Shown here piece by piece: positions 1 to 64,000 of a stretch of 64,000 nt of DNA. Both the position numbers and the translations under genes were made by a program. The first letter of the stretch is position 1, and each line of letters opens with the position of its first letter. The stretch comes from Bacteroidota bacterium (GTDB taxonomy: Bacteria; Bacteroidota; Bacteroidia; Cytophagales; Cyclobacteriaceae): contig CANIVF010000017.1 in NCBI GenBank assembly GCA_947470895.1, positions 1 to 64,000 of the forward strand, given 5' to 3'. Under the pieces are notes generated by a model that was not told the origin of the DNA, ran no database searches, and was given only the letters and a program-made list of their open reading frames with translations.

Positions 1-16
1 CCAGCGGGATCACTTG

Positions 17-54
17 AAAGCCTCAGATTAAAAAATCCGAGGCTTTTTGTTTTC
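17..54. terminator. Intrinsic terminator at the left edge
   Basis: A GC-rich hairpin has arms at about 17-28 and 35-46 with one internal mismatch and is followed by a T-rich run. It is nearly symmetric in its A and T tracts, so it could end transcription from either side. The fifteen bases before it resemble the end of a tRNA T-arm/acceptor or the tail of a GIY-YIG gene; too little is present to call either. Confidence 0.6.
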
Positions 55-131
55 GTTTAACAGCATTTCAATTCAGACTTGCTCACTGATTTCAGCTGTG
101 ACTTTTCAGCTACGCTTAGGAGCCAAATTAT

Positions 132-1004
132 TCACTTGTTTTTTTTTGATTTGTCAAAACGTTTAATAAAAGAGCAATGTTGACAAAAGGGTTCAACCAG
201 CACACCCTTTAAAAATCCATCTCTCATATTTACAAACCTCTCATTGGAGAGAATGTCATTCAGCGATTGTTCTTTCACATTACCCAAGTTAATAGCGCCA
301 TTTTTATCTAAGCAGCAAGGCACTACCGTACCATCGGCATGAATACCTATATGATTGACTGTGCCGTGGCAGCGGCCGCGCGTACCTTGATGGGGCAATG
401 AAAAAGAAGGCCATTCAAAACGGGAATCAAAGTGCAGGTAAAGCCTGTTCCAGATTCTTTTGGATTTGATGGCTCCGGTCTCAATATTTCGGTTGATCTT
501 AATATTGAAATACGATTCTATCTTTGAAAAGACTTCTTCATTATCTGAATCATTACTCTCCTGATTCCACAATCTGAAATTGGTATAGAGTTCGGGTCGC
601 AGCGCGTGGGCTGATGTTGCAAATTCAAATAGTGGTAAGAGGTAAGGATCAAGCTCTCGCCCTGAAAAATTGTCTTTAAAGGCTTGTATGGAAAAATTGA
701 CCTGTCGTATGCTGCGAGCTTTTAGGATACGTTCCTGATGTCGCTTGATGAGCATGCCGTTGGTCGTTAGATCGATTTGAGTATTATATCGTTCGCACAC
801 ATCCAATATTTCTGAAAACCTGGGGTGAGCCAGGGGCTCGCCCAATAAATGCAAACAGACAATTTCAGCCAGTGGAGCTACCTCCTTAAGCACCGCCTCA
901 AATTCAAACACGTCCATTAACTTCTTGTCCTTCTCTACTATGGGACAAAAAGAACACTGCACATTACAAATGTTGGATATCTCAAGATATACTTTTTTGA
1001 ACAT
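132..1004 (-). CDS. Radical SAM/SPASM domain protein
   Basis: This predicted cytoplasmic iron-sulfur enzyme of the radical SAM superfamily has the cluster-binding CNVQCSFC motif (CX3CX2C) about 13 residues after the chosen start. It is followed by the usual TIM-barrel signals, including a GEPLAHP segment. The last 80 residues form a SPASM-type auxiliary-cluster region with a single Cys, a CC pair in a 'DGTVVPCC' context, and a final CxxC. Such proteins often modify peptides or act as anaerobic maturases, but nothing nearby identifies a substrate. An in-frame ATG at 1061 would add 19 residues without conserved features, so I prefer the ATG at 1004, just before the barrel. It is monocistronic as far as can be seen. 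Superfamily assignment is secure; the specific function is unknown. Confidence 0.85.
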   Translation of the reverse strand: MFKKVYLEISNICNVQCSFCPIVEKDKKLMDVFEFEAVLKEVAPLAEIVCLHLLGEPLAHPRFSEILDVCERYNTQIDLTTNGMLIKRHQERILKARSIRQVNFSIQAFKDNFSGRELDPYLLPLFEFATSAHALRPELYTNFRLWNQESNDSDNEEVFSKIESYFNIKINRNIETGAIKSKRIWNRLYLHFDSRFEWPSFSLPHQGTRGRCHGTVNHIGIHADGTVVPCCLDKNGAINLGNVKEQSLNDILSNERFVNMRDGFLKGVLVEPFCQHCSFIKRFDKSKKNK

Positions 1005-1351
1005 GTTCTTATTAACCAGAATTCTACTTCTGCTATTCAATATTGATGATACGCCAAACAAATGTAGTTGTCTTTACCGTAACTGCATATCAGAAAATGG
1101 ATGAGCGAATACGGATGGCTAAATAGTCAAATGAGATGAACCGTCTTTTAACACCGGGATGACTGAGAAGTCTAAGCAAACTACTCGGGCTTTTTCATTT
1201 TAAAAATGACAATTCATTGCTCAATAGTCGCTCATCATTACATTTAAAAACCAAATAACTGAAAATCAGATATTTTGGGATCAAAACAATTAGTAATTTG
1301 AGAATGCTAATGAGCAGAAATAGCTCAACTGTATATATTGAAAAACTTTCT
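1005..1351. other. Intergenic stretch without a recognised gene
   Basis: About 350 bases lie between the radical SAM start and the small OB-like gene. A weak hairpin near 1155-1197, ending in a T run, could act as a poor terminator. An antisense reading frame at 1195-1422 is hydrophobic but overlaps the better supported plus-strand gene, so I do not count it. No promoter element was convincing. Confidence 0.4.
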
Positions 1352-1690
1352 ATGAGGAAGAACCTCCAAGATAAAGTAGGGTTACGAAAAAAATTCAGGG
1401 CCGTATTCACTCGCTTTGGCAAAAAGGTGAATTATAACGGTTACACTGACACCACCATTCTGCTCACTGGAATTATAGATTCAGAAACCAACACAGTCGT
1501 GACAGACCACCATTGGTTTGCTTACACGAAAGGGTTTGAAAAAGCTCAACTAAAAGAAGGTGCCATCCTTGAATTTGAAGCACGGGTAAAAATATATAAA
1601 AAGGGATATGTAAACCGGAAGCTCTCCATCAACAACCGGCAATCTGATTATAAGCTGAGCCATCCTACCAACATTCAGGTAGTCAGTTAA
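1352..1690 (+). CDS. Small conserved OB-like protein of unknown function
   Basis: The protein is 112 residues from the ATG at 1352. It is basic, has no signal peptide or membrane segment, and is predicted to be mostly beta-strand: an N-terminal 'FRAVFTRFGKK' stretch, a TTILLTGI strand, a conserved 'VVTDHHWFAYTKGFE' block, and 'GAILEFEARVKIYKKGY'. This strand pattern looks like a small OB-type barrel, a fold often used for nucleic-acid binding, but that is inference. It resembles stand-alone small proteins seen in mobile and chromosomal contexts of Firmicutes and Bacteroidota. An upstream ATG at 1298 would add 18 low-complexity residues and is less likely. It stands alone before the BON gene, about 170 bases away. 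Confidence 0.6.
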   Translation: MRKNLQDKVGLRKKFRAVFTRFGKKVNYNGYTDTTILLTGIIDSETNTVVTDHHWFAYTKGFEKAQLKEGAILEFEARVKIYKKGYVNRKLSINNRQSDYKLSHPTNIQVVS

Positions 1691-1850
1691 AAATCTCAAT
1701 CTTCAGCTCTTCATTTTTTTTTGATGGCTATTTTAAATAGAGGAGCTCAACCATCCCTCTCATCTCAATCTTATAACTAAAATCTTTCTGTACGGTGGTA
1801 TACATCATCGCCTCACATGTACACTGCACAGTATGTTTGCTTATCAATAA

Positions 1851-1856
1851 AAGGAG
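1851..1856 (+). promoter_or_regulatory. Ribosome binding site fixing the BON gene start
   Basis: AAGGAG lies five bases before the ATG at 1862 and eleven before the ATG at 1868. A good Shine-Dalgarno site is rare in this window and argues against the further upstream ATG at 1817. Confidence 0.6.
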
Positions 1857-1861
1857 ACCAA

Positions 1862-2542
1862 ATGCATATGAAAACAAGTGAGGAACTTCAAAAGGATGTG
1901 ATGGAGGAGCTTATATGGAATCCCCTCTTGAGAGATGTGTATACACAAATTGGCGTATCGGCAAAAGATGGAGTAATCACGTTGTCCGGATTAGTTGATA
2001 CCTACACCAAAAAATTAGCTACCGAGCGCGCTGCCCAACACGTTCAGCGTGTGAGAGTAGTTGCTTGTGATGTTGAAGTAAAAGTAACTGGGTTTGGAAA
2101 AAGGATAGACACCGAAATCGCTGAGGCTGTTAGAAATGCTTTGCGATGGAACAGCGCTGTCGATGAAGACAAAATAGAAATGACGGTGGATAACGCCTGG
2201 GTGTTTATAGATGGGAGTGTGGATTGGGAATATCAAAATAATTCAGCTCAGAATAGCGTGGAAAACTTATTAGGTGTGAAAGGAGTAACCAGTAGCATCA
2301 CCATCAAATCCAAAACCATTGATGTAAAAGATATCAAAGACAAAATCATGAAAGCATTTCAACGAAATGCCACCATTGATGCCTCAAGTATTAAACTGGA
2401 AAGTTCTGGTAGCAGAGTTTCACTGAGTGGAACCGTTCGATCCTGGATAGAAAAAGAAGAAGCGGAAAAGATAGCGTGGTCATCCCCGGGGGTACTTTCG
2501 GTAGACAATAGAATAGAAATTGAAACTGAGGTATTGGCTTAA
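1862..2542 (+). CDS. Protein with three BON domains
   Basis: The protein is 226 residues from the ATG at 1862. It consists almost wholly of three consecutive BON units at about residues 5-72, 78-145 and 155-224, each with the helix-strand-strand-helix pattern and a central 'VxLSGxV' type turn; 'GVITLSGLVDTY' and 'RVSLSGTVRSW' are the clearest. BON domains bind phospholipid membranes or ligands, and in OsmY-type proteins they act in the periplasm under osmotic stress. Here no signal peptide is visible, so a cytoplasmic or membrane-surface location is more likely. Tandem BON proteins of this size are common in environmental Bacteroidota and Proteobacteria and are often stress-induced. A strong terminator follows directly, so the gene is probably a single-gene transcript. 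Confidence 0.85.
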   Translation: MHMKTSEELQKDVMEELIWNPLLRDVYTQIGVSAKDGVITLSGLVDTYTKKLATERAAQHVQRVRVVACDVEVKVTGFGKRIDTEIAEAVRNALRWNSAVDEDKIEMTVDNAWVFIDGSVDWEYQNNSAQNSVENLLGVKGVTSSITIKSKTIDVKDIKDKIMKAFQRNATIDASSIKLESSGSRVSLSGTVRSWIEKEEAEKIAWSSPGVLSVDNRIEIETEVLA

Positions 2543-2567
2543 TCTACCTGAGATTAAATCCTTGGAA

Positions 2568-2600
2568 GGGCTGTGGCAAACTTGTCATAGCCCTTATTTT
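2568..2600 (+). terminator. Intrinsic terminator after the BON gene
   Basis: Arms at 2568-2578 and 2583-2593 (GGGCT.TG.CA pairing with TG.CA.AGCCC, including two G-T pairs) enclose a tiny loop and are followed by TTATTTT. It lies 25 bases after the BON stop codon and faces the convergent amidohydrolase gene. Confidence 0.75.
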
Positions 2601-2655
2601 AATAAAGACTGCAAAGGTTCTTTATTATCCCTTAATTAATAAATTATTACTTACG

Positions 2656-5634
2656 CTACTTCACCGGAGGTTTCGTCAACAGTTCTTCCAACGTATATTT
2701 CAACCCATTCTTCATCACGATCTTTACATTCAAAGCATCTTTGATATCCTTCAATGGATCTCCATCTACAATAACAAGATCGGCCAGCTTGCCTGCTTCC
2801 AAAGAACCCAAGTCTTTATCTACACCAACAGACTCAGCGGCCCACAACGTAGCAGACTGAAGCGCAGTAAACGGACTAAGTCCTAAAATCTCTACATAAG
2901 TCTGCATCTCTAATTGAATACTCAATCCATATGGCATAAAAGGTGAGTCAGTACCTGCCGTAAAATGATTACCTGCAGCAACTAGCTTTTTTAAAGTGGT
3001 GGAATATCCCGACAACATCGCATAGGACGATGCCAGATCAGCCTGCATGGTTTTTACAGCGGCCTCATAAGCAGTACGATAATATTCAGGATAGATGGCA
3101 ACATACTGTGGGTTCTGAAAGAGTGTGGGATATTTCTGTGTCATGATGTTGAATCCTCCATAGAGCGCAGCGGTGGGTGTAATCCGTATTCTGCTTGATG
3201 TGATCAGATCTAATACATCCTGATAGCTGCGACCGATTGCTGAACGTACCGGAGAATATCCTCTGCGGCTGGTAGCTCCAATATGTTCAATCGCATCCAC
3301 ACCATAACTTGCGGATGGATAAATTTCGTGAGATGAGATGGGTATACCATTCTGGTGGGAAAACTCTGTGAATCTTTTTTGCAAATAGTCTGGCATACGA
3401 ACATAGGTTTTCATGAAGTCATAATCCAATGCCTTTACACGACTCAATTCCAATTCGGCACCGGCCGCAGAATTACTGTTTGCAATATTGTAATACACCC
3501 GGTTTCCATCCTGAAGAAAGCCTGTAAAAAATTCACGCGGACCAGGTCTTACACCACTGCTCCATAATTCTTTTCTGGCAACGGCATCATAAGGATCGGA
3601 ACCTGGTTCTCGCACTGACGTGATTCCGAAAGCCAACCATCCACGGCCCGTTTTCTCTCCTTCCGATTCAGACTGATGAGCATGCATATCAAACATACCT
3701 GGGATAACAGTCTGTGTGCTGGCATCAATTACCTCGGCTGTGCCATGATCAGCATGCGGAATAATTTCTTTAATCCGGTTGCCTTCAATGATCACATCCA
3801 CATTGGTGCGATAAGCGTTGTTCACACCATCAAAAAGTTTCCCCGCATGAACCACCTTGCGCGTGGCTGTCGGCTGTTCTGGTTTCCATGTTAATTCCAA
3901 TGGAATAAATTCTTGTTGCCCCTGGCTAAGATAAACCCGCTTCAATTTATCCGCAGAAAGAAATACGATGCTCCTGGAATCTGCCGTCCAACTTGGATTG
4001 TCCGACAACTCATTCGTTAATCGCTGCACCGGGCCAGCTACTTCTCCTAATGGTGTAACCGGAAGAATCCATAGCACACCATCCTGTACATATGCGAGGA
4101 ACCGGCCATCGGGTGACCATACCGGACCATTCTTACTTCGGGTTGCCAGCGTGCGACCTTCAACCGGTGAAATCCATTTATCAGAACTTCCATCTAAAGA
4201 AATGACAAGAAACTTATTTAACCCTTCACGATAACGCGAAGAAAAAGGCACCATCGCAGATAATATAATACGTTTACCATCGGTCGACCAAGTTGGTTGA
4301 CTCGGTGTAGTCACTGCTGAGTGAATTTTCTTCACATCACCTTTCGCTACATTCACGAGATTAATAGTACTACCACCTAAGAGACTATTCCCCTCTGCCT
4401 CAAAGAAGGCAATAGACTTTCCATCAGGCGCCCAGGTAGGGTAGGATTCATTTTGAGGTGTATTGGTCAACTGACGATCCGTTGAACTTGACAAATCTCT
4501 CACCCAAAGATCAAATGATCCTTTGCGATCGCTGATGAACACAATTTGCTTACTATCTGGTGACCATGCCGGTTGCATATTAACATATGCATTTTGAGTG
4601 ATTTGAACCGGAACGGGATTACCAATATTCAGCATCCATATATTTCCCAAGGCAGCAAACACAATCTTCTTTCCATCTGGAGATACTACCGGTGCCATGA
4701 TACCTTTTACAGGCTTAGCAGTCTGGCTGTCGAAATCATATTTCTTACGCATATAAGAAGGACGATGCAGATACACGATTGCTTCCCACGCTATCGCAGT
4801 AGTTTTTTTCTTCACCATGTCTTTCTTTTTGATCTGCCCATCAGCAGTATACAGAACCTCGGTGAGTGAAAGCCAGGTTGCACGAAAAGGAAAAGCATCT
4901 TCTTTCGGATCAGTGAAATCCATGATCTTACCGGTAGCAACATCAACCTGATAAAGTCTTGGCTCCACGCCATTGGAAGTATAATAAATAATTTGTTTGC
5001 CATCCGGGCTCCAGGATGGAGATGCCGTTGTTGCGTGGCCGACTGCTAATTCTTTTTCAACTCCTTCATCACTTCGTACATAAACCGTAGGTTTTGCTCC
5101 ACGATCAGAAACATAACTGATTGTCTTTCCATCAGGAGCATAGGAGGGATTGAATTCATTCTTAGGATTACTCGTCAGCGCTTTGAATGATTCTGTTGCC
5201 AGGTCCATCTCCCATATATCATAGTTGTTATTTCTATCCGATGAAAAGATAATACGTTTTCCATCAGGAGACCATTGCGGTTCACGATCATCATAAATTC
5301 CATAAGTCAATTGCCGCATGTTTCTTTCATCCTTATCAATCGTCCACAGATGCCAGCCTCCATCGCGGTATGATTGAAATACGATTGTATTCCCATCGGG
5401 CGACCAACTTGGCTGACGGCAGTCTCCAAGATTATCTGTAATTGCTTTCGCTGTGCCTCCCGAGGAGGAAAGAATAAATAACGTGCCTTGCAAGTCAAAC
5501 ACCAACCATTTTTTATCAGGTGAAACAGCAACGGCTATATTTGTACCTTCGTGAATTGCTACCTTAATTGAATCTGATGATTGGGCCAATGCTGAAAACC
5601 CGGCCAAACAGAAAAGTACAGTAAATAATCGCAT
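2656..5634 (-). CDS. Secreted TolB-like propeller fused to an amidohydrolase
   Basis: The protein is about 992 residues from the ATG at 5634, which begins a clean Sec signal peptide ending in ALAQ. The upstream in-frame ATG at 5697 would put 21 polar residues before the signal and is rejected. Residues about 25-620 contain roughly eleven WD40-like PD40 repeats with the 'SPDGKxIxFxSD' pattern, forming one or two beta-propellers. Residues about 640-990 are a metal-dependent amidohydrolase with a 'DMHAHQ' HxH ligand pair, a conserved 'TAGTDSPF' aspartate motif and the closing 'GKLADLVIVDGDP' segment. This architecture is found in secreted Bacteroidota hydrolases annotated as Xaa-Pro dipeptidase-like or imidazolonepropionase-like, so a peptide or cyclic amide substrate is plausible but unproven. 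It appears monocistronic and is not clearly linked to the sugar loci. Confidence 0.9.
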   Translation of the reverse strand: MRLFTVLFCLAGFSALAQSSDSIKVAIHEGTNIAVAVSPDKKWLVFDLQGTLFILSSSGGTAKAITDNLGDCRQPSWSPDGNTIVFQSYRDGGWHLWTIDKDERNMRQLTYGIYDDREPQWSPDGKRIIFSSDRNNNYDIWEMDLATESFKALTSNPKNEFNPSYAPDGKTISYVSDRGAKPTVYVRSDEGVEKELAVGHATTASPSWSPDGKQIIYYTSNGVEPRLYQVDVATGKIMDFTDPKEDAFPFRATWLSLTEVLYTADGQIKKKDMVKKKTTAIAWEAIVYLHRPSYMRKKYDFDSQTAKPVKGIMAPVVSPDGKKIVFAALGNIWMLNIGNPVPVQITQNAYVNMQPAWSPDSKQIVFISDRKGSFDLWVRDLSSSTDRQLTNTPQNESYPTWAPDGKSIAFFEAEGNSLLGGSTINLVNVAKGDVKKIHSAVTTPSQPTWSTDGKRIILSAMVPFSSRYREGLNKFLVISLDGSSDKWISPVEGRTLATRSKNGPVWSPDGRFLAYVQDGVLWILPVTPLGEVAGPVQRLTNELSDNPSWTADSRSIVFLSADKLKRVYLSQGQQEFIPLELTWKPEQPTATRKVVHAGKLFDGVNNAYRTNVDVIIEGNRIKEIIPHADHGTAEVIDASTQTVIPGMFDMHAHQSESEGEKTGRGWLAFGITSVREPGSDPYDAVARKELWSSGVRPGPREFFTGFLQDGNRVYYNIANSNSAAGAELELSRVKALDYDFMKTYVRMPDYLQKRFTEFSHQNGIPISSHEIYPSASYGVDAIEHIGATSRRGYSPVRSAIGRSYQDVLDLITSSRIRITPTAALYGGFNIMTQKYPTLFQNPQYVAIYPEYYRTAYEAAVKTMQADLASSYAMLSGYSTTLKKLVAAGNHFTAGTDSPFMPYGLSIQLEMQTYVEILGLSPFTALQSATLWAAESVGVDKDLGSLEAGKLADLVIVDGDPLKDIKDALNVKIVMKNGLKYTLEELLTKPPVK

Positions 5635-5899
5635 GCGTTTAGTTTCAGATTTTTTGTTTGAGGTTCTGGCTGGGAGCCCCAGCTGCAGGGAACTCAACCT
5701 GCATTTTGAAGCTTATGACTTTTACTTATGCAGATAAGAAAGATAAAAAGAAATGTGATCTTCAAAAGGAAAATTATGCTGGCTGGTAAGATCGGGCTAT
5801 CATTGGATGATACTCTTTCCAAATTGCGCTTCTACATATTGAACTTGATACATGAAAAAAGTAGCCAAACATTTACTGAGGAATTCATATTAAGTTGCC

Positions 5900-6447
5900 T
5901 TAGGCGAGTGGCACTTGCCCTGATGGAATGAAAACGATCCCCATGTGCTTCATCTCTTCGATGGCGCGCTCCACGTCTCCCTTCACTACATCCACACCAC
6001 GCACTGCATCTTCAATGATTAGCACATTAAATCCTTTTTTATGTGCACCGAGCGCTGAAGATAGTACACAATAATCAGTGGCCATACCACAGACATATAG
6101 ATCATCGATTTTATGAGAATGTAGAATTGTTCAAGGCTATTTTTGGTGGCTTCAAAAGCAGAGTAACCATCGTCTTCCGTGCTGGTGCCTTTCAAAAAGA
6201 CTTCCTGAATTTTATCTGCCTCAAGTTGAGGATGGAAAGCCGCACCAAAAGTATTCTGAACACAATGTAGAGGCCATTTCTCGAAATGCTTCGTTTTTTC
6301 AGGATGCCAGTCATTAGAAGCAAAGACTGTTTTGAATCGATCCATCAATTCATTAATTATTGGAACCACGTTCTCTCCACCCAGAACTGCGAGCGTGCCT
6401 CCATGGCAAAAATCATTTTACACGTCTACGATTAGCAGCACCCTCAT
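5900..6447 (-). pseudogene. pncA: Broken nicotinamidase
   Basis: The remains of a nicotinamidase, which would deamidate nicotinamide to nicotinate for NAD salvage. From an ATG at 6447 the protein reads MRVLLIVDV, then TAA at 6418-6420 where the family has the Q of 'VDxQNDF', then continues NDFCHGGTLAVLGG. The catalytic lysine region, the zinc-site 'SNDWHP' and later 'GMATDYCV' with the nucleophilic cysteine are all recognisable. A one-base loss at about 6124-6126, inside 'EQFLHSHK', moves the frame. The locus is 548 bases, exactly one base short of 183 codons, which supports a single deletion. It lies 34 bases behind pncB on the same strand, so the two once formed an operon. Two independent lesions make sequencing error less likely than true decay. 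Confidence 0.85.
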
Positions 6448-6481
6448 AGGCTGGTATCTAAAATCATCGCTGGCTTCCTCA

Positions 6482-7906
6482 CTACGCATTTTTGAAATAC
6501 AGTTTCTTATTCACCAATGCATCCCGCACTTTCAGTAAATCAGCACTAGCGCCTACTTTATAAATATGAGGATATTCAAATCGCTTATGTTCATCCGGTA
6601 AAAGAGCTAATCGTTCCTGTACATAAGCAGCAATCTCATACGGTGTTTGTTTAGCCATCAGAACCTTACCGTATTTCATCACACAACTTAATAGTGATTC
6701 CTTTGTTAGTCCGCTTAATGAAATTTGCTTAGTTGACTGGTGAGGGTGCACCATCTGGTCAATCTCTGTTTCCTGCTCCCCCACGATTGCATCCGCATAA
6801 AATTTATTCTCTCCATTATAATACCGAAATACTTTCTTCACATCAGGAATCAGAATTTTTTCAATATTTTCAGAGATCTTAATCCTGGGTTCTCCATCAT
6901 ACTTAGATAGTTTATAAACTCCGTCAAGCGCAGCGTCTTCACGGCCAATTACTAAACTTGTGCCTACACCAAATACATCAATCTTGGCTCCTTGTTCCAG
7001 TAAACTTTTAATGATGTGCTCATCCAACTGATTGGTGGCAACAATCTTTACATGATGAAGTCCAGCTGCATCCAGCATAAAACGTGTGTGCTTACTAAGA
7101 TACGCGAGGTCGCCACTATCTAAACGAACACCTTTTACACGGTGACCTGCCCTTTCCATTTCATGTGCTATCTTAATCGCATTAGGAATACCTGATCGGA
7201 GCGTGTCATACGTATCCACTAAAAAGATACAGTGGTCCGGATAGATCTCACCAAATTTTCTAAATGCTTCTTCTTCATCATCAAAACTTTCAACCCAAGA
7301 GTGGGCCATCGTTCCTGATGGATTTATTCCAAATGTAAATGCACTATACACATTCGATGTGGATTCGGCTCCACCAATTACCGCTGCACGGCTGGCATGA
7401 ATTCCACCAAGGCCCTGGGCTCTTCGCAAGCCAAATTCAATCACACTTCGGTTGCCGGCAGCATGTTTTATGCGACTGGCTTTTGTAGCAATGAGAGATT
7501 GAAAGTTTAAATGATTCAGCGTCAGCGTCTCAATGATTTGAGATTCCAGAATGGTTCCTTCCACACGCAACACCGGCTCGTTAGGAAAAATAATCTCTCC
7601 CTCCCTAACGGAATGAATTGTTCCTTTAAATCTGAATTGCTTCAGATAAGTCAGAAAGTCTTCCTTAAATCCTCGTGTTCGCAAATAGGTTATATCTTCT
7701 TCATCGAATCTATAATCTTTAAGTATTTCTAACAAATCATCCAATCCTGCAAATACCACATAGCCACCTTTATATGGAAGCTTGCGAAAGAAATAATCGA
7801 AACATGCCTTCTTTTCAGCCATGCCCGTAAGGAAATAGCCTTGCGCCATGGTCAATTCATAATAATCGGTATAGAGCGCTGCGTGTTGATGTAATGATAT
7901 CATCAT
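6482..7906 (-). CDS. pncB: Nicotinate phosphoribosyltransferase
   Basis: The enzyme converts nicotinate and PRPP to nicotinate mononucleotide in the Preiss-Handler NAD salvage pathway in the cytoplasm. The protein is 474 residues, typical for the longer family members. It begins with the conserved 'LYTDYYELTMAQGYF' block, has 'FDYFFRKLPYKGGYVVFAGL', the active-site region 'EFGLRRAQG', the phosphoribosyl-binding 'VRLDSGDLAYLS', and 'IDVFGVGTSLV'. No signal peptide is present. Two adjacent ATG codons open the frame; either may be used. The downstream partner pncA is a pseudogene, so this enzyme would now rely on external nicotinate or on another nicotinamidase elsewhere in the genome. Confidence 0.95.
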   Translation of the reverse strand: MMISLHQHAALYTDYYELTMAQGYFLTGMAEKKACFDYFFRKLPYKGGYVVFAGLDDLLEILKDYRFDEEDITYLRTRGFKEDFLTYLKQFRFKGTIHSVREGEIIFPNEPVLRVEGTILESQIIETLTLNHLNFQSLIATKASRIKHAAGNRSVIEFGLRRAQGLGGIHASRAAVIGGAESTSNVYSAFTFGINPSGTMAHSWVESFDDEEEAFRKFGEIYPDHCIFLVDTYDTLRSGIPNAIKIAHEMERAGHRVKGVRLDSGDLAYLSKHTRFMLDAAGLHHVKIVATNQLDEHIIKSLLEQGAKIDVFGVGTSLVIGREDAALDGVYKLSKYDGEPRIKISENIEKILIPDVKKVFRYYNGENKFYADAIVGEQETEIDQMVHPHQSTKQISLSGLTKESLLSCVMKYGKVLMAKQTPYEIAAYVQERLALLPDEHKRFEYPHIYKVGASADLLKVRDALVNKKLYFKNA

Positions 7907-7940
7907 GAAAGTTAATTATTTTCAGATTGAGGTTTTCAAG

Positions 7941-8114
7941 CGCCACAGATTCACTGATTATACTTCTCCTCTTTCGTGAACTATTTTATAAAGTCTTAAT
8001 TCTGTCCGTGAATAGGCAGGTGTGATTCAATTGATTAATGAAGATTTCTATCGCCACAGATTCACTGAACAATTCAAGACGTTAGAAGTGGTTTTAAATC
8101 TGTGAATCTATGGC
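7941..8114. repeat. Short direct and inverted repeats between pncB and the GH109 gene
   Basis: The 17-base unit CGCCACAGATTCACTGA occurs at 7941-7957 and 8052-8068. A partly matching inverted copy (ATCTGTGAATCTATGGC) occupies 8098-8114, so the last two units can pair as a hairpin. The rest of this roughly 225-base gap contains no gene. Such units resemble interspersed intergenic repeats of Cytophagales; they could also act as a terminator for the convergent or upstream transcripts. Confidence 0.55.
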
Positions 8115-8131
8115 TAAGAATTATGCATCAC

Positions 8132-9535
8132 TTATAGTTTAACTTTCGTAGTGCCTCCTGTTTGCATAGAGATATCAACAGGTTTGTTAGTTTTCCATGC
8201 TCCTCGTGTAAAATCAGGGATGTCAATAGATTTAGAACGGTTTGCTACTGACTGCTCACTGAGCGGTGCAATGGCACTCCACAATGCTGCATCATACACA
8301 TCGATATCAAGTGCAAGGCCATTGCGCAAGCAATCAATCGTTCTCCAATCCATCAGGAAATCCATGCCACCATGTCCGCCAACTTGTTTGGCTAACTCAC
8401 CAATTCTCTTGATAATTGGTGGTTGATATTGATCTTCTACTTTTTTGTATTCAACCTCATCAATCCAACCTTCATCGCCAAATGCGATTCTTGCCGGATC
8501 AGGATATTTAATCACCGATCCCTTAGTTCCACTGATTTTGAAAATACGGGAATAGATATTCGGTGAGGACACATCATGTTGCAACATAATCGTGCGACCC
8601 AGCTCGGTGCGTATCGTTGTCACATTCATGTTTCCTCGGTATGTTTTGTTTGCATATCCCTTATAGAAATCATCCTTTGCTGCAAGCTCTTTCGCTTTAG
8701 CACTCATGCTAAAATCAGCTGTTGATGTCGCCACAAGGTAATCCATCCGATCACCTCGATTGATATCGAGTACTTGTGCTACCGGACCAAGCCCATGGGT
8801 AGGATAAAGATTTCCATTTCTGAAATTCTCTTTCAAGCGCCACATATCATAATAAGCGGCCTTATCAAAATTTTGATTGAGCAAATCATGATTATATGCT
8901 CCCTCACCATGAATGATTTTTCCTAACAAACCCTGTCTTGACATGTTGAGCGTAAGCAGCTCAAAAAAATCATAACAACAGTTTTCCAGGATCATGCAAT
9001 GCTTGCGCGTTTTTTCAGATGTCTCCACCAGCTGCCAGCACTCGTCAACTGTTTTTGCTGCGGGCACTTCTATGCAAACGTGTTTTCCCTGGTTCATGGC
9101 ATACAACGCCATCGGTGCATGCATGCTCCATGGTGTAGCGATATAGATCAAATCTAAATCAGAACGGTCGCACATTTTTTTCCACTCCTCTTCTTTTCCT
9201 GTGTACACTTCAGGATTATGACCAGAGCCTTCCAATGACTTCTTTACTGCATTTACTTTTTCAGGACGTAAGTCACATAGCGCTTTAATATCTACGCCAT
9301 CAATTTTACTCATTCGGTTTACGGCACCAGGGCCTCTGTTTCCAAGTCCTACAAATCCAATGCGAACGGTTGCAATCTTTGGAGCAGCAAAACCACTCAT
9401 GTTAAATTTAGGAGGACCTACGAATGAATGCGGCAGATCATTACTCTTTCCTTCCGCATTTAATAATCCTATTCCTGCCATGCTTAAACCAGCAAGGCCT
9501 GAAGCCTTTAAAAATTCTCTTCTTTTTTGTTTCAT
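8132..9535 (-). CDS. Tat-exported GH109-type alpha-N-acetylgalactosaminidase
   Basis: GH109 enzymes use a tightly bound NAD to cleave alpha-N-acetylgalactosaminides by transient oxidation at C3. The 467-residue protein starts with a twin-arginine signal (KRREFLKASGLAG), followed by a Rossmann motif 'GFVGLGNRGPG' near residue 60. It carries the features I associate with GH109 within the Gfo/Idh/MocA superfamily: 'CIEVPAAKTVDECW', 'MILENCCYD', 'LYPTHGLGPVAQ' and 'GGHGGMDF'. The last two carry the histidines and the tyrosine/histidine region expected at the active site. It is the last gene of the long minus-strand amino-sugar cluster, 38 bases after the hydrolase gene. GalNAc released here could enter the cluster's amino-sugar catabolism. 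A simple dehydrogenase is the alternative, but the motifs favour GH109. Confidence 0.8.
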   Translation of the reverse strand: MKQKRREFLKASGLAGLSMAGIGLLNAEGKSNDLPHSFVGPPKFNMSGFAAPKIATVRIGFVGLGNRGPGAVNRMSKIDGVDIKALCDLRPEKVNAVKKSLEGSGHNPEVYTGKEEEWKKMCDRSDLDLIYIATPWSMHAPMALYAMNQGKHVCIEVPAAKTVDECWQLVETSEKTRKHCMILENCCYDFFELLTLNMSRQGLLGKIIHGEGAYNHDLLNQNFDKAAYYDMWRLKENFRNGNLYPTHGLGPVAQVLDINRGDRMDYLVATSTADFSMSAKAKELAAKDDFYKGYANKTYRGNMNVTTIRTELGRTIMLQHDVSSPNIYSRIFKISGTKGSVIKYPDPARIAFGDEGWIDEVEYKKVEDQYQPPIIKRIGELAKQVGGHGGMDFLMDWRTIDCLRNGLALDIDVYDAALWSAIAPLSEQSVANRSKSIDIPDFTRGAWKTNKPVDISMQTGGTTKVKL

Positions 9536-9573
9536 CTCTTTATCAGGTTATTTCTTATCTATAAAAAATCAAA

Positions 9574-10866
9574 TTATTTCAACCATTTATCAAACCAATC
9601 AAAGGCTTCCTTCTGCATGTTGGCGTCAAACTTATGAGGGCCTGGGTGAAATGAACATTTATATTTATCAGAAGCTTTTGCCTTCGCATACACTTCGCTC
9701 ATGATCGCATCCGCACGCTGCATTTCAGACAAGGTATATAAATCATCATGGGTATCATTCAATACCAGTGTTGGCAATGGAACGCGCATGCCCAATATTT
9801 CAGGAAAGTCAAGTTCGTTTGGCGAAACGGGGACGTACGTCATCCAGGTATGCGTGAATGATTTATCGAATATAAAATCTTTCCACGTGGTCATGAATCC
9901 CACGCACACCGCACATTTAATTCGCTCATCCATGCCTCCCATAAAAACAGTACGCATTCCTCCGCCTGATAACCCCGCACACCCTACACGCGAGGCATCT
10001 ACATCATCACGATCACATAACACATCAAGCGCTCGTTGATCTTCCGCTAAAAATACACCCGGCCACGTAGTGCCCGCACTAAACAACGACTTCGCCATAA
10101 TGTGTTCATGGTCGGAAGCCCATTGATTATAGGCTTCAATGTTTTCAGGCTTTTCTGGATCAAGATCATTTAATCCATTGCGCAAATGTTCGGGCACATC
10201 GGCAAGAAGCACTCTGCGACTTGCAAATGGAAAAGCATCGGGTACAACAACAACATACCCTCTCTTTGCCACTTCATTGGCCCATGCAAAACCTCCATAA
10301 TAATCGCGTTGATAATCCTTTATCACCGGATGACTCTGATCTGATGTTTTGGTGATTTTTCTATTACCAAAATATTTGTTGGCTCCATGATCATGAAAAG
10401 CAAGTATGCCTGGAAGCTTGCACTTTGCATCTTTAGGTTTAAGTATGATCGCCTCTGTTGGACGACCATATGGCAATTGCCAGCTTACTTCTTCAATGAT
10501 GAGTCCGTCATACTCATACTTTTTCTTCACGATCACCTTCGGATGCGTGCCAATATTGGGTGCCGCCAATCGCTCCGCCATTTTTGCCCTAGCCTTTCTT
10601 CTCCATTCATCCACGTTTGTAAATTCCTTTCTTCTGAAGGAAAGGCTGGGGAGTTTATTTTCTATTAGTGAAACAGCCCATGGACCATACACACCAATGA
10701 GGCTCGTGTTTTTTTCTTCCGGATTCATACTGATATGTTCATGATGATTTAAGTCTTTAGTAACAGCTAACTCAGCAAAAGTGCTCCACGATCCTGGCGC
10801 TAATAAACCAAGGCCCGTCAAACCGCTGATCTTCAGAAATTCTCTTCGTCTGGATTTATTTTTCAT
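9574..10866 (-). CDS. Tat-exported alpha/beta-hydrolase, esterase-like
   Basis: This 430-residue protein has an RRREFLKISG twin-arginine signal. The hydrolase domain covers about residues 140-430. The nucleophile motif is 'GLSGGGMR' at about residue 298. A 'NDTHDDLYTL' loop is a likely acid site and 'HPGPHKFD' near the C-terminus supplies the histidine. It resembles the Abhydrolase_7/acetyl-xylan-esterase-like or dienelactone-hydrolase-like group, which in Bacteroidota carbohydrate loci often removes acyl groups from sugars. Within an amino-sugar cluster an O-deacylase role in the periplasm is reasonable, but no substrate can be read from the sequence. It lies 38 bases before the GH109 gene and about 117 bases after the upstream oxidoreductase gene, so co-transcription is likely. 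Confidence 0.8.
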   Translation of the reverse strand: MKNKSRRREFLKISGLTGLGLLAPGSWSTFAELAVTKDLNHHEHISMNPEEKNTSLIGVYGPWAVSLIENKLPSLSFRRKEFTNVDEWRRKARAKMAERLAAPNIGTHPKVIVKKKYEYDGLIIEEVSWQLPYGRPTEAIILKPKDAKCKLPGILAFHDHGANKYFGNRKITKTSDQSHPVIKDYQRDYYGGFAWANEVAKRGYVVVVPDAFPFASRRVLLADVPEHLRNGLNDLDPEKPENIEAYNQWASDHEHIMAKSLFSAGTTWPGVFLAEDQRALDVLCDRDDVDASRVGCAGLSGGGMRTVFMGGMDERIKCAVCVGFMTTWKDFIFDKSFTHTWMTYVPVSPNELDFPEILGMRVPLPTLVLNDTHDDLYTLSEMQRADAIMSEVYAKAKASDKYKCSFHPGPHKFDANMQKEAFDWFDKWLK

Positions 10867-10982
10867 GATTACAAATTGAATATCAATTACACGCTCTAAA
10901 AGTTAATCAATATTCCTACACCTTAATAAAGGTTTTTTACGGACGATCATTTCAAGTTATGAAAGAAATCGAAGGTCTGATT

Positions 10983-12005
10983 CTATCCCTTATAACCGGA
11001 ATTCTTTAAAACATCTTCCAAGCGAATGGTTGCACCTGCGTTACGCTTGCTCTCATCGGCAGCTTCCATGAAGGCATAAATCTCGAGCGTCTCCCTCGCA
11101 TCTACTGGTGAAACTTTTGTTTTAAAGAACTCGCCTATTTTTACTGCCAATGCATCATAACCATCGAATGGCCCCAGGTTAAGATTACCTTCTGTGCCAT
11201 AGGCCGTGCCGCCATAGTCATGCTTGCCATTGCGCGTTCCTCGAAAGGTTCCGAGTCGGCCATCCTTCCATTTACCAACCACTACATCGGCACCTTCAGT
11301 TTGAAAGCGAGTGACGGTTTCGCATCCTACGCCCATCACCGTGAACAATACTTCAACGCCATGAATGCCATACCAAAATAAATCAGGATGATGCGCCTCC
11401 AATGTTGCCGGGCTAAACGCATCGGCACCCAGCACCTTTCCTATTTTGTTTTCATTACGAACTGCGATCACATTTTTCATGTAGCGCAAAGAAGATGAAG
11501 AGAACAAAGGAATCTTCTTTTCAGAAGCTTCTTTATAAATAGTAACGGCATCTTTTAGTGAACCCGCTACAGGCTTGTCAATAAAAACAGGTTTGCCAGC
11601 TTTAAAAACTTCACGCGCTTGCTCAAGATGAGGACGGCCATCGTTGGTTTCAAGTAACACCACATCAACCATGCTCAGCAATTTTTTAATAGAGTCTACC
11701 ACTTCCACTCCATATTGTTGCACTAGTTTGATGTACTCAGGAATGCGATCAACGCTGCTTTTAATATCAACGCTGCCTTGCGGATAGGCTGCCACTACCT
11801 TGAATCCCATTAAAGCAGAATCTGTATTTTCGGCATTAAATAATTTTGCAAAAGCCGGAGCGTGTGACGTATCTAGGCCGATGATTCCGATTCTGATTTT
11901 CTCCTCTATGGATTTGGAGTAGGTAGAAAACGGCATGGATGCTAACCCTAATGCGACACCACTCATAGCCGATTGCTTGATAAATTTTCTTCTGGATGTA
12001 TTCAT
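10983..12005 (-). CDS. Tat-exported Gfo/Idh/MocA oxidoreductase
   Basis: This 340-residue NAD(P)-dependent oxidoreductase has an RRKFIKQS twin-arginine signal. The Rossmann segment 'RIGIIGLDTSHAPAF' departs from the usual GxGxxG, with GLDTSH in its place; that variant is recurrent in one subgroup of the family and may alter cofactor preference. A 'PVFIDKPVAGS' motif replaces the usual EKP, keeping the catalytic lysine. The C-terminal part is shorter than in the neighbouring members. Export through Tat implies folding with bound cofactor before transport. It sits between the hydrolase and the NagX-like gene, with gaps of 38 to 117 bases. The substrate is probably a sugar or sugar derivative by context. 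Confidence 0.85.
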   Translation of the reverse strand: MNTSRRKFIKQSAMSGVALGLASMPFSTYSKSIEEKIRIGIIGLDTSHAPAFAKLFNAENTDSALMGFKVVAAYPQGSVDIKSSVDRIPEYIKLVQQYGVEVVDSIKKLLSMVDVVLLETNDGRPHLEQAREVFKAGKPVFIDKPVAGSLKDAVTIYKEASEKKIPLFSSSSLRYMKNVIAVRNENKIGKVLGADAFSPATLEAHHPDLFWYGIHGVEVLFTVMGVGCETVTRFQTEGADVVVGKWKDGRLGTFRGTRNGKHDYGGTAYGTEGNLNLGPFDGYDALAVKIGEFFKTKVSPVDARETLEIYAFMEAADESKRNAGATIRLEDVLKNSGYKG

Positions 12006-12043
12006 AATTCGATCTATTGTGAAATAATCTTGATGAAGTGATC

Positions 12044-13162
12044 TTACACTTTGAAAAATATTTTTTGCTTATATAGAAAATATAATAAAAGCCACACCAG
12101 CATTAATGCCCCAAAGCTTTCAAATACCGAATGCCATTTTTCATCAAGACCAATATAGAGACCTTCAAACAAAAGTCTTGACGTGTGGCGGAAGTTTACA
12201 AAACGGTAAATCATATAAATGGTAAGGCTGTTCATTCCGATCACTATAAAAAAGAATGACCACTTTTTCACATTAAAGATATCAATGATGGCATAGAACG
12301 CAGCCATGAAAACAAATGCCATACCACCCGTAAGCAAAATGAATGAGCTACTCCACAATCGCTTGGCAATTGGAAAATGAAGACTCCAGATAAGACCAAG
12401 AGCAATGCACATGACACCGGCTATCAACAAGTGTGTAAACCTTTTCTTATCAGCGACAGCATAGTTCTTTAGAATTTCTCCCGCATAAACGCCTAACAAC
12501 GTAAGACAAACAGCAGGGAATTGGGTGATGATACCTAATTCATCATACGTGCCTTGCAGCAATCGGCCTGGGAGAAACGTGCGGTCAATCCAGCCCACTA
12601 AATTTCCTTCGAACGTCATATTGCCAGCACCATAACCTGGCACGGGTATGAAGATGGCACAGACATAATAAAGCAACAGCGTTCCTGCAATAATTAAAAG
12701 GCGTTTGGCAGCATTGAAATTTAAATACAGCACCACGGTAACGAAGCCAGCCAATCCGATCCGACCAAGAACGCTACCTAACCGAATATGTGGCCAGTCG
12801 AAAAAAGGGAACGGTGCATTTTTATCGAGCATACCCAGTGCAATCAGGATGAACATACGCACAAATGCTTTTTTATAAAGTTCATTTTTTGATACACCTT
12901 GATCGATTGCTTTGCTCAGCGAAAATGGAATGGAGACTCCCGCGATAAATAAGAAGAGCGGAAAAATAAAATCATAAAAAGTAAACCCAATCCAAGCGGG
13001 ATGTTCAAATTGCTTTGCTAGTACATCTACCCATGCCAAACCCGTCTTCCCATCGAGCTGATGAAAGAAAGCATCGGCACCACATATCATGATCATATCA
13101 AATCCGCGCAAGGCGTCAATCGATATCAGGCGTTTATTGGTTAGTGATGATTGAGCTTCCAT
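12044..13162 (-). CDS. nagX: NagX-like integral membrane acyltransferase family protein
   Basis: This 372-residue polytopic membrane protein of the DUF5009/heparan-alpha-glucosaminide N-acetyltransferase-like group has about nine or ten hydrophobic segments. The family opening 'RLISIDALRGFDMIMI' and the 'FPLFLFIAGVSIPFS' loop are clear. In Bacteroidota and Proteobacteria, homologues named NagX occur in N-acetylglucosamine utilisation clusters; a role in amino-sugar acetylation or uptake across the inner membrane has been proposed but not settled. The location here, 13 bases after one Gfo/Idh gene and 38 before another, within a cluster carrying nagA and nagB, fits this assignment. The symbol rests on family and context, not on a tested activity. 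Confidence 0.8.
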   Translation of the reverse strand: MEAQSSLTNKRLISIDALRGFDMIMICGADAFFHQLDGKTGLAWVDVLAKQFEHPAWIGFTFYDFIFPLFLFIAGVSIPFSLSKAIDQGVSKNELYKKAFVRMFILIALGMLDKNAPFPFFDWPHIRLGSVLGRIGLAGFVTVVLYLNFNAAKRLLIIAGTLLLYYVCAIFIPVPGYGAGNMTFEGNLVGWIDRTFLPGRLLQGTYDELGIITQFPAVCLTLLGVYAGEILKNYAVADKKRFTHLLIAGVMCIALGLIWSLHFPIAKRLWSSSFILLTGGMAFVFMAAFYAIIDIFNVKKWSFFFIVIGMNSLTIYMIYRFVNFRHTSRLLFEGLYIGLDEKWHSVFESFGALMLVWLLLYFLYKQKIFFKV

Positions 13163-13175
13163 ATCAGCGAATCAT

Positions 13176-14513
13176 CTATAATGTTGGCTCCCATCCTTTC
13201 TCATAGTCACGCTTCCAGAGTTTCATAGCGTCACTATCATTCAGGATGTATCCTGTTTTAGCATCCGTGTTAAGTGAACGACCAACGCGATACGAAATAT
13301 TGCCGAGGTGGCAGAGCAACACACTCTTTGCAATTTCGGGGTACGGTGAAAATAATTTTTCTCCTTTGTCGATACTATTAATAAAATTAGCAAAATGAGC
13401 TTTATCCATATCAAAACCCGGACCTTTCTGATCCACCACGGTGTTGGTGGTTGGCTCAACACTTTTTATCAGCTTATTATTTTTATCATAAATCTTATAA
13501 GAGTTATCCAGCAGTTCTAGCGTTCCGCTTTCGCCATGAAATGAAACGCCCGAGCCCATATCATTAATTACTCTGCGGTTGCAACTTCTTCCTTCCCATA
13601 GAATAGTTTTGCCTCCTTCAAAATCAAACGTAGCCACTTGGGTGTCGGGTGTTTGCCAATCGTCTTTGTATTGAAAGCGACCTCCAGTAGAGTAAGCTTT
13701 GATCGGATAATTTACGTTGAGGCCCCAACGAGCGAGGTCAACAAAGTGAGTTCCATTATTCAACATCTCACCGGTTCCCCAATTCCAGAACCAATGCCAG
13801 TTATAATGAATGAGATTATCCTTAAACGCTTTACGCGGAGCTGGACCTTGCCACAAATCGAAATCAAGCCACGATGGAATGGCTGCATCTTTACCAATTC
13901 CTATGGAGGAGCGATCGTTGGTATACCATGCGCGTGCGTAATATACATTGCCGATAACGCCACCATGAAGTTCTGCGATTGCCTCTTGTACTCGCGGCCA
14001 ACTTCTGCGTTGATTACCCATCTGCACAACCTTCCCATATTTTACTGTTGCCTGTGAAAGCAACTCTGCTTCAGCAGGATTATGACTTCCTGGCTTCTCT
14101 ACATATACATGCTTGCCTGCTTTTAATGCAAGTAAGGCGGCTGGTGTTTGCCAATGATCAGGTGCCGCAATGGAGATGGCGTCAATGCTTTTATCATCCA
14201 ATGCCTTGCGAAAATCGGCAAGGCCTTTGGGTTTGTTTTGCACACCGGCTTTCACGGCCAGATTAATTCCATTGTCGATGGCGCGCGAATCAACATCGCA
14301 GATATAAGCGATCTCCGCATTAGGCAACTTAGCGTAAGCTTCAATGTGCTGCGAGCCACGTCCGTTAACTCCCATGATAGCAACCTTGTATTTATCTTTA
14401 ACGGGATACGTTGACAAAATATTGAATGAACTGGCCGAGGTTACAGCATTCAATCCCAGACTTCCTGTAGCCAATGTTTTTATGAATGATCTACGGTTGA
14501 TGTCATTTCTCAT
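13176..14513 (-). CDS. Tat-exported Gfo/Idh/MocA oxidoreductase
   Basis: The protein is 445 residues with an NRRSFIKTL twin-arginine signal. The Rossmann site is 'VAIMGVNGRGSQH' near residue 45 and the catalytic lysine lies in 'HVYVEKPGSHN'. The conserved 'QMGNQRRS' and 'HWFWNWGTGEMLNNGTHFVDLARWG' blocks mark the large Bacteroidota/Planctomycetota group of exported Gfo/Idh proteins. The substrate is probably a sugar or sugar lactone in the periplasm. It is the first gene of a tight stretch with NagX-like and another oxidoreductase (13-base gap). It may work with the DUF1080 protein of this cluster in a 3-keto sugar route; that link is inference from published Bacteroidota systems and gene context. 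Confidence 0.88.
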   Translation of the reverse strand: MRNDINRRSFIKTLATGSLGLNAVTSASSFNILSTYPVKDKYKVAIMGVNGRGSQHIEAYAKLPNAEIAYICDVDSRAIDNGINLAVKAGVQNKPKGLADFRKALDDKSIDAISIAAPDHWQTPAALLALKAGKHVYVEKPGSHNPAEAELLSQATVKYGKVVQMGNQRRSWPRVQEAIAELHGGVIGNVYYARAWYTNDRSSIGIGKDAAIPSWLDFDLWQGPAPRKAFKDNLIHYNWHWFWNWGTGEMLNNGTHFVDLARWGLNVNYPIKAYSTGGRFQYKDDWQTPDTQVATFDFEGGKTILWEGRSCNRRVINDMGSGVSFHGESGTLELLDNSYKIYDKNNKLIKSVEPTTNTVVDQKGPGFDMDKAHFANFINSIDKGEKLFSPYPEIAKSVLLCHLGNISYRVGRSLNTDAKTGYILNDSDAMKLWKRDYEKGWEPTL

Positions 14514-14652
14514 AGTGAGCTTCCTTTGTTGAATCGATGATCAAGTTACATGTGTGGATATTCATCACAAAAAATATCATGATGAAGATGATACTTTTTA
14601 TCCCACTATCCAACGCATTTTATTAACCGGGCAAAAACAATTCAATGAACGG

Positions 14653-15795
14653 TCAGCCCGAATAGACTTCCTTTCCTTCTTTAATTGCCTTGACCACTTC
14701 TATCTGCCCATCTTCAGATCTTTTCAATACGACAAGATCCGCAACAGCATCCTTTTCAAACACAGGAACATCTGAATGCAAAAGTTTTTGAGGGCGAATA
14801 GAAGCCATCTCCCAAGCTTCTGAAAGAGTAGCCAGATTATTCCTTACTAAAAATGAAACACATTCTTTCAGGTTGGAGGAAGATCCTGCAAAAATGGTTG
14901 GGTTGTTTCGCAAGTGAAGCTTGCCTTCTTTGGTTAATGTCACCTGCCCACCAATGTGAAGATCATAATCACCTGGCGGCATTCCTGCTAAAGAAACACT
15001 ATCGCTCACCAAAATCATCTTTTCATTCTTCACTTTTTTAAAGACCTGAATCACTTCAACAGGTAAATGAAATCCATCTGCTATAACGGAAGCACTGAGT
15101 CGATCATCGGAAAGTTGCGACCATAAGTAATTGGGAAATCGTGGAATGACCGGATGCATGCCATTTCCCAGGTGCGTGGATAACTTAGCTCCTGCACTTA
15201 TTGCATCCAGAACTTGCTGATGCGTTGCCTGCGTATGACCGATGGAAACCAGCATATTATTTTTTACACATTGCTCAATAAAATGATTTGCATTTTCCCA
15301 TTCCGGGGAAAGGGTGATGATACTGATCAATCCGTCTGCATCCTCTTGCCATTGTTGCATCAAATTCCAATCTGGTCCACAAACAAATTCTTTTGGATGG
15401 GCGCCTCGTGGTCCATCTGCCGGAGAGATGAATGGCCCTTCCATGTGCAACCCTTCAATACTCCATCGCGACAGTTCATCTGTTTTCCGAAGAGCGACAA
15501 CTTGTTTGATCAACTTGCTAATCTGCTCCACAGAATTGGTAATGATCGTGGGGTAATGCGTGGTGACGCCCGCTTTGTACAATAGCTGAGTTACTGGTGA
15601 AAGTTTACTCGCATCCGTATATAGTTCATTATAATCAATACCACCATAGCCATTAACTTGTATGTCTGTAAAGCCAGGACCAATAAGGAAATCATTTGTT
15701 TGTTGTGAAGTTGGCTTGACACTTTCAATACGTTCATCAACGATGTTGACTTCTATCGGTGAATTATTCTGAAATGAGCGACCTTGAAGTTTCAT
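14653..15795 (-). CDS. nagA: N-acetylglucosamine-6-phosphate deacetylase
   Basis: The enzyme removes acetate from GlcNAc-6-phosphate in the cytoplasm to give glucosamine-6-phosphate. The protein is 380 residues with no signal peptide, the usual length. Characteristic segments are 'GFTDIQVNGYGGIDYN' near residue 45, 'EGPFISP..GAHP', 'GHTQAT' and 'THLGNGMHP' with metal and substrate histidines, and 'SDSVSLAGMPPGDY' with the catalytic aspartate. The NagB gene of the same strand is 5.7 kb upstream in the cluster, so both steps are encoded together. A palindromic repeat lies in the gap before it (15864-15897). Function is secure by motif content. Confidence 0.95.
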   Translation of the reverse strand: MKLQGRSFQNNSPIEVNIVDERIESVKPTSQQTNDFLIGPGFTDIQVNGYGGIDYNELYTDASKLSPVTQLLYKAGVTTHYPTIITNSVEQISKLIKQVVALRKTDELSRWSIEGLHMEGPFISPADGPRGAHPKEFVCGPDWNLMQQWQEDADGLISIITLSPEWENANHFIEQCVKNNMLVSIGHTQATHQQVLDAISAGAKLSTHLGNGMHPVIPRFPNYLWSQLSDDRLSASVIADGFHLPVEVIQVFKKVKNEKMILVSDSVSLAGMPPGDYDLHIGGQVTLTKEGKLHLRNNPTIFAGSSSNLKECVSFLVRNNLATLSEAWEMASIRPQKLLHSDVPVFEKDAVADLVVLKRSEDGQIEVVKAIKEGKEVYSG

Positions 15796-15863
15796 GTATA
15801 CAATTTCCGTATTATTATTTTATCTCAAGCTTCTGAACTCGATACATATTTAATTTTCAAACT

Positions 15864-15897
15864 CCCCGATCTGTGTCCTCACAGACCAAAATAGACT
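15864..15897. repeat. Interspersed palindromic repeat, copy 1
   Basis: A GATCTGTG-TCCT-CACAGACC type hairpin unit sits in the 142-base gap between the cytochrome gene and nagA. It matches the copy at 58303-58338 at most positions over about 35 bases, including the CCCC leader and the AAA-ACT tail. The stem is kept by compensation or G-T pairs in both. It looks like a REP-like dispersed element. It may also attenuate transcription within the cluster. Confidence 0.6.
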
Positions 15898-15937
15898 TTC
15901 CATAGCTCAAGGCACAGACGAGCAAATAGTGCGTGTC

Positions 15938-16672
15938 TTATTTCACATACAATAGGATCACATCTTTTGTAGTTAAACTTTGTTTAGAGCTATTTTTAGC
16001 ACCATGATCTGAATAAGTGGCACTCAACATAAATGCTCCTTTTTGTACAGAACCATCCCGTGATTTTAGTTTAATGGAACCTTCTGTTCCTGTGTAATAA
16101 TTCAAATCAGGGTTTTGAGCATTTTCTAAAATCCAGCTTATAATATCTCGCGATTCCTGAACGGAAAGTTCTGGATGTGTCGGCATGCTAGCGCTACCCC
16201 ATACACCCGTAGATCCCTCCAGAACACGCTTTGCTAATCGCTCAATATTCGAAGCGTTTTGAGGATAGCGTTTACCAATTTCAGTAAATGAAGGGGCAAT
16301 TAATTTTCCATTAAAAGCATGGCAATTGAAGCAATTTGATTTCTTCATCAATTCAAGACCCTTCGGATCAATTTTTGAGAGCATGGATACTTTGGCCGCA
16401 TCAAGTAAATACCTTACTTCAAGAAATACTTCGTTGCCAGCAATCTCATCATACTCAGATTCTCCATCTTCTTTATCGGAAACTTTGATGCGATAGCGCA
16501 TTTGCGAATTCAAGTCATAACTACTTTTATTTATCGGATCAAGAATCTTGACAACAGGTGGATTGTTTTCTTGCTGGGCAATGGCATCAATTGGTTCTAC
16601 TGTACACCAGGCAATCACAACAAACAAAAACGAACAAATAGTTCTTAACATAATTTTATTGATGCCTCTCAT
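15938..16672 (-). CDS. Exported c-type cytochrome with an Ig/PKD-like flank
   Basis: This 244-residue protein has an N-terminal Sec signal (hydrophobic stretch ending near IDAIAQ). A start at 16651 (MLRTICSF) would give a shorter signal and is equally good. Residues about 35-85 form a beta-rich PKD/Ig-like 'PVVKILDP' segment. The haem site CFNCH lies near residue 117, with a distal methionine probably in 'SASMPTHPELS'. A short beta-rich C-terminal segment completes the protein. It begins two bases after the flavin amine oxidase stop, so the two genes are translationally coupled. It is a likely periplasmic electron acceptor for that flavoenzyme or for a partner dehydrogenase; the pairing is inference. 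Confidence 0.85.
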   Translation of the reverse strand: MRGINKIMLRTICSFLFVVIAWCTVEPIDAIAQQENNPPVVKILDPINKSSYDLNSQMRYRIKVSDKEDGESEYDEIAGNEVFLEVRYLLDAAKVSMLSKIDPKGLELMKKSNCFNCHAFNGKLIAPSFTEIGKRYPQNASNIERLAKRVLEGSTGVWGSASMPTHPELSVQESRDIISWILENAQNPDLNYYTGTEGSIKLKSRDGSVQKGAFMLSATYSDHGAKNSSKQSLTTKDVILLYVK

Positions 16673-16674
16673 TT

Positions 16675-18162
16675 CTATAACTCATGAATCTCGTTGGTGA
16701 CCCGTTGTGCGGAGCGAAGGCATGACTCCATCCCACGACTAAGATTGTCAGCATACGTTCCAGCAAAGTACATCCGTCCTTCTGGCTTGGTTATCTGTGG
16801 CCAGAATTTATGCATCTCCCCTATGGGAAAAGGTTCCATTTCACAACTTGGGGCATACTTGTCCTTTGTCCAATCCTTGGTCAAGCCCTCCACAATCGTA
16901 TCATGTTTGCCAGGATAAAGTTTTCTGAAAGACGCTAACACACGCTGCGGTGATAGCCCACCCGGACCGTACGCTTTTAAAATGACACGACTTGTTTCAA
17001 TCTCATTGGGTTCCTCCCATATCTGCGAAATATCGGGATGCTCAAATTCGATGTTGATACTCTTGAGTCCATCGTCTAACCAAAATTTAGAACTCGCTTC
17101 AAATACATAGAAGGGATGAGAGCTGTACGCCATGTTGTCAATTACATATTGTTTTTCGGGAGACAGCGCAGGTGTTACCTGTATGTTTCGAAATACTTGC
17201 AATGAAATACAGTTCACCAGAAAATCAGCAGACATTTTCTTTTCCTCATCAAAGCCATATGCTTTGTAGGTAACGGTAACTTCGCTTTCTGTTTGCTGTA
17301 TGGATTGTATCGGATGATTCAACAATACGCGCTTGCCCAGTTGTTTTGCGAATGCATTAGGTAATTCCTGGTTGCCACCTTGAAGTCGAAATGTTGTGCC
17401 TTCGGAAAGTGGTATTCCTCTGAAGCGCATGGTAGACAATCGCCATAAATGATAGAGCGCTGAAATATCTTGCCCACCAAGAAAACGAAGAGCCGTAGGC
17501 GAAGCTCCTTCTTTTTTGTAGAGCTCAGCAGCAGAGATCTTGTCGAGATGATCAAGGCCTACACCGAAAGGTTGATTTTCATCTTTGAAATGGGTGAGAT
17601 AAGAATTCAGAAAGAGTGACTTGAATTCGAACCAGGGATTTTTCGAAAGGAATTTTACTTCGCGTTCATTGAATCCAAACTTTTTGAGCACGACTGGATC
17701 CGCCAACTCATCTTCAGAATAAAACTTGCCATCAATCATTTTGAGTGCATGTCGTCCGGGAGCCGCATCAGAACCTTCTGCGTGAGGATATGCCAACACG
17801 GAAAGATTGAATTCCTTGATGTAATCAAAGAAATGTTCATAGCCTGGTTTAGTGATGTGATCCGCTCCGAAATCTGCATACAAGCCATCCGACAATCCAT
17901 CGCGCCCTGTGAATACGTGACCTCCATGCCTTCCGGTTGCTTCCAACACTACCACCTCATGGCCTTTCTTCATGAGCTCGTATGCACAGCACAGGCCCGA
18001 TATTCCACCGCCTGCGATAATCACTTTTTTTTGCTGCGCCAATGGAAGTTGATTCATCATTCCATGTTCGTCTTTTGCCTGAAGAATGCCCGGCACAAGC
18101 AAAGAACTTCCCATTCCCGCTATGGCTGTACTGATAAACTCTCTTCTTTTTAAATTTTTCAT
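16675..18162 (-). CDS. Tat-exported flavin-dependent amine oxidase family protein
   Basis: This 495-residue FAD enzyme has a KRREFISTAIAG twin-arginine signal. The dinucleotide-binding motif is 'VIIAGGGISGLCCAYEL' near residue 50, followed by 'VVVLEATGRHGGHVFT', the amine-oxidase second motif. The C-terminal FAD contact is 'MYFAGTYADNLSRGMESCLRSAQRV'. Family members oxidise amines or amino acids to imines or desaturate substrates. Here the stop codon is two bases from the start of a c-type cytochrome gene, suggesting that electrons go to the respiratory chain and not to oxygen. In an amino-sugar cluster, an amino-bearing sugar derivative is a possible substrate, but that is speculative. Confidence 0.88.
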   Translation of the reverse strand: MKNLKRREFISTAIAGMGSSLLVPGILQAKDEHGMMNQLPLAQQKKVIIAGGGISGLCCAYELMKKGHEVVVLEATGRHGGHVFTGRDGLSDGLYADFGADHITKPGYEHFFDYIKEFNLSVLAYPHAEGSDAAPGRHALKMIDGKFYSEDELADPVVLKKFGFNEREVKFLSKNPWFEFKSLFLNSYLTHFKDENQPFGVGLDHLDKISAAELYKKEGASPTALRFLGGQDISALYHLWRLSTMRFRGIPLSEGTTFRLQGGNQELPNAFAKQLGKRVLLNHPIQSIQQTESEVTVTYKAYGFDEEKKMSADFLVNCISLQVFRNIQVTPALSPEKQYVIDNMAYSSHPFYVFEASSKFWLDDGLKSINIEFEHPDISQIWEEPNEIETSRVILKAYGPGGLSPQRVLASFRKLYPGKHDTIVEGLTKDWTKDKYAPSCEMEPFPIGEMHKFWPQITKPEGRMYFAGTYADNLSRGMESCLRSAQRVTNEIHEL

Positions 18163-18229
18163 TCGTTAGAGATTTGATACTTCAAACTCAGGGACCTACA
18201 TCTTTACATAACAGGGTACGGCTTTATAT

Positions 18230-19552
18230 TTAAAAACTCCACTTTCTAATCCGATGTCCATATACTGCATAAAATACCAGGTATAGATAGCAAGGAAATA
18301 AAACCCAGTAAGCAATTCGTACATCATACAAATCCGCAAAGTATCCATAAAACAAAGGCAAGATCGCGTTGCCACATAAACCCATGATCATGATGGAAGC
18401 GCCCAGTTTGGTAAATCTTCCTAAGCCATCTAAAGCAAGTGGCCAGATGCCGGCCCACACTAATGAATTCGCGAGACCCAATAAGACGACAAACCAAATT
18501 GAAATATCTATAGTATGACCCAAAAGGGTTACCGGACCATGGGTGAAAATAATAAGTAATGTGAAGATCACTCCAAGTAGCGTGCAAATCCTAAACATGT
18601 TCACCTGACTAATGAATTTCGGAATAAGTGAAATGCCAATCACATATCCACAGATCGTAACAAAGAGCGTGTAGGATGGAAATACTTTAGCTTCCATTAA
18701 ATCGATGTGCATGTAATTGGCGTATCCAATAATGGTATCAATGGCGATCACCTGTGTGCCCACATGTAGGAATATGGCAAACGCACCTAAGATGAGGTGA
18801 GGAAATTGAAATATGCTTGTCTTTCCGGAATTTGCGATAGCGACATCGGAACTTTCATGTTCAGTGTCAATCTCTGGTAGTGGAGAGAAACGCACCATCA
18901 AGCCAAGGCCAAATAATACTATTCCCACGATGGAATAAGGTATAATTACCCTACGTATTAATTCATCAAGAGCAGCATTCTTTTCAGCTTCCCCCATGGT
19001 GGATAATTGATTGAATAACTCTGTGTCGCCTACGCGTAAAATAACAGCAGCAAAAATCAACGGAGCCAGTATACCAGCTCCCTTATTGCAAATGCCCATG
19101 ATGCTTATGCGTTGTGCTGCTCTTTCTTTTGGGCCCAATACCGTGATGTATGGATTAGCTGCAGTTTGCAGAATCGCTAACCCTGTTCCCAAAGTAAACA
19201 AGCCGAACAAAAATATTTCATAGGTTCTGCTTACCGCAGCAGGAACAAAAATGAAAGCCCCAACAGCCATCACCCAAAACCCAATCATCATTCCTTTTTT
19301 AAATCCTACCGACTTCAACAAATAGGATGAAGGCACCGACATGACAAAATAAGAAATGTAAAAGGCGAAGGTGACTAGGTATGCTCTGAAGTTGCTGAGC
19401 TCACAGGCAATTTTAAAGTAGGGAATCAGAATAGAATTCACCCAAGAGACAAAACCAAAAATGAAAAACAACACTCCAATGATCAGAATGGAAATGGTTG
19501 TATCCCGTTTGCTTAACGAACCGACTTGTATGGATTGAATGGGTTTGTTCAT
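18230..19552 (-). CDS. nagP: MFS sugar porter of the FucP/NagP type
   Basis: This 440-residue inner-membrane permease has about twelve hydrophobic helices. The first helix region 'FIFGFVSWVNSILIPYFK' and 'LQTAANPYITVLGPKERAAQR' are hallmarks of the FucP/GluP/NagP group of proton-sugar symporters. The surrounding nagA, nagB and GH109 genes make N-acetylglucosamine or N-acetylgalactosamine the likely cargo, which is why I give the symbol; the sequence alone would also fit glucose, galactose or fucose. It lies 67 bases before the amine oxidase and 79 after the SGNH gene. No GlcNAc kinase gene appears in the cluster, so phosphorylation must be done by a kinase elsewhere. Confidence 0.85.
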   Translation of the reverse strand: MNKPIQSIQVGSLSKRDTTISILIIGVLFFIFGFVSWVNSILIPYFKIACELSNFRAYLVTFAFYISYFVMSVPSSYLLKSVGFKKGMMIGFWVMAVGAFIFVPAAVSRTYEIFLFGLFTLGTGLAILQTAANPYITVLGPKERAAQRISIMGICNKGAGILAPLIFAAVILRVGDTELFNQLSTMGEAEKNAALDELIRRVIIPYSIVGIVLFGLGLMVRFSPLPEIDTEHESSDVAIANSGKTSIFQFPHLILGAFAIFLHVGTQVIAIDTIIGYANYMHIDLMEAKVFPSYTLFVTICGYVIGISLIPKFISQVNMFRICTLLGVIFTLLIIFTHGPVTLLGHTIDISIWFVVLLGLANSLVWAGIWPLALDGLGRFTKLGASIMIMGLCGNAILPLFYGYFADLYDVRIAYWVLFPCYLYLVFYAVYGHRIRKWSF

Positions 19553-19631
19553 TTAAATAATGATCGTTTTACTAATAACATCCTTGAACTTGCCATCTTA
19601 TCTAACGTTACAGGACTTCTCTTCTGAATAT

Positions 19632-21431
19632 TTATTTCCTTCTGATTTGCACTTTTTCAATCGGCTTGAGATAAGGGGTAATTGCTTGTGCTAGTCTTAT
19701 GTATCCTTCCGCATTGGGATGTAAGCCATCGGTAAAAAAAAATTCATTGATTTTACCATTCGCGTCAAGAAGCACTTTGCCTGCATCGAGGTAACGCACA
19801 TTCATTAATCCAGAAACTTTTACTATTCCCTGGTTTAGTTCAGAAATTTTTTGCTCATCTTTTCTGCGAGGGTAAATTCCCATTAATAAAATCTCCGCCT
19901 TAGGTTGCCGGATTTTAATGGCGTGAATTAGAAATTGTAATCCCTCAAGAATTTCCGCATTGGAATTCAGTGAAATGTTATTCGTTCCAATCAGTATGAC
20001 AACCTGGGCAGCTTCGTAGCCAGAGAGTTCATCGTGATACACACGCCACAAAACATTTTCGATGCGATCCCAACCATAACCAAAATTGCGAACACCTAAT
20101 GGCTCCATGAGTTCATTCCATGAATCAAGGCCGTTCGCTATAGATATTTTCGGTTCGCCACCCCAGAAATGAGTGATGGAATTGCCAAGAAATACAATTC
20201 GTGGTGATTTCATTTTATTTAACGCCAGTATTTCGCGATGACGATTGTCCCAATCGTATACATTGGCATCCCTGTTTTGAATACTGGGTTGAGTCGTAGT
20301 TTGTTCACCCCAAGGTTCATGTAAAATGTTGCGTATTATCTTTTCATATGCATTAGCATATTGTTGCATACCCAAATCATTGGGGTGAGTTCCATCAACT
20401 GTTGCATCTAACGATAATCCAATTTCTTCTTTCGATAAGAGATACAAATTATTATGCCCTTCGAATTTTAGTTGTTCAAATGCCTGGCGCTGTGCTTGGT
20501 TAAGTGCCGTATAACCGAGTTGGTGAGATGAATTAATTGCTTCATCGCTATAGCCACAATGCTCCACCAGTAAAATTGGAGTCAAAAGATTTTTCTGGCG
20601 AAGTTGTTTGACAGATTGTATAACTAGATTTTTTACTTGTTCAGATTTAGATGCGTCCGATGCATCCAGATTGGGCAAGCAATCTAATACATACATTTTA
20701 GCATCGATCTCTCCTATGAAGTCTGTCACTTCCTTCTCTAACCTTCCATTACCGGAAAATCCAAGATTGATCAACGGGCGATCCAGTTTTCTTCCTGCAA
20801 TAGCAGGCCATGCCATACCCGGACGAGAAGCACAACCACCTTGTGCGATGGAGGTTCCATATACTACAATAGGTTTCTCATCTCGTACAGGCAATGGATC
20901 AAATCGTGTTCCTTTGGGAACTCCAATTTCCATCCATTTCACCGTATTATACAAGGGAAAATACAAACGATATTCGCGACCCTTCTGATGATACGTGTCA
21001 TTAGGTGTTAATCCGTTAAACCGATATTCAATGGTATCGCCAAACGTATATCTGCCCGAACACCATAACCATTCTCCATCTGTGCTGATCGCATATAAAT
21101 CAACACCACTTACGCCAGTGGCTGGCATATGTGGCATTGCTTTTTCTCCACTCACATTATACCGAACAATAATCTGATCTGCATCAGATTTAAAGCGCAG
21201 CATTAGTCCCGCAGAATTCCGTGATAAATCCCAAACGTCTTGCCGCACTAACTTTTCCGCTATTGCTGGGAGCCGGTCGTATGGATTCTTTACTTCTTTC
21301 CAGGCTTGTCCTTCTAGTACCGGGAACTGATTTTTAGCAGGATTCCACCAGATGTAATTGGATTCCTGGGAATAACCTGAGTTTACCTGAAAAAAAGTGA
21401 GCAAGAAAAAAACACGAAGACAATTATTCAT
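19632..21431 (-). CDS. Secreted tandem SGNH/GDSL esterase
   Basis: This 599-residue protein has a Sec signal (about 20 residues, ending NSGYSQ). It contains an N-terminal beta-sandwich region (about 30-170) and two complete SGNH hydrolase domains. The first has 'VVYGTSIAQGGCA' at about 190 as block I, a 'NLGFSGNG' glycine block, and 'DGTHPNDLG' with the Asp-His pair near 355. The second has 'IVFLGNSITHFWGG' at about 410, 'NFGYGWDRIEN', 'ILIGTNN' and 'TDGLHPNAEGY' near 575. Both catalytic sets look intact. Each is known singly in carbohydrate esterases. The fusion may deacylate two positions or two neighbouring residues of one glycan. It lies in the amino-sugar cluster between nagB and the porter. 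Confidence 0.88.
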   Translation of the reverse strand: MNNCLRVFFLLTFFQVNSGYSQESNYIWWNPAKNQFPVLEGQAWKEVKNPYDRLPAIAEKLVRQDVWDLSRNSAGLMLRFKSDADQIIVRYNVSGEKAMPHMPATGVSGVDLYAISTDGEWLWCSGRYTFGDTIEYRFNGLTPNDTYHQKGREYRLYFPLYNTVKWMEIGVPKGTRFDPLPVRDEKPIVVYGTSIAQGGCASRPGMAWPAIAGRKLDRPLINLGFSGNGRLEKEVTDFIGEIDAKMYVLDCLPNLDASDASKSEQVKNLVIQSVKQLRQKNLLTPILLVEHCGYSDEAINSSHQLGYTALNQAQRQAFEQLKFEGHNNLYLLSKEEIGLSLDATVDGTHPNDLGMQQYANAYEKIIRNILHEPWGEQTTTQPSIQNRDANVYDWDNRHREILALNKMKSPRIVFLGNSITHFWGGEPKISIANGLDSWNELMEPLGVRNFGYGWDRIENVLWRVYHDELSGYEAAQVVILIGTNNISLNSNAEILEGLQFLIHAIKIRQPKAEILLMGIYPRRKDEQKISELNQGIVKVSGLMNVRYLDAGKVLLDANGKINEFFFTDGLHPNAEGYIRLAQAITPYLKPIEKVQIRRK

Positions 21432-21486
21432 AAAATGAAGTATCGGTCAATATGGATTCCATCCTTCCTTTAAAGAGATTAACAAC

Positions 21487-22230
21487 CTATCTGGATTTTA
21501 ATAATAGCGATGCAGAAGCATCATCCAGAAAACAAGTACAGTAGTTATGCATCTGCATGGCCGTGGCCGGGAATAAATGACTCACGGGCTGCTCAATGGT
21601 ATTCTTCACAGCAACAGCTTTTCGTTGATCAGGTACAGAGCAAATAATATGTTTCGATTTTAAAATCTGTTGTATCGACATGCTGATCGCTTTCTTCGGC
21701 ACATCGCCCATAGTCTTAAACCAACCTTCACCTAACTGTTGATTACGGCACGCTTCATCTAGCTCCACCACGATATAGGGTGTTTCAATTTCAAAATCTG
21801 CTGGGGGATCATTAAAAGCAAGATGCCCGTTTTCACCAATGCCCACAAAGGCTACATCAATCGGATGATTCAAAATATTATTTGACAACCGAACACACTC
21901 ACTTTTTTCATCCACTTCACCATCGATTAAGTTAACTTCTTTCAATGGTGGAACCTTAGCGATAAATCTTTCTTTCAGATACTTTCTAAAACTTGCCGGA
22001 TGAGTGATGGGCAATCCGATGTATTCGTCCAGGTGAAACATCGTTACTTGACTCCAATCAATACCGGTTTCAGCAAGTAGTTGATTCAATGTTTCAAACT
22101 GACTGGTGCCTGTAGCTAAGATGATATTAGCAAAACCATTCTGTTCAATCGCCTGACGAATTAGTGTTGCTCCTGATTTACCTGCCGCGATCCCTAATTC
22201 TTTCGGGCTACTCTTTATTACTATTTCCAT
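21487..22230 (-). CDS. nagB: Glucosamine-6-phosphate deaminase
   Basis: The enzyme converts glucosamine-6-phosphate to fructose-6-phosphate and ammonia. The 247-residue protein carries 'TMFHLDEYIGLP' with the catalytic aspartate and 'VGIGENGHLAFNDPPADF', which is the NagB signature with the catalytic histidine. It lacks a signal peptide. It is slightly shorter than the E. coli enzyme (266 residues), mainly at the C-terminus, as in many Bacteroidota homologues. A sugar-phosphate isomerase of the same fold (6-phosphogluconolactonase) is excluded by the GENGHLAFNDP block. It lies 18 bases after the DUF1080 gene and provides the final specific step of the cytoplasmic amino-sugar route. Confidence 0.93.
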   Translation of the reverse strand: MEIVIKSSPKELGIAAGKSGATLIRQAIEQNGFANIILATGTSQFETLNQLLAETGIDWSQVTMFHLDEYIGLPITHPASFRKYLKERFIAKVPPLKEVNLIDGEVDEKSECVRLSNNILNHPIDVAFVGIGENGHLAFNDPPADFEIETPYIVVELDEACRNQQLGEGWFKTMGDVPKKAISMSIQQILKSKHIICSVPDQRKAVAVKNTIEQPVSHLFPATAMQMHNYCTCFLDDASASLLLKSR

Positions 22231-22248
22231 TTAAGACTTTTTTATAAA

Positions 22249-23001
22249 CTATTTGATTTCAGCAGCTGTTTGTCCAGCCGAGGTTACACCGGGTGGCAAT
22301 TCTATAATCTTCAGATTACGAAAATGAATTTCGGCACCTTCAGCTTCCAGACATAAGTATCCTTTTTTTTGTGAGGATTGGCTGATGCCATTCACAAACT
22401 TTCCATTTACAGAAAGTTTAATCACGCCATCCACACAGATCACTTCATAGGTATTCCATTCACCTCTTCCTTTACACAAGTTCTCAATGGACTTGCTCCG
22501 CTCTCCTCGCGGATTATCCGGAATGGTTTTCACACCACCCACGCCAAATAGTTCTCCATGAACGTAAGCAATAGGCGGAGTTTCACCGTTGCGCTTATTC
22601 AGGTTTACCCAATCGAGTTCAAGCATTTGCACTTCCACACCATCAGGCAATCGGGTTTCAGGATCTGGATTTGCCGCACTCCAAACAAACACCCCAGAGT
22701 TTCCTCCTGGTTCAATATGTTGCCACTCCACATGCAGGATGAAATTTTCATACTGCTTTTCAGAACGCATCACGCCAATTGGATTGCCCGTGCTAATCAG
22801 TTCTTTGCCCTTTACCTTCCACGTGTCCGGACTTGTGTTTACATCCAACCATAATAAAGGAACTTCTTCTTTCTTTGATTTTGATATTATTGATTCCAGT
22901 GGAATCATGTTGCCAAATGAAATGGGTTTGGGCTGGGAAAAAGATTTCGTTGCAGGTGAGAATATAAAGCAACAGATTATAATAAACAGATTTGTTCTCA
23001 T
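22249..23001 (-). CDS. Exported DUF1080 protein (3-keto-disaccharide hydrolase type)
   Basis: The protein is 250 residues from the ATG at 23001, giving a Sec signal ([14 protein letters not shown]... to KSFSQ). A longer reading frame up to 23085 overlaps the preceding gene and is rejected. The body is a concanavalin-like beta-sandwich with the family features '[12 protein letters not shown]', '[15 protein letters not shown]', 'LELDWVN' and '[21 protein letters not shown]'. Homologous PF06439 proteins from Bacteroidota and Agrobacterium cleave 3-keto-glucosides produced by Gfo/Idh or other dehydrogenases. It begins 23 bases after a Tat-type Gfo/Idh gene, so the two probably act in series. The precise glycoside is unknown. 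Confidence 0.85.
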
Positions 23002-23024
23002 TGGCTTTGTTTGGATTAACGATC

Positions 23025-24329
23025 TCAGAATGCTTTTGTAACACCAGGCATGGCAACAGGTGATGTGTGCCATTTTAAATCCCAACTATATTGATCAATG
23101 GCCGGTGAGAGTGCCACTTTTGAATTTATGGCATCGTCCCATGTTATGGTTTGTCCGGTATAAGCAACCATTCTTCCCAAAACTCCCAGCATAGAACTTC
23201 GTGCCATCACTTCGCCATCATTCATGGGTTTCCCATTTCGTATGGAAGCAAATAATTCATCATGCTCCGTTTGATACATGTCATTTTTCTCGCCCGTGTA
23301 TTGCCAATTTACTTTACCAGTAATTTCATGTTTGCCCCCACCAATAAATGCGTTGCCCTGTGTACCCGATACTTCAACTCGATTCGTAGTACTACATCCA
23401 TCTTGCTGTCTGCTAAAATGTATTCCCTTAAGGTCCTTGCCATAATCATACTCAATGGCAAAATGATCATACGCATTGCCATAAATGGGATCAACTCGTG
23501 TCTGTCTTCCACCTGTACCCATAGCACTTATCGGATTTTTATCTCCCAAAGCCCACGACATCATATCTAAACTATGAACCATCATCTCATTGATGAAGTC
23601 TCCCGACAACCAATCGTAATACAACCAGTTTCTCAATTGATATTCCATATCCGTCCAGCCCGCCTGTCTGGGTTTTGACCAGAGTTGCTCACCATTGCGC
23701 ACGGTGTATACATTTTTGATCTCACCTATTTCACCATTCAGCACTTTTTGAAATAATGCTCGCTTTGGAAAATCATACCGAAAGCAAAATCCCGACACAA
23801 CGGATAACTTTTTTTCTTTTGCCTTTTTTGCTGCTGCCAATACTTTTCGCACACCCGGGGCATCGATCGCCACGGGCTTTTCACAAAAAGCATGTTTACC
23901 AGCTTCGATGGCAGCCATCATATGATCTGGCCTAAAAGCAGGAGGCGTGGTAAGCAGCACTACATCGACATCCGACTCAATTACTTTTTTATAAGCATCG
24001 AAACCAATGAACCGATGCGTCTTGTCAACCTTTACTTTTTCAGGATACATTTCAACAAGCGCGTTGTACGACTCATCAAGTCGATCCTGAAATACATCAC
24101 CCATAGCGGTGAGCACCACATTCGGATCCGCTTGCAACGCCTGACTTGCAGCGCCTGCACCTCTGCCTCCGCATCCAATCAAACCTACCTTCAATGTATT
24201 GGTACTTCCTGCAGGTTGCTTCGCCAAACCCATCTGTGGAAGTAAGGTGCCTGCCATCACAGCTGCGCTGGTAGATTTTAAGAATCCTCTGCGACTAATT
24301 GCAAAAAACTTTTCGACATCTTTTTTCAT
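23025..24329 (-). CDS. Tat-exported Gfo/Idh/MocA oxidoreductase, first gene of the cluster
   Basis: This 434-residue protein has a twin-arginine signal ([13 protein letters not shown]). The Rossmann motif is '[14 protein letters not shown]' near residue 50 and the catalytic lysine is in '[11 protein letters not shown]'. The blocks '[13 protein letters not shown]' and '[21 protein letters not shown]' are typical of exported Bacteroidota Gfo/Idh proteins. It is probably the promoter-proximal gene of the 16-kb minus-strand cluster; a -7 element and a small palindrome lie 30-65 bases upstream. Its immediate follower is a DUF1080 protein, so a dehydrogenase plus keto-glycoside lyase pair is plausible. 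The substrate cannot be read from sequence. Confidence 0.88.
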
Positions 24330-24360
24330 ACTTTCGGTTTTATCGGGTCATGAAGTTACC

Positions 24361-24373
24361 GACATTCTATGTC
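24361..24373. promoter_or_regulatory. Palindrome in the leader of the amino-sugar cluster
   Basis: GACAT-TCT-ATGTC is a perfect inverted repeat with a three-base centre, 32 bases before the start codon at 24329. It lies just after the putative -7 element, a position suited to a repressor operator. No local regulator is obviously paired with it. Confidence 0.35.
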
Positions 24374-24388
24374 AGTTTCTAATCTAAC

Positions 24389-24396
24389 CAAACATA
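24389..24396 (-). promoter_or_regulatory. Putative Bacteroidota -7 element for the amino-sugar cluster
   Basis: On the minus strand the sequence reads TATGTTTG, a full match to TAnnTTTG. It lies about 60 bases before the first cluster gene. A T-rich segment occupies the -33 region but a clear TTG is not seen. Confidence 0.4.
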
Positions 24397-24576
24397 GTTT
24401 TTTAAGGGAATAATGGAAATGAAATTTTGACTGGCGGTGGTTTTGTCCGGCTACCGCTTCATCAACTTTATTAGTTTTGTCCCTGACAAAACTAGGCTGC
24501 CTCATGATGCTTGATACAGACGTGCCCTTAAAACAAATTGCAACCACTGTCTAGCCCTTATCAGAAGAGGAATAGA

Positions 24577-25129
24577 ATGATTTCTCTGCCCTCTGTACTG
24601 AGTGTTCCGCCAGAAGAAAAGAACAGCTCATGGTATCCGGAGAAAGGGAAAGGTACCTATGCTTTGTTACCGAAGGTATTCAACGTGTATATTATTATAA
24701 TGACATAGAGAGGGAAGCAACGCTCGTATTCACTTATGCCCCCTCTCTTGGTGGTGTATTGGATTCCTTACTGATGCAGTTACCCTCCAAATATCATTTT
24801 GAAACCCTCACGCCATCAAAATTTTCTTCGAGCACCTTTTCCTAAAGTTCATGCACACATGAAACGCCATGCAGCCATTGAAAAATTCGTGTGCAAGGGA
24901 GTAACCGCATCTACTCTCCGGTGTGATGGATCGTCTAGTGGAGCTGCAATGTTACTCTGGCGAAGACCAATTCAGAAAATTGCTTCAACGTAGTCCGCAT
25001 ATTTTACAATTGATCCCACATAAATACCTGGCCAGATATATTGGTATTGATGCCACCATCTTCAGCAAGCTGATGAATAGCATTCGCACCTGGATGCTCA
25101 GTAAAATTCTTGGTAAATACCAAGAATAG
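24577..25129 (+). pseudogene. Decayed Crp/Fnr-family regulator
   Basis: Fragments of one Crp/Fnr-like protein are spread over several frames. From the ATG at 24577 there is a short N-terminal piece (SVLSVPPEEKN), then an apparent internal loss near 24620-24640. Next comes the cyclic-nucleotide-binding-like part ('ERYLCFVTEGIQRVYYY' and 'FTYAPSLGGVLDSLLMQ'), a shift at about 24815-24835 into 'LRAPFPKVHAHMKRHAAIEKF', and another near 24918 into 'RLVELQCYSGEDQF'. The end, with 'SPHILQLIPHKYLARYIG', resembles the C-terminal helical region. At least three lesions make it a pseudogene. It lies 50 bases before a DinB gene, a pairing often seen in Bacteroidota. Confidence 0.75.
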
Positions 25130-25179
25130 CAGTTCAGGCGATCTGCACCTTTGCATCATCACATTACCTATTAATTATC

Positions 25180-25755
25180 ATGACAAATCAATTCGCAGAC
25201 CAATTATTAAAGACACTTGAAGACCAGGTAGAGGATCATGTAAATGATCCCGTGAAGATTTTTCAAAACCTGTCTCCACAACAATTACTGAAGCCTGCTA
25301 CAAATGGAGGCTGGAGCATTGCGCAATGTTTATGGCATCTGAATAGTTATGGAGATTATTACTTGCCTAAAATAAAATCAGGACTGATTAAAAAATATCC
25401 GGCCAATCCTGACATTAAAAGCACGTGGCTCGGCAGCTACTTCACACGCATGATGAAACCGGGTGCGCAAATGAAAAAATATAAGGCATTTAAAAATCAT
25501 ATCCCACCTGTTCAGCTGGAGGCCGATAAAGTAGTGGCCAAGTTTATCCATCAACAAGAGCAACTTTTGAGCCCCTGGAAACAAGCATGGAATACTGATT
25601 TGAATCGCGTGCACATCCCGATCTTCATATTGGGTTGGATGAAACTTAAATTAGGCGATGTATTCCTGTTCATTATTGCGCATAATGAAAGGCGTTTTCA
25701 GCAGGCAAAAAGAAATCTTACGCTACAATGTTTAGCCAATCTTGTTATCCTATAA
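25180..25755 (+). CDS. DinB-family protein
   Basis: This 191-residue cytoplasmic protein has the DinB/YfiT four-helix bundle pattern. 'GGWSIAQCLWHLNSYGDYYLP' supplies a first metal-binding histidine and 'IIAHNERRFQQAKRNL' a second near the C-terminus. Family members include bacillithiol and mycothiol transferases and many proteins of unknown role. The start ATG at 25180 follows the end of the decayed regulator by 50 bases. Because that regulator is dead, the gene may now be expressed without its former control. No substrate can be assigned. Confidence 0.85.
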   Translation: MTNQFADQLLKTLEDQVEDHVNDPVKIFQNLSPQQLLKPATNGGWSIAQCLWHLNSYGDYYLPKIKSGLIKKYPANPDIKSTWLGSYFTRMMKPGAQMKKYKAFKNHIPPVQLEADKVVAKFIHQQEQLLSPWKQAWNTDLNRVHIPIFILGWMKLKLGDVFLFIIAHNERRFQQAKRNLTLQCLANLVIL

Positions 25756-25820
25756 AGCAAATCGCGAATTAAATAAAACCAATCTGTGTTATTGAGAGTA
25801 TACTTGCATAGTATTTCCTG

Positions 25821-28079
25821 ATGGATCAGGAAATTTTGTCAAACTCCATGAAGATCACCCAAAGTCAAAAACATGTTCATCAGTCATTTCCCGTATTAGA
25901 AATGTCATGCGCAGCTTGTGCTGTGAGCGTTGAGTCGATGTTGAAATCAACGAAAGGCGTTATCGATGCAGGCGTGAACTATGCCAACCAATCGGCCTGG
26001 GTAGATTACGATAAGGAACTGACTACTCCTACAGAATTGCGAAATGCGGTTCACTCTATCGGCTATGATTTAGTGGTCGATGCCGAAGACCCGCAAGCCG
26101 TGAAGGAAGAGTCTGCTCTAAAAAACTATGCAGACATCAAGCAGCGCACACGCTGGTCCGCCATTCTGGCCATGCCAGTGGTGATCATCGGAATGCTTTT
26201 TATGGATCTTCCGTATGGAAACATGATTTCGATGATCCTCACAGCACCGATCGTATTCTATTTTGGAAGAAGCTTTTTTATACACGCATTCAAACAAGCT
26301 CGGCACGGCAAAGCCAACATGGATACCCTGGTTGCTTTATCGACAGGTATTGCGTTTGGCTTTAGCGTGTTCAATACTTTCTTTCCTCAGTTCTGGCATG
26401 TACGAGGCATTCATCCACATGTTTACTATGAGGCTGCTGCCGTGGTGGTGGTATTTATAACGCTGGGGAAACTATTAGAAGAACGAGCCAAATCAAAAAC
26501 ATCCAGTGCCATAAAAAAATTGATGGGGCTTCAGCCAAAAACGATACGCATTCTTGTGAATGGAATTGAACTGGAACTGCCTATTGCTTCAGTAAAAGTG
26601 GGTAACATCATTATCGTTCATCCAGGTGAAAAAATTCCGGTGGATGGAGTAGTTACTTCAGGATCATCATTTGTAGATGAGAGCATGATCTCGGGCGAAC
26701 CCTTATCGGTAGAAAAAGACATTGGTAAAAAAGTTTTTGCCGGCACCATCAATCAAAAAGGAAGCTTTCAGTTTGAAGCTCAAAAAGTAGGTGGCGATAC
26801 CATTCTTGCTCACATTATTAAAATGGTGCAGGAAGCACAAGGCAGTAAGGCGCCAGTACAAAAACTGGTCGATAAAATTGCCGGCATATTCGTGCCCGTT
26901 GTGATGGGCATTTCTATTCTCACTTTTATCACCTGGATGCTGGTGGGTGGCGATGATGCTTTCACACATGCCTTACTTACTTCCATCACCGTGTTGGTGA
27001 TAGCGTGCCCATGTGCGCTTGGCCTGGCAACACCTACCGCCATTATCGTCGGTGTAGGTAAAGGTGCGGAGAATAATATACTGATTAAAGATGCTGAAAG
27101 TTTAGAGCTCGCTCACAAAGTAAATGCCATCATCCTCGATAAAACCGGCACAATAACAGAAGGTAAGCCACGGGTGACGAATATGTATTGGGTTGAAGTT
27201 CCAAATTCCTCTTCTTATCAGGATGTGATGTTCAGTATGGAAAGTCAATCAGAGCATCCGCTATCGCAAGCAGTTACTGCTTATCTCAAAGAAAATAATG
27301 CTCAATATGTTTCATTGAATAAGTTTGAAAGCATTACAGGAAGGGGTGTAACCTCGATCGGTGATAACACTACTTTCTTCATTGGAAACAGAAAACTCTT
27401 CGAAGAAAGAAATAGTAACATACCACTAACCATCACTGCGTTGGCGGATGAATGGCAGGCCGAAGCCAAGACAGTGATTTATTTTGGCACTCAGGAAAAA
27501 GTGCTTGCCCTTGTCGCCATTGCCGATAAAATCAAAGCCACTTCTAAGGCTGCCATCGAAGCGATGCAACGAAAAGGATTGGATGTGTATTTACTTACCG
27601 GAGACAATCAACACACTGCGCAAGCTGTTGCTAAACAAGTTGGTATTAACCATTTCAAAGCAGAAGTACTTCCTTCAGATAAAGCGGACTTTGTAAAAAA
27701 ATTACAAGATGAAGGAAAAATTGTAGCCATGGTGGGTGATGGTATCAATGATTCGCACGCTTTGGCTCAAGCTGACGTGAGTATCGCGATGGGCAAAGGC
27801 TCTGACATTGCTATGGATGTTGCCAAGATGGTGTTGATTACTTCCGATCTTCAATCGATACCCAAAGCATTAAATCTTTCTACGAAAACGGTACGCGGAA
27901 TACGGCAGAATTTATTTTGGGCATTTATCTACAACGTGATTGGCATTCCCATCGCAGCTGGATTGCTTTACCCCATCAATGGTTTTTTACTTGACCCCGT
28001 GATAGCCGGTGCCGCTATGGCGATGAGTTCTGTATCGGTTGTGAGCAATAGTTTACGTTTGCGCGCAGCGAAGATCTAA
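25821..28079 (+). CDS. copA: Copper-translocating P1B-type ATPase
   Basis: This inner-membrane pump exports monovalent copper (or silver) using ATP. The protein is 752 residues with one N-terminal heavy-metal-binding domain (CAAC at residues 30-33). It has about eight membrane helices, an 'SGEPLSVEK' actuator, and the membrane CPC in '[12 protein letters not shown]' near residue 395. The phosphorylation site 'DKTGTITEG' is near 440, 'SEHPLS' lies in the nucleotide-binding domain, and '[15 protein letters not shown]' is near 640. The CPC motif and absence of a DKTGT change support copper and not zinc. An alternative ATG at 25848-25850 would shorten the N-terminus slightly. It converges with the subtilase gene: the two stop codons abut at 28079/28080. 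Confidence 0.95.
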
Positions 28080-29702
28080 TCACTTTTTGATCTTTATGCT
28101 CTTCATGGACTGAGCCGTCTTCACGGCTTCATAAGCATTCACTAATCCACCGGATGCACTGAGTTGATTAAAGTCAACTCTACCACCACCTGGCTTTTGC
28201 ACTTTAAGATTATCAAATTTTCTTGACGACTTCATTAAAATATCTTTTACCTGCAGGGCTGTTAACTCTGGAAAATAAGACATAAGTAATGCAGCAACAC
28301 CAGCAGCGGCCGGGCTCGCCATACTGGTTCCATCATTATTTTTATATTTATTACCTGGCACCGTTGAATAGATCTCAACACCCGGAGCAAACAACGAAAC
28401 CATTTTCTTTCCATAGTTTGAAAAACTGCCTACTAAATCTTCATCATTTCCGGCAGAAGAAGCTCCTACTTCAATCCAGTTTTTTGCTTCCCTACCATCC
28501 AGGTAAAACTTAGATGGATAATTTTTATTTACATCAATGTCTTCCGAATCATTACCTGCAGCATGAATGAGTAAAACTCCTTTTTGTTCTGCATACCGCA
28601 CGGCTTTATCCACTGCTTCTTTTTGCGGAGAAAACGATTTACCAAAACTCATGTTGATAATCTTTGCTCCGTTGTCAACCGCATAGATAATGGCATTGGC
28701 TATGTCTTTGTCGCGCTCATCGCCATTGGGCACAGCACGCACCACCATGATTTTTACATGATCAGCTATTCCCTTAATACCAAGATTATTTTTCCTGTCT
28801 GCAGCAATAATACCCGCAACATGAGTGCCATGGTCAGGGTCAGGACCTTTCACATCATTATTTCCATAATTTCTTTCTTGCGAATTATTGATATTATCAC
28901 CCACGATAAGACGAGAATCAAAGTCCTCATTGTATCCATAATTTACAATGACACCATAATAATCCATGGCTTCCTTTAGTTCCGTCAGGTATTCATCAAG
29001 ATCTGCATCATCACCCATGTTTCTAAACATGCTTAATAAAAAACCTTTAGCGAATAGAAGGCCAGGCTCACTCGTATTAAACTGCCTAACTGCTTCTGGG
29101 GTAATTTTATCCACCTGAAGCAACTTCTTTAACGTGTCGATACTAAAGGTTATGCTTTTATACATGCCCGAGTATAACTTATACTGCTGCACGTTTTTGG
29201 CTTTCAGTTTTTCAAACTTGTCCTTAATCTTCAGAAAACTTTCATACTCAGACTTCTGCTTTTTGGGGATTTTATTGGCGTCTGCAGTTTCGTATTTAGC
29301 TTTGAGGCGTATGTACTCACGGGTGAGTTCGTAGGTGTCGGCATCCACATTTCCTTCTTTTCCGCCAATAAAATTCCAGCCATACACATCATCGATATAG
29401 CCGTTCTTATCGTCATCAATACCATTGCCAGCAATCTCTTTTTCGTTCATCCATATCACACTTTTCAAATCTTCGTGATCGATATCAATTCCTGAGTCAA
29501 TCACGGCTACAATCACCGATCGTGAAGGTTGATCTTTTAATAATGTTTGATAGGTTCTTTCTGCGCTTACACCCTGAAGGCTATCCATTTCCGGGTCCTT
29601 CAAAAACCAATCCTCGGGAATTGTTTTGATGTTCAGAGATTGCGAAAACGCAGGAATAACAACAACTAGTAGAAATATTACACTCAATAATCGAATCTTC
29701 AT
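28080..29702 (-). CDS. Secreted S8 subtilisin-like protease with a long insertion
   Basis: The protein is 540 residues from the ATG at 29702, which opens a Sec signal ending in PAFSQ. The catalytic triad is complete: Asp in 'VAVIDSGIDIDHEDL' near residue 70, His in 'DHGTHVAGI' near 290, and Ser in 'DGTSMASPAAAGVAA' near 455. Between Asp and His there are about 220 residues, against roughly 30 in subtilisin. The insertion is rich in charged helices (residues about 125-270). A 'GIDDDKNGYIDDVYGWNF' calcium-type loop follows the Asp motif. There is no C-terminal type IX sorting domain. Similar long forms occur in Bacteroidota. It is monocistronic and has no clear link to the sugar loci. Confidence 0.93.
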   Translation of the reverse strand: MKIRLLSVIFLLVVVIPAFSQSLNIKTIPEDWFLKDPEMDSLQGVSAERTYQTLLKDQPSRSVIVAVIDSGIDIDHEDLKSVIWMNEKEIAGNGIDDDKNGYIDDVYGWNFIGGKEGNVDADTYELTREYIRLKAKYETADANKIPKKQKSEYESFLKIKDKFEKLKAKNVQQYKLYSGMYKSITFSIDTLKKLLQVDKITPEAVRQFNTSEPGLLFAKGFLLSMFRNMGDDADLDEYLTELKEAMDYYGVIVNYGYNEDFDSRLIVGDNINNSQERNYGNNDVKGPDPDHGTHVAGIIAADRKNNLGIKGIADHVKIMVVRAVPNGDERDKDIANAIIYAVDNGAKIINMSFGKSFSPQKEAVDKAVRYAEQKGVLLIHAAGNDSEDIDVNKNYPSKFYLDGREAKNWIEVGASSAGNDEDLVGSFSNYGKKMVSLFAPGVEIYSTVPGNKYKNNDGTSMASPAAAGVAALLMSYFPELTALQVKDILMKSSRKFDNLKVQKPGGGRVDFNQLSASGGLVNAYEAVKTAQSMKSIKIKK

Positions 29703-29714
29703 AACAGCAAGCAT

Positions 29715-30076
29715 CTATTTTTGATCTGGCACGATAATCGTAAAGGTCTATTAATCAGCTCTTTTTTTATTTTTCACAGATCTGATTTTCATCAAAATTA
29801 ATCAATGGAATGAAAAAAGGTGTTAGAAATTACCTCAGTAAGTTTGCCTGCAAGAAAACAACTCACCTTAATTTTATACGTGCAATATTTGAATGTATTT
29901 AAATCCAAGATTATGATCGAGTTCTGCCTGTTAGGAGTTATGCTTTTCTTTACGCTATTTTTCTATACAGTCGTAAAATTTCAAAAACTAAGCCCTCAGC
30001 AATTGGCTGAACAAGTCTGATAACCATATGATGAGCGATTACCCGATCCTATGAGGTAAAAATTTAAATCGCGGCT
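29715..30076. other. Intergenic stretch with one doubtful small frame
   Basis: This gap of about 360 bases lies between the subtilase start and the CBM9-like stop. A plus-strand frame at 29820-30020, or from its internal ATG at 29913 (35 residues), would encode a single hydrophobic segment followed by a polar tail. It has no recognisable family and no ribosome site, so I do not count it as a gene. No terminator or tRNA was seen. Confidence 0.35.
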
Positions 30077-30781
30077 TTAATCCTCAAGTTTCAACACTCC
30101 AAAAGACGATGGAATGTGAAAATTTGGTGTTGGTGAATCTGGCCTCACCCAACTAATCCATTTTATTTTTGAATTATCTTCGGTTATCTCAACACAATCA
30201 CCGCGATACACCCCTGCCTGTATTCTGTTCCCTTTTATAAGCTCAAGTTGCTTCAACGATTTTTTGCTGATGGCTACCTCTACGGTATAACCATCGGCAA
30301 CTTTGTTTGCCTTAATAATCAATTCACCGGCCGGCCACGACCACGTTGGTGTAAATTTTCTATGGTATTCTGCCATATAATCATACACCCTTCCGTTGGG
30401 ATCCATCTCTAAACCATAATACGGTAACATTTTATCATCCTTTCTGAAAAATATTTCAACACGATCCGATGACACAACCTCTAATTTTTCATTCGTCTTT
30501 ACCAACACATTGATGTGATCATCCTTTACCTGATACAGCAAATAGAGCCAATTCTCACTATGAAGAGCCTTAAATGAGGTGAACGAAGGTGTTTCCTTTT
30601 CCCATGGATAAATAAAATCTGTCAGTTCAATGGCATTCTTCCATAGTGGACTTTCGCCCTTGCCAGTGATGACGAGTTCTTCTCCCTTAAGTTTCCTGAC
30701 AGAATATGTTTTAACCTTGTCTTTAGTAGTGTTTGATAAAAGTCCGGCTGCCATAATGATTAAAAATAAAAAGCGAATCAT
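30077..30781 (-). CDS. Exported CBM9-like carbohydrate-binding protein
   Basis: The protein is 234 residues from the ATG at 30781, which opens a short Sec signal (MIRFLFLIIMAAGLLS). The ATG at 30829 would overlap the preceding gene and lacks a signal. The body is a beta-sandwich resembling carbohydrate-binding module family 9-like proteins: 'SENWLYLLYQVKDDHINV', 'SSDRVEIFFRKDD', 'YYGLEMDPNGRVYDYMAEY' and 'GYTVEVAISKKSLKQL'. These bind reducing ends of sugars or occur as stand-alone DOMON-like proteins. It follows the PLP enzyme gene by about 45 bases and is the last gene of the left cassette. It may present substrate or bind a cofactor; no catalytic residues are evident. Confidence 0.75.
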   Translation of the reverse strand: MIRFLFLIIMAAGLLSNTTKDKVKTYSVRKLKGEELVITGKGESPLWKNAIELTDFIYPWEKETPSFTSFKALHSENWLYLLYQVKDDHINVLVKTNEKLEVVSSDRVEIFFRKDDKMLPYYGLEMDPNGRVYDYMAEYHRKFTPTWSWPAGELIIKANKVADGYTVEVAISKKSLKQLELIKGNRIQAGVYRGDCVEITEDNSKIKWISWVRPDSPTPNFHIPSSFGVLKLED

Positions 30782-30825
30782 AGTTGAATTATTTAGTGAT
30801 CGGTGAGCATAAAATTGAATAAAAA

Positions 30826-32046
30826 TCACGTTGAAGCTTTAAGAAGTTCTTCTTGAATTCGTTTTGCCACAATCTTCTCCTGGCCCGGCTTCAACATAAA
30901 AACCGTAATACGAATACTATCTTCCTTTTCCCAACCAATCACTTCAATGGAAGGACTTCCATTGCGCAGTCGCTTTCCAAACTCATCACGGGTAACGTTT
31001 ACTTTTTTTCTATCCCAGGAAATCTCCAGCGATGGTGTGTGATTGGCAACAGGAGGCACAATCACTGCCGTTGTGACACCTTGAACTTTTTTTGCAGCAG
31101 CATTGATCACCTCAATCCGCTCTTCCCATGTTTTCCAATCCTGAGCGTGATCCCTTTTAATATAGCTGTCCAAGGCAACATACATACCGATCATTTCTTC
31201 TTTGTTCACTTTCATGCCACGGCCAATATTTCCTCCAGCCGGAGGGCCATTTAATCGTGCAGCAGCGATCAGATCTTTTTTGCCCATCAGAATTCCGGTG
31301 CTTTGAGGTCCGCAAATCGCTTTACCACCAGAAATACAAATCAGGTCAAAACCCATCACATTATACTTCCAAAGATTTTCCACAGGAGGTACATCGGCCG
31401 CCATGTCAATCATCGTTGGGATGTTGTGTTTCTTTGCAAGATCTAACCATGGCTGATGTTGAATTTTACCAACCGGTGCTTCGCGGTTTAAAAACCACAA
31501 CATCGCAGTCTTTTCATTGATTGCATTTTCTGCTTCTTCCAGAGTTTCAACAGAGACTATAGAAATACCGGTGTTGGTCAGTGCATGATGATATCCGTTG
31601 ATGTGTGTGTTTTGTATGATCACCTCCGACTTCATTCCTGTTCCTTCGAGCTTGGGTAGTTGCGATACTTTTTTGGGATCCATTCCTGTTAACACACCCG
31701 CAGTGCCTAGTACCAGAGCAGACCAGCAGCCAGCAGTTACCATAGCCGCTTCTGCTTTGCAGAGCGCAGCAATCTTTTGCCCAACTTTATCATGCACCTC
31801 GTCCAGCATCACATACTCTTTTGAAGCGCTTTGTATAGCTTCCATCACCTCATCGGGCATTAAGGAAGCAGTCATACTCGTATAATTGCCAGCAGCATTA
31901 ACGAATGTGCGAAGGCCTAGTTCTTTGAACAAATCCCGCTTTGCAGAAAGAGGAGTTGCATGTAAAAATTCGAGTGGAGTACCAACCAGTAAACCAGTGG
32001 CAAGAGGTGCCAATGATAATCTCTTTATTATTTCTCTTCGCTTCAT
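30826..32046 (-). CDS. Tat-type SelA/DgaE-like PLP enzyme, copy 1
   Basis: This 406-residue fold-type I PLP protein is related to SelA and to D-glucosaminate-6-phosphate ammonia-lyase (DgaE). The Schiff-base lysine is in 'CISGGKAICGPQS' at about residue 245, and 'MIDMAADVPP' supplies the cofactor aspartate region. The N-terminus is a twin-arginine-like signal (KRREIIKRLSLAPLATGLL), so the enzyme is likely folded with PLP and exported. No selenocysteine genes are nearby, so a true SelA role is improbable. DgaE-type chemistry eliminates water from 2-amino-aldonates and releases ammonia. Gene order with amidohydrolase, RidA and RraA-like genes supports a lyase role. It lies 44 bases after copy 2 and is about half-identical to it by eye. 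Confidence 0.85.
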   Translation of the reverse strand: MKRREIIKRLSLAPLATGLLVGTPLEFLHATPLSAKRDLFKELGLRTFVNAAGNYTSMTASLMPDEVMEAIQSASKEYVMLDEVHDKVGQKIAALCKAEAAMVTAGCWSALVLGTAGVLTGMDPKKVSQLPKLEGTGMKSEVIIQNTHINGYHHALTNTGISIVSVETLEEAENAINEKTAMLWFLNREAPVGKIQHQPWLDLAKKHNIPTMIDMAADVPPVENLWKYNVMGFDLICISGGKAICGPQSTGILMGKKDLIAAARLNGPPAGGNIGRGMKVNKEEMIGMYVALDSYIKRDHAQDWKTWEERIEVINAAAKKVQGVTTAVIVPPVANHTPSLEISWDRKKVNVTRDEFGKRLRNGSPSIEVIGWEKEDSIRITVFMLKPGQEKIVAKRIQEELLKAST

Positions 32047-32090
32047 GTTTTTGTATTACATCGTTTAAAAATCCCGAGCAAGGCTGATGT

Positions 32091-33302
32091 CTAAGAGACA
32101 GAAGCCTGTTGCAATATCTCCTTAATTCGTTTTGCTACCGTTCGCTCTTCTCCAGGTATCATCTGCCATGTGGTGATATCAATGGATTCACTACCGCCCA
32201 TAGTTTCGATAGATGGGTGTCCTTTTCGTAAAGCATCACGCGCTTCATCGGGTGTGATTTTTATTTTTTTTGCATCCCAACGCAACCGTAATGAAGGAAC
32301 GTGATTAGCAATTGCCGGAACATGGAACTCTGGTGTTACACCTGCAACCGAAGTGGCTGCATCAGCAATCATTTTGGTTTGATACTCCCACAATGTCCAA
32401 TCAGCCTTATGATCTCTGGATAAATAAACTTCAATGGCTACCAGCATTCCAAGAATTTCTTCTTTGTTTACTTTCATGCCACGGCCAACGGTGCTTCCAT
32501 TAGGTGGTGCATTTTTGCGCGCGGCCTGAATAAGATCTTTTCTTCCCAATAAAAGGCCAGCACTCTGCGGACCACGCAGTCCTTTTCCACCGGAAAAACA
32601 TACGAGGTCAAATCCCATCTGGATGTACTTCCATAAGTTTTCTGCGGGAGGAACATCTGCAGCACAATCGTTCATGGTTGGGATTTTATATTTCTTACCA
32701 ATCTCCACAAACTCTACATCTTTAATCTTTCCATCCGGATTGGCATAATTCAAAAACCAAAGCATGGCTGTTTTCTCACTGATGGCTGCTTCCAGTTCTT
32801 TTCTTGTTTCTACTTCAATTATTTTAACACCAGCATTGCGAATGGCGTGATCATAGCCAACTCGATGACTCTTTTGTCGGATCACTTCTGTTTTGATTCC
32901 AGTCATATCTGTAGGAATACGATCTGCCTTTTCAGGATCTCCACCGGTAATAACTCCTGCGGTACCCAATGTGATCGCTGAGAAGGCACCAGACGTAACC
33001 ATAACGCCTTCGCACTTAAGTAGCTCCGCTAAACGCTCACCTACGCGATCCTGCAACTCTTCCAGTTTTACAAATTGTAGTGCGGAGTAGTTAATGGCTT
33101 TGATCACTTCTGGATGAGGAAGAGATGCTGTAAGTGCGGTATAGGTTCCGGCTGCGTTAATAAATGTGCGAACTCCAAGTTCTTTAAAATAATCGCGATC
33201 ATAGTCCTTGCTAACAGTAGATGAAGCTAGCGTTTCACCGGATGCAACACCCAATAAGGGTAAGGTCATTAATCCTTTAAGAATATCTCTGCGCTTTGTC
33301 AT
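32091..33302 (-). CDS. Tat-type SelA/DgaE-like PLP enzyme, copy 2
   Basis: This 403-residue paralogue of the adjacent PLP enzyme has a twin-arginine signal (KRRDILKGLMTLPLLG). Shared blocks are 'ELGVRTFINAAGTYTALTASL', the 'DRVGERLAELLKCEG' helix, 'TMNDCAADVPP' and the lysine motif 'CFSGGKGLRGPQS'. The residue after the lysine motif differs (GLRGPQ in place of AICGPQ), which may reflect a change in substrate or stereochemistry. It begins one base after the RidA stop codon, so coupling is likely. A lyase acting on a 2-amino-aldonate is the best guess by family; racemase or aldolase activity of the same fold cannot be excluded. Confidence 0.85.
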   Translation of the reverse strand: MTKRRDILKGLMTLPLLGVASGETLASSTVSKDYDRDYFKELGVRTFINAAGTYTALTASLPHPEVIKAINYSALQFVKLEELQDRVGERLAELLKCEGVMVTSGAFSAITLGTAGVITGGDPEKADRIPTDMTGIKTEVIRQKSHRVGYDHAIRNAGVKIIEVETRKELEAAISEKTAMLWFLNYANPDGKIKDVEFVEIGKKYKIPTMNDCAADVPPAENLWKYIQMGFDLVCFSGGKGLRGPQSAGLLLGRKDLIQAARKNAPPNGSTVGRGMKVNKEEILGMLVAIEVYLSRDHKADWTLWEYQTKMIADAATSVAGVTPEFHVPAIANHVPSLRLRWDAKKIKITPDEARDALRKGHPSIETMGGSESIDITTWQMIPGEERTVAKRIKEILQQASVS

Positions 33303-33303
33303 T

Positions 33304-33777
33304 TCATTTCTTTTTTAGTGCAGCAATACAATCAATTTCAACGAGTGAGTCACCTGGTATTCCTCCCGCAGCGGCAATGGTGGTGCGCACAGGAGGATTC
33401 TTTCCAAAGCGACCACGGAAAACCTCGTTCATCTCCTTGTAATCTTTCAAGTCATTCAAATACACATTCACTTTAAGAACACGATCCATCGATGAGCCTG
33501 CCTTCTCCAGTTCACCTTGCAATTCTTTCAACACGTGATCAGTATGCGCTTTGATATCACCTTCAAAGTGTGCACCTTTTCCAGCAATGTAGACCAGACC
33601 ACCATAAACCTGTGAGCCAGAGAATAAGGGTACCTCTTGATCATAAACTACATCACCGGTTTTAATTTCATCATCTTCGTTGTTGTCAGATGCATTGGCA
33701 CTGGCTGCTGATAGTCCTAGCAGGCCAGCTGTTCCGAATAAAATCTTTTTGAAAATTGAGCGTCTATCGGTTTTCAT
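33304..33777 (-). CDS. Exported RidA/YjgF-family protein
   Basis: This 157-residue RidA-type protein hydrolyses reactive enamines and imines made by PLP enzymes. The N-terminus is a twin-arginine signal (DRRSIFKKILFGTAGLLG), which is unusual because RidA normally works in the cytoplasm. The core has 'YIAGKGAHFEGDIKAHTDHVL', 'KVNVYLNDLKDYKEMNEVF' and 'PPVRTTIAAAGGIPGDSLVEID'. The last contains the conserved arginine that binds the substrate carboxylate and the acidic residue that activates water. It lies between the PQQ dehydrogenase and PLP genes (1-base gap to the latter). The location suggests it clears the enamine product of the exported PLP enzymes in the periplasm. Confidence 0.9.
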   Translation of the reverse strand: MKTDRRSIFKKILFGTAGLLGLSAASANASDNNEDDEIKTGDVVYDQEVPLFSGSQVYGGLVYIAGKGAHFEGDIKAHTDHVLKELQGELEKAGSSMDRVLKVNVYLNDLKDYKEMNEVFRGRFGKNPPVRTTIAAAGGIPGDSLVEIDCIAALKKK

Positions 33778-33830
33778 GATTGTTAGTTTTTTTTTGTGAC
33801 TATTAAAAAATAGTGAATGTTATTCTATGT

Positions 33831-35558
33831 TTATTTTTTGCGCAGTTTCCTTACTTCCCCAGCGGTTATCTCATCATGTTTGTTTCCGAAGTTCTGTCGA
33901 ATGTACGTTAATACCCCAGAAGCTTCATCATCCGTAAGAAAGGAATGCTTCGGCATAATGGCATTATAGCCAACTCCATTTACTTCGATGTTTCCTTCAA
34001 GTCCATTGAGCAATACATTGATGAGTTTTGTTTTATCTCCTTTCACCCATGAAGCATCCACTAAAGGAGGGAACCTGCCTTCTGCTCCTTTTCCATTATG
34101 CTGATGACAAGACGCGCAATAGGTTTGATAGATTTTCTCCCCACCCGTTACTTGTCCTTTCTTTAGATTATCATCTATCTCATGGGGAGTTTTGATATGA
34201 GATAACGATTTTCTGGCTTCCATTTTGGCAAGATCAGCTTCTCCAAAACTCTTTTTATCTCCCTTATACATCACCCTCCAGATTTTTCCCTTCACTGTTT
34301 CTGACAGATAAAGAGAACCATCTGGTCCCATGGCAATCGCCATTGGTCTGTAGGGTGCATCGCTTACATCAACCAAAGCATTTTCACCTACGAAACCATC
34401 GGCAAAAACTTCCCATTTTCCTGTTGGCTTTCCATTTTCAAAAGGAATGAACGCAAAGAAATATCCCGCTTGGGGATAAGGTGCGCGATTGGTTGATCCG
34501 TGAAAGGCAATGAAGGCTCCGTTCTTGTAACGATCGGGAAACTGATCACCTGTATAAAAGAAAAGATCGTTGGGTGCCCAATGTGCAGGAAAGCCGATAA
34601 GTGGTTGAGTAAAAGAAGCACCGTTTCCTTCTTTGATACCATCACCACCGTATTCGGGATTTAATACTCGTTTTCCCTTATCCTGATCATAATAACAATA
34701 AGGCCAACCGCCATTGGCGCCTTCTTCGACTCGAAGAAATTCTTCAGAAGGATAAACAGCACTTTGCCACCTGCTGTATTCGTTAGGGTTGCGTGAATTT
34801 AAATCATCGCGACCATGCACTGCTACATACAAGGTATTGTCTGCTTTGTTCCAATCCATGGCTACAATACTTCGAATACCCGTTGCATATCGTGTGCCCC
34901 CATCCTTTTGAGTCTGTCCTATTTTGCTGGCGCTGAATTTCCAGATGCCACCATGTTCTTCAAGTTGTGAGCAAGGGTCTTCACCAGGCTCTCCCGGAAC
35001 ACGGTTTAAAATCTGGCAAACATCACCTGGCGCACCAAAGGGAACATATAAGTTTCCTGCTTCATCCAGTGCAATGGGCTTGGCGATGTGTTCATAACCA
35101 TGCTTGTCGTTTTTGTAATCATCTTTAACAATCATTTCAACTTTCCCATCCGGAATGAGTTGACCCGGGGTAAACTTTACCCGGTATACTTCACCCGCGG
35201 TGCTGAAATACATATAGCCACGGTGAATGCGCATGGCTGTTCCGTAACTTCCCTGATCGTCATAATCGCCAAAGTATTTAACCGTGTCGGCCTTTCCATC
35301 GTTATTAACATCGCGCAACGCAACGATGCCTTTTGGTTTAGCTCCTCGCAACTTCACATAAATGTCTCCATTGGCACTTACTGCCATGTGACGTGCACTA
35401 CCAACACTATCGGCCACTACTACAACGTCAAATCCAGCCGGAACAACAAGGCCCCCATGATCGGGATCACCCTTTGGTAATTCAATATTATTTCCGCAAC
35501 TGGTTATTAAGAAAGCTGCACTAATAAAGGCAATATTCTTAATGATTGAATCTCTCAT
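33831..35558 (-). CDS. PQQ-type sugar dehydrogenase lipoprotein fused to cytochrome c
   Basis: This 575-residue outer or inner membrane lipoprotein has a signal ending at the lipobox 'FLITSCGNN'. Residues about 40-450 form a six-bladed propeller of the soluble glucose/sorbosone dehydrogenase type. The C-terminal 100 residues are a mono-haem cytochrome c with CASCH and the ligand methionine in 'YNAIMPKHSFL'. Such fused enzymes oxidise an aldose or its derivative and pass electrons directly to the haem. Co-location with the amidohydrolase and SelA-like genes suggests an amino-sugar or N-acyl amino sugar as substrate. It lies 13 bases after the amidohydrolase stop and about 53 before the RidA gene. 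PQQ biosynthesis genes are not in the window. Confidence 0.88.
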   Translation of the reverse strand: MRDSIIKNIAFISAAFLITSCGNNIELPKGDPDHGGLVVPAGFDVVVVADSVGSARHMAVSANGDIYVKLRGAKPKGIVALRDVNNDGKADTVKYFGDYDDQGSYGTAMRIHRGYMYFSTAGEVYRVKFTPGQLIPDGKVEMIVKDDYKNDKHGYEHIAKPIALDEAGNLYVPFGAPGDVCQILNRVPGEPGEDPCSQLEEHGGIWKFSASKIGQTQKDGGTRYATGIRSIVAMDWNKADNTLYVAVHGRDDLNSRNPNEYSRWQSAVYPSEEFLRVEEGANGGWPYCYYDQDKGKRVLNPEYGGDGIKEGNGASFTQPLIGFPAHWAPNDLFFYTGDQFPDRYKNGAFIAFHGSTNRAPYPQAGYFFAFIPFENGKPTGKWEVFADGFVGENALVDVSDAPYRPMAIAMGPDGSLYLSETVKGKIWRVMYKGDKKSFGEADLAKMEARKSLSHIKTPHEIDDNLKKGQVTGGEKIYQTYCASCHQHNGKGAEGRFPPLVDASWVKGDKTKLINVLLNGLEGNIEVNGVGYNAIMPKHSFLTDDEASGVLTYIRQNFGNKHDEITAGEVRKLRKK

Positions 35559-35571
35559 GCGTCAAAGGCCT

Positions 35572-36798
35572 TTATTTATATAGTGGAGCAGCGAGTCCGT
35601 TTAAGTCCCAAACGATTTCGCCATTAAGAACAGTAAATTGACAAGTGAGCTTTTTATCTCCCATTACTTTGTTTCCACCAACATCTACATAACCGAACGT
35701 ACCCTTATCAACACTAAACAAAGCTACATCAGCAAGAGCACCGACACTTATATGTCCTAGTTCTTTCTTATTGATCATCTTTGCTGGATTCCAGGTGGAG
35801 CATGCGATCACTTCGTTCAGGCTCAATCCGATATTAAGCAGTTTAGACATTACGTTGGCCATATCTTTCATTCCCCCGTTCATACTTCCTGTATGTAGAT
35901 CAGTACTGATCGAATTTGGTTTTAGACCTTGCTTAATTGCTGGTATAGCTTGTTCAAACATAAAACTGCCACCACCATGACCTACATCGAAATTCACTCC
36001 TCTTTTTTGCGCAGCGGTTGCATAGGCTTGAACCTTCCCGTTTTCCACAACGTGCATTCTTCCTTCTGTTTGTCCATAGCAATGCGTGACGATATCACCA
36101 GGTCTTAGTTTCTCTAATAAAAGAGTCTCCCACGAGAGCACCGGTTTTGCTGCACCAAAATCAACCATTACCGGAACACCAGCTAACTCGCCAGCTTTCA
36201 CAGCACGGTCGGTAGGTTCCCATTCAGAACTCATATAATGTGCTAGTTTAATCCCAACAATCAAATCAGGATATTGCTTCACAACCATGGCCGTTAGTTT
36301 AGGATCCATGTCAGCAATATTTTGTTCATGAGCACCTCCACTCATACCTGCGCCCACTATATTCAAGAAGGCGAACATTCTGGTTTTGGAATTGGCAAAC
36401 GCCTGATTTTTAAAATCAGCAAAATTTCTCCAGCCTGCACCCCCTGCATCTACTACGGATGTGACTCCAGCACGAAAAGTAAAGCCATCCGGAGGAAGAG
36501 CTGTATAACTATCACTCAAATATTTATCTGGCTCAGTACCAAAATAATGGTGGCCGTGAATATCAATCAAACCAGGCACCACATAGAGCCCTGTGGCATC
36601 AATTGTTTTTAATGCCTGCTTTGAAATTTTAGGAGCTACTTCCGAAATTTTGTTTCCAATGATAGCCACATCCATGATGGCATCAATATTATTTTTGGGG
36701 TCGATAACATGCCCATTCTTTATCAGGACATCAATAGTTTGAGATTGAGCACCTACGAAGGAGCACAATAAGAATAAAATGAAGGATAGTTTTTTCAT
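35572..36798 (-). CDS. Exported EF0837-type amidohydrolase, copy 1
   Basis: This 408-residue metal-dependent hydrolase has a Sec signal ending in GAQSQ. It matches the 'amidohydrolase/deacetylase' subgroup of the amidohydrolase superfamily (EF0837, Atu3266 relatives). 'DVLIKNGHVIDPKNNI' opens it, the HxH metal site is in 'LIDIHGHHYF', and a likely carboxylated lysine is in 'IVGIKLAHY'. The other metal ligands are the histidines of 'DIVTHCYGQ' and 'DVGHGGGSF' and the aspartate of 'STDLHTG'. Members of the group sit beside SelA-like PLP enzymes in Enterococcus and Aeromonas, as here. A deacylase for an N-acyl amino-aldonate fits the context, but the substrate is unproven. It follows the RraA-type gene by about 53 bases. 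Confidence 0.88.
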   Translation of the reverse strand: MKKLSFILFLLCSFVGAQSQTIDVLIKNGHVIDPKNNIDAIMDVAIIGNKISEVAPKISKQALKTIDATGLYVVPGLIDIHGHHYFGTEPDKYLSDSYTALPPDGFTFRAGVTSVVDAGGAGWRNFADFKNQAFANSKTRMFAFLNIVGAGMSGGAHEQNIADMDPKLTAMVVKQYPDLIVGIKLAHYMSSEWEPTDRAVKAGELAGVPVMVDFGAAKPVLSWETLLLEKLRPGDIVTHCYGQTEGRMHVVENGKVQAYATAAQKRGVNFDVGHGGGSFMFEQAIPAIKQGLKPNSISTDLHTGSMNGGMKDMANVMSKLLNIGLSLNEVIACSTWNPAKMINKKELGHISVGALADVALFSVDKGTFGYVDVGGNKVMGDKKLTCQFTVLNGEIVWDLNGLAAPLYK

Positions 36799-36851
36799 AA
36801 AGTTTAGTTTATAGGCAGATAATTAAAATTGAAGATTCATTTTGATTGAGA

Positions 36852-37766
36852 TTACCAGGTTCTGTCTTTCATAAAATTTTCTAACTCTTCCATCGTAAGG
36901 GGAACGAGACCTGGATTTTCTTTCACCCACTTTAAAAAGTCTTTCTTGATAGCTTCGGTCCAGGCGGTATCAATCTGGCCCGGGGTGTAAACACCCGCTT
37001 TTAATTTGGTGATCGCAAACTTATCGCGCAGTTGGATAAACTCTGCGTTGATCACCACCTCCTCAGCAAGGTGCGCTGGAATAAAAACAACTCCTTCTTT
37101 GCGGGCCAACACCACATCCCCGGGAAGGACAGTAACTTCTCCAATAATTAATGGATGATTGATTCCCATTAACATAGTCTCCTGCAAAAAAGAAGGATGC
37201 CATCCACGCACATAGGCATTGAATCCGGTGATGGCACCCAAGCCATCGATATCACGTGCACCAGCATCGAAAATTACTCCGGTGCCTGTCTTTGAAAAAA
37301 TGGAGTTACCTAAATTATCACCAATCAATGTTCCGTCTTTTATCTTCTCAAAACAATCGGCTACATACACATCTCCTTTTTGAAGCATGTCAATAGGCCA
37401 CGAATTCATAGGGCCAACCCGGCCATCTTTTTTTCCTTTCTCAATCATGCGCGCCTGAAGGTCGGGCCGCAACGGCACATATTGAGCGGTAAGTGCTCTA
37501 CCAACAAAAGGTTCATCATCACGGAGTCGCTGCCAATTTCCATCATACTGATTATTAAAACCCTTGTTCCTCAAAATGCCCCATGCCTCTTCGATTGCAA
37601 CATTTTTCATACGCGTTATAAGTGCGTCTGAAACTTTTGGTCTGCCATCGGCATAGCGCTCTCCTTTCCATTCCCGTGTTAAAAAAACAACTTGCTCGCG
37701 ATCGAGCTGCTGAGCGTTGAGCGAAAAGAAACTAATAAATACTATTAATATCAATACATTTTTCAT
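36852..37766 (-). CDS. Exported RraA/HMG-aldolase family protein
   Basis: The protein is 304 residues with a Sec signal (MKNVLILIVFISFFSLNAQ). The RraA-type core at about 130-270 has 'IGDNLGNSIFSKTGTGVIFD' followed by 'AGARDIDGL', the glycine-aspartate and arginine-aspartate signature of class II pyruvate aldolases of this family. A 'GDVVLARKEGVVFIPAHLAEEVV' segment closes the core. Most RraA-fold enzymes work in the cytoplasm on 4-carboxy-4-hydroxy-2-oxo acids. The secretion signal here is uncommon. The signature residues are intact, so retro-aldol cleavage of a 2-keto-3-deoxy sugar acid is plausible. The first gene of the left cassette after the LacI regulator, about 100 bases from it. Confidence 0.85.
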   Translation of the reverse strand: MKNVLILIVFISFFSLNAQQLDREQVVFLTREWKGERYADGRPKVSDALITRMKNVAIEEAWGILRNKGFNNQYDGNWQRLRDDEPFVGRALTAQYVPLRPDLQARMIEKGKKDGRVGPMNSWPIDMLQKGDVYVADCFEKIKDGTLIGDNLGNSIFSKTGTGVIFDAGARDIDGLGAITGFNAYVRGWHPSFLQETMLMGINHPLIIGEVTVLPGDVVLARKEGVVFIPAHLAEEVVINAEFIQLRDKFAITKLKAGVYTPGQIDTAWTEAIKKDFLKWVKENPGLVPLTMEELENFMKDRTW

Positions 37767-37865
37767 GAGCTGAATATTTAATCTATTACTGGCTTATAAT
37801 GCGTGTGGTTAAAAGCGATTCTGTAAAATTTTCTTATTTATGATGCTTTTCATTTTGCTTTAGTC

Positions 37866-38933
37866 TTAATGAATTCCTGATGCGATATAAGAATCAACAT
37901 TTTGTTGAGTGATTACTTCGAGCGGAAAAAGTTCAGTACGTGGAATTTCTTTTTTGAAAAGCAAATGATTAGCCATGTGACTGATGCCTTGAAAAACCTG
38001 TCGTTTAGGATTTTGATTAATAAGAAAATTGATCAGCCCACCTTTTAAATGCTTCAGGTTCTCTTCCAGCATGTCATACCCAATTAATCGTATAATAATA
38101 TCGGGGTAGTCTTTTAAGATCCTCGCAATAGTTGACACTGCCTTGGATGTGGTCACAAATATTCCGGTGATGCTTTCCCTCAAGATCAGCGATTCAATTT
38201 TACTGGTAAACGATTTATCACCAGAATCCAGATTCAGGCTGGTTATTTTATATGAATAGTGAATGTTCTTTTCATAGAATTCCCGGAATCCTTTTTCTTT
38301 TTCCATCAGATAGACCGAATCCTTAACATCTTCTCCAATATGTAAGATGACAATCTCTTCAGCCGTTTCATTGCCTATACTCATTAATTGACCTGCTAGT
38401 TTTCCACTTTGAAATAAATCCTGACCAATAAAACTTAATGGCTTTGACTCTGGAATGTTAGTATTAAATAAAACATAAGGAATACCCTTTTTCTGCAGTT
38501 GGCCAAAAACCTGAAGTGCCTGCGGATAAAAAATGGGTGCGATGACCATCCCATCGGGCTTCGATTTTAACGCCTGATTGGAGATAAGCTCAAGCGATAA
38601 TTTTCCATCATGGGCATAAAAAAACGGTTCAATGGCCACTCCATAATGTCCCCATTCACCGATGGCCTGAATGATTCCTGCATTAACCTCTGCCCAGTAA
38701 GGATCCAGATTGGGTTCTGGAATGACCACCGACACTCGAAAATTCTTAGACCTTCTGAGCGATCTGGCGATCAGATTAGGCTTATAATGTATCTTTTTGA
38801 GCACATTATTGACCTTGATGAGAGCCTTTGCCGATACATTACCGCGATTATGCAAAACCCTGTCCACGGTTCCCTCGGAAACCCCAGCCATTTTTGCAAT
38901 GTCTTTTATTCGAATATTGGTTGATATCATCAA
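37866..38933 (-). CDS. LacI-family transcriptional regulator
   Basis: This 355-residue DNA-binding protein has the N-terminal helix-turn-helix 'IRIKDIAKMAGVSEGTVDRVL' (residues 6-26) followed by the hinge 'YKPNLIARSLRRSK'. A periplasmic-binding-protein-like sensor domain makes up the rest. The sensor resembles the Bacteroidota group that is annotated only as substrate-binding LacI. It is divergent from the SusC gene and upstream of the left cassette, so it probably controls both. The 151-base gap between them holds a 12-base imperfect inverted repeat and a 10-base perfect palindrome, which are candidate operators. The inducer is likely a product of the locus. Confidence 0.92.
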   Translation of the reverse strand: MMISTNIRIKDIAKMAGVSEGTVDRVLHNRGNVSAKALIKVNNVLKKIHYKPNLIARSLRRSKNFRVSVVIPEPNLDPYWAEVNAGIIQAIGEWGHYGVAIEPFFYAHDGKLSLELISNQALKSKPDGMVIAPIFYPQALQVFGQLQKKGIPYVLFNTNIPESKPLSFIGQDLFQSGKLAGQLMSIGNETAEEIVILHIGEDVKDSVYLMEKEKGFREFYEKNIHYSYKITSLNLDSGDKSFTSKIESLILRESITGIFVTTSKAVSTIARILKDYPDIIIRLIGYDMLEENLKHLKGGLINFLINQNPKRQVFQGISHMANHLLFKKEIPRTELFPLEVITQQNVDSYIASGIH

Positions 38934-38950
38934 AAAGTATGGGGGTCAAC

Positions 38951-38983
38951 TGTTTTCGCACACAATTTAACTGTGCGCGAACA
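38951..38983. promoter_or_regulatory. Candidate LacI operator: inverted repeat
   Basis: Arms TGTTTTCGCACA (38951-38962) and TGTGCGCGAACA (38972-38983) match at 10 of 12 paired positions around a nine-base centre. It lies 18 bases beyond the LacI start codon and about 100 bases before SusC, the usual location for an operator controlling both. Confidence 0.45.
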
Positions 38984-39049
38984 CAATTCCCACATTAAAT
39001 TTTGATTTTATTAAAAGTAGGACTAATTTACCTATTGATTCATGCAGAG

Positions 39050-39059
39050 TTGCATGCAA
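39050..39059. promoter_or_regulatory. Candidate operator: perfect palindrome near SusC
   Basis: TTGCATGCAA is a perfect 10-base palindrome 25 bases before the SusC start. It could be a second regulator half-site pair; a TTGC-type core with a central CpG-like step is common for LacI-family sites, though here the centre is CATG. Chance occurrence is possible. Confidence 0.3.
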
Positions 39060-39084
39060 TCCAATTAAACCCAACTAATTATTT

Positions 39085-42000
39085 ATGAAAAAACGATTAC
39101 TTAAACTCACGTGCCTGATCATGCTTCTGAGCGTATCAGTGTATGCGCAGAAAGTGACCGGTAAGGTTACCTCTGAAACAGACGGATCTCCCATGCCAGG
39201 AGTTTCGGTTCTGGTGAAGGGAACATCTACAGGTACTGCCACCGATTCCGATGGTAGCTATGCTTTAAATGTTTCTGACTCTAATGGCACTTTGGTCTTC
39301 TCCTTTATAGGATATGTGACCAAAGAAGTTTCCCTTCAGGGAAGATCAGTTGTTGATTTGGCCTTGTCAGAAGATGCCACGCAACTCAGCGAAGTTGTAG
39401 TTACAGCTTTGGGAATCTCCCGTGAAACAAAAACGCTCGTTTACGCAACTCAACAAGTAAAGCCTTCCCAGCTAGTGGAAGTTAGAGATGCAAACAACGT
39501 GATGAACTCTCTGCAAGGCAAAGTTGCCAACGCAGTGATTACGCAGGGTTCTGGTGGTCCTGGTTCTGGTGTTCGTGTTGTACTTCGCGGTAACCGCTCA
39601 ATTCAGGGAAGTAACAATGCTCTTATTGTGGTAGACGGTGTTCCTATTACTAACGGAACTAACGGTACCATCAACAGTGACTTTGGTGGTTTACAAGGTT
39701 CTGACGGTGCTTCAAACATCAACCCTGATGATATTGAGTCAATGACCATTTTGCGTGGCGCATCGGCAGCCGCTCTTTATGGTAGTGCAGCTGGTAACGG
39801 TGTAATTGTTATTACCACAAAAAAAGGTGGTAAAGATAAAGTTACAGTATCTATTAACTCAGGTGTTACGACAGAAAGACCTTTTGTAATGCCAAATTTC
39901 CAAAATCAATATGGCCAAGGTAACTCAGGTGTATTGAAATCTAACTCAGGCGAAAGCTGGGGAGCCAAAATGGACGGTCAGTCATTCACAGGCTATATGG
40001 GCGAACCTCGCACTTATTCTGCTCAGAACGATAACGTTAAGGATTTCTTTAGAACTGGTGTTTCTCTAAATAACTCAATCAACGTTTCTGGAGGGTCAGA
40101 AAAAATGCAGACCTATTTATCTTATACAAGTAATAAGATTCAAGGAATTCAACCTCTCAACGATCTTAATCGTCACTCCATAAACCTGCGTATTACGAAT
40201 AATATTGGTAAGAGAATCAAAACGGATGCAAAGTTGACTTACATTCTTCAGAATAGAGATAACATCTATGAAACAGGAGAATCTGCTCTTAGCCCCGTTC
40301 TTGCTATTTACCAGATCCCACGCAACGTAAGTCTAAGCGATGCTGAACATTATCAGGACCTGAACAACGTAGGTGTTCCTGTGCGTGCGCCTTACCCTGT
40401 TATTAACCCTGCCTTGTATCAAAACCCTTACTGGATTGTTAATAATACAGTAACTAATGAAGTACGAAACAGAATCATGGGATTCTTGTCTGCTTCTTAT
40501 GATATTACCGATTGGTTGAAAATAAGCGGTAGAGCAAACACCGATAAGTACACCGATGTGATGCAAAGATCATTCAATGCTGGAACAGTAGGCCTTTCAA
40601 GTGCTGGAGGTTCTTATAGCAGACAAGAAATCAATGTTACTCAATATTGGTTTGATACCATGATTGAAGGAAAAAACAAATTGACTGATGACCTTAAGAT
40701 AGATTACCGTATTGGTGCCATTATTCAAGACAATAAATATGATGCGCTTTATACTAATGCAAATGGCTTAAACGTAACAAACAAGTTTGGTTTGAATTTC
40801 GCAACTAATCCAAATTATGGTCAGGATGCCAGCCAGGTTCAAACACAGTCTGCATTTGCTCAGGTGAACCTTTCTTTCAAGGAAGCAATCTTCTTAGATG
40901 CCAGCTTGAGAAATGATTGGAGCTCAACACTACCTTCTCCTTATTCTTTCAGCTATCCATCGGTAGGTCTTTCAGCAATTCTTTCAGACTTAATGACTAT
41001 ACCTGATGCTATCTCATTTTTGAAAGTTAACGGTAGTTATGCTGAGGTAGGTAACGGAGGTCGTGCTCAGTTGCGTTTTAATACTTATGGCTACTCTCAA
41101 GGTGGTACGAATGGATTTATTTTTAGAGGTTCTACTCAAGCTATTCCTAATTTATTACCAGAAATTGTTAAAAACATAGAACTTGGTCTTGAAGCTAAGT
41201 TTCTGGAAAACAAGCTTGGCATGCAGTTTACGTTCTATAAGAGCAATTCATTCAACCAATTGTTGCAAGTTGGTGTGCCTGTGGCAACTGGTTTCTCTTC
41301 TAAGTATATCAATGCTGGAAATATCCAGAATCAGGGTATCGAATTGGTTATTAACGGATCTCCTTTAAAGGATGGCCCTCTTAAGTGGGATATTGGCTTC
41401 AACATGGGTATGAACCGTAACAAGATCATTGAACTTACAGAAACAGTTAAAGAGTTTACATTAGCAGGCGGCTTCGGTCGTTCGGCAACTCCTGTTGTAA
41501 GAGAAGGTGGTAGCTACGGAGATATGCAAGGATTTTTCTGGATGAATACAGCCGATAAGTATGATACTAATGGAAAGTTACTAAGTCACTCTAACGATGG
41601 AACTCCAAAGGTAACCGCAGATGGCTCACCCCTTTCTTCTCTTACTACTGGTACTTATGGAGACCTTGGAAACTTCAATCCTAAAGCTACACTTGGCTTA
41701 ACTAACACATTCAATTACGGAAAACTCTCTCTAAGACTCCTGATTGATGGTCGTGTAGGTGGAACTGTAGTAGATGGAACAGAAATGTTCCTTGCTTACA
41801 ATGGTGCACCTGAAGTTACTTCTCAACACAGAGAAGGTGGATGGATTCTTGGAGGCGTTGGCGCTGACGGTTCCACCAAGATAAACACAGCGATAAACGC
41901 ACAGCAATTCTGGACAACCGCCTCAGGTGGCCGCTATGGTTCTGCTGAATTCTTTACTTACAATGCAACGAACTTCAGAGTACGTGAACTTTCAATCGGT

Positions 42001-42237
42001 TATACTGTACCCGTTCCTGAGAATTCCGTTTTCAAAGTGGTGCGCATTTCAGCTGTTGCACGTAACTTGTTCTTCCTTTACAGAGGATATTCAAAACTTG
42101 AAATCCCAGGAATTGCGAAACGTAAAATGGCATTCGACCCTGACATGTCACTGGGTAATGGTAACTGGCAAGGTATTTCTTACGGAACATTACCTTCAAC
42201 ACGTAGTTTAGGATTCAACCTCCAGTTAACTTTCTAA
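39085..42237 (+). CDS. SusC/RagA-type TonB-dependent outer membrane transporter
   Basis: This 1050-residue outer-membrane importer has a Sec signal ending in VYAQ. An N-terminal carboxypeptidase-regulatory-like domain ('VTGKVTSETDGSPMPGVSV') covers about 23-110. The plug carries the SusC signature 'NSLQGKVANAVITQ' and 'VRVVLRGNRSIQGSNNALIV'. A 22-strand barrel follows and ends in a terminal aromatic residue ('FNLQLTF'). The pair with the SusD gene 20 bases later is classical. Cargo is probably a glycan or modified sugar acid of the locus. It is the first gene of a plus-strand unit under likely control of the divergent LacI regulator. Confidence 0.97.
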   Translation: MKKRLLKLTCLIMLLSVSVYAQKVTGKVTSETDGSPMPGVSVLVKGTSTGTATDSDGSYALNVSDSNGTLVFSFIGYVTKEVSLQGRSVVDLALSEDATQLSEVVVTALGISRETKTLVYATQQVKPSQLVEVRDANNVMNSLQGKVANAVITQGSGGPGSGVRVVLRGNRSIQGSNNALIVVDGVPITNGTNGTINSDFGGLQGSDGASNINPDDIESMTILRGASAAALYGSAAGNGVIVITTKKGGKDKVTVSINSGVTTERPFVMPNFQNQYGQGNSGVLKSNSGESWGAKMDGQSFTGYMGEPRTYSAQNDNVKDFFRTGVSLNNSINVSGGSEKMQTYLSYTSNKIQGIQPLNDLNRHSINLRITNNIGKRIKTDAKLTYILQNRDNIYETGESALSPVLAIYQIPRNVSLSDAEHYQDLNNVGVPVRAPYPVINPALYQNPYWIVNNTVTNEVRNRIMGFLSASYDITDWLKISGRANTDKYTDVMQRSFNAGTVGLSSAGGSYSRQEINVTQYWFDTMIEGKNKLTDDLKIDYRIGAIIQDNKYDALYTNANGLNVTNKFGLNFATNPNYGQDASQVQTQSAFAQVNLSFKEAIFLDASLRNDWSSTLPSPYSFSYPSVGLSAILSDLMTIPDAISFLKVNGSYAEVGNGGRAQLRFNTYGYSQGGTNGFIFRGSTQAIPNLLPEIVKNIELGLEAKFLENKLGMQFTFYKSNSFNQLLQVGVPVATGFSSKYINAGNIQNQGIELVINGSPLKDGPLKWDIGFNMGMNRNKIIELTETVKEFTLAGGFGRSATPVVREGGSYGDMQGFFWMNTADKYDTNGKLLSHSNDGTPKVTADGSPLSSLTTGTYGDLGNFNPKATLGLTNTFNYGKLSLRLLIDGRVGGTVVDGTEMFLAYNGAPEVTSQHREGGWILGGVGADGSTKINTAINAQQFWTTASGGRYGSAEFFTYNATNFRVRELSIGYTVPVPENSVFKVVRISAVARNLFFLYRGYSKLEIPGIAKRKMAFDPDMSLGNGNWQGISYGTLPSTRSLGFNLQLTF

Positions 42238-42257
42238 GCTTTTAAAATTTAAACTGA

Positions 42258-43853
42258 ATGAAAATTGATATGAAAAAAATTATAAACCTCTTAAAATCGT
42301 ACGGAGGCTATTTGTTTCTGTGCAGTGTTGTACTGGTTGTGTCGTGTACCAACGACTATGACGACATTAACACCAACAAGAATGCTCTTTCAAAATTGGA
42401 AACATCACAACTCCCTTTCCTCTTTTCGAAAGCGCAATCAACGGCAACTAATAACGGTTGGAATTATCAGGTCGCTCAGAATTTATTTCACGATCAGTAT
42501 TGTCAGTATTTCTCTAATACGACTACATACTTCCCTTCTGATCGTCTTGTAATCCGTATGGACTGGATCAGAGCGGCATGGAACCCTATCTACAGCGAAG
42601 TAGTTCCTCAATTGCAGACTCTGCTTGAGCAATATGATCCAGCTTCTGCTGAATATTCCATCGCTCAGGTTTGGTGGGTATACACTTTCCATAGACTGAC
42701 TGACACCTGGGGCCCTGTACCTTATTTTAATGCCGGTGTTTCTGGCACAGGCGTACCCTATGATGCTCAGGATAAAATCTATGATGATATGCTGAAACGA
42801 TTGGCTACCGCTATCACCGTGTTAAACGGAAAGAAAAGCGAGCAGCCATTTGGCACGTTCGATCTAATCTACAAAGGAGACGTGAACAAGTGGATCAAAT
42901 TTGCAAACACCTTAAGACTTCGTCTCGCTATTCGTATTTCTAAAGTAGATCCTGCAAGAGCAAAAACAGAAGGTGAGGCAGCAGCAGCTGGTGGTGTATT
43001 AGCAGATAGCCCCGCAGATGATGCTTTGATTTTCAGAACCCTTAAGGGTGATGATTTTAATGGTCTTACTGTAATGGACTGGAACGAGTTTAGAATGAGC
43101 GCAACCATGGAATCTGTTTTGAAAGGATATTCCGATCCTCGCATGGGCGTATTCTTCAGTCCTGCAGCTTCCGGTGGTTATCATGGACTCCGCAATGGTC
43201 TTTCATCTGCTGATATGGCTGTTGCCCTTAATGCCGCTGATAACAATTCAAATAAAGGTCCTCGTTGGGATAAATCTATTCCGTCATCCATGGAAACTCC
43301 TTCCAATGTAATGGCCACGGCAGAAGCTTGGTTCTTACGCGCAGAAGGTGTGATGCTTGGCTGGAACATGGGCGGTGGAACCGCTGAATCATATTACAAT
43401 CAGGGTATCACCGAATCTATGAATCAGTGGGGTATTACCGATGCAGCTGCTATCGACACTTATATAAATAGCGCTGCTGTTCCAGTTGCTCCTGGCGATG
43501 CACAGGGTTCACCTGCTGTATCTTCAGCTCCTGTGAAATTTGGCGCGACATCAGATCTTCAAAAAGAACAAATCACCATTCAAAAATGGCTTGCGTTGTT
43601 CCCTGAAGGCGTAGAAGCATGGGCCGATATCCGCAGAAGTAGAGCATTCAAATTGTATCCTGTAGTAAAATCAGACAATTCTGACTTGCCAACGGCTGCT
43701 GATATCAATGCTCCTTCAAACAACTGGATCAGAAGAATTCCTTTCATCACAGATGAAAAGGTAACCAATGGTGCAGAAGTAGATAAGGCGGTTCCGTTAT
43801 TGGGTTCCGGTGGTGATAAGATCACAACTCCACTCTGGTGGGATAAAAACTAA
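42258..43853 (+). CDS. SusD/RagB-family outer membrane lipoprotein
   Basis: This 531-residue surface lipoprotein captures substrate above the SusC pore. The signal leads to the lipobox 'VVLVVSCTND'. The ATG at 42270 (MKKIINLLKSY) is an equally likely start. It belongs to the SusD-like_2 group, with 'DDINTNKNALSK', 'AQVWWVYTFHRLTDTWGPVPY' and 'WIKFANTLRLRLAIR', and the C-terminal 'LFPEGVEAWADIRRSRAF' block. The TPR-like helices typical of the family cover the middle. A strong terminator follows 20 bases later, so the SusCD unit is transcribed separately from the VCBS gene. Confidence 0.95.
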   Translation: MKIDMKKIINLLKSYGGYLFLCSVVLVVSCTNDYDDINTNKNALSKLETSQLPFLFSKAQSTATNNGWNYQVAQNLFHDQYCQYFSNTTTYFPSDRLVIRMDWIRAAWNPIYSEVVPQLQTLLEQYDPASAEYSIAQVWWVYTFHRLTDTWGPVPYFNAGVSGTGVPYDAQDKIYDDMLKRLATAITVLNGKKSEQPFGTFDLIYKGDVNKWIKFANTLRLRLAIRISKVDPARAKTEGEAAAAGGVLADSPADDALIFRTLKGDDFNGLTVMDWNEFRMSATMESVLKGYSDPRMGVFFSPAASGGYHGLRNGLSSADMAVALNAADNNSNKGPRWDKSIPSSMETPSNVMATAEAWFLRAEGVMLGWNMGGGTAESYYNQGITESMNQWGITDAAAIDTYINSAAVPVAPGDAQGSPAVSSAPVKFGATSDLQKEQITIQKWLALFPEGVEAWADIRRSRAFKLYPVVKSDNSDLPTAADINAPSNNWIRRIPFITDEKVTNGAEVDKAVPLLGSGGDKITTPLWWDKN

Positions 43854-43873
43854 TTCAATCTATTTCTTAATTC

Positions 43874-43909
43874 AAAAGGTCAGTAACTTTACTGACCTTT
43901 TGTTTTTTT
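43874..43909 (+). terminator. Strong intrinsic terminator after SusD
   Basis: A perfect 12-base stem (43874-43885 with 43890-43901) and four-base loop are followed by a run of seven T. It ends the SusCD transcript, 20 bases after the stop codon. The next gene starts only 18 bases later, so it must have its own promoter in or after the hairpin, or arise by read-through. Confidence 0.85.
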
Positions 43910-43927
43910 AAGCCTTTACCATTTCCT

Positions 43928-46900
43928 ATGAAAAGATCATTTGTATTGATTTTTTATGCTTTGTTATTGATAGCCTGCAGCCAGGATAAAGAACCATTAT
44001 TCAAAACCATAAACCCTGCAGAGTCCGGCATTCATTTTTCGAACACCATTACCTATGCGGATTCTCTTTCGGTCATAGACTTCGAATACATGTACAATGG
44101 AGGCGGAGTAGCCGTGGGTGATATCAATAATGACGGTCTTCAGGATCTGTATTTTACAGGTAACATGACATCCAGTAAACTTTATTTGAATAAGGGCAAC
44201 TGGAAGTTTGAAGACATCACTGAAAAAGCAAACGTAACAACATCCACCTGGGCTAGCGGTGCATCCATGGTAGATATCAATCAGGATGGTTTTAAAGACA
44301 TCTATATCAGTGTTGGTGGAAATCGAAATACACCAGAGAGCGAGCGAGCGAATATTTTATTCATCAACAATGGTGATTTAACATTTACTGAACAATCCGA
44401 AAAATATGGATTGAACGATAAGGGCTATGGAATACAAAGCACGTTTTTCGATTATGATCTCGATGGAGATCTTGATATGTATCAATTGCGCAATTCGTTT
44501 GTCAGCTATAGTCGCAATTCCTCCAGACCTAAAGTGGTGAATGGAGAAGCGGCATCCAATGATAAACTTTTTAGAAACAATGGCGACTTAACTTTTACTG
44601 ATATAACCAAAGAAGCAGGAATCCTGATTGAAGGTTTTGGTTTAGGAGTAACCGTTTCAGATTTCAATGATGATGGCTGGCCCGACATCTATGTCTCAAA
44701 CGATTTTATCACCAACGATCTTTTGTGGATCAACAACCAGAACGGAACGTTCACCAACCGGGCTTCCAACTATCTCAAACATCAAACCTTTAATGGCATG
44801 GGCAACGATGTGGCTGATTATAACAACGATGGTCTCGTTGACATTGCCGTAGTGGATATGTTGCCCGAAGACAACAAGAGATGGAAACTTACACCTCGAG
44901 GAAACGGGTACGATGAATTTGAACATGGCCTAAGTGTAGGCTATGAACCTCAATACGTTCGCAACACGTTGCAACTTAATAATGGCAATGGCACCTTTAG
45001 TGAAGTAGGTCAACTGGCCGGTGTAGAAGCTACCGAATGGAGCTGGAGTGTTTTGTTTGCCGACTATGATAATGATGGGCTCAAAGATCTATTCATCACC
45101 AACGGATATGGAAAAGACATCACCAACCTGGATTTTATCATGTATGGTGATGAAACACAAAACATGGGATTGCCCACTGCCGACAAAGAGCAGCGTCAAG
45201 CTTTATTGAATGAACTACCTGGAATAAAAATTCATAACTACATCTACAAGAATAAAGGAGACCTCACGTTTAGTGATGAATCAACATCATGGGGCATGAC
45301 AGAACCCACCTTTTCAAATGGCGCAGCCTATGCAGATCTCGATAACGATGGAGACCTTGATTTAGTCGTTAACAATATTGATGGCGAAGCCTCACTGTTA
45401 GAAAGCCAGGCTAACAATGAAAAAAATAAATCAAACTATTTAAGAATTGCTTTTGAAGGCCCTGAAAAAAATTGGGAAGGCTTTGGAACAAAAGTCTACC
45501 TGAAAACAAAAGGAACATTACAGTATCAATATTTTTCGCCCTTTCGGGGTTATCTGTCATCAGTAGAACCATTTTTACATTTTGGATTGAATCAGAATAA
45601 GGTTGTTGATAGCCTGGAGATTATCTGGCCTGATGGAAAATATCAGTTGCTTACGCAAATGAATTCAAACCAATTGATCAAAGTTTCCTACAAAGACGCT
45701 GGCAAAAGACCAGAAAAAAATATTACTCCAATCAAAACACTTTTCAAAATAGCAGCCGAAACAGGAATAGATTTCCTTCATAAAGAAAATCCATTTATTG
45801 ATTTTAAAGTACAGCCATCTATACCCCACATGAACTCTCGCTATGGACCAGGCATTGCTGTGGCCGATGTAAATGGTGACGGGCTTGAAGATTTTTATAT
45901 TGGTGGTGCCGCAACCTACGCTGGTGCTTTATTCATGCAAAACTCGGAAGGGAAATTTAATCGTCAACATTCAACGGGCATTGATAGTCTGGCAGAAGAT
46001 ACAGGCGTGTTATTCTTTGATGCAGATTTGGATGGAGATCTTGATTTATACATAGCCAGTGGCGACACCGAACAGAGCAGCAACGCTCCTATCTATCAGG
46101 ATCGTTTTTTTGTCAACGATGACAAAGGAAATTTTAGCCTTGTCCGAAATGCATTGCCTGTTGAAACAACCAGTGGATCATGCGTAGTGGCTGCCGACTA
46201 TGATCGTGATGGTGATCTTGATCTGTTTATTGGAGGAAGAATTACTCCAGGGAAATATCCGATGCCAGCAGAGAGTTTTCTATTGCGCAACGATACTAAA
46301 AACGGAGTCCCCAAGTTTATCAACATCACACAAGAAATCATTCCCCATATAAATCAATCCGGCATGGTGAGCGCTGCATTATGGAGTGACTTTGATCATG
46401 ATGGTTGGATGGATCTGGTGATTACGGGCGAGTTTTTACCCATCCGGTTTTATCGAAACAATAAAGGAAAGTTTGAAGAGCCAACAAATCTTGAAAACTC
46501 TTCAGGCTGGTGGAATTCTCTTGCTGCCGGTGACTTTGATTTAGATGGTGATATCGATTACCTAGCGGGCAATCTCGGGTTGAACAGTCATTTCAAATCA
46601 ACTGCTAAAGAACCACTGTGCATATACGCCAAAGATTTTAATAAAGACGGCCGCATCGATCCAATCATGAGTTACTATACACAAGGAATAAATTATATTG
46701 GACATCCACGCGATGTTCTCATCGATCAAATAAATACCATGCGTGGAAGATTCCGAACCTTTACAGCTTATTCAGATGCAACTTTCGATCAATCATTTCT
46801 TCCCGAAGAACTGGATGATGCCTACGTAGTTTGCGCTCAAACCTTTGAAAGCAGTTACATCGAAAATATCGGTAATGGAAAATTCAGAATGAAAGCACTT

Positions 46901-47416
46901 CCACTCGTTGCCCAGATTGGACCTATCTATGGAATGATCACAGAAGATTTTGACAATGATGGGAACCTTGATGTACTGCTTAGTGGTAACTCCTATGCCC
47001 CCGAAGTTATTTCCGGAAGAGATGATGCTATGATCGGACTTTTATTGAAAGGCGATGGAAAAGGAAATTTCATTCCGATGTATAATACTAAAAGCGGTTT
47101 CGTGTCAGATCTGGATTCAAAGGGAATAGTAAAAATTATTCTTGCCAACGGTCAGAGTTTAATTGTGGTTGGAAACAACTCGAATAAAGCAACATCATTT
47201 ATGGATGAAATACCGTCAACGTATGTGAAAGCCAACACCAACGATGTGACTGCCACCGTCACGCTATCAGATGGAAGAAAGTATCAGCACGAATTTCAGT
47301 ATGGATCTAGTTATTTGTCTAACTCGAGTCGCTCGTTAAAATTGTCTCCGAAAATTTCGGCTATTATGATTACCGACTATCAGGGAAATGAAAGATCCAT
47401 TCAAATAGATAAGTAA
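43928..47416 (+). CDS. VCBS/FG-GAP repeat lipoprotein with UnbV domain, copy 1
   Basis: This 1162-residue lipoprotein has the lipobox 'LLLIACSQD'. Many FG-GAP/VCBS-type calcium loops of the 'DINNDGLQDLY' and 'DLDGDLDM' kind form one or two seven-bladed propellers. An ASPIC/UnbV domain lies at about 500-600 ('NYLRIAFEGPEKNWEGFGTKV', then 'FSPFRGYLSS' and 'SLEIIWPDGKYQ'). A second series of repeats follows. Proteins of this type follow SusCD pairs in Bacteroidota and are thought to bind or process extracellular polymers or assist the SusCD complex. No catalytic residues are known. It is a close paralogue of the gene at 51832, separated by Lgt and a DUF5107 gene. Confidence 0.9.
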   Translation: MKRSFVLIFYALLLIACSQDKEPLFKTINPAESGIHFSNTITYADSLSVIDFEYMYNGGGVAVGDINNDGLQDLYFTGNMTSSKLYLNKGNWKFEDITEKANVTTSTWASGASMVDINQDGFKDIYISVGGNRNTPESERANILFINNGDLTFTEQSEKYGLNDKGYGIQSTFFDYDLDGDLDMYQLRNSFVSYSRNSSRPKVVNGEAASNDKLFRNNGDLTFTDITKEAGILIEGFGLGVTVSDFNDDGWPDIYVSNDFITNDLLWINNQNGTFTNRASNYLKHQTFNGMGNDVADYNNDGLVDIAVVDMLPEDNKRWKLTPRGNGYDEFEHGLSVGYEPQYVRNTLQLNNGNGTFSEVGQLAGVEATEWSWSVLFADYDNDGLKDLFITNGYGKDITNLDFIMYGDETQNMGLPTADKEQRQALLNELPGIKIHNYIYKNKGDLTFSDESTSWGMTEPTFSNGAAYADLDNDGDLDLVVNNIDGEASLLESQANNEKNKSNYLRIAFEGPEKNWEGFGTKVYLKTKGTLQYQYFSPFRGYLSSVEPFLHFGLNQNKVVDSLEIIWPDGKYQLLTQMNSNQLIKVSYKDAGKRPEKNITPIKTLFKIAAETGIDFLHKENPFIDFKVQPSIPHMNSRYGPGIAVADVNGDGLEDFYIGGAATYAGALFMQNSEGKFNRQHSTGIDSLAEDTGVLFFDADLDGDLDLYIASGDTEQSSNAPIYQDRFFVNDDKGNFSLVRNALPVETTSGSCVVAADYDRDGDLDLFIGGRITPGKYPMPAESFLLRNDTKNGVPKFINITQEIIPHINQSGMVSAALWSDFDHDGWMDLVITGEFLPIRFYRNNKGKFEEPTNLENSSGWWNSLAAGDFDLDGDIDYLAGNLGLNSHFKSTAKEPLCIYAKDFNKDGRIDPIMSYYTQGINYIGHPRDVLIDQINTMRGRFRTFTAYSDATFDQSFLPEELDDAYVVCAQTFESSYIENIGNGKFRMKALPLVAQIGPIYGMITEDFDNDGNLDVLLSGNSYAPEVISGRDDAMIGLLLKGDGKGNFIPMYNTKSGFVSDLDSKGIVKIILANGQSLIVVGNNSNKATSFMDEIPSTYVKANTNDVTATVTLSDGRKYQHEFQYGSSYLSNSSRSLKLSPKISAIMITDYQGNERSIQIDK

Positions 47417-47444
47417 CATAGCGAACTCGACTCGATTTGATGCG

Positions 47445-48569
47445 TTACACCTTTTTACTTTTGGAAGAAGTGACCAGGAGTACTACACCAAATAAGAAAA
47501 TCGGAATACAGAGATACTGATCTACCGTTAAAGGAACACTCTTGATCAGTGGTCTTGTTAACACATTCATGAACTCGATCATAAAATGAATGCCACTGAT
47601 TGACATGATTACCAAACCAGCCATTCTTCCTGACTGATGTTTTTTAAGGTGCTCGTTCCAATACCAGATTAACACAATCAATAAAACAAGAAACACAACT
47701 CCTTCATAAAGTTGAAGAGGATGCCGGGCTAATCCGATGGTTTGAATCCGTGCCATATAATTATTTGCAGTATCCACAAAAATGGTATAATGCAAAGGCT
47801 CCGTGCCAGGCTCAAAAATCTGATCAGACAATTCGAATAAATACGTTTTAACATCTCCAATCAGAAACTCATTGACCAATTGTTCCGTTGCTCCATCTTT
47901 AAAAAAGACATACGCGATCAAAGGCTCATAGCCAACTCCCTCGTGAAGCATCGCTTTCCCTTTCATCACCGAAACGGTATCGAGCGGATTTTCACCATTA
48001 GGATTTCGCATGGCGCAGCAGGGTACGTTTAGCAGACCTTTTTCTATTTTATCAACAGCCAGGATACCAGTCGGTAAATCGGTAGGTTTTCCAAAAAATT
48101 CAGATTGAAACACGTTGCCAACACGAACAAAAATAATGATCACGAGCACGAGAACTAACCCTTTGTCGAGCAACCATAAAAATGGCCTGCTTTTAAGCTT
48201 GGCATAAATCAGCAAGGTGATGATTGCACCAGCTATAGCACCCAGCATAGAAAACTGGCCGATGCCCACAAACTTAAAACCCTGACTAAATTCGAACGGG
48301 AAAAGAATCTGAGCTGGCTTATTGAAAAGAATATCAGGCTCAATAAACGCAACATAAAAAAGACGTGCGCATAATATCGCTCCAACCAAAGTGAAATTAA
48401 AGACCGATCCCACTTCGCCAGAATTTGCGCCTTCCTTTTTAAACATGTAAGAAAGAAGCTTTCTTCCGGCCAAAACTCCAACCACCAATAAAATAGTCAA
48501 CCATTTAAGTTGAAATGGGCCGAAGGAGAAAATATCGGGGTTAATATTCCAAATAAAGTTCAATATCAT
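47445..48569 (-). CDS. lgt: Prolipoprotein diacylglyceryl transferase with central insertion
   Basis: Lgt attaches diacylglycerol to the lipobox cysteine of prolipoproteins in the inner membrane. The protein is 374 residues with about seven membrane helices. It keeps the family signature 'FVRVGNVFQSEFFGKPTDLPTG', where E. coli has GRIGNFINGELWGR, and the final 'RHPLQLYEG' block. Between them lie about 80 extra residues with a CC pair, which makes the protein longer than the 291-residue E. coli enzyme. Long forms occur in cytophagalean relatives. It is convergent with the VCBS gene and divergent from DUF5107, so it may be an unrelated housekeeping gene trapped in the locus. Whether a second lgt exists elsewhere cannot be told. 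Confidence 0.88.
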   Translation of the reverse strand: MILNFIWNINPDIFSFGPFQLKWLTILLVVGVLAGRKLLSYMFKKEGANSGEVGSVFNFTLVGAILCARLFYVAFIEPDILFNKPAQILFPFEFSQGFKFVGIGQFSMLGAIAGAIITLLIYAKLKSRPFLWLLDKGLVLVLVIIIFVRVGNVFQSEFFGKPTDLPTGILAVDKIEKGLLNVPCCAMRNPNGENPLDTVSVMKGKAMLHEGVGYEPLIAYVFFKDGATEQLVNEFLIGDVKTYLFELSDQIFEPGTEPLHYTIFVDTANNYMARIQTIGLARHPLQLYEGVVFLVLLIVLIWYWNEHLKKHQSGRMAGLVIMSISGIHFMIEFMNVLTRPLIKSVPLTVDQYLCIPIFLFGVVLLVTSSKSKKV

Positions 48570-48728
48570 AGCGAATTAAATCAAGGTTCAAGTGGTCACA
48601 AAGTAAAGATTCTTTAGCGAGTTTGCCATTGAATAACCGGTTGAAAAAAACAAATATTAATTGAGCCAACTCTATAGAAAGGTTCTTAAATTACTGTCCA
48701 TTACATCTTAGCATATCAGTCAATTATT

Positions 48729-51700
48729 ATGAAAAAAATCTACCTCACGCTGTTCTCATTCCTGATGTTTCACCTTGTGAATGCGCAGTCCACCGCGTCA
48801 ATAAAGGAAAGCATCAAAACATTCAAGACTTATCCCTTCAGCGACCCCAACCCAATTCCGTCTAAAAGTCTGATCTACCCTTACTTTAGGTACGATGGCT
48901 TCACGGATAAGCCCGTGGATAAGCAATGGAAGGTGGTGGAACTTGAAAATCAATACATCAAATTGATGGTTTTGCCAGAAGTGGGTGGAAAAATATGGTC
49001 AGCCTGGGAAAAGTCAACGGGGCTTCCTTTCATATACAATAATCAAGTAGTAAAATTTCGTGATATAGCGATGCGTGGCCCCTGGACTAGCGGGGGTATT
49101 GAACCAAACTATGGCATCATAGGACACACACCCAATTGTGCAACACCAGTAGATTATCGAATAGAAAATAAAGCGGATGGAAGCGTAAGTTGCTATGTAG
49201 GCACATTTGATAAACTGACGCAAACGTTCTGGACCATTGAAATAAATCTTCCAACTGACAAGGCTTACTTTACTACACGATCTACCTGGCATAATGGAAA
49301 TTCTTTGGAACAACCCTACTACACGTGGATGAACGTAGGCATGCCTGCAAAGGGGAACCTTGAATTCGTGTTTCCTGGAACCCGCTACATCGGCCACGAA
49401 GGTGAATACGCGAGTTGGAAAATCAACCAGGAGAACAAAAAGGATATTTCCTTTTATGAACAAAATAACTTTGGAACGTACAAATCTTACCATGTCTTCG
49501 GCAGTTATACTGATTTCTTTGCATCCTTTTACCACGATCAAAATTTTGGTATGGGCCACTACTCATTATATGATGAAAAACCCGGAAAGAAAATATGGAT
49601 CTGGGGACTATCCCGCCAAGGCATGATCTGGGAAAATTTATTGTCCGATACCGATGGTCAATATGTAGAAGTACAATCTGGAAGACTATTCAATCAATCA
49701 TCTGACAATAGTATATATACACCATTCAAACACCGAGGTTTCTCGCCATACGCAACAGATGTTTGGACAGAATATTGGTTCCCAATCAAAGGAACAAAGG
49801 GAGTCGTTAAAGCAGATCCTTACGGATCGTTAAATCTTAAAGCGGAAGGTGGATATCTTAAGTGGCTATTCTCACCATTAGAGTCAATCCATGAAACACT
49901 AACCATTTCGAGTGGCGACAAAAAAATTGTAGAACGAAAAATCGCTTTCAATCCCCTTCAGATTTACAAAGACTCAATTCAATGGTCGGGAGATGCTAAA
50001 GCAATAAAACTTACCATTGGTGATAAATTTTCTTATGATGCAAATCCTAAGGCTGATAGTCTTTCAAGACCCGTTACCTTACCAGGAGATTACAAATGGG
50101 ATACCCCATACGCACTTTACACACTTGGTAAAGGTGCACTGCAAACCAGGGATTATGTAAAAGCAGAAAATAAATTTTTAGAATGTCTTTCAAAGGATCA
50201 GTATTTCTTACCAGCACTTATCGAAATGTCCTTCCTGCAACTAAGAAAGATGGATTACGAAAACGCACATAAGCTTGCGATGAAAGCGCTGAGCATCAAT
50301 ACCTACGATCCGGCTGCCAATTTTGCCTATGGCTTAGCGAATGTTGCTCTGAACCATATTGTTGATGCGAAAGAAGCTTTTGGTATTGCCTCAGCCTCAA
50401 TAGAATATCGCAGTGCGTCTTATACAGAATTAGCGAAGTTATACTTCAGAGAAGATCAAATTAAGAAGAGTTTTGAGTATGCGCAGAAAGCCATTAGCGA
50501 GCAACCGAAAAATAGTGATGCGTGGCAGATTATCGCTGCCATATACCGAGTTCAGGGAGAAAAAGAAAAAGCAATCGCATGTTTTGAGAAAATTCAAGAG
50601 ATCAACCCGCTAAGTCATTTTGTAAATGCCGAGAAGCTTTTGTGGAGTATGTCTGCCTCACAGGATTTTACGAAACAGATCAGTCAGGAAATGAAGGATG
50701 AAATTTTTCTTAATCTTGCAGATTGGTATCTGACCATTGATCGCTATCAGGATGCTCTCGCCATATTGAAGCAAGCTCCACAGCAATCAGAAATTTTGTA
50801 TTGGCAAGCCTATTTGCTAAAGAAGAATAATGACGCATCATACTCATCAGTACTTGCCCAGGCCGATCAATCCTCCACTACACTAGTATTTCCTTATCGT
50901 GTTCATGCTGCAGATGTGATGGCATGGGCGATTCAAAACTCTAGTTCATGGAAGCCAAAATATTTTCTGGCCCTTATCCATTGGAATGCCGGAAACACCA
51001 AGAAGACAAAAGAATTACTTCAACAATGTGGTAATCCGGACTTCGCTCCGTTTTATGCAGCAAAAGCATCACTCTTTGCTGCGGAAGAAGAACAGGATCT
51101 AATCAAAGCAACTCAATTGGATAAGAATGAGTGGCGTTATGGGAAACTACTGGTCAATCACTATCTCAATGCAGGCAATCCGCAAAAAGCTTTAACGATA
51201 GCCATCGATTATCAAAAACGTTTCTCAAATAATGATGGCTTAACATTTCTATTGGCAAAATGCTATCTCGTTAATAAGCAATATCCAAACAGCTTGAAGG
51301 TACTTACCAGTAAAATATTTTTACCCAATGAAGGTGCAACGGAAGGTCGTCAACTTTATCGTGAATCGTTGCTAATGATGGCATTTGATAACGTGGAGAA
51401 AGGAAAGTATAATCAAGCCATATCGAATATTGAAAAAGCAAGACTATGGCCCGAAAATCTGGGCGTAGGAAAACCTTACGATGCCGATATTGATGAACGC
51501 TTCGAAAATTTTCTCCATGCGGTGTGTCTCGAAAAAATGAAAAAGAAATCAGAGGCTGATAAAATCTACTCTTCACTACATGCTGAAATGAGTCAGATTA
51601 AAAATGGCAACTTGTTGATCAATGCCTTTGCTTTAAGAAAAAGTGGAATGGACGAGAACGGTGCGAAACTGCTGGAGCAATGGAAAGAAAAATCAACCGA

Positions 51701-51827
51701 CAAAACCATTCCAAAATGGTGCATTCAGGTTTACAAACAAAACGCACAGGGAGAGAGTCTTCCAACAAATAATGATCAATTTAGATTGCTATCCCGATTA
51801 TCAAATTATCTAAGTGCAAAGAATTAA
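48729..51827 (+). CDS. Exported DUF5107-TPR protein
   Basis: This 1032-residue protein has a Sec signal ending in VNAQ. Residues about 40-350 are DUF5107, a beta-sandwich-like domain related in fold to galactose mutarotase ('VELENQYIKLMVLPEVGGKI', 'GGIEPNYGIIGHTPNCATPVD', 'TWMNVGMPAKGNLEFVFPG'). Residues about 450-1030 contain a long TPR helical array (ALYTLGKGALQTRDYVKAENK and similar units). DUF5107 proteins in Bacteroidota stand beside carbohydrate gene clusters and may bind or epimerise sugars at a protein assembly built on the TPR part. The next gene starts five bases after its stop codon, so the pair is one unit. Function is not established. Confidence 0.85.
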   Translation: MKKIYLTLFSFLMFHLVNAQSTASIKESIKTFKTYPFSDPNPIPSKSLIYPYFRYDGFTDKPVDKQWKVVELENQYIKLMVLPEVGGKIWSAWEKSTGLPFIYNNQVVKFRDIAMRGPWTSGGIEPNYGIIGHTPNCATPVDYRIENKADGSVSCYVGTFDKLTQTFWTIEINLPTDKAYFTTRSTWHNGNSLEQPYYTWMNVGMPAKGNLEFVFPGTRYIGHEGEYASWKINQENKKDISFYEQNNFGTYKSYHVFGSYTDFFASFYHDQNFGMGHYSLYDEKPGKKIWIWGLSRQGMIWENLLSDTDGQYVEVQSGRLFNQSSDNSIYTPFKHRGFSPYATDVWTEYWFPIKGTKGVVKADPYGSLNLKAEGGYLKWLFSPLESIHETLTISSGDKKIVERKIAFNPLQIYKDSIQWSGDAKAIKLTIGDKFSYDANPKADSLSRPVTLPGDYKWDTPYALYTLGKGALQTRDYVKAENKFLECLSKDQYFLPALIEMSFLQLRKMDYENAHKLAMKALSINTYDPAANFAYGLANVALNHIVDAKEAFGIASASIEYRSASYTELAKLYFREDQIKKSFEYAQKAISEQPKNSDAWQIIAAIYRVQGEKEKAIACFEKIQEINPLSHFVNAEKLLWSMSASQDFTKQISQEMKDEIFLNLADWYLTIDRYQDALAILKQAPQQSEILYWQAYLLKKNNDASYSSVLAQADQSSTTLVFPYRVHAADVMAWAIQNSSSWKPKYFLALIHWNAGNTKKTKELLQQCGNPDFAPFYAAKASLFAAEEEQDLIKATQLDKNEWRYGKLLVNHYLNAGNPQKALTIAIDYQKRFSNNDGLTFLLAKCYLVNKQYPNSLKVLTSKIFLPNEGATEGRQLYRESLLMMAFDNVEKGKYNQAISNIEKARLWPENLGVGKPYDADIDERFENFLHAVCLEKMKKKSEADKIYSSLHAEMSQIKNGNLLINAFALRKSGMDENGAKLLEQWKEKSTDKTIPKWCIQVYKQNAQGESLPTNNDQFRLLSRLSNYLSAKN

Positions 51828-51831
51828 TAGA

Positions 51832-54800
51832 ATGAATAAGAAAGTTTCTTTAACGATAGGTCTGATCTCGGTTCTGTTATTTCATCAGTGCGCAAAACCT
51901 GAAAAGGATACGCTATTTGTGGAAATGCCTTCCGATGAAACCGGGATTACATTCAAGAATGAAGTAATACAAAGTGCAGACAACCACATTTTGAATTATA
52001 GCTATTTCTTTAATGGCGGTGGCACTGCTGTTGGTGATTTCAATAATGATGGGTTGGTGGATATATACTTTATCGCCAATCAAACATCAAACAAGCTATA
52101 CATCAATCAGGGAAACTTAAAATTTGCAGACATCACAGACAAAGCAGGCGTTGGTGCCACAGAAGGATGGAAAACCGGTGTGAGCCTGACGGATATTAAC
52201 CAGGACGGATGGCTTGATATTTACGTATGCCGTTCGGCCGTGGGAGATTCATTGCTTCGAAAAAATCTTTTATACGTAAACAATAAGGATCTAACATTCA
52301 CAGAACGAGCTGCGGAATATGGTATTGACGACAGCTCCTACTCTACCCAAGCGGCCTTCTTTGATTACGACAATGACAACGATCTCGATTTATTTGTTCT
52401 TAATCACTCCTTGCAGCGCTATGCCGGCTTTAACAATTTGCTCAATAATGCCAAAGGACAAAGAGGTGATAAATTTGGAAGCAAATTTTATCAAAATCAA
52501 AATGGAAAGTTTATCAACATATCCGATCAGGCAGGCATGATCAGTAATGTGTTGAGCTTTGGATTAGGCGTGGCGGTAACTGATTTGAATCAGGATGGAT
52601 TCCTTGATATGTACATCTCTAATGACTTCAACGAAGAAGATTATTTGTATATGAACAATGGTGATGGAACATTCACCAACTCGATTAAAAAAGCTACCGA
52701 TCATGTTTCGCTTTTCTCTATGGGCTCGGACGCTGCCGATATTAACAATGACGGACTCATTGATATCTATACGCTGGATATGTTGCCCGCCACGAACGAA
52801 CGAATCAAACTTTCATCGGGTGATGATAATTATGATAAATATCAAATGCTGATTGGTGCCGGGTTTCATCATCAAACCACACGCAACATGCTTCAGCTGA
52901 ATAATGGCGATGGCACGTTTTCTGAGATCGGTCAGTTTGCCGGTATTTCCAATACCGACTGGAGCTGGTCTGCCTTGTTCAACGATTTTGATGGCGATGG
53001 TTGGAAAGATCTTTACGTTAGCAATGGCTACGAAAAAGATTACACCAATATGCAGTTTTTAAAATTCACTGTAGATGAACAACTCAACGCACAGCAAACC
53101 GGTGCACCCCTCAGCGTGCAGGTGATTTTAAACAACATGCCTTCTATTAATGAGGGCAATTTCCTATTTAAGAATAATGGTGATCTTTCCTTCGAAAACA
53201 AAACTGAAGACTGGGGAATTACCAAAAAGAATAAATCAAGTGGAGCTGCCTATGCTGATCTGGATAATGATGGTGATCAGGATCTGGTAGTGAATGGGAT
53301 GAATACCCCATCGTTGATTTACAAAAACACGAGTGTCGATAAAAAACAATCTAACTATGTGAAGATTGATTTGCTGAAGAAAAATCCTGGCAGGAATGTA
53401 ATTGGTACAAAGCTTCTTGCATACACTGGCAGTAATACCCAGTTTATAGAATTCTCTCCTGTACGTGGTTATGAATCTTCCATGATGTCGTCCATTTCTA
53501 TTGGTATTGGAAAAGCACCTCAACTGGACTCCATCAGCATCATCTGGCCAAATGGAAAAAAACAAAGCATACAAAACATAAAAGCAGGCTCAGAAATCAG
53601 TCCACTGATCGATGATGCCAATCAAAACGTAACGCTGCATCGGGTTCCAACTACCAAGCCATTGTTTGATTCTGCAAACCTGATCAATTGGAAACACGAA
53701 CCTGCTGCAGTAAATGATTTCAAAAGACAATTACTGCTTCCTCACATGTATTCTTACACAGGACCAAAAATGGCGACCGGTGATGTGAATGGAGATGGTT
53801 TGGAAGATATTTTTGTAGGAGGACCAAAAGGACAAAGCAGCGCTCTAATGATTCAACAAAAAAACGGATCATTCAAACCAGATGTAAAAAATTCATTTGC
53901 TGCGGATACCATTTATCAAAATGAGAATGCCACGTTCTTCGATGCTGATGGTGATAGCGATTTAGATATATACATCGTTGGAGGAGGTTATCTTTTTAAT
54001 ATGAGTGATCCCATGTTACAGGATCGTCTCTATCGCAACGATGGTAAAGGAAATTTTAAAAAGGATATTCAGGCATTACCGATAGAAACAGAAGCTGGCT
54101 CAGTAGCCGTTTCGTTTGATGCCGATGGCGATAAAGATCTTGATCTATTTGTGGGTGGAAGAATCACACCAGCACAATATCCGGTCAATCCACGCAGCTT
54201 CCTTTTGATTAATGATGGCAAAGGAAATTTCACGAGTAAAGCGGAAGAACTGGCACCTGGCCTTCAGTACACCGGTATGGTTACTGATGCAAAAGTGATC
54301 GACTTGAATAAAGATGGATTTTCTGATCTAATTCTCGCTGGAGAATGGATGCCTATTCAGGTTTGGATTAACCATGCTGGAAATTTTAAAGATGAAACTT
54401 CACAATGGTTTCCTTATGCGAACAATGGTTGGTGGAATTGCATTGAAGCAAATGATTTTGATAACGATGGCGATTTAGATTTGATTGCCGGAAATGCCGG
54501 TACCAATAATCAGTTCGGAGTTTCTGAGCAGCATCCGGCCACGATGATCTTCAAAGACTTCAATTTTGATGCACAAGTAGATCCGTTCTTTTGCTATTTC
54601 ATTAATGGGGTTTCTTATCCTTATGCCAGTCGCGATGAAGCACTCGGTCAGGTGAATTTTCTCAAGCAACGTTTTCCCGATTACATTTCATACGCTAACG
54701 CAACGATGGATAAAATATTTACCCCCGGGGAGTTAACGGATACCGTTGTCCTTAAGGCAAACGAGTTGCGTACGCTGTTATTTGAAAATACAGGCACCTC

Positions 54801-55131
54801 TTTCGATAAAAAAGAATTGCCTACTCAAGCTCAATGGTCACCCGTTTATTCGATTGAATCTGCCGATGTGAATGCGGATGGCTTGCCCGACATCATCATG
54901 GGTGGAAATGAATCTTATGTGCGCGTTCGGTTGGGACGCAATAGTTCTAGTCGCGGGATGGTATTCATCAATAAGGGGAAAGGAAACTTTGAATATATGC
55001 CGAATCAGAAATCAGGAATGATTCTGAGAGGCGATGTGCGAGAAATCAAAACCATTGCAGGCCCAGCACAAACTACCTTGCTGGTGGGTTCCGTGGGCAA
55101 TCCAATCCAATCCTTCATCATAAAAAAATAA
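51832..55131 (+). CDS. VCBS/FG-GAP repeat lipoprotein with UnbV domain, copy 2
   Basis: The protein is 1099 residues from the ATG at 51832, four bases after the DUF5107 stop. An earlier in-frame ATG at 51814 would overlap and lacks a clean signal. The lipobox is 'SVLLFHQCAKP'. Calcium loops such as 'DFNNDGLVDIYF', 'DINNDGLIDIYT' and 'DFDNDGDLDLI' fill the length. The UnbV/ASPIC part is near 500-600 ('NYVKIDLLKKNPGRNVIGTK', 'FSPVRGYESS', 'SISIIWPNGKKQ'). It resembles the VCBS gene at 43928 throughout, pointing to duplication. It is co-transcribed with the DUF5107 gene. Confidence 0.9.
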   Translation: MNKKVSLTIGLISVLLFHQCAKPEKDTLFVEMPSDETGITFKNEVIQSADNHILNYSYFFNGGGTAVGDFNNDGLVDIYFIANQTSNKLYINQGNLKFADITDKAGVGATEGWKTGVSLTDINQDGWLDIYVCRSAVGDSLLRKNLLYVNNKDLTFTERAAEYGIDDSSYSTQAAFFDYDNDNDLDLFVLNHSLQRYAGFNNLLNNAKGQRGDKFGSKFYQNQNGKFINISDQAGMISNVLSFGLGVAVTDLNQDGFLDMYISNDFNEEDYLYMNNGDGTFTNSIKKATDHVSLFSMGSDAADINNDGLIDIYTLDMLPATNERIKLSSGDDNYDKYQMLIGAGFHHQTTRNMLQLNNGDGTFSEIGQFAGISNTDWSWSALFNDFDGDGWKDLYVSNGYEKDYTNMQFLKFTVDEQLNAQQTGAPLSVQVILNNMPSINEGNFLFKNNGDLSFENKTEDWGITKKNKSSGAAYADLDNDGDQDLVVNGMNTPSLIYKNTSVDKKQSNYVKIDLLKKNPGRNVIGTKLLAYTGSNTQFIEFSPVRGYESSMMSSISIGIGKAPQLDSISIIWPNGKKQSIQNIKAGSEISPLIDDANQNVTLHRVPTTKPLFDSANLINWKHEPAAVNDFKRQLLLPHMYSYTGPKMATGDVNGDGLEDIFVGGPKGQSSALMIQQKNGSFKPDVKNSFAADTIYQNENATFFDADGDSDLDIYIVGGGYLFNMSDPMLQDRLYRNDGKGNFKKDIQALPIETEAGSVAVSFDADGDKDLDLFVGGRITPAQYPVNPRSFLLINDGKGNFTSKAEELAPGLQYTGMVTDAKVIDLNKDGFSDLILAGEWMPIQVWINHAGNFKDETSQWFPYANNGWWNCIEANDFDNDGDLDLIAGNAGTNNQFGVSEQHPATMIFKDFNFDAQVDPFFCYFINGVSYPYASRDEALGQVNFLKQRFPDYISYANATMDKIFTPGELTDTVVLKANELRTLLFENTGTSFDKKELPTQAQWSPVYSIESADVNADGLPDIIMGGNESYVRVRLGRNSSSRGMVFINKGKGNFEYMPNQKSGMILRGDVREIKTIAGPAQTTLLVGSVGNPIQSFIIKK

Positions 55132-55269
55132 GGTTTCCCCTTCGCTCTGCTTGCTCCTTTTAATTGTTTACTCAGCAATTACACCAATGGCTTTGTATTG
55201 ATTTTTCAACTCCTTAACTTATTGACAATTGTGAAACCTAAACCTCATGAAATAGTCTTTAGATTAGCT

Positions 55270-55283
55270 TGCCTAACTAGGCA
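55270..55283. promoter_or_regulatory. Palindrome before the right PLP cassette
   Basis: TGCCTA-AC-TAGGCA is a perfect inverted repeat with a two-base centre, in the 201-base gap between the VCBS gene and the third PLP gene. It lies 50 bases before the start codon. It might be an operator for the right cassette. It does not match the LacI-SusC inverted repeat. Confidence 0.3.
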
Positions 55284-55332
55284 TCCTAATTCGGCTATTC
55301 CATGCGACCTTAAACTAAAACATTATTAACTC

Positions 55333-56958
55333 ATGAAACGGAGAGAACACCTTAGGAACCTTGCCCTTTTACCATTGGCTGGCACCATATTCCCATTTCA
55401 ATCTGCATTTGGCAGTACGACCGATAGCCCAATCTTTCCTGATTTGAAAGATGAACCACAACAAAATATTTTTCGATCGATAGGTGTTGAACCCATCATC
55501 AACTGCCGGGGCACCTTCACCATTATTGGTGGCTCTATTGAGCGTCCCGAAGTGCGCGCTGCGATGGAAGCGGCATCACAAAATTTTGTGCAGTATGATG
55601 AACTGGCCGATGGCATTGGTCGCAGACTAGCAGAGCTTACCGGTGCCGAGTGGGGAATGGTTTCTGCAGGATGTGCAGCAGCCATGAAACATGTAACGGC
55701 CGCGTGCGTGACAGGCGGGAATCCAGAAAAACTGGTTCGCATTCCTGATCTGACCGGCTTTGAGAAAACAGAAGTGGTAATCCCAAGACATTCGCGCAAT
55801 ACGTACGATCATTCCATCCGTAACATCGGTGTGAAAGTGATCACGGTTGATACCATTGAGGAATTAGAAAAAGCGCTGAATTCAAAAACAGCATTGATCT
55901 ATGTAATGGCCTATGGTGCATCACAACCCGGCCAGCCCATGTCAACAGAAGCCATTGTAAAAATTGCAAAACCAAGAAATATTCCTGTGTTGGTCGATGC
56001 AGCAGCCGAAGTGCTCACTATTCCAAATATACATCTTCAGCAAGGTGCCACGTTGGTGTGCTATAGCGGAGGTAAAGCGATTTGTGGTCCGCAATGCGCA
56101 GGATTATTATTAGGTCAAAAAGATATTTTGATGTCGGCATGGCAAGCGAGTTCACCCCATCACGGCCCAGGTCGTGATAATAAAGTGGGTCGCGAAGAAA
56201 TGATCGGTATGATGGCCGCAGTGGAAACATGGAAGAAACGTGATCATGCGGCTGAGTGGAAAACCTGGCTTTTGTGGTTGAATAACATTTCTAAAAAAAT
56301 AAATACTATTCAGGGAGTAACTTCTTCTATTTTCGAACCCACCGAACTTTCGAATAAATCACCGGTGCTCAACATCATGTGGGATCCTGCCAAACTGAAT
56401 ATCACGGGTGAGGAACTAGCAGAAATTGCCGGTAGAACAAAACCGCGCATTGCCATCGGTGCTGAATCAAAAGATAACATGACATCGGTGCAGATCACGA
56501 CAGGTCAAATGCAACCAGGTAATGATAAAGTAGTGGCGGATAGAATTTTTGAAATTCTTTCACAACAGCGAAGCGCTAAGCCAACTACCATGTCAGCTCC
56601 TTCGGCTGTAGTTACTGGCCGTTGGGAAGCAAACATCGAGTTCTTCAGCAGCAAAGGCAAACACATGCTTAACATGGAACAAGATGGCAATTGGATTGTG
56701 GGATCACACAAAGGCGAATTTACCGTGCGCGATCTGGTAGGTACTATGGAAGGTGACAAAATTATACTTCGCAGTGTAGAAAGAGGCGAAGCCGATAATG
56801 TGCCATTTATTTTCTCTGGCACCGTTTCTGGCGATTCCATTTCGGGAGAAATTTATATGGGTGAATATCGTACTGCGAAATTCACAGCAACCAAATATAA
56901 ATACAAGAGCAAGCGCGAACGTATTGTGGTTCCTTCCGGACCTCCATTGGCAACATAA
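55333..56958 (+). CDS. Tat-type SelA/DgaE-like PLP enzyme with C-terminal beta-barrel, copy 3
   Basis: This 541-residue protein has a twin-arginine-like start (MKRREHLRNLALLPLAG). Residues about 50-410 are a SelA/DgaE-like PLP domain with 'NCRGTFTIIGGSIERPEVR', 'VDAAAEVLTIPN' and the lysine motif 'CYSGGKAICGPQC' near residue 250. From about residue 430 there is an added module of some 105 residues rich in strands ('GRWEANIEFFSSKGKHML', 'GSHKGEFTVRDLVGTM', 'FSGTVSGDSISGEIYMGEY'). It resembles small lipocalin- or nine-strand-barrel-like domains that occur beside PLP and hydrolase units in these clusters. A ligand-binding role is a guess. It starts the right cassette, and the next gene is 31 bases away. 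Confidence 0.85.
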   Translation: MKRREHLRNLALLPLAGTIFPFQSAFGSTTDSPIFPDLKDEPQQNIFRSIGVEPIINCRGTFTIIGGSIERPEVRAAMEAASQNFVQYDELADGIGRRLAELTGAEWGMVSAGCAAAMKHVTAACVTGGNPEKLVRIPDLTGFEKTEVVIPRHSRNTYDHSIRNIGVKVITVDTIEELEKALNSKTALIYVMAYGASQPGQPMSTEAIVKIAKPRNIPVLVDAAAEVLTIPNIHLQQGATLVCYSGGKAICGPQCAGLLLGQKDILMSAWQASSPHHGPGRDNKVGREEMIGMMAAVETWKKRDHAAEWKTWLLWLNNISKKINTIQGVTSSIFEPTELSNKSPVLNIMWDPAKLNITGEELAEIAGRTKPRIAIGAESKDNMTSVQITTGQMQPGNDKVVADRIFEILSQQRSAKPTTMSAPSAVVTGRWEANIEFFSSKGKHMLNMEQDGNWIVGSHKGEFTVRDLVGTMEGDKIILRSVERGEADNVPFIFSGTVSGDSISGEIYMGEYRTAKFTATKYKYKSKRERIVVPSGPPLAT

Positions 56959-56989
56959 AATTTTATCTTTCAAACAGACTTTATAAATC

Positions 56990-58270
56990 ATGAAGAAACT
57001 TCAACTCAATGCGTTGTTGATAACAACGTTATCATTCTGCTTAATTATTTTTTGTGGAGCATCTTCTTATGCTCAGGAAATTGATCTCCTGCTCAAAGGC
57101 GGCCATGTCATCGACCCAAAAAATCAAATCAATTCAAAGATGGATGTGGCTATCACCAACGGGAAAATTTTTCAGGTGGCTGCAAACATTTCACCTCAAA
57201 AAGCAAAAACCGTTGTTGATGTAACAGGTCTTTACGTTACACCCGGCCTCATCGATATGCACGTCCATGCTTTTCAGGGAAACGTGCCGGATGCATATAT
57301 CGCCAATGGATTTACCAGCTTACCTCCTGATGGTTTTACTTTCAGAGCTGGGGTTACTACTGTGGTGGATGCAGGAAGTTCAGGATGGAGAAATTTCCGT
57401 GACTTCAAAAAGCAAACGATCGATAGAAGTCAGACACGAATACTCGCTTTACTAAATATTGTTGGCACCGGCATGGCCAGCCGCTTCGAAGAACAGGATA
57501 CCAATGATATGAATGCTACCCAAACTGCGTATATGATTAATCGATTATTTCCGGAGATATTGGTAGGTATTAAATCGGCCCATTACTGGGGAGACTTTAC
57601 ACAAGTAGAACGAGCCGTTGAAGCAGGTAAACTCGCCAACGTTCCGGTGATGGTTGATTTTGGTGAACACAATCCTACCAACTCCATTGAAGAATTATTC
57701 ATGAAAAAACTTCGACCTGGAGATATGTTTACTCACACCTTCGCATACGGTCCCGCGAACCGTGAAACTGTTGTGGATGAAAACGGAAAAGTGAAACCAT
57801 TTGTGTTCGAAGCGCAGAAGCGCGGAATTATCTTTGATGTTGGCCATGGTGGCGGAGCATTTTCATGGCGACAAGCCATGCCTGCGATACAGCAAGGATT
57901 TCAACCCAATGTAATCAGTACCGATCTTCATGCAGACAGTATGAATGGAGGAATGAAAGATCTTTGTAACGTGATGTCAAAGTTTTTGAACATGGGCATG
58001 TCCCTACAAGATGTCATTGTTAGAACAACGGTAAATCCAGCCAACGCGATCAAACGATCAGAGCTTGGAAACCTAAGTGTAGGTGCCGAAGCCGATGTAG
58101 CTGTCCTTAATCTCCGCAAAGGTGACTTTGGTTTTCTGGATATCAGAAAAATGAAACTCAAAGGCACACAAAAGTTGGAAGCGGAACTGACTATGCGTGC
58201 CGGAAAAATCGTATGGGATTTAAATGGCATCAGTGCTCCTGCATGGGAAATTGAACTGCAGAAAAAGTAA
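56990..58270 (+). CDS. Exported EF0837-type amidohydrolase, copy 2
   Basis: This 426-residue protein has a Sec signal ending in SSYAQ. It has the same subgroup motifs as the copy on the minus strand: 'LLLKGGHVIDPKNQIN', the HxH in 'LIDMHVHAF', the lysine in 'LVGIKSAHY', histidines in 'DMFTHTFAY' and 'DVGHGGGAF', and the aspartate in 'STDLHAD'. All metal ligands look intact. A deacylase function on an N-acyl sugar acid is a reasonable guess from its SelA-like neighbour 31 bases upstream. The close paralogue at 58378 follows, so the two probably arose by tandem duplication and may differ in acyl or sugar preference. Confidence 0.88.
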   Translation: MKKLQLNALLITTLSFCLIIFCGASSYAQEIDLLLKGGHVIDPKNQINSKMDVAITNGKIFQVAANISPQKAKTVVDVTGLYVTPGLIDMHVHAFQGNVPDAYIANGFTSLPPDGFTFRAGVTTVVDAGSSGWRNFRDFKKQTIDRSQTRILALLNIVGTGMASRFEEQDTNDMNATQTAYMINRLFPEILVGIKSAHYWGDFTQVERAVEAGKLANVPVMVDFGEHNPTNSIEELFMKKLRPGDMFTHTFAYGPANRETVVDENGKVKPFVFEAQKRGIIFDVGHGGGAFSWRQAMPAIQQGFQPNVISTDLHADSMNGGMKDLCNVMSKFLNMGMSLQDVIVRTTVNPANAIKRSELGNLSVGAEADVAVLNLRKGDFGFLDIRKMKLKGTQKLEAELTMRAGKIVWDLNGISAPAWEIELQKK

Positions 58271-58302
58271 GCATGCGGTTAGCGTTGTTCGCACTGTTTC
58301 CA

Positions 58303-58338
58303 CCCCTCGGTCTATGTCTTCACAGACCGAAACACACT
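58303..58338. repeat. Interspersed palindromic repeat, copy 2
   Basis: The hairpin CGGTCTATG-TCTT-CACAGACCG (58308-58329) lies in the gap between two amidohydrolase genes. It aligns with the copy at 15864-15897 over about 35 bases with the same CCCC leader. Because it falls inside the extended reading frame from 58273, that extension is probably not coding. Confidence 0.6.
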
Positions 58339-58377
58339 ATGAACATTTTGTGGCCTGCGAGAACCCAGACCACGGAG

Positions 58378-59622
58378 ATGGAAAAGGCAAGCGTGCGTGT
58401 TGTTCTAACTATGTTGTTTTTTATCATCACATCGCTTGGCTTGAAGGCTCAACAGTATGATTTGCTGATAAAAAACGGTCGCGTTATCGATCCCAAAAAT
58501 AAGATTGATACCAAGATGGATGTTGCCATTGCTGAAGGTAAAATCAGTAAAGTGGCAAAAGACATTCCTGCAACCCAATCCAAAAAAGTGATTGATGCTA
58601 CTGGGTTATTGGTGACACCCGGATTCATTGATATGCACTCCCACGTATTTGTCGGAAGTAACCCTGACATCTTTGCCGATGGGATTTATAGTGTATCCGC
58701 AGATGACTTTAGTTTTAAATCAGGAGTAACTACGGTGGTCGATGCAGGAACATCGGGTTGGAGAAGCTTTCCAGCATTCAAAAGTAATGTGATCGATAAA
58801 TCGCAAACACGAATTCTTGCTTTTATAAATATTGCCGGAGCTGGAATGATTGGCAATCCCGATCAGGAAGATGTGAATGACATGAGTGCACAAATGACAG
58901 CACTTACCATTCAAAAATATCCTGACATTATTGTAGGAGTAAAAATTGGTCACTATGAAGGAAGTGATTGGACTCCTTTCGATCGTGCACTGGAAGCAGG
59001 AAATATGGCAAAGGTGCCGATCTTTGTTGAATGTCATCTTCCAAAATATTCGTTGGAAGATCAATTAAATAAAATGCGCCCTGGCGATATCATCACTCAC
59101 TCATACGAAAAAATTACGGAACGTGAATCTGTGGTGGATGATCAAGGAAAAGTGAAACCGTTTGTATTAGATGCAAAAAAGAAAGGTGTTTTGTTTGACG
59201 TAGGTCATGGAGGATTTGGGTTCTGGTTCAGTGAAGCTTTACCGTCTCTGCAACAAGGGCTCGCTCCCAACACCTTTGGATCAGACCTTCATCGCTTTAG
59301 TATGAATTCAGGAATGAAAAACATGCTCAACATCATGTCGAAATATTTGAACATGAATATGGAAGTGCCGGATATCATACAACGCGCTACATGGAATGCC
59401 GCACAATCTTTAAAACGAAATGATGTTGGTTCGCTCACCGAAGGCTCCGTTGCCGACATTGCAGTCATCAGCATCTTAACCGGTAACTATGGCTTCATCG
59501 ATGCAGGCGGAAATAAAATAAATGGCTCACGCAAATTCGAATCAGAACTTACGATACGCGCAGGTAAAATTGTGTGGGATATGAATGGACTATCAGCGCA
59601 AACTTTTAATAGCAAACGATAA
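58378..59622 (+). CDS. Exported EF0837-type amidohydrolase, copy 3
   Basis: The protein is 414 residues from the ATG at 58378, which opens a Sec signal ending in LGLKAQ. The earlier ATG at 58273 would add 35 residues that read through a palindromic repeat and precede the signal, so it is rejected. Motifs are 'LLIKNGRVIDPKNKID', 'FIDMHSHVFVG', 'VGVKIGHYEG', 'DIITHSYEK', 'DVGHGGFGF' and 'GSDLHRF'. Here 'HGGFG' and 'LHRF' differ from the other two copies at the second ligand loops, suggesting a changed pocket. The next gene, a PQQ-type dehydrogenase, starts 11 bases after its stop. Confidence 0.88.
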   Translation: MEKASVRVVLTMLFFIITSLGLKAQQYDLLIKNGRVIDPKNKIDTKMDVAIAEGKISKVAKDIPATQSKKVIDATGLLVTPGFIDMHSHVFVGSNPDIFADGIYSVSADDFSFKSGVTTVVDAGTSGWRSFPAFKSNVIDKSQTRILAFINIAGAGMIGNPDQEDVNDMSAQMTALTIQKYPDIIVGVKIGHYEGSDWTPFDRALEAGNMAKVPIFVECHLPKYSLEDQLNKMRPGDIITHSYEKITERESVVDDQGKVKPFVLDAKKKGVLFDVGHGGFGFWFSEALPSLQQGLAPNTFGSDLHRFSMNSGMKNMLNIMSKYLNMNMEVPDIIQRATWNAAQSLKRNDVGSLTEGSVADIAVISILTGNYGFIDAGGNKINGSRKFESELTIRAGKIVWDMNGLSAQTFNSKR

Positions 59623-59633
59623 AATTATTTTTA

Positions 59634-60770
59634 ATGAAATTTAAACTTTCTCTTCTCATACTCATTGGCTTTTGCATCGCGTGTGTTTCGTGTTCTGAAA
59701 CAAAAAATGAAAAGCAACATTGGATGGTCGAAAGTGAGCATGGCCCACTAAAACTGGAACTCGTCACCGATAGTATTACAGTTCCCTTTGCCATGGCTTT
59801 TCTGGATAACAACACCATGATTGTTTCAGACCGGCCCGTGGGTGATATGATTCTGGTGAATGTGACTAATGGCTCCAGAACAAAATTGAAAGGCGTTCCG
59901 GCAATAGACAGCAAAGGCGATGGAGGATTGCTGGACATTCTTCCACATCCTCAATACAACGCTAATCATGAGTTGTTTTTTGTTTACTCATTCAACAATG
60001 AATTAGGATTTAGTCTTGCTGTGGAACGTGCCAAACTGGAAGGCGATAGTTTAATAATCCTCAAAAGATTATTTACAGCTCAGCCTTATTATAATCGCGC
60101 AAGTTTTTACGGGTCACGGCTTCTTTATCAAGATGGATATCTATTTATCACCACAGGTGTTGATAAATCAAAACAGGATTCATCGCAAGTGTTATCCAAT
60201 CACCTAGGAAAAATCCTGCGCATCAAAGAAGATGGAAGTGTGCCTGAAGATAATCCATTCGTTAATACTCCGGGAGCCCTTCCTGAAATATGGAGTTATG
60301 GAACACGTAATGGCCAGGGATTAACCATCAATCCATTTACGAATGAACTTTGGGAACATGAACACGGACCCAAAGGTGGTGATGAAATTAACATCATTAA
60401 ACCAGGTAAAAATTATGGCTGGCCAGTAATTACCTACGGAAAAGACTATGATGATAAGTTCGTTGGCGATGGCCTCACTCAGAAAGAAGGAATGGAGCAA
60501 CCATTCCATTATTATGTACCCTCCATCGCGCCAAGCGGAATGGTTTTTTATACCGGAGATAAATATCCAAAGTGGAAAGGAAATCTATTTATTGGCTCCA
60601 TGGTGCTGATGCATCTTAATCGCCTGACCATTCGCGATGGTTTGGTGGTGAACGAAGAGCGAATTTTGAAAGGCATGAAATGGCGGGTCCGCAATGTTAT
60701 ACAAGGCCCGGACGGATATCTATATATCGGTGTTGATGGTGGAATGATTTTGAAGATCCTTCCGGGATAA
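59634..60770 (+). CDS. PQQ-dependent aldose sugar dehydrogenase lipoprotein
   Basis: This 378-residue lipoprotein has a lipobox at 'CIACVSCSETK'. The body is a six-bladed propeller of the soluble glucose dehydrogenase/aldose dehydrogenase (YliI-like) group. Its hallmark blocks are 'SYGTRNGQGLTINP', 'LWEHEHGPKGGDEINII' (PQQ and calcium site) and 'NYGWPVITYGKDY'. Unlike the left cassette enzyme it has no cytochrome domain, so electrons must go to a separate carrier. It oxidises an aldose to a lactone in the periplasm or at the outer membrane. It is the last gene of the right cassette and is followed by a hairpin terminator. Confidence 0.92.
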   Translation: MKFKLSLLILIGFCIACVSCSETKNEKQHWMVESEHGPLKLELVTDSITVPFAMAFLDNNTMIVSDRPVGDMILVNVTNGSRTKLKGVPAIDSKGDGGLLDILPHPQYNANHELFFVYSFNNELGFSLAVERAKLEGDSLIILKRLFTAQPYYNRASFYGSRLLYQDGYLFITTGVDKSKQDSSQVLSNHLGKILRIKEDGSVPEDNPFVNTPGALPEIWSYGTRNGQGLTINPFTNELWEHEHGPKGGDEINIIKPGKNYGWPVITYGKDYDDKFVGDGLTQKEGMEQPFHYYVPSIAPSGMVFYTGDKYPKWKGNLFIGSMVLMHLNRLTIRDGLVVNEERILKGMKWRVRNVIQGPDGYLYIGVDGGMILKILPG

Positions 60771-60814
60771 AAGATCAAACTACTGGATGCCTGATCAATG
60801 ACAAAAGACTCTTC

Positions 60815-60850
60815 AAAAAAAAGTCGCCCGAATAATGGAGCGACTTTTTT
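60815..60850. terminator. Bidirectional hairpin terminator
   Basis: An AAAGTCGC / GCGACTTT stem with a loop of about twelve bases is flanked by an A run on the left and a T run on the right. It could end the PQQ dehydrogenase transcript from the left and the leucine tRNA transcript from the right. Confidence 0.65.
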
Positions 60851-60854
60851 TATG

Positions 60855-60938
60855 TGCCGAAGGCGGGACTCGAACCCGCACATCCGTTAAGACTCACGCC
60901 CCTGAAACGTGCGTGTCTACCAATTTCACCACTTCGGC
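60855..60938 (-). tRNA. tRNA-Leu (anticodon CAG)
   Basis: The minus strand folds as a class II tRNA of 84 bases: acceptor GCCGAAG, the usual D-arm with 'AAATTGGTAGAC', anticodon loop TTCAGGG, a long variable arm, and T-arm 'GGGTTCGAGTCCC'. The anticodon CAG reads CUG codons. CCA is not encoded. Two more tRNA genes lie on the same strand within 820 bases. Confidence 0.95.
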
Positions 60939-61012
60939 TAAAACAAGCAAAGTTTAAGGATTAAAGTCTTCAATACGCAATTGAACCTTAAACCCTAAAC
61001 TTTGAACTTCTT

Positions 61013-61097
61013 TGGTGCCCAGGACTGGACTCGAACCAGCACACCTTGCGGAACTACCCCCTCAAAGTAGCGTGTCTACCAATTTCACCACCTGGGC
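61013..61097 (-). tRNA. tRNA-Leu (anticodon GAG)
   Basis: A second class II leucine tRNA on the minus strand, with acceptor GCCCAGG and anticodon loop TTGAGGG. It has a long variable arm and T-arm 'TGGTTCGAGTCCA'. The anticodon GAG reads CUC and CUU. Unlike its neighbours it encodes CCA at 61013-61015. It lies about 75 bases upstream of the CAG tRNA. Confidence 0.95.
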
Positions 61098-61202
61098 ATT
61101 TAATAACTCTGAAAAATATCAGAGTGAGGGAAAACTTGACCGTCTGGCAAGCGGGCAAAAGTAAAAAGGTTTTGAAACTTTACCAATCTGAAACAAACAA
61201 GT

Positions 61203-61649
61203 CTACGTAGTCTTTTTTTTCGGCACTTTCTGATTGAGGTATTGAACGACCCTGCTATACTCAGTATGTTCCTTATCTCCAAAACTGATTCGTTGCCTAT
61301 CCGGAAGGAAAATCTCAAGTTGTCTGAATACCGAACTCTTTCCTGTTTTCACTACGTTCTCTTTCCAGGCAACAATCTCTTGAAGGGGATATATACTGTG
61401 CTTTTTCAACATCGGATAACTCAACTCCAATCGGTTGTTTCCCAACCGAATGATCTTGTACCGGACAAATATTTTATAAAGCACAAACAGGCCAATGGGT
61501 GCCAATAAGGCTACCATGAGGTAATTATACCATGCCGGAGAAGGCGTCTTCACCAAAGCAAAGACATTCATTACCAACACGACCACGGTAATAACAAGAA
61601 AAAAGCTAAATGAAACGATGGTGTTGGTTTGGGGCCTTGAAACGATCAA
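61203..61649 (-). CDS. Small two-helix membrane protein, PH-like C-terminus
   Basis: This 148-residue protein has two hydrophobic helices at about 12-32 and 42-62. A beta-rich cytoplasmic domain of about 80 residues follows, with 'RLGNNRLELSYPMLKKHSIYPLQEIVAWKE' broken into strands, and then 'SVFRQLEIFLPDRQRISFG'. The strand layout resembles small bacterial PH-domain membrane proteins of unknown role. It is located between two tRNA genes and is not clearly part of an operon. I recognise no functional residue. Confidence 0.6.
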   Translation of the reverse strand: MIVSRPQTNTIVSFSFFLVITVVVLVMNVFALVKTPSPAWYNYLMVALLAPIGLFVLYKIFVRYKIIRLGNNRLELSYPMLKKHSIYPLQEIVAWKENVVKTGKSSVFRQLEIFLPDRQRISFGDKEHTEYSRVVQYLNQKVPKKKTT

Positions 61650-61670
61650 TGGAGAAGTAGTTATATTCTG

Positions 61671-61742
61671 AGCCGAGAATGGGAATTGAACCCACGACCT
61701 GCTGATTACGAATCAGCTGCTCTACCCCTGAGCTACCTCGGC
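61671..61742 (-). tRNA. tRNA-Thr (anticodon CGT)
   Basis: A 72-base class I tRNA on the minus strand. It has acceptor GCCGAGG, a D-arm with 'AGCTCAGGGGTAGAGC', an anticodon stem GCTGA/TCAGC with loop TTCGTAA, and a T-arm 'GGGTTCAATTCCC'. The anticodon CGT reads ACG. CCA is not encoded. Confidence 0.95.
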
Positions 61743-61811
61743 ATTTAAATGTTAATCTAAGAGAAACAAAATTAGAATTATTCATAAAAAGTATATCTTG
61801 AAAAAAATATT

Positions 61812-62240
61812 ATGCTTTCTAAAAAATGTAAATATGCCATTCACGCACTCGTCTATCTGGGAGAGCGCTACCAGCAGGGACCCGTGCATATTCAGGAGAT
61901 TGCCGAACAACAACGTATTCCCAAAAAGTTTTTAGAGGCCATCTTACTCGAATTGAGGAACGCCAAGATTCTCCTCAGTAAAAAAGGTAAAGGGGGCGGC
62001 TATTACTTGTATAAAAAGCCTGAAGATGTAAATCTCATCGATATTATACGTCTTATGGATGGTGCCATTGCCATGCTTCCCTGCGTTTCCATAAACTATT
62101 ACGAACCGTGTGAGGAGTGTCGCGATGAAAAAACCTGTGGCATTCGCGATGCTTTCCTTGGAGTAAGGGACGAAACACTCAGAATTCTGTCAGAGAGCAC
62201 GTTAGCTAAAATTATTCAGCGACAGAAAGTACTGAAGTAA
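61812..62240 (+). CDS. Rrf2-family transcriptional regulator
   Basis: This 142-residue DNA-binding protein opens with 'MLSKKCKYAIHALVYLGER' and 'HIQEIAEQQRIPKKFLEAILLELRNAKIL', the Rrf2 winged helix. The wing contains 'SKKGKGGGYYL'. In its sensor part there are four cysteines (CX8CX2CX5C at about residues 95-115), enough to hold an iron-sulfur cluster as in IscR/NsrR relatives. The next gene, on the same strand 74 bases downstream, is a peroxiredoxin, so control of a peroxide response is likely. The cluster ligation is inferred. Confidence 0.9.
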   Translation: MLSKKCKYAIHALVYLGERYQQGPVHIQEIAEQQRIPKKFLEAILLELRNAKILLSKKGKGGGYYLYKKPEDVNLIDIIRLMDGAIAMLPCVSINYYEPCEECRDEKTCGIRDAFLGVRDETLRILSESTLAKIIQRQKVLK

Positions 62241-62282
62241 CTATGGTTTATTTATTAGACTAGTAAATCTATGGACAAATTA

Positions 62283-62290
62283 TATATTTG
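62283..62290 (+). promoter_or_regulatory. Putative -7 element for the peroxiredoxin gene
   Basis: TATATTTG fits TAnnTTTG fully and lies 25 bases before the start codon at 62315. The A/T-rich surroundings reduce its significance. No good -33 TTTG is at the expected distance. Confidence 0.4.
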
Positions 62291-62314
62291 TATCAAAATT
62301 AAATTTTCAACAAT

Positions 62315-62950
62315 ATGTCATTAAGATTAGGAGATATCGCCCCGGATTTCACAGCTGAAACCTCGGAGGGCACCATCAAGTTTCATGAGTGGCTTGGCAC
62401 TAGTTGGGGAGTGTTATTTTCTCACCCTGCCGATTTCACACCGGTGTGTACCACGGAACTTGGAGCTGTAGCTAAACTAAGAGCAGAATTTGACAAGCGA
62501 AATGTGAAAGTGGTAGCACTTAGCACCGACACCGTGGATTCACACACACAATGGATTGGAGATATCAATGAGACTCAAAAAACTCATGTCAATTTTCCCA
62601 TCATAGCCGATACCGACTTTAAAGTATCCAACCTGTATGATATGATTCATCCTCAGGTGAGTGATAAGTTTACCGTTCGTTCTGTATTTGTAATCGGGCC
62701 TGATAAAAAAGTGAAGTTATCCATCACCTACCCGGCCTCAACAGGAAGAAATTTTGACGAAATTCTTCGCGTAATCGATAGCTTACAACTAACGGCTGGT
62801 TATAGCGTGGCAACCCCTGCCAACTGGCAGCAAGGAGAGGATGTAATCATCGTAAACTCAATAAAAGATGAAGATATCGCGGCTAAATTCCCGAAAGGAC
62901 ATACCCGGATTAAGCCTTATTTAAGGACAACACCGCAGCCAAACCTTTGA
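62315..62950 (+). CDS. 1-Cys peroxiredoxin (Prx6 type)
   Basis: This 211-residue thiol peroxidase reduces peroxides in the cytoplasm. The peroxidatic cysteine is Cys45 in 'HPADFTPVCTTELG'. No other cysteine is present in the protein, so it is a 1-Cys enzyme that needs an outside thiol. The activating arginine is in 'FTVRSVFVIGP'. The long C-terminal extension ('FPKGHTRIKPYLRTTPQ') is that of the Prx6 group. It follows an Rrf2 regulator and is followed by a terminator. Confidence 0.95.
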   Translation: MSLRLGDIAPDFTAETSEGTIKFHEWLGTSWGVLFSHPADFTPVCTTELGAVAKLRAEFDKRNVKVVALSTDTVDSHTQWIGDINETQKTHVNFPIIADTDFKVSNLYDMIHPQVSDKFTVRSVFVIGPDKKVKLSITYPASTGRNFDEILRVIDSLQLTAGYSVATPANWQQGEDVIIVNSIKDEDIAAKFPKGHTRIKPYLRTTPQPNL

Positions 62951-62978
62951 ACTAATTCCTAGTTATTGAATATTGAAG

Positions 62979-63008
62979 AGGCTCCCCAACGGGAGCTTTC
63001 TTTTTTTG
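62979..63008 (+). terminator. Intrinsic terminator after the peroxiredoxin gene
   Basis: GCTCCC (62981-62986) pairs with GGGAGC (62991-62996) across CAAC and is followed by TTTCTTTTTTT. It ends the Prx transcript about 30 bases after its stop. Confidence 0.8.
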
Positions 63009-63011
63009 GTT

Positions 63012-63039
63012 TAAATTTGTGAACCCCACTATAAATTTG
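63012..63039 (+). promoter_or_regulatory. Two candidate -7 elements before the DegT gene
   Basis: TAAATTTG occurs at 63012-63019 and 63032-63039. The second has a TTTG at 63005-63008 about 23 bases before it, near the expected -33 distance. Use of the second would favour translation from the ATG at 63075 over that at 63048. Confidence 0.35.
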
Positions 63040-63047
63040 GGTGCTCG

Positions 63048-64000
63048 ATGGATCCTTTGCACAAAGAAAGACCGATGAACGAATTGCCGGTGATGAATGA
63101 ATCAGAAGGCATTGTTCTTTTTCATCCTCATATTCCCGAAACTGCCATTGAAGAAGTAACCAAAGTATTGCAATCAAGGTGGATTGGTCAGGGTCCTCGA
63201 GTGGCACAGTTTGAAAAAGAGTTTTCTCAACGCTTTGGTGGAAATGGAACCTCAATAGCTGTAGGTTCGGGGACCGATGCTTTACACCTCTCTTATATTC
63301 TAGCAGGGCTACAAGAAGGTGACGAGGTAATCACGCCCGTATTCACGTGCACAGCAACCAGCATTCCATTTCTATACATGGGTGTGAAAATCAGGTTTGC
63401 CGATATTGACCCCGAAACATTAAACATCAATGTGCAGCATGTGCGCGATATGATCAATGAAAAAACAAAAGCGATTGTATGCGTTCATTATGGCGGACTT
63501 CCTTGCGACATGGATGAACTTCATGCCATAGCAAAAGAGTATAATATACCGGTGATCGAAGATGCTGCCCATGCATTAGGCGCCACCTATAAAGGAAAAA
63601 ACATTGGCGAAATTTCTCAATTCACCATGTTTTCATTTCAGGCCATCAAACACATTACCACTGGCGATGGTGGCATGGTGATCGTTCAGGATCAAAGCTT
63701 AACTCAAAAAGCAGAACGAATTCGTTGGTTTGGCATAGATCGCTCTAACAAACAAAAAGGCGTCTGGGAAAATGACATCACGGAGGTGGGCTATAAATAT
63801 CAAATGACAGACATCAGTGCTGCCATGGGTTTGGCCTCACTACGTGAATTTCATCATTCATTATCACATCGCCAGAGTTTGTTTGAAGAATATAAAAAAG
63901 GATTAAAAGGCGCTGCTGGAATAAAACTAATTGGTGCTGAAGCGAATGATCGTACACATGCAGCATGGTTGTGTACGGCCCTGGTGGAAAAAAACAGGAT
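63048..64000 (+). CDS. DegT/DnrJ/EryC1/StrS aminotransferase, partial
   Basis: This open frame of at least 317 codons continues past the window end. It is a PLP-dependent sugar aminotransferase of the DegT group that installs amino groups on nucleotide-linked ketosugars for surface polysaccharide or O-antigen synthesis. Motifs include 'GSGTDALHLSYILAG' (cofactor phosphate), 'VHYGGLPCDMDEL', 'VIEDAAHALGA' and the lysine region 'FSFQAIKHITTGDGG'. Possible starts are at 63048, 63075 and 63093; the last two fit the -7 elements better. It starts a new unit after the peroxiredoxin terminator, so its polysaccharide partners probably lie outside. Confidence 0.9.
   Translation, partial: MDPLHKERPMNELPVMNESEGIVLFHPHIPETAIEEVTKVLQSRWIGQGPRVAQFEKEFSQRFGGNGTSIAVGSGTDALHLSYILAGLQEGDEVITPVFTCTATSIPFLYMGVKIRFADIDPETLNINVQHVRDMINEKTKAIVCVHYGGLPCDMDELHAIAKEYNIPVIEDAAHALGATYKGKNIGEISQFTMFSFQAIKHITTGDGGMVIVQDQSLTQKAERIRWFGIDRSNKQKGVWENDITEVGYKYQMTDISAAMGLASLREFHHSLSHRQSLFEEYKKGLKGAAGIKLIGAEANDRTHAAWLCTALVEKNR

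Follow-up and report, generated by a model that had tools for sequence, protein, structure and literature searches.

Two cytoplasmic routes for amino sugar acids provide the closest comparison for the locus described here. In Pseudoalteromonas prydzensis, the ong pathway acts on oxidized chitin through N-acetyl-glucosaminate chemistry and, in the sections of the reports drawn on here, comprises a de-N-acetylase (OngB, D-aminoacylase-type, subtype V), a PLP deaminase yielding KDG and ammonia (OngC, a fold-III PLP enzyme), an essential RidA whose role is stated as unknown (OngD), a downstream KDG route, and TonB-dependent receptors (PMC9537276; PMC12017989). OngB and OngC are both predicted to be cytoplasmic, and deamination in the amino-aldonate routes described in those sections takes place in the cytoplasm (PMC9537276; PMC12017989). 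The cytoplasmic dga-type systems share with our locus a homologous PLP fold and a homologous amidohydrolase; they differ in having PTS or PTS-like uptake genes and in retaining a His-His pair and Arg301/Arg332 in the PLP enzyme. In the Klebsiella counterpart, a KDGP aldolase and a lactonase adjoin (order amidohydrolase-DgaE-KDGP aldolase-lactonase), and RidA gave no match in the four dga-type loci examined. Pseudomonads and acetic acid bacteria oxidize sugars in the periplasm with PQQ enzymes and use the resulting acids in the cytoplasm; they resemble our system in oxidizing the aldose outside the cytoplasm, whereas in our locus the removal of the acyl group, the deamination, and perhaps the aldol cleavage seem to be extracytoplasmic too. 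PvdN is a PLP enzyme exported via Tat. It offers a precedent for a periplasmic PLP enzyme, but its role is oxidative decarboxylation during pyoverdine modification (PMC6411801) and not that of a catabolic lyase.

How does the present locus compare? Within the window—the whole 64-kb stretch of Bacteroidota DNA that was analyzed—we found an EF0837-type amidohydrolase, SelA/DgaE-fold PLP enzymes, and an added sugar dehydrogenase, with export signals extending even to RidA; all of these features set it apart from the ong pathway. We considered membership in the ong family and rejected it: OngB/OngC orthology was not found, as PpOngB aligns only with residues 19-84 of the amidohydrolase AH1 (E 2.6e-5), SelA2 has the SelA fold where OngC is fold III, and the proteins carry export signals. 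The best reading is that the exported module parallels the cytoplasmic dga and ong pathways but works outside the cytoplasm and without phosphorylation.

Layout of the Locus

The seven enzyme and binding genes between 30077 and 37766 all lie on the minus strand (Table 1). Because the gaps between them are short (1-53 bases; the longest CBM9 reading overlaps SelA1 by 4 bases), they likely form one operon. The initial annotation had placed seven genes in a single minus-strand unit, which the profile matches and coordinates bear out; it overlooked a second exported set on the plus strand (55333-60770), in the order SelA3-AH2-AH3-GSDH2. All three matches to TIGR01437 in the genome (E up to 0.001) fall inside the window. 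Beyond lacI lie an operator-like palindrome and then SusCD genes in divergent orientation, and a congener (locus L004) has a comparable repeat at the matching lacI/susC intergenic place. A genome scan with the operator pattern returned one further site with three mismatches, equal to the control count, and was weak, as the right arm of the pattern was one base off and the window's own site scored three mismatches. No amino-sugar glycosidase was evident among the 25 window proteins scanned, and lactonase queries found no match among the window proteins.

Table 1. Features of the operon, the divergent SusCD side, and the second exported set
Feature	Coordinates	Strand	Match or remark
CBM9-like protein, putative sugar binding	30077..30829	-	Pfam CBM9_1 1.2e-15
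SelA1, SelA/DgaE-fold PLP enzyme 1, putative 2-amino-aldonate ammonia-lyase, Tat signal	30826..32046	-	
SelA2, SelA/DgaE-fold PLP enzyme 2, putative 2-amino-aldonate ammonia-lyase, Tat signal	32091..33302	-	
RidA, putative enamine/imine hydrolase, Tat signal	33304..33777	-	Pfam 2.3e-19
PQQ-type sugar dehydrogenase (GSDH) fused to cytochrome c, lipobox	33831..35558	-	
AH1, EF0837/PRK09237-type amidohydrolase, putative N-deacylase, Sec signal	35572..36798	-	NF006689 441.5 bits
RraA-like putative 2-keto-3-deoxy-acid aldolase, Sec signal	36852..37766	-	Pfam 3.3e-17
LacI-family regulator	37866..38933	-	
Operator-like inverted repeat, lacI/susC intergenic	38951..38983		Arms 38951-38962 and 38972-38983, 10/12 complementary
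SusC-like TonB-dependent receptor	39085..42237	+	
SusD-like lipoprotein	42258..43853	+	1.3e-113
FG-GAP/ASPIC protein 1	43928..47416	+	
DUF5107-TPR protein	48729..51827	+	
FG-GAP/ASPIC protein 2	51814..55131	+	
SelA3, SelA/DgaE-fold PLP enzyme 3, Tat signal, additional C-terminal segment	55333..56958	+	
AH2, amidohydrolase, Sec signal	56990..58270	+	
AH3, amidohydrolase, Sec signal	58273..59622	+	True start probably downstream of longest reading
GSDH2, PQQ-type aldose dehydrogenase, lipoprotein-like signal by eye	59634..60770	+	GSDH 5.4e-115

Export Signals

That the set carries Sec, Tat, or lipobox signals, as originally proposed, is upheld at the level of prediction. Inspection by eye and a heuristic predictor both give twin-arginine signals for SelA1, SelA2, and RidA and Sec-type signals for AH1 and the RraA-like protein, while two signals were seen by eye only: the lipobox of the operon's dehydrogenase (ITSCG) and, in the CBM9 protein, what resembles a signal peptide beginning from an internal ATG. 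Among relatives of the CBM9 protein, a signal was scored in 5 of 9. The genome encodes TatC, and, independently of the heuristic, the Arg-Arg pair is conserved in 95-96% of 122 SelA-clade sequences. The predictor was home-made and covered SelA1-3, RidA, AH1-3, and RraA. Its first version called 46/93 SelA proteins cytosolic, since it tolerated neither proline nor certain other residues within the hydrophobic stretch; it also assigned Sec signals to two presumed cytosolic controls (the Enterococcus amidohydrolase and a Rhizobium SelA) and failed to pick up several apparent signals at the starts of Granulicella proteins. The second version was tuned after these errors, and the figures for those controls come from the first version only.

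Active Sites of the Enzymes

Both SelA1 and SelA2 match the "DgaE family" profile TIGR01437 (E 6.6e-48, 163 bits, and E 3.6e-52, 177 bits), below its cut-off of 385 bits, and they likewise score below the cut-off of 600 bits for NF047797 (137 and 152). By sequence and by fold, the closest PDB structure to SelA2 (AlphaFold model, mean pLDDT 91.3) is DGL, 7lc0. The proton-donor His pair of DgaE is missing in SelA1, SelA2, and SelA3 and absent from 122 of 129 nonredundant sequences, the 7 that have it being plasmid comparators only; the PLP lysine is present in 122/122 of the sequences lacking the pair. Among the same 122, the phosphate-binding Arg332 persists in 5 and Arg346 in 2, and at position 301 Arg falls outside the eight commonest residues, which cover 114. 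With the phosphate-binding arginines of DgaE mostly lost, the sequences fit an unphosphorylated substrate, in agreement with the "without phosphorylation" of the initial annotation. In DGL, the H163A mutant releases free enamine, and the authors of that work name RidA as an enzyme that breaks down such enamines (PMC9529869). Is RidA then restricted to loci without the DgaE histidines? We rejected this idea, as three of the seven His-pair comparator loci also have RidA.

For the amidohydrolases, the picture is mixed. AH1 exceeds the NF006689 cut-off of 371 bits and falls below that of TIGR03583 (EF_0837; 254 bits against 432). The HxH motif, Lys184, His239, and Asp300 are invariant in 78/78 module amidohydrolases. 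Position 213, which we take to be a metal position by analogy with presumed ligand roles in cytosolic relatives, is Asp in all 78 exported enzymes but His in the cytosolic, dga-type enzymes of Klebsiella and Enterococcus; position 274 is His in these two and in 28/78 of the module. A complete cytosolic-type metal site is weakened by the Asp213 substitution. Given Asp213 and the variable position 274, the exported amidohydrolases are putative N-deacylases, and the name of the family makes deacylation look more certain than it is. Asp213 also makes the leading reading and the broader proposal set out below slightly less probable.

RidA has an Arg, presumably the catalytic residue, in 45/45 aligned homologues, and scores 64.6 bits against TIGR00004, below the cut-off of 106. 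The RraA-like protein is a putative 2-keto-3-deoxy sugar acid aldolase: its Arg-Asp, which we take to be the catalytic motif of RraA-like pyruvate aldolases, is present in 12/12 aligned homologues and a second Asp in 10/12. The operon's dehydrogenase matches Pfam GSDH at 30 bits (cut-off 25) and has a cytochrome c motif, CASCH, at residue 481; the 18 best fold matches of its model all fall among the AA12, PQQ, or soluble glucose/aldose dehydrogenases, with the AA12/PQQ pyranose dehydrogenases closest. A pqqC query matched neither the genome nor the controls and is therefore uninformative. The reactions proposed in the initial annotation are supported insofar as active-site residues are mostly intact, with the Asp in place of His in the amidohydrolases as a qualification.

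Conservation of the Module

How often do these genes travel together? We examined the best 80 of 529 relatives, a sample biased to close relatives, and based association counts on the 50 loci in which a SelA is flanked by 5 kb in each direction. Controls were 20 regions of 20 kb at round coordinates, hand-picked in six clade-carrying genomes. In these 50 loci from the best 80 of 529, amidohydrolase (41/50 versus 1/20 controls), RidA (36/50 versus 0/20), GSDH (26/50 versus 1/20), and lactonase (13/50 versus 0/20) were enriched (Fisher, uncorrected, P < 0.01 each); RraA (7/50 versus 0/20, P = 0.083) and DgoK (4/50, P = 0.25) were not significantly so. All eleven genomes found by sampling the phylum and the class, one of which (G773) is the same record as locus L078, contained amidohydrolase and RidA, with lactonase in 8, GSDH in 8, RraA in 6, and BASS in 6; these tallies are lower bounds, since few candidates were scored per genome. 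Distances among SelA, RidA, and amidohydrolase correlate over 46 loci (r 0.44-0.74, values reached by 0/2000 permutations), with shared ancestry included in these Mantel correlations. SelA, amidohydrolase, and RidA are a conserved exported module.

The remaining members are variable. Among the best 80 of 529 relatives, RraA occurs in 12 loci, GSDH in 34, and CBM9 (queried with the window protein) in 8; we accordingly rejected RraA as a core member, and the congener operon (L004/L131) is without RraA and SelA1. Co-occurrence, suggested at the outset as a check, held for SelA, RidA, and amidohydrolase but is variable for RraA, and the term "complete" for the pathway is too strong given the RraA and GSDH counts in both samples and the lack of a lactonase match in the window. 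Acidobacterial loci (n = 11, several on short contigs) had RidA in 4 and amidohydrolase in 2. RraA is associated with a BASS transporter (11/7/6/71 loci, P = 3e-6, in a table with G773/L078 entered twice and repeat entries for some genomes), including eight adjacent pairs, and it also lies beside Tat-type MR_MLE proteins in the window's own genome and two congeners. Mutual exclusion of RraA and DgoK was considered and set aside (0 co-occurrences, P = 0.34). Two loci (L037 and L052) have the order SusC-SusD-SelA-amidohydrolase-DgoK-KDPG aldolase-galactonate-type transporter-SelA, a Granulicella plasmid reads RraA-SelA-RidA-PLP enzyme-amidohydrolase-lactonase-BBE protein, L045 encodes a CBM9-SMP-30 lactonase fusion, and DgoK adjoins KDPG aldolase in the window's own genome. 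Lactonases, DgoK/KDPG aldolase, the galactonate-type transporter, and RraA-BASS are recurrent partners that fit sugar-acid chemistry.

A Proposed Extracytoplasmic Pathway and Its Rivals

In our leading reading, to which we give slightly less than an even chance, LacI controls an operon, linked to SusCD, whose products break down N-acylated 2-amino sugar acids outside the cytoplasm and without phosphorylation. From the observed genes, signals, conserved association, and most of the catalytic residues, we infer the substrate, the order of steps, and every reaction. The PQQ dehydrogenase, with its own cytochrome, would oxidize an aldose at C1 to the lactone and then the aldonate, a step in which a lactonase would often assist in relatives. 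The N-acyl group would be taken off by the amidohydrolase, and the Tat-exported DgaE-fold lyase would remove water from C2-C3. Because this lyase is without the proton-donor histidine of DgaE, it may release the enamine, which co-exported RidA would hydrolyze to ammonia and a 2-keto-3-deoxy-aldonate. Within the periplasm, the RraA-like aldolase could cleave this product to pyruvate, which in relatives might be taken up via the neighboring BASS transporter; alternatively, the product could be imported and handled by the DgoK/KDPG-aldolase pair.

A broader proposal, which we hold more tentatively, is a Bacteroidota pathway resembling the Entner-Doudoroff route but extracytoplasmic and without phosphorylation, in which two branches meet at 2-keto-3-deoxy sugar acids and both end with exported RraA aldolases and pyruvate uptake. 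Neutral aldonates would enter through Tat-exported MR_MLE dehydratases (in the window's own genome, contig C2, and at L223) and amino-aldonates through Tat-exported SelA-fold lyases and RidA, a periplasmic enamine-clearing enzyme tied to a lyase that may have dropped its own proton donor. In the open-licence literature, we found no description of the exported SelA/RidA/amidohydrolase module, of periplasmic RidA, of a periplasmic Entner-Doudoroff route, or of an enamine-clearing periplasmic RidA coupled to a lyase without a proton donor, and no reported activity for any member of the module.

Could the exported deacylase, PLP lyase, and RidA instead serve N-acyl-D-beta-hydroxy amino acids (D-serine, D-threonine, peptide-derived residues)? 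A cog3964 relative reportedly acts weakly on N-acetyl-D-serine, and both RidA and amidohydrolase are missing from 7 of the 50 flank-complete loci (best 80 of 529), which also weighs against the leading reading. The functional analogue OngC accepts D-serine and D-threonine for deamination as well (PMC9537276). We nevertheless regard this alternative as unlikely, given the recurrence of sugar dehydrogenases, lactonases, CBM9, SusCD, DgoK-KDPG aldolase, and a galactonate-type transporter. Slightly more doubtful is the view that these exported enzymes form no single linear pathway and are loosely grouped under a shared regulator, serving several unrelated sugar acids. The variability of RraA, GSDH, CBM9, and lactonase among loci would suit it, as would the several loci with two or more amidohydrolases and the at least two SelA copies in 13/80 loci (best 80 of 529); the correlated distances, to which shared ancestry contributes, and the constant company of RidA and amidohydrolase with SelA in the eleven sampled genomes argue the other way.

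The chemistry of the PLP enzyme could also differ. If the SelA-like proteins were O2-dependent oxygenase-decarboxylases like Cap15, their product would be an amide or a shortened acid, and RidA and RraA would act at other steps. Cap15 (8t7j) is the second-best fold match of the SelA2 model with the same TMt as DGL (0.88), its alignment as printed shows no His-His pair, and the periplasmic PLP enzyme PvdN, in the part of the source used here, performs oxidative decarboxylation (PMC6411801). The DGL sequence match is far stronger (6e-35 versus 4.8e-21), however, and the RidA, DgoK, and aldolase neighbors fit an ammonia-lyase, making Cap15-like chemistry improbable. Least probable of all is a substrate derived from peptidoglycan, oxidized muramic acid or some other amino sugar, from which the PLP enzyme would eliminate the lactyl ether at C3 rather than water: the amidohydrolase-DgaE pair of Enterococcus faecalis does adjoin a MupG-family protein, but no muropeptide gene was recognized among the scanned window proteins and neighbor-cluster representatives, which cover a minority of neighbors.

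If breakdown of N-acylated 2-amino sugar acids does proceed as in our leading reading, the exported deacylase, PLP lyase, and RidA would shift deamination outside the inner membrane and give RidA a natural setting as a pathway enzyme. It raises the question of whether loss of the DgaE histidines makes the lyase dependent on RidA. It would also explain gene sets that are otherwise hard to name, in which "selenocysteine synthase-like" and "dihydroorotase-like" proteins stand together with RidA.

Gene Organization

The initial annotation had proposed seven minus-strand genes as one exported unit, and we found all of them (order in table). The window corresponds to contig C17 of a genome of 4.9 Mb, and all three matches to TIGR01437 in that genome, the SelA-like proteins SelA1 to SelA3, lie within it. 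Genes of the enzyme operon are separated by 1 to 53 bases, or overlap by 4 bases ahead of CBM9, and a LacI gene precedes them. A Pfam scan found no match in the additional C-terminal segment of SelA3. An inverted repeat lies between lacI and susC, as does a similar one at the equivalent position in a Cyclobacteriaceae metagenome-assembled genome (MAG), L004, the best named relative among the best 80 of at least 529. Searching the genome with a pattern one base off recovered this site and one other match with three mismatches (a control pattern gave one match). We infer that the repeat is likely an operator shared by the enzyme operon and SusCD. A separate co-directional run elsewhere in the window looks like a sugar or amine cluster of its own.

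Features of the window and of a parallel cluster in the same genome
Feature	Position	Strand	Content
Enzyme operon	37766 down to 30077	minus	Transcription order: RraA-like, AH1, sugar dehydrogenase-cytochrome c, RidA, SelA2, SelA1, CBM9
AH1	35572-36798		EF0837-type amidohydrolase
Inverted repeat	38951-38983		Between lacI and susC
SusCD block		Divergent from enzyme operon	SusC, SusD, two FG-GAP/ASPIC genes, one DUF5107-TPR gene
Second exported set			Beyond SusCD block: SelA3, AH2, AH3, PQQ-type aldose dehydrogenase (GSDH2)
SelA3	55333-56958		Extra C-terminal segment of ~120 residues
Co-directional run	6482-24329	minus	Long; scanned proteins include GFO/IDH/MocA oxidoreductases, flavin amine oxidase, MFS, GDSL hydrolase
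Parallel exported cluster (L223)	C2:84001-104000, 5167-13107		PQQ dehydrogenase-cytochrome c, MR_MLE dehydratase-like protein (Tat-type), three tandem RraA-like

Export and Conservation

Are these proteins exported? Twin-arginine starts are visible by eye in SelA2 (RR-D-I-L-K), SelA1 (RR-E-I-I-K), and RidA (RR-S-I-F-K), as is an ITSCG lipobox in the dehydrogenase, and homologues in relatives mostly bear signals, which supports the annotated export of the set. The homologues were scored with our own heuristic, run on the best 80 of at least 529 relatives' loci and on loci from sampled genomes. Within the best 80, 88 of 93 SelA proteins scored as Tat (2 none, 3 truncated), as did 35 of 48 RidA proteins (11 Sec, 1 none, 1 truncated); a second RidA type, found with a lipoprotein query, gave 11 Sec and 4 lipoproteins (n = 15). 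Signals were likewise present in 79 of 84 amidohydrolases (5 truncated), and 10 of 12 RraA proteins were Sec (1 truncated, 1 none, the last showing RR-K-F-L by eye). With sampled loci added, signals occurred in lactonases (22/24 and 8/8), GSDH-cytochromes (37/41), the GSDH2 type (2/3), and CBM9 (5/9). The sampled loci alone gave 17 Tat, 2 Sec, and 1 none for SelA; 12 Tat, 7 Sec, and 3 lipoproteins for RidA; and signals in 17/18 amidohydrolases and 6/6 RraA proteins. PLP proteins carry Tat signals and the metal-, PQQ-, and haem-type enzymes mostly Sec or lipoprotein signals. Tat exports folded proteins, and its use here would be reasonable if these proteins acquire their PLP before leaving the cytoplasm.

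How widely is the gene set conserved? By title, the best 80 of the at least 529 relatives in a GTDB genome scan are mostly Bacteroidota, joined by 11 acidobacterial records, Balneolaceae, two MAGs that carry the labels Alphaproteobacteria and Arcobacter, and one KSB1 MAG. Fifty of these 80 loci have 5 kb on either side of SelA; among them, 41 contain an amidohydrolase, 36 RidA, 34 both, and 43 either, leaving seven with neither (L017, L021, L028, L047, L066, L069, and L076). The only members of the tallied families in 20 control regions of 20 kb were a single amidohydrolase, a single GSDH, and a single SusC. Immediately adjoining SelA on the same strand are RidA in 34 and an amidohydrolase in 45 of the best 80 loci. 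Distances across 46 loci are correlated (SelA-amidohydrolase, r = 0.74; SelA-RidA, 0.44; RidA-amidohydrolase, 0.48; reached in 0 of 2,000 permutations), partly because of shared ancestry.

A less biased sample found clade carriers in 8 of 394 genomes in a phylum draw and 8 of 395 in a class draw, each including the source genome. All 11 sampled genomes besides the window's carry both an amidohydrolase and RidA, with a lactonase in 8, GSDH in 8, RraA, a BASS-type transporter, and SusC in 6 each, and CBM9 in 1; DgoK or KDPG aldolase was found in none of the fetched stretches. The expected genomic co-occurrence of exported SelA-like, RidA, and RraA genes stood for SelA with RidA and only partly for RraA. 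Within the genus, the module is patchy, with 4 of 24 other genomes giving a strong SelA match (E of at most 1e-28), and the acidobacterial loci among the best 80 show weaker association (RidA 4/11, amidohydrolase 2/11; several short contigs). A Granulicella plasmid has consecutive genes for RraA, SelA, RidA, a PLP enzyme, amidohydrolase, lactonase, and a BBE protein. In L066, a UxaC-family (glucuronate isomerase) gene lies immediately upstream of an exported-type SelA (4640-7189). Contig C20 of the source genome (L194) holds two tandem RidA-family genes (37840-38835; open reading frames, 175 and 178 aa) and no SelA match. Overall, the gene set, its export signals, and its conservation are solid.

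Likely Active-Site Divergence

Sequence comparison clearly places the ammonia-lyase DGL (DgaE type; PDB 7lc0) as the first match of the SelA-like enzyme. The PLP lysine is kept in 122/122 of the sequences that lack the DGL His162-His163 pair, which make up 122 of 129 nonredundant SelA-family sequences and include four, from haloarchaea and Sinorhizobium plasmid records, outside export scoring. The pair's seven carriers are presumed cytosolic plasmid comparators, all retaining Arg301 and Arg332 and four retaining Arg346; of the pair-less sequences, 5 retain Arg332 and 2 retain Arg346, and at position 301 Arg is outside their eight commonest residues. Because the H163A DGL mutant is active and releases its enamine, and RidA is named among enzymes degrading such enamines (both from PMC9529869), the exported lyases might, by analogy, release an enamine for a dedicated RidA to process. 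RidA also lies near a His-pair SelA in 3 of 7 comparators (Rhizobium, Ensifer, and Paraburkholderia), which counts against a strict link between pair loss and RidA.

AH1 and its relatives appear to have an altered active site. HxH, Lys184, His239, and Asp300 are kept in 78/78 exported amidohydrolases, and position 213 is Asp in all 78 but His in the cytosolic enzymes of Klebsiella and Enterococcus; His187 is invariant and His302 near-invariant, where the cytosolic enzymes have Met and Tyr. His274 is kept in 28/78. By these residue comparisons, lyase and deacylase both differ from their cytosolic counterparts at positions likely to belong to the active site, and N-acyl deacylation by the exported enzyme is putative.

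Sugar-Acid Context

The partners found repeatedly are SusCD, CBM9, sugar dehydrogenases, and two families of lactonase; in L045 (2774-4399), a CBM9 domain is fused to an SMP-30/gluconolactonase domain. Several SMP-30-type lactonases lie outside the window in the source genome, as does a DgoK-KDPG aldolase pair (contig C7). The window dehydrogenase is a putative PQQ sugar dehydrogenase, with cofactor and substrate predicted; its model (pLDDT 80.7) has fungal AA12/PQQ pyranose dehydrogenases as first fold matches. L037 and L052 share the order SusC-SusD-SelA-amidohydrolase-DgoK-KDPG aldolase-galactonate-type MFS-SelA, and L039 also has DgoK and aldolase (one or two representatives of these families were scanned, the others assigned by clustering). 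The L037/L052 set comprises what import and use of a 2-keto-3-deoxy-aldonate would need and was counted in favor of sugar acids. DgoK occurs in 5 of the best 80 loci; its 4 of 50 flanked loci are not significant against the 20 controls.

RraA and BASS genes are associated (both in 11 loci, RraA only in 7, BASS only in 6, neither in 71; P = 3e-6), with eight adjacent same-strand pairs. Given this and the plant BASS2, a pyruvate importer, RraA may by analogy make pyruvate in the periplasm. The parallel cluster supports a predicted action of RraA on 2-keto-3-deoxy acids: the best model for its MR_MLE protein is galactonate dehydratase (below cut-off), and two congeners repeat the RraA-MR_MLE arrangement, one with a BASS gene alongside. 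ThuA and GH5 genes lie near that cluster. MR_MLE proteins also occur near exported SelA genes in L039 (17098-18339, with a Tat-like start), L043, L047, L051, and L071.

Relation to Known Pathways

The nearest described pathway is ong of Pseudoalteromonas. As described (PMC9537276), OngB is a GlcNAc1A deacetylase, OngC a fold-III PLP deaminase yielding KDG and ammonia, and OngD a RidA that is essential and of unknown role; ong includes a KDG kinase. OngB is further described as a subtype V D-aminoacylase-like enzyme (PMC12017989). In Salmonella, the dga pathway is driven by a PTS. In an Enterococcus faecalis plasmid record (L154), the neighbours of an amidohydrolase-DgaE pair include a MupG-family gene and PTS parts, a hint that the substrate there derives from muropeptides.

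The window system, known from its genes, works like ong and dga and apparently reaches the same kind of intermediate, but its PLP enzymes have another fold than OngC, its deacylase is of another type than OngB, and the set apparently lies outside the cytoplasm, whereas the ong authors' prediction for OngB and OngC is a cytoplasmic location. It is a member of neither pathway, and the open-licence papers searched contained no description of it. Asp213 in the exported amidohydrolases moved our estimate for breakdown of N-acylated 2-amino sugar acids from just above even to just below. An extracytoplasmic, phosphorylation-free pathway for these compounds is the best-supported reading, with a chance we would put at close to one in two.
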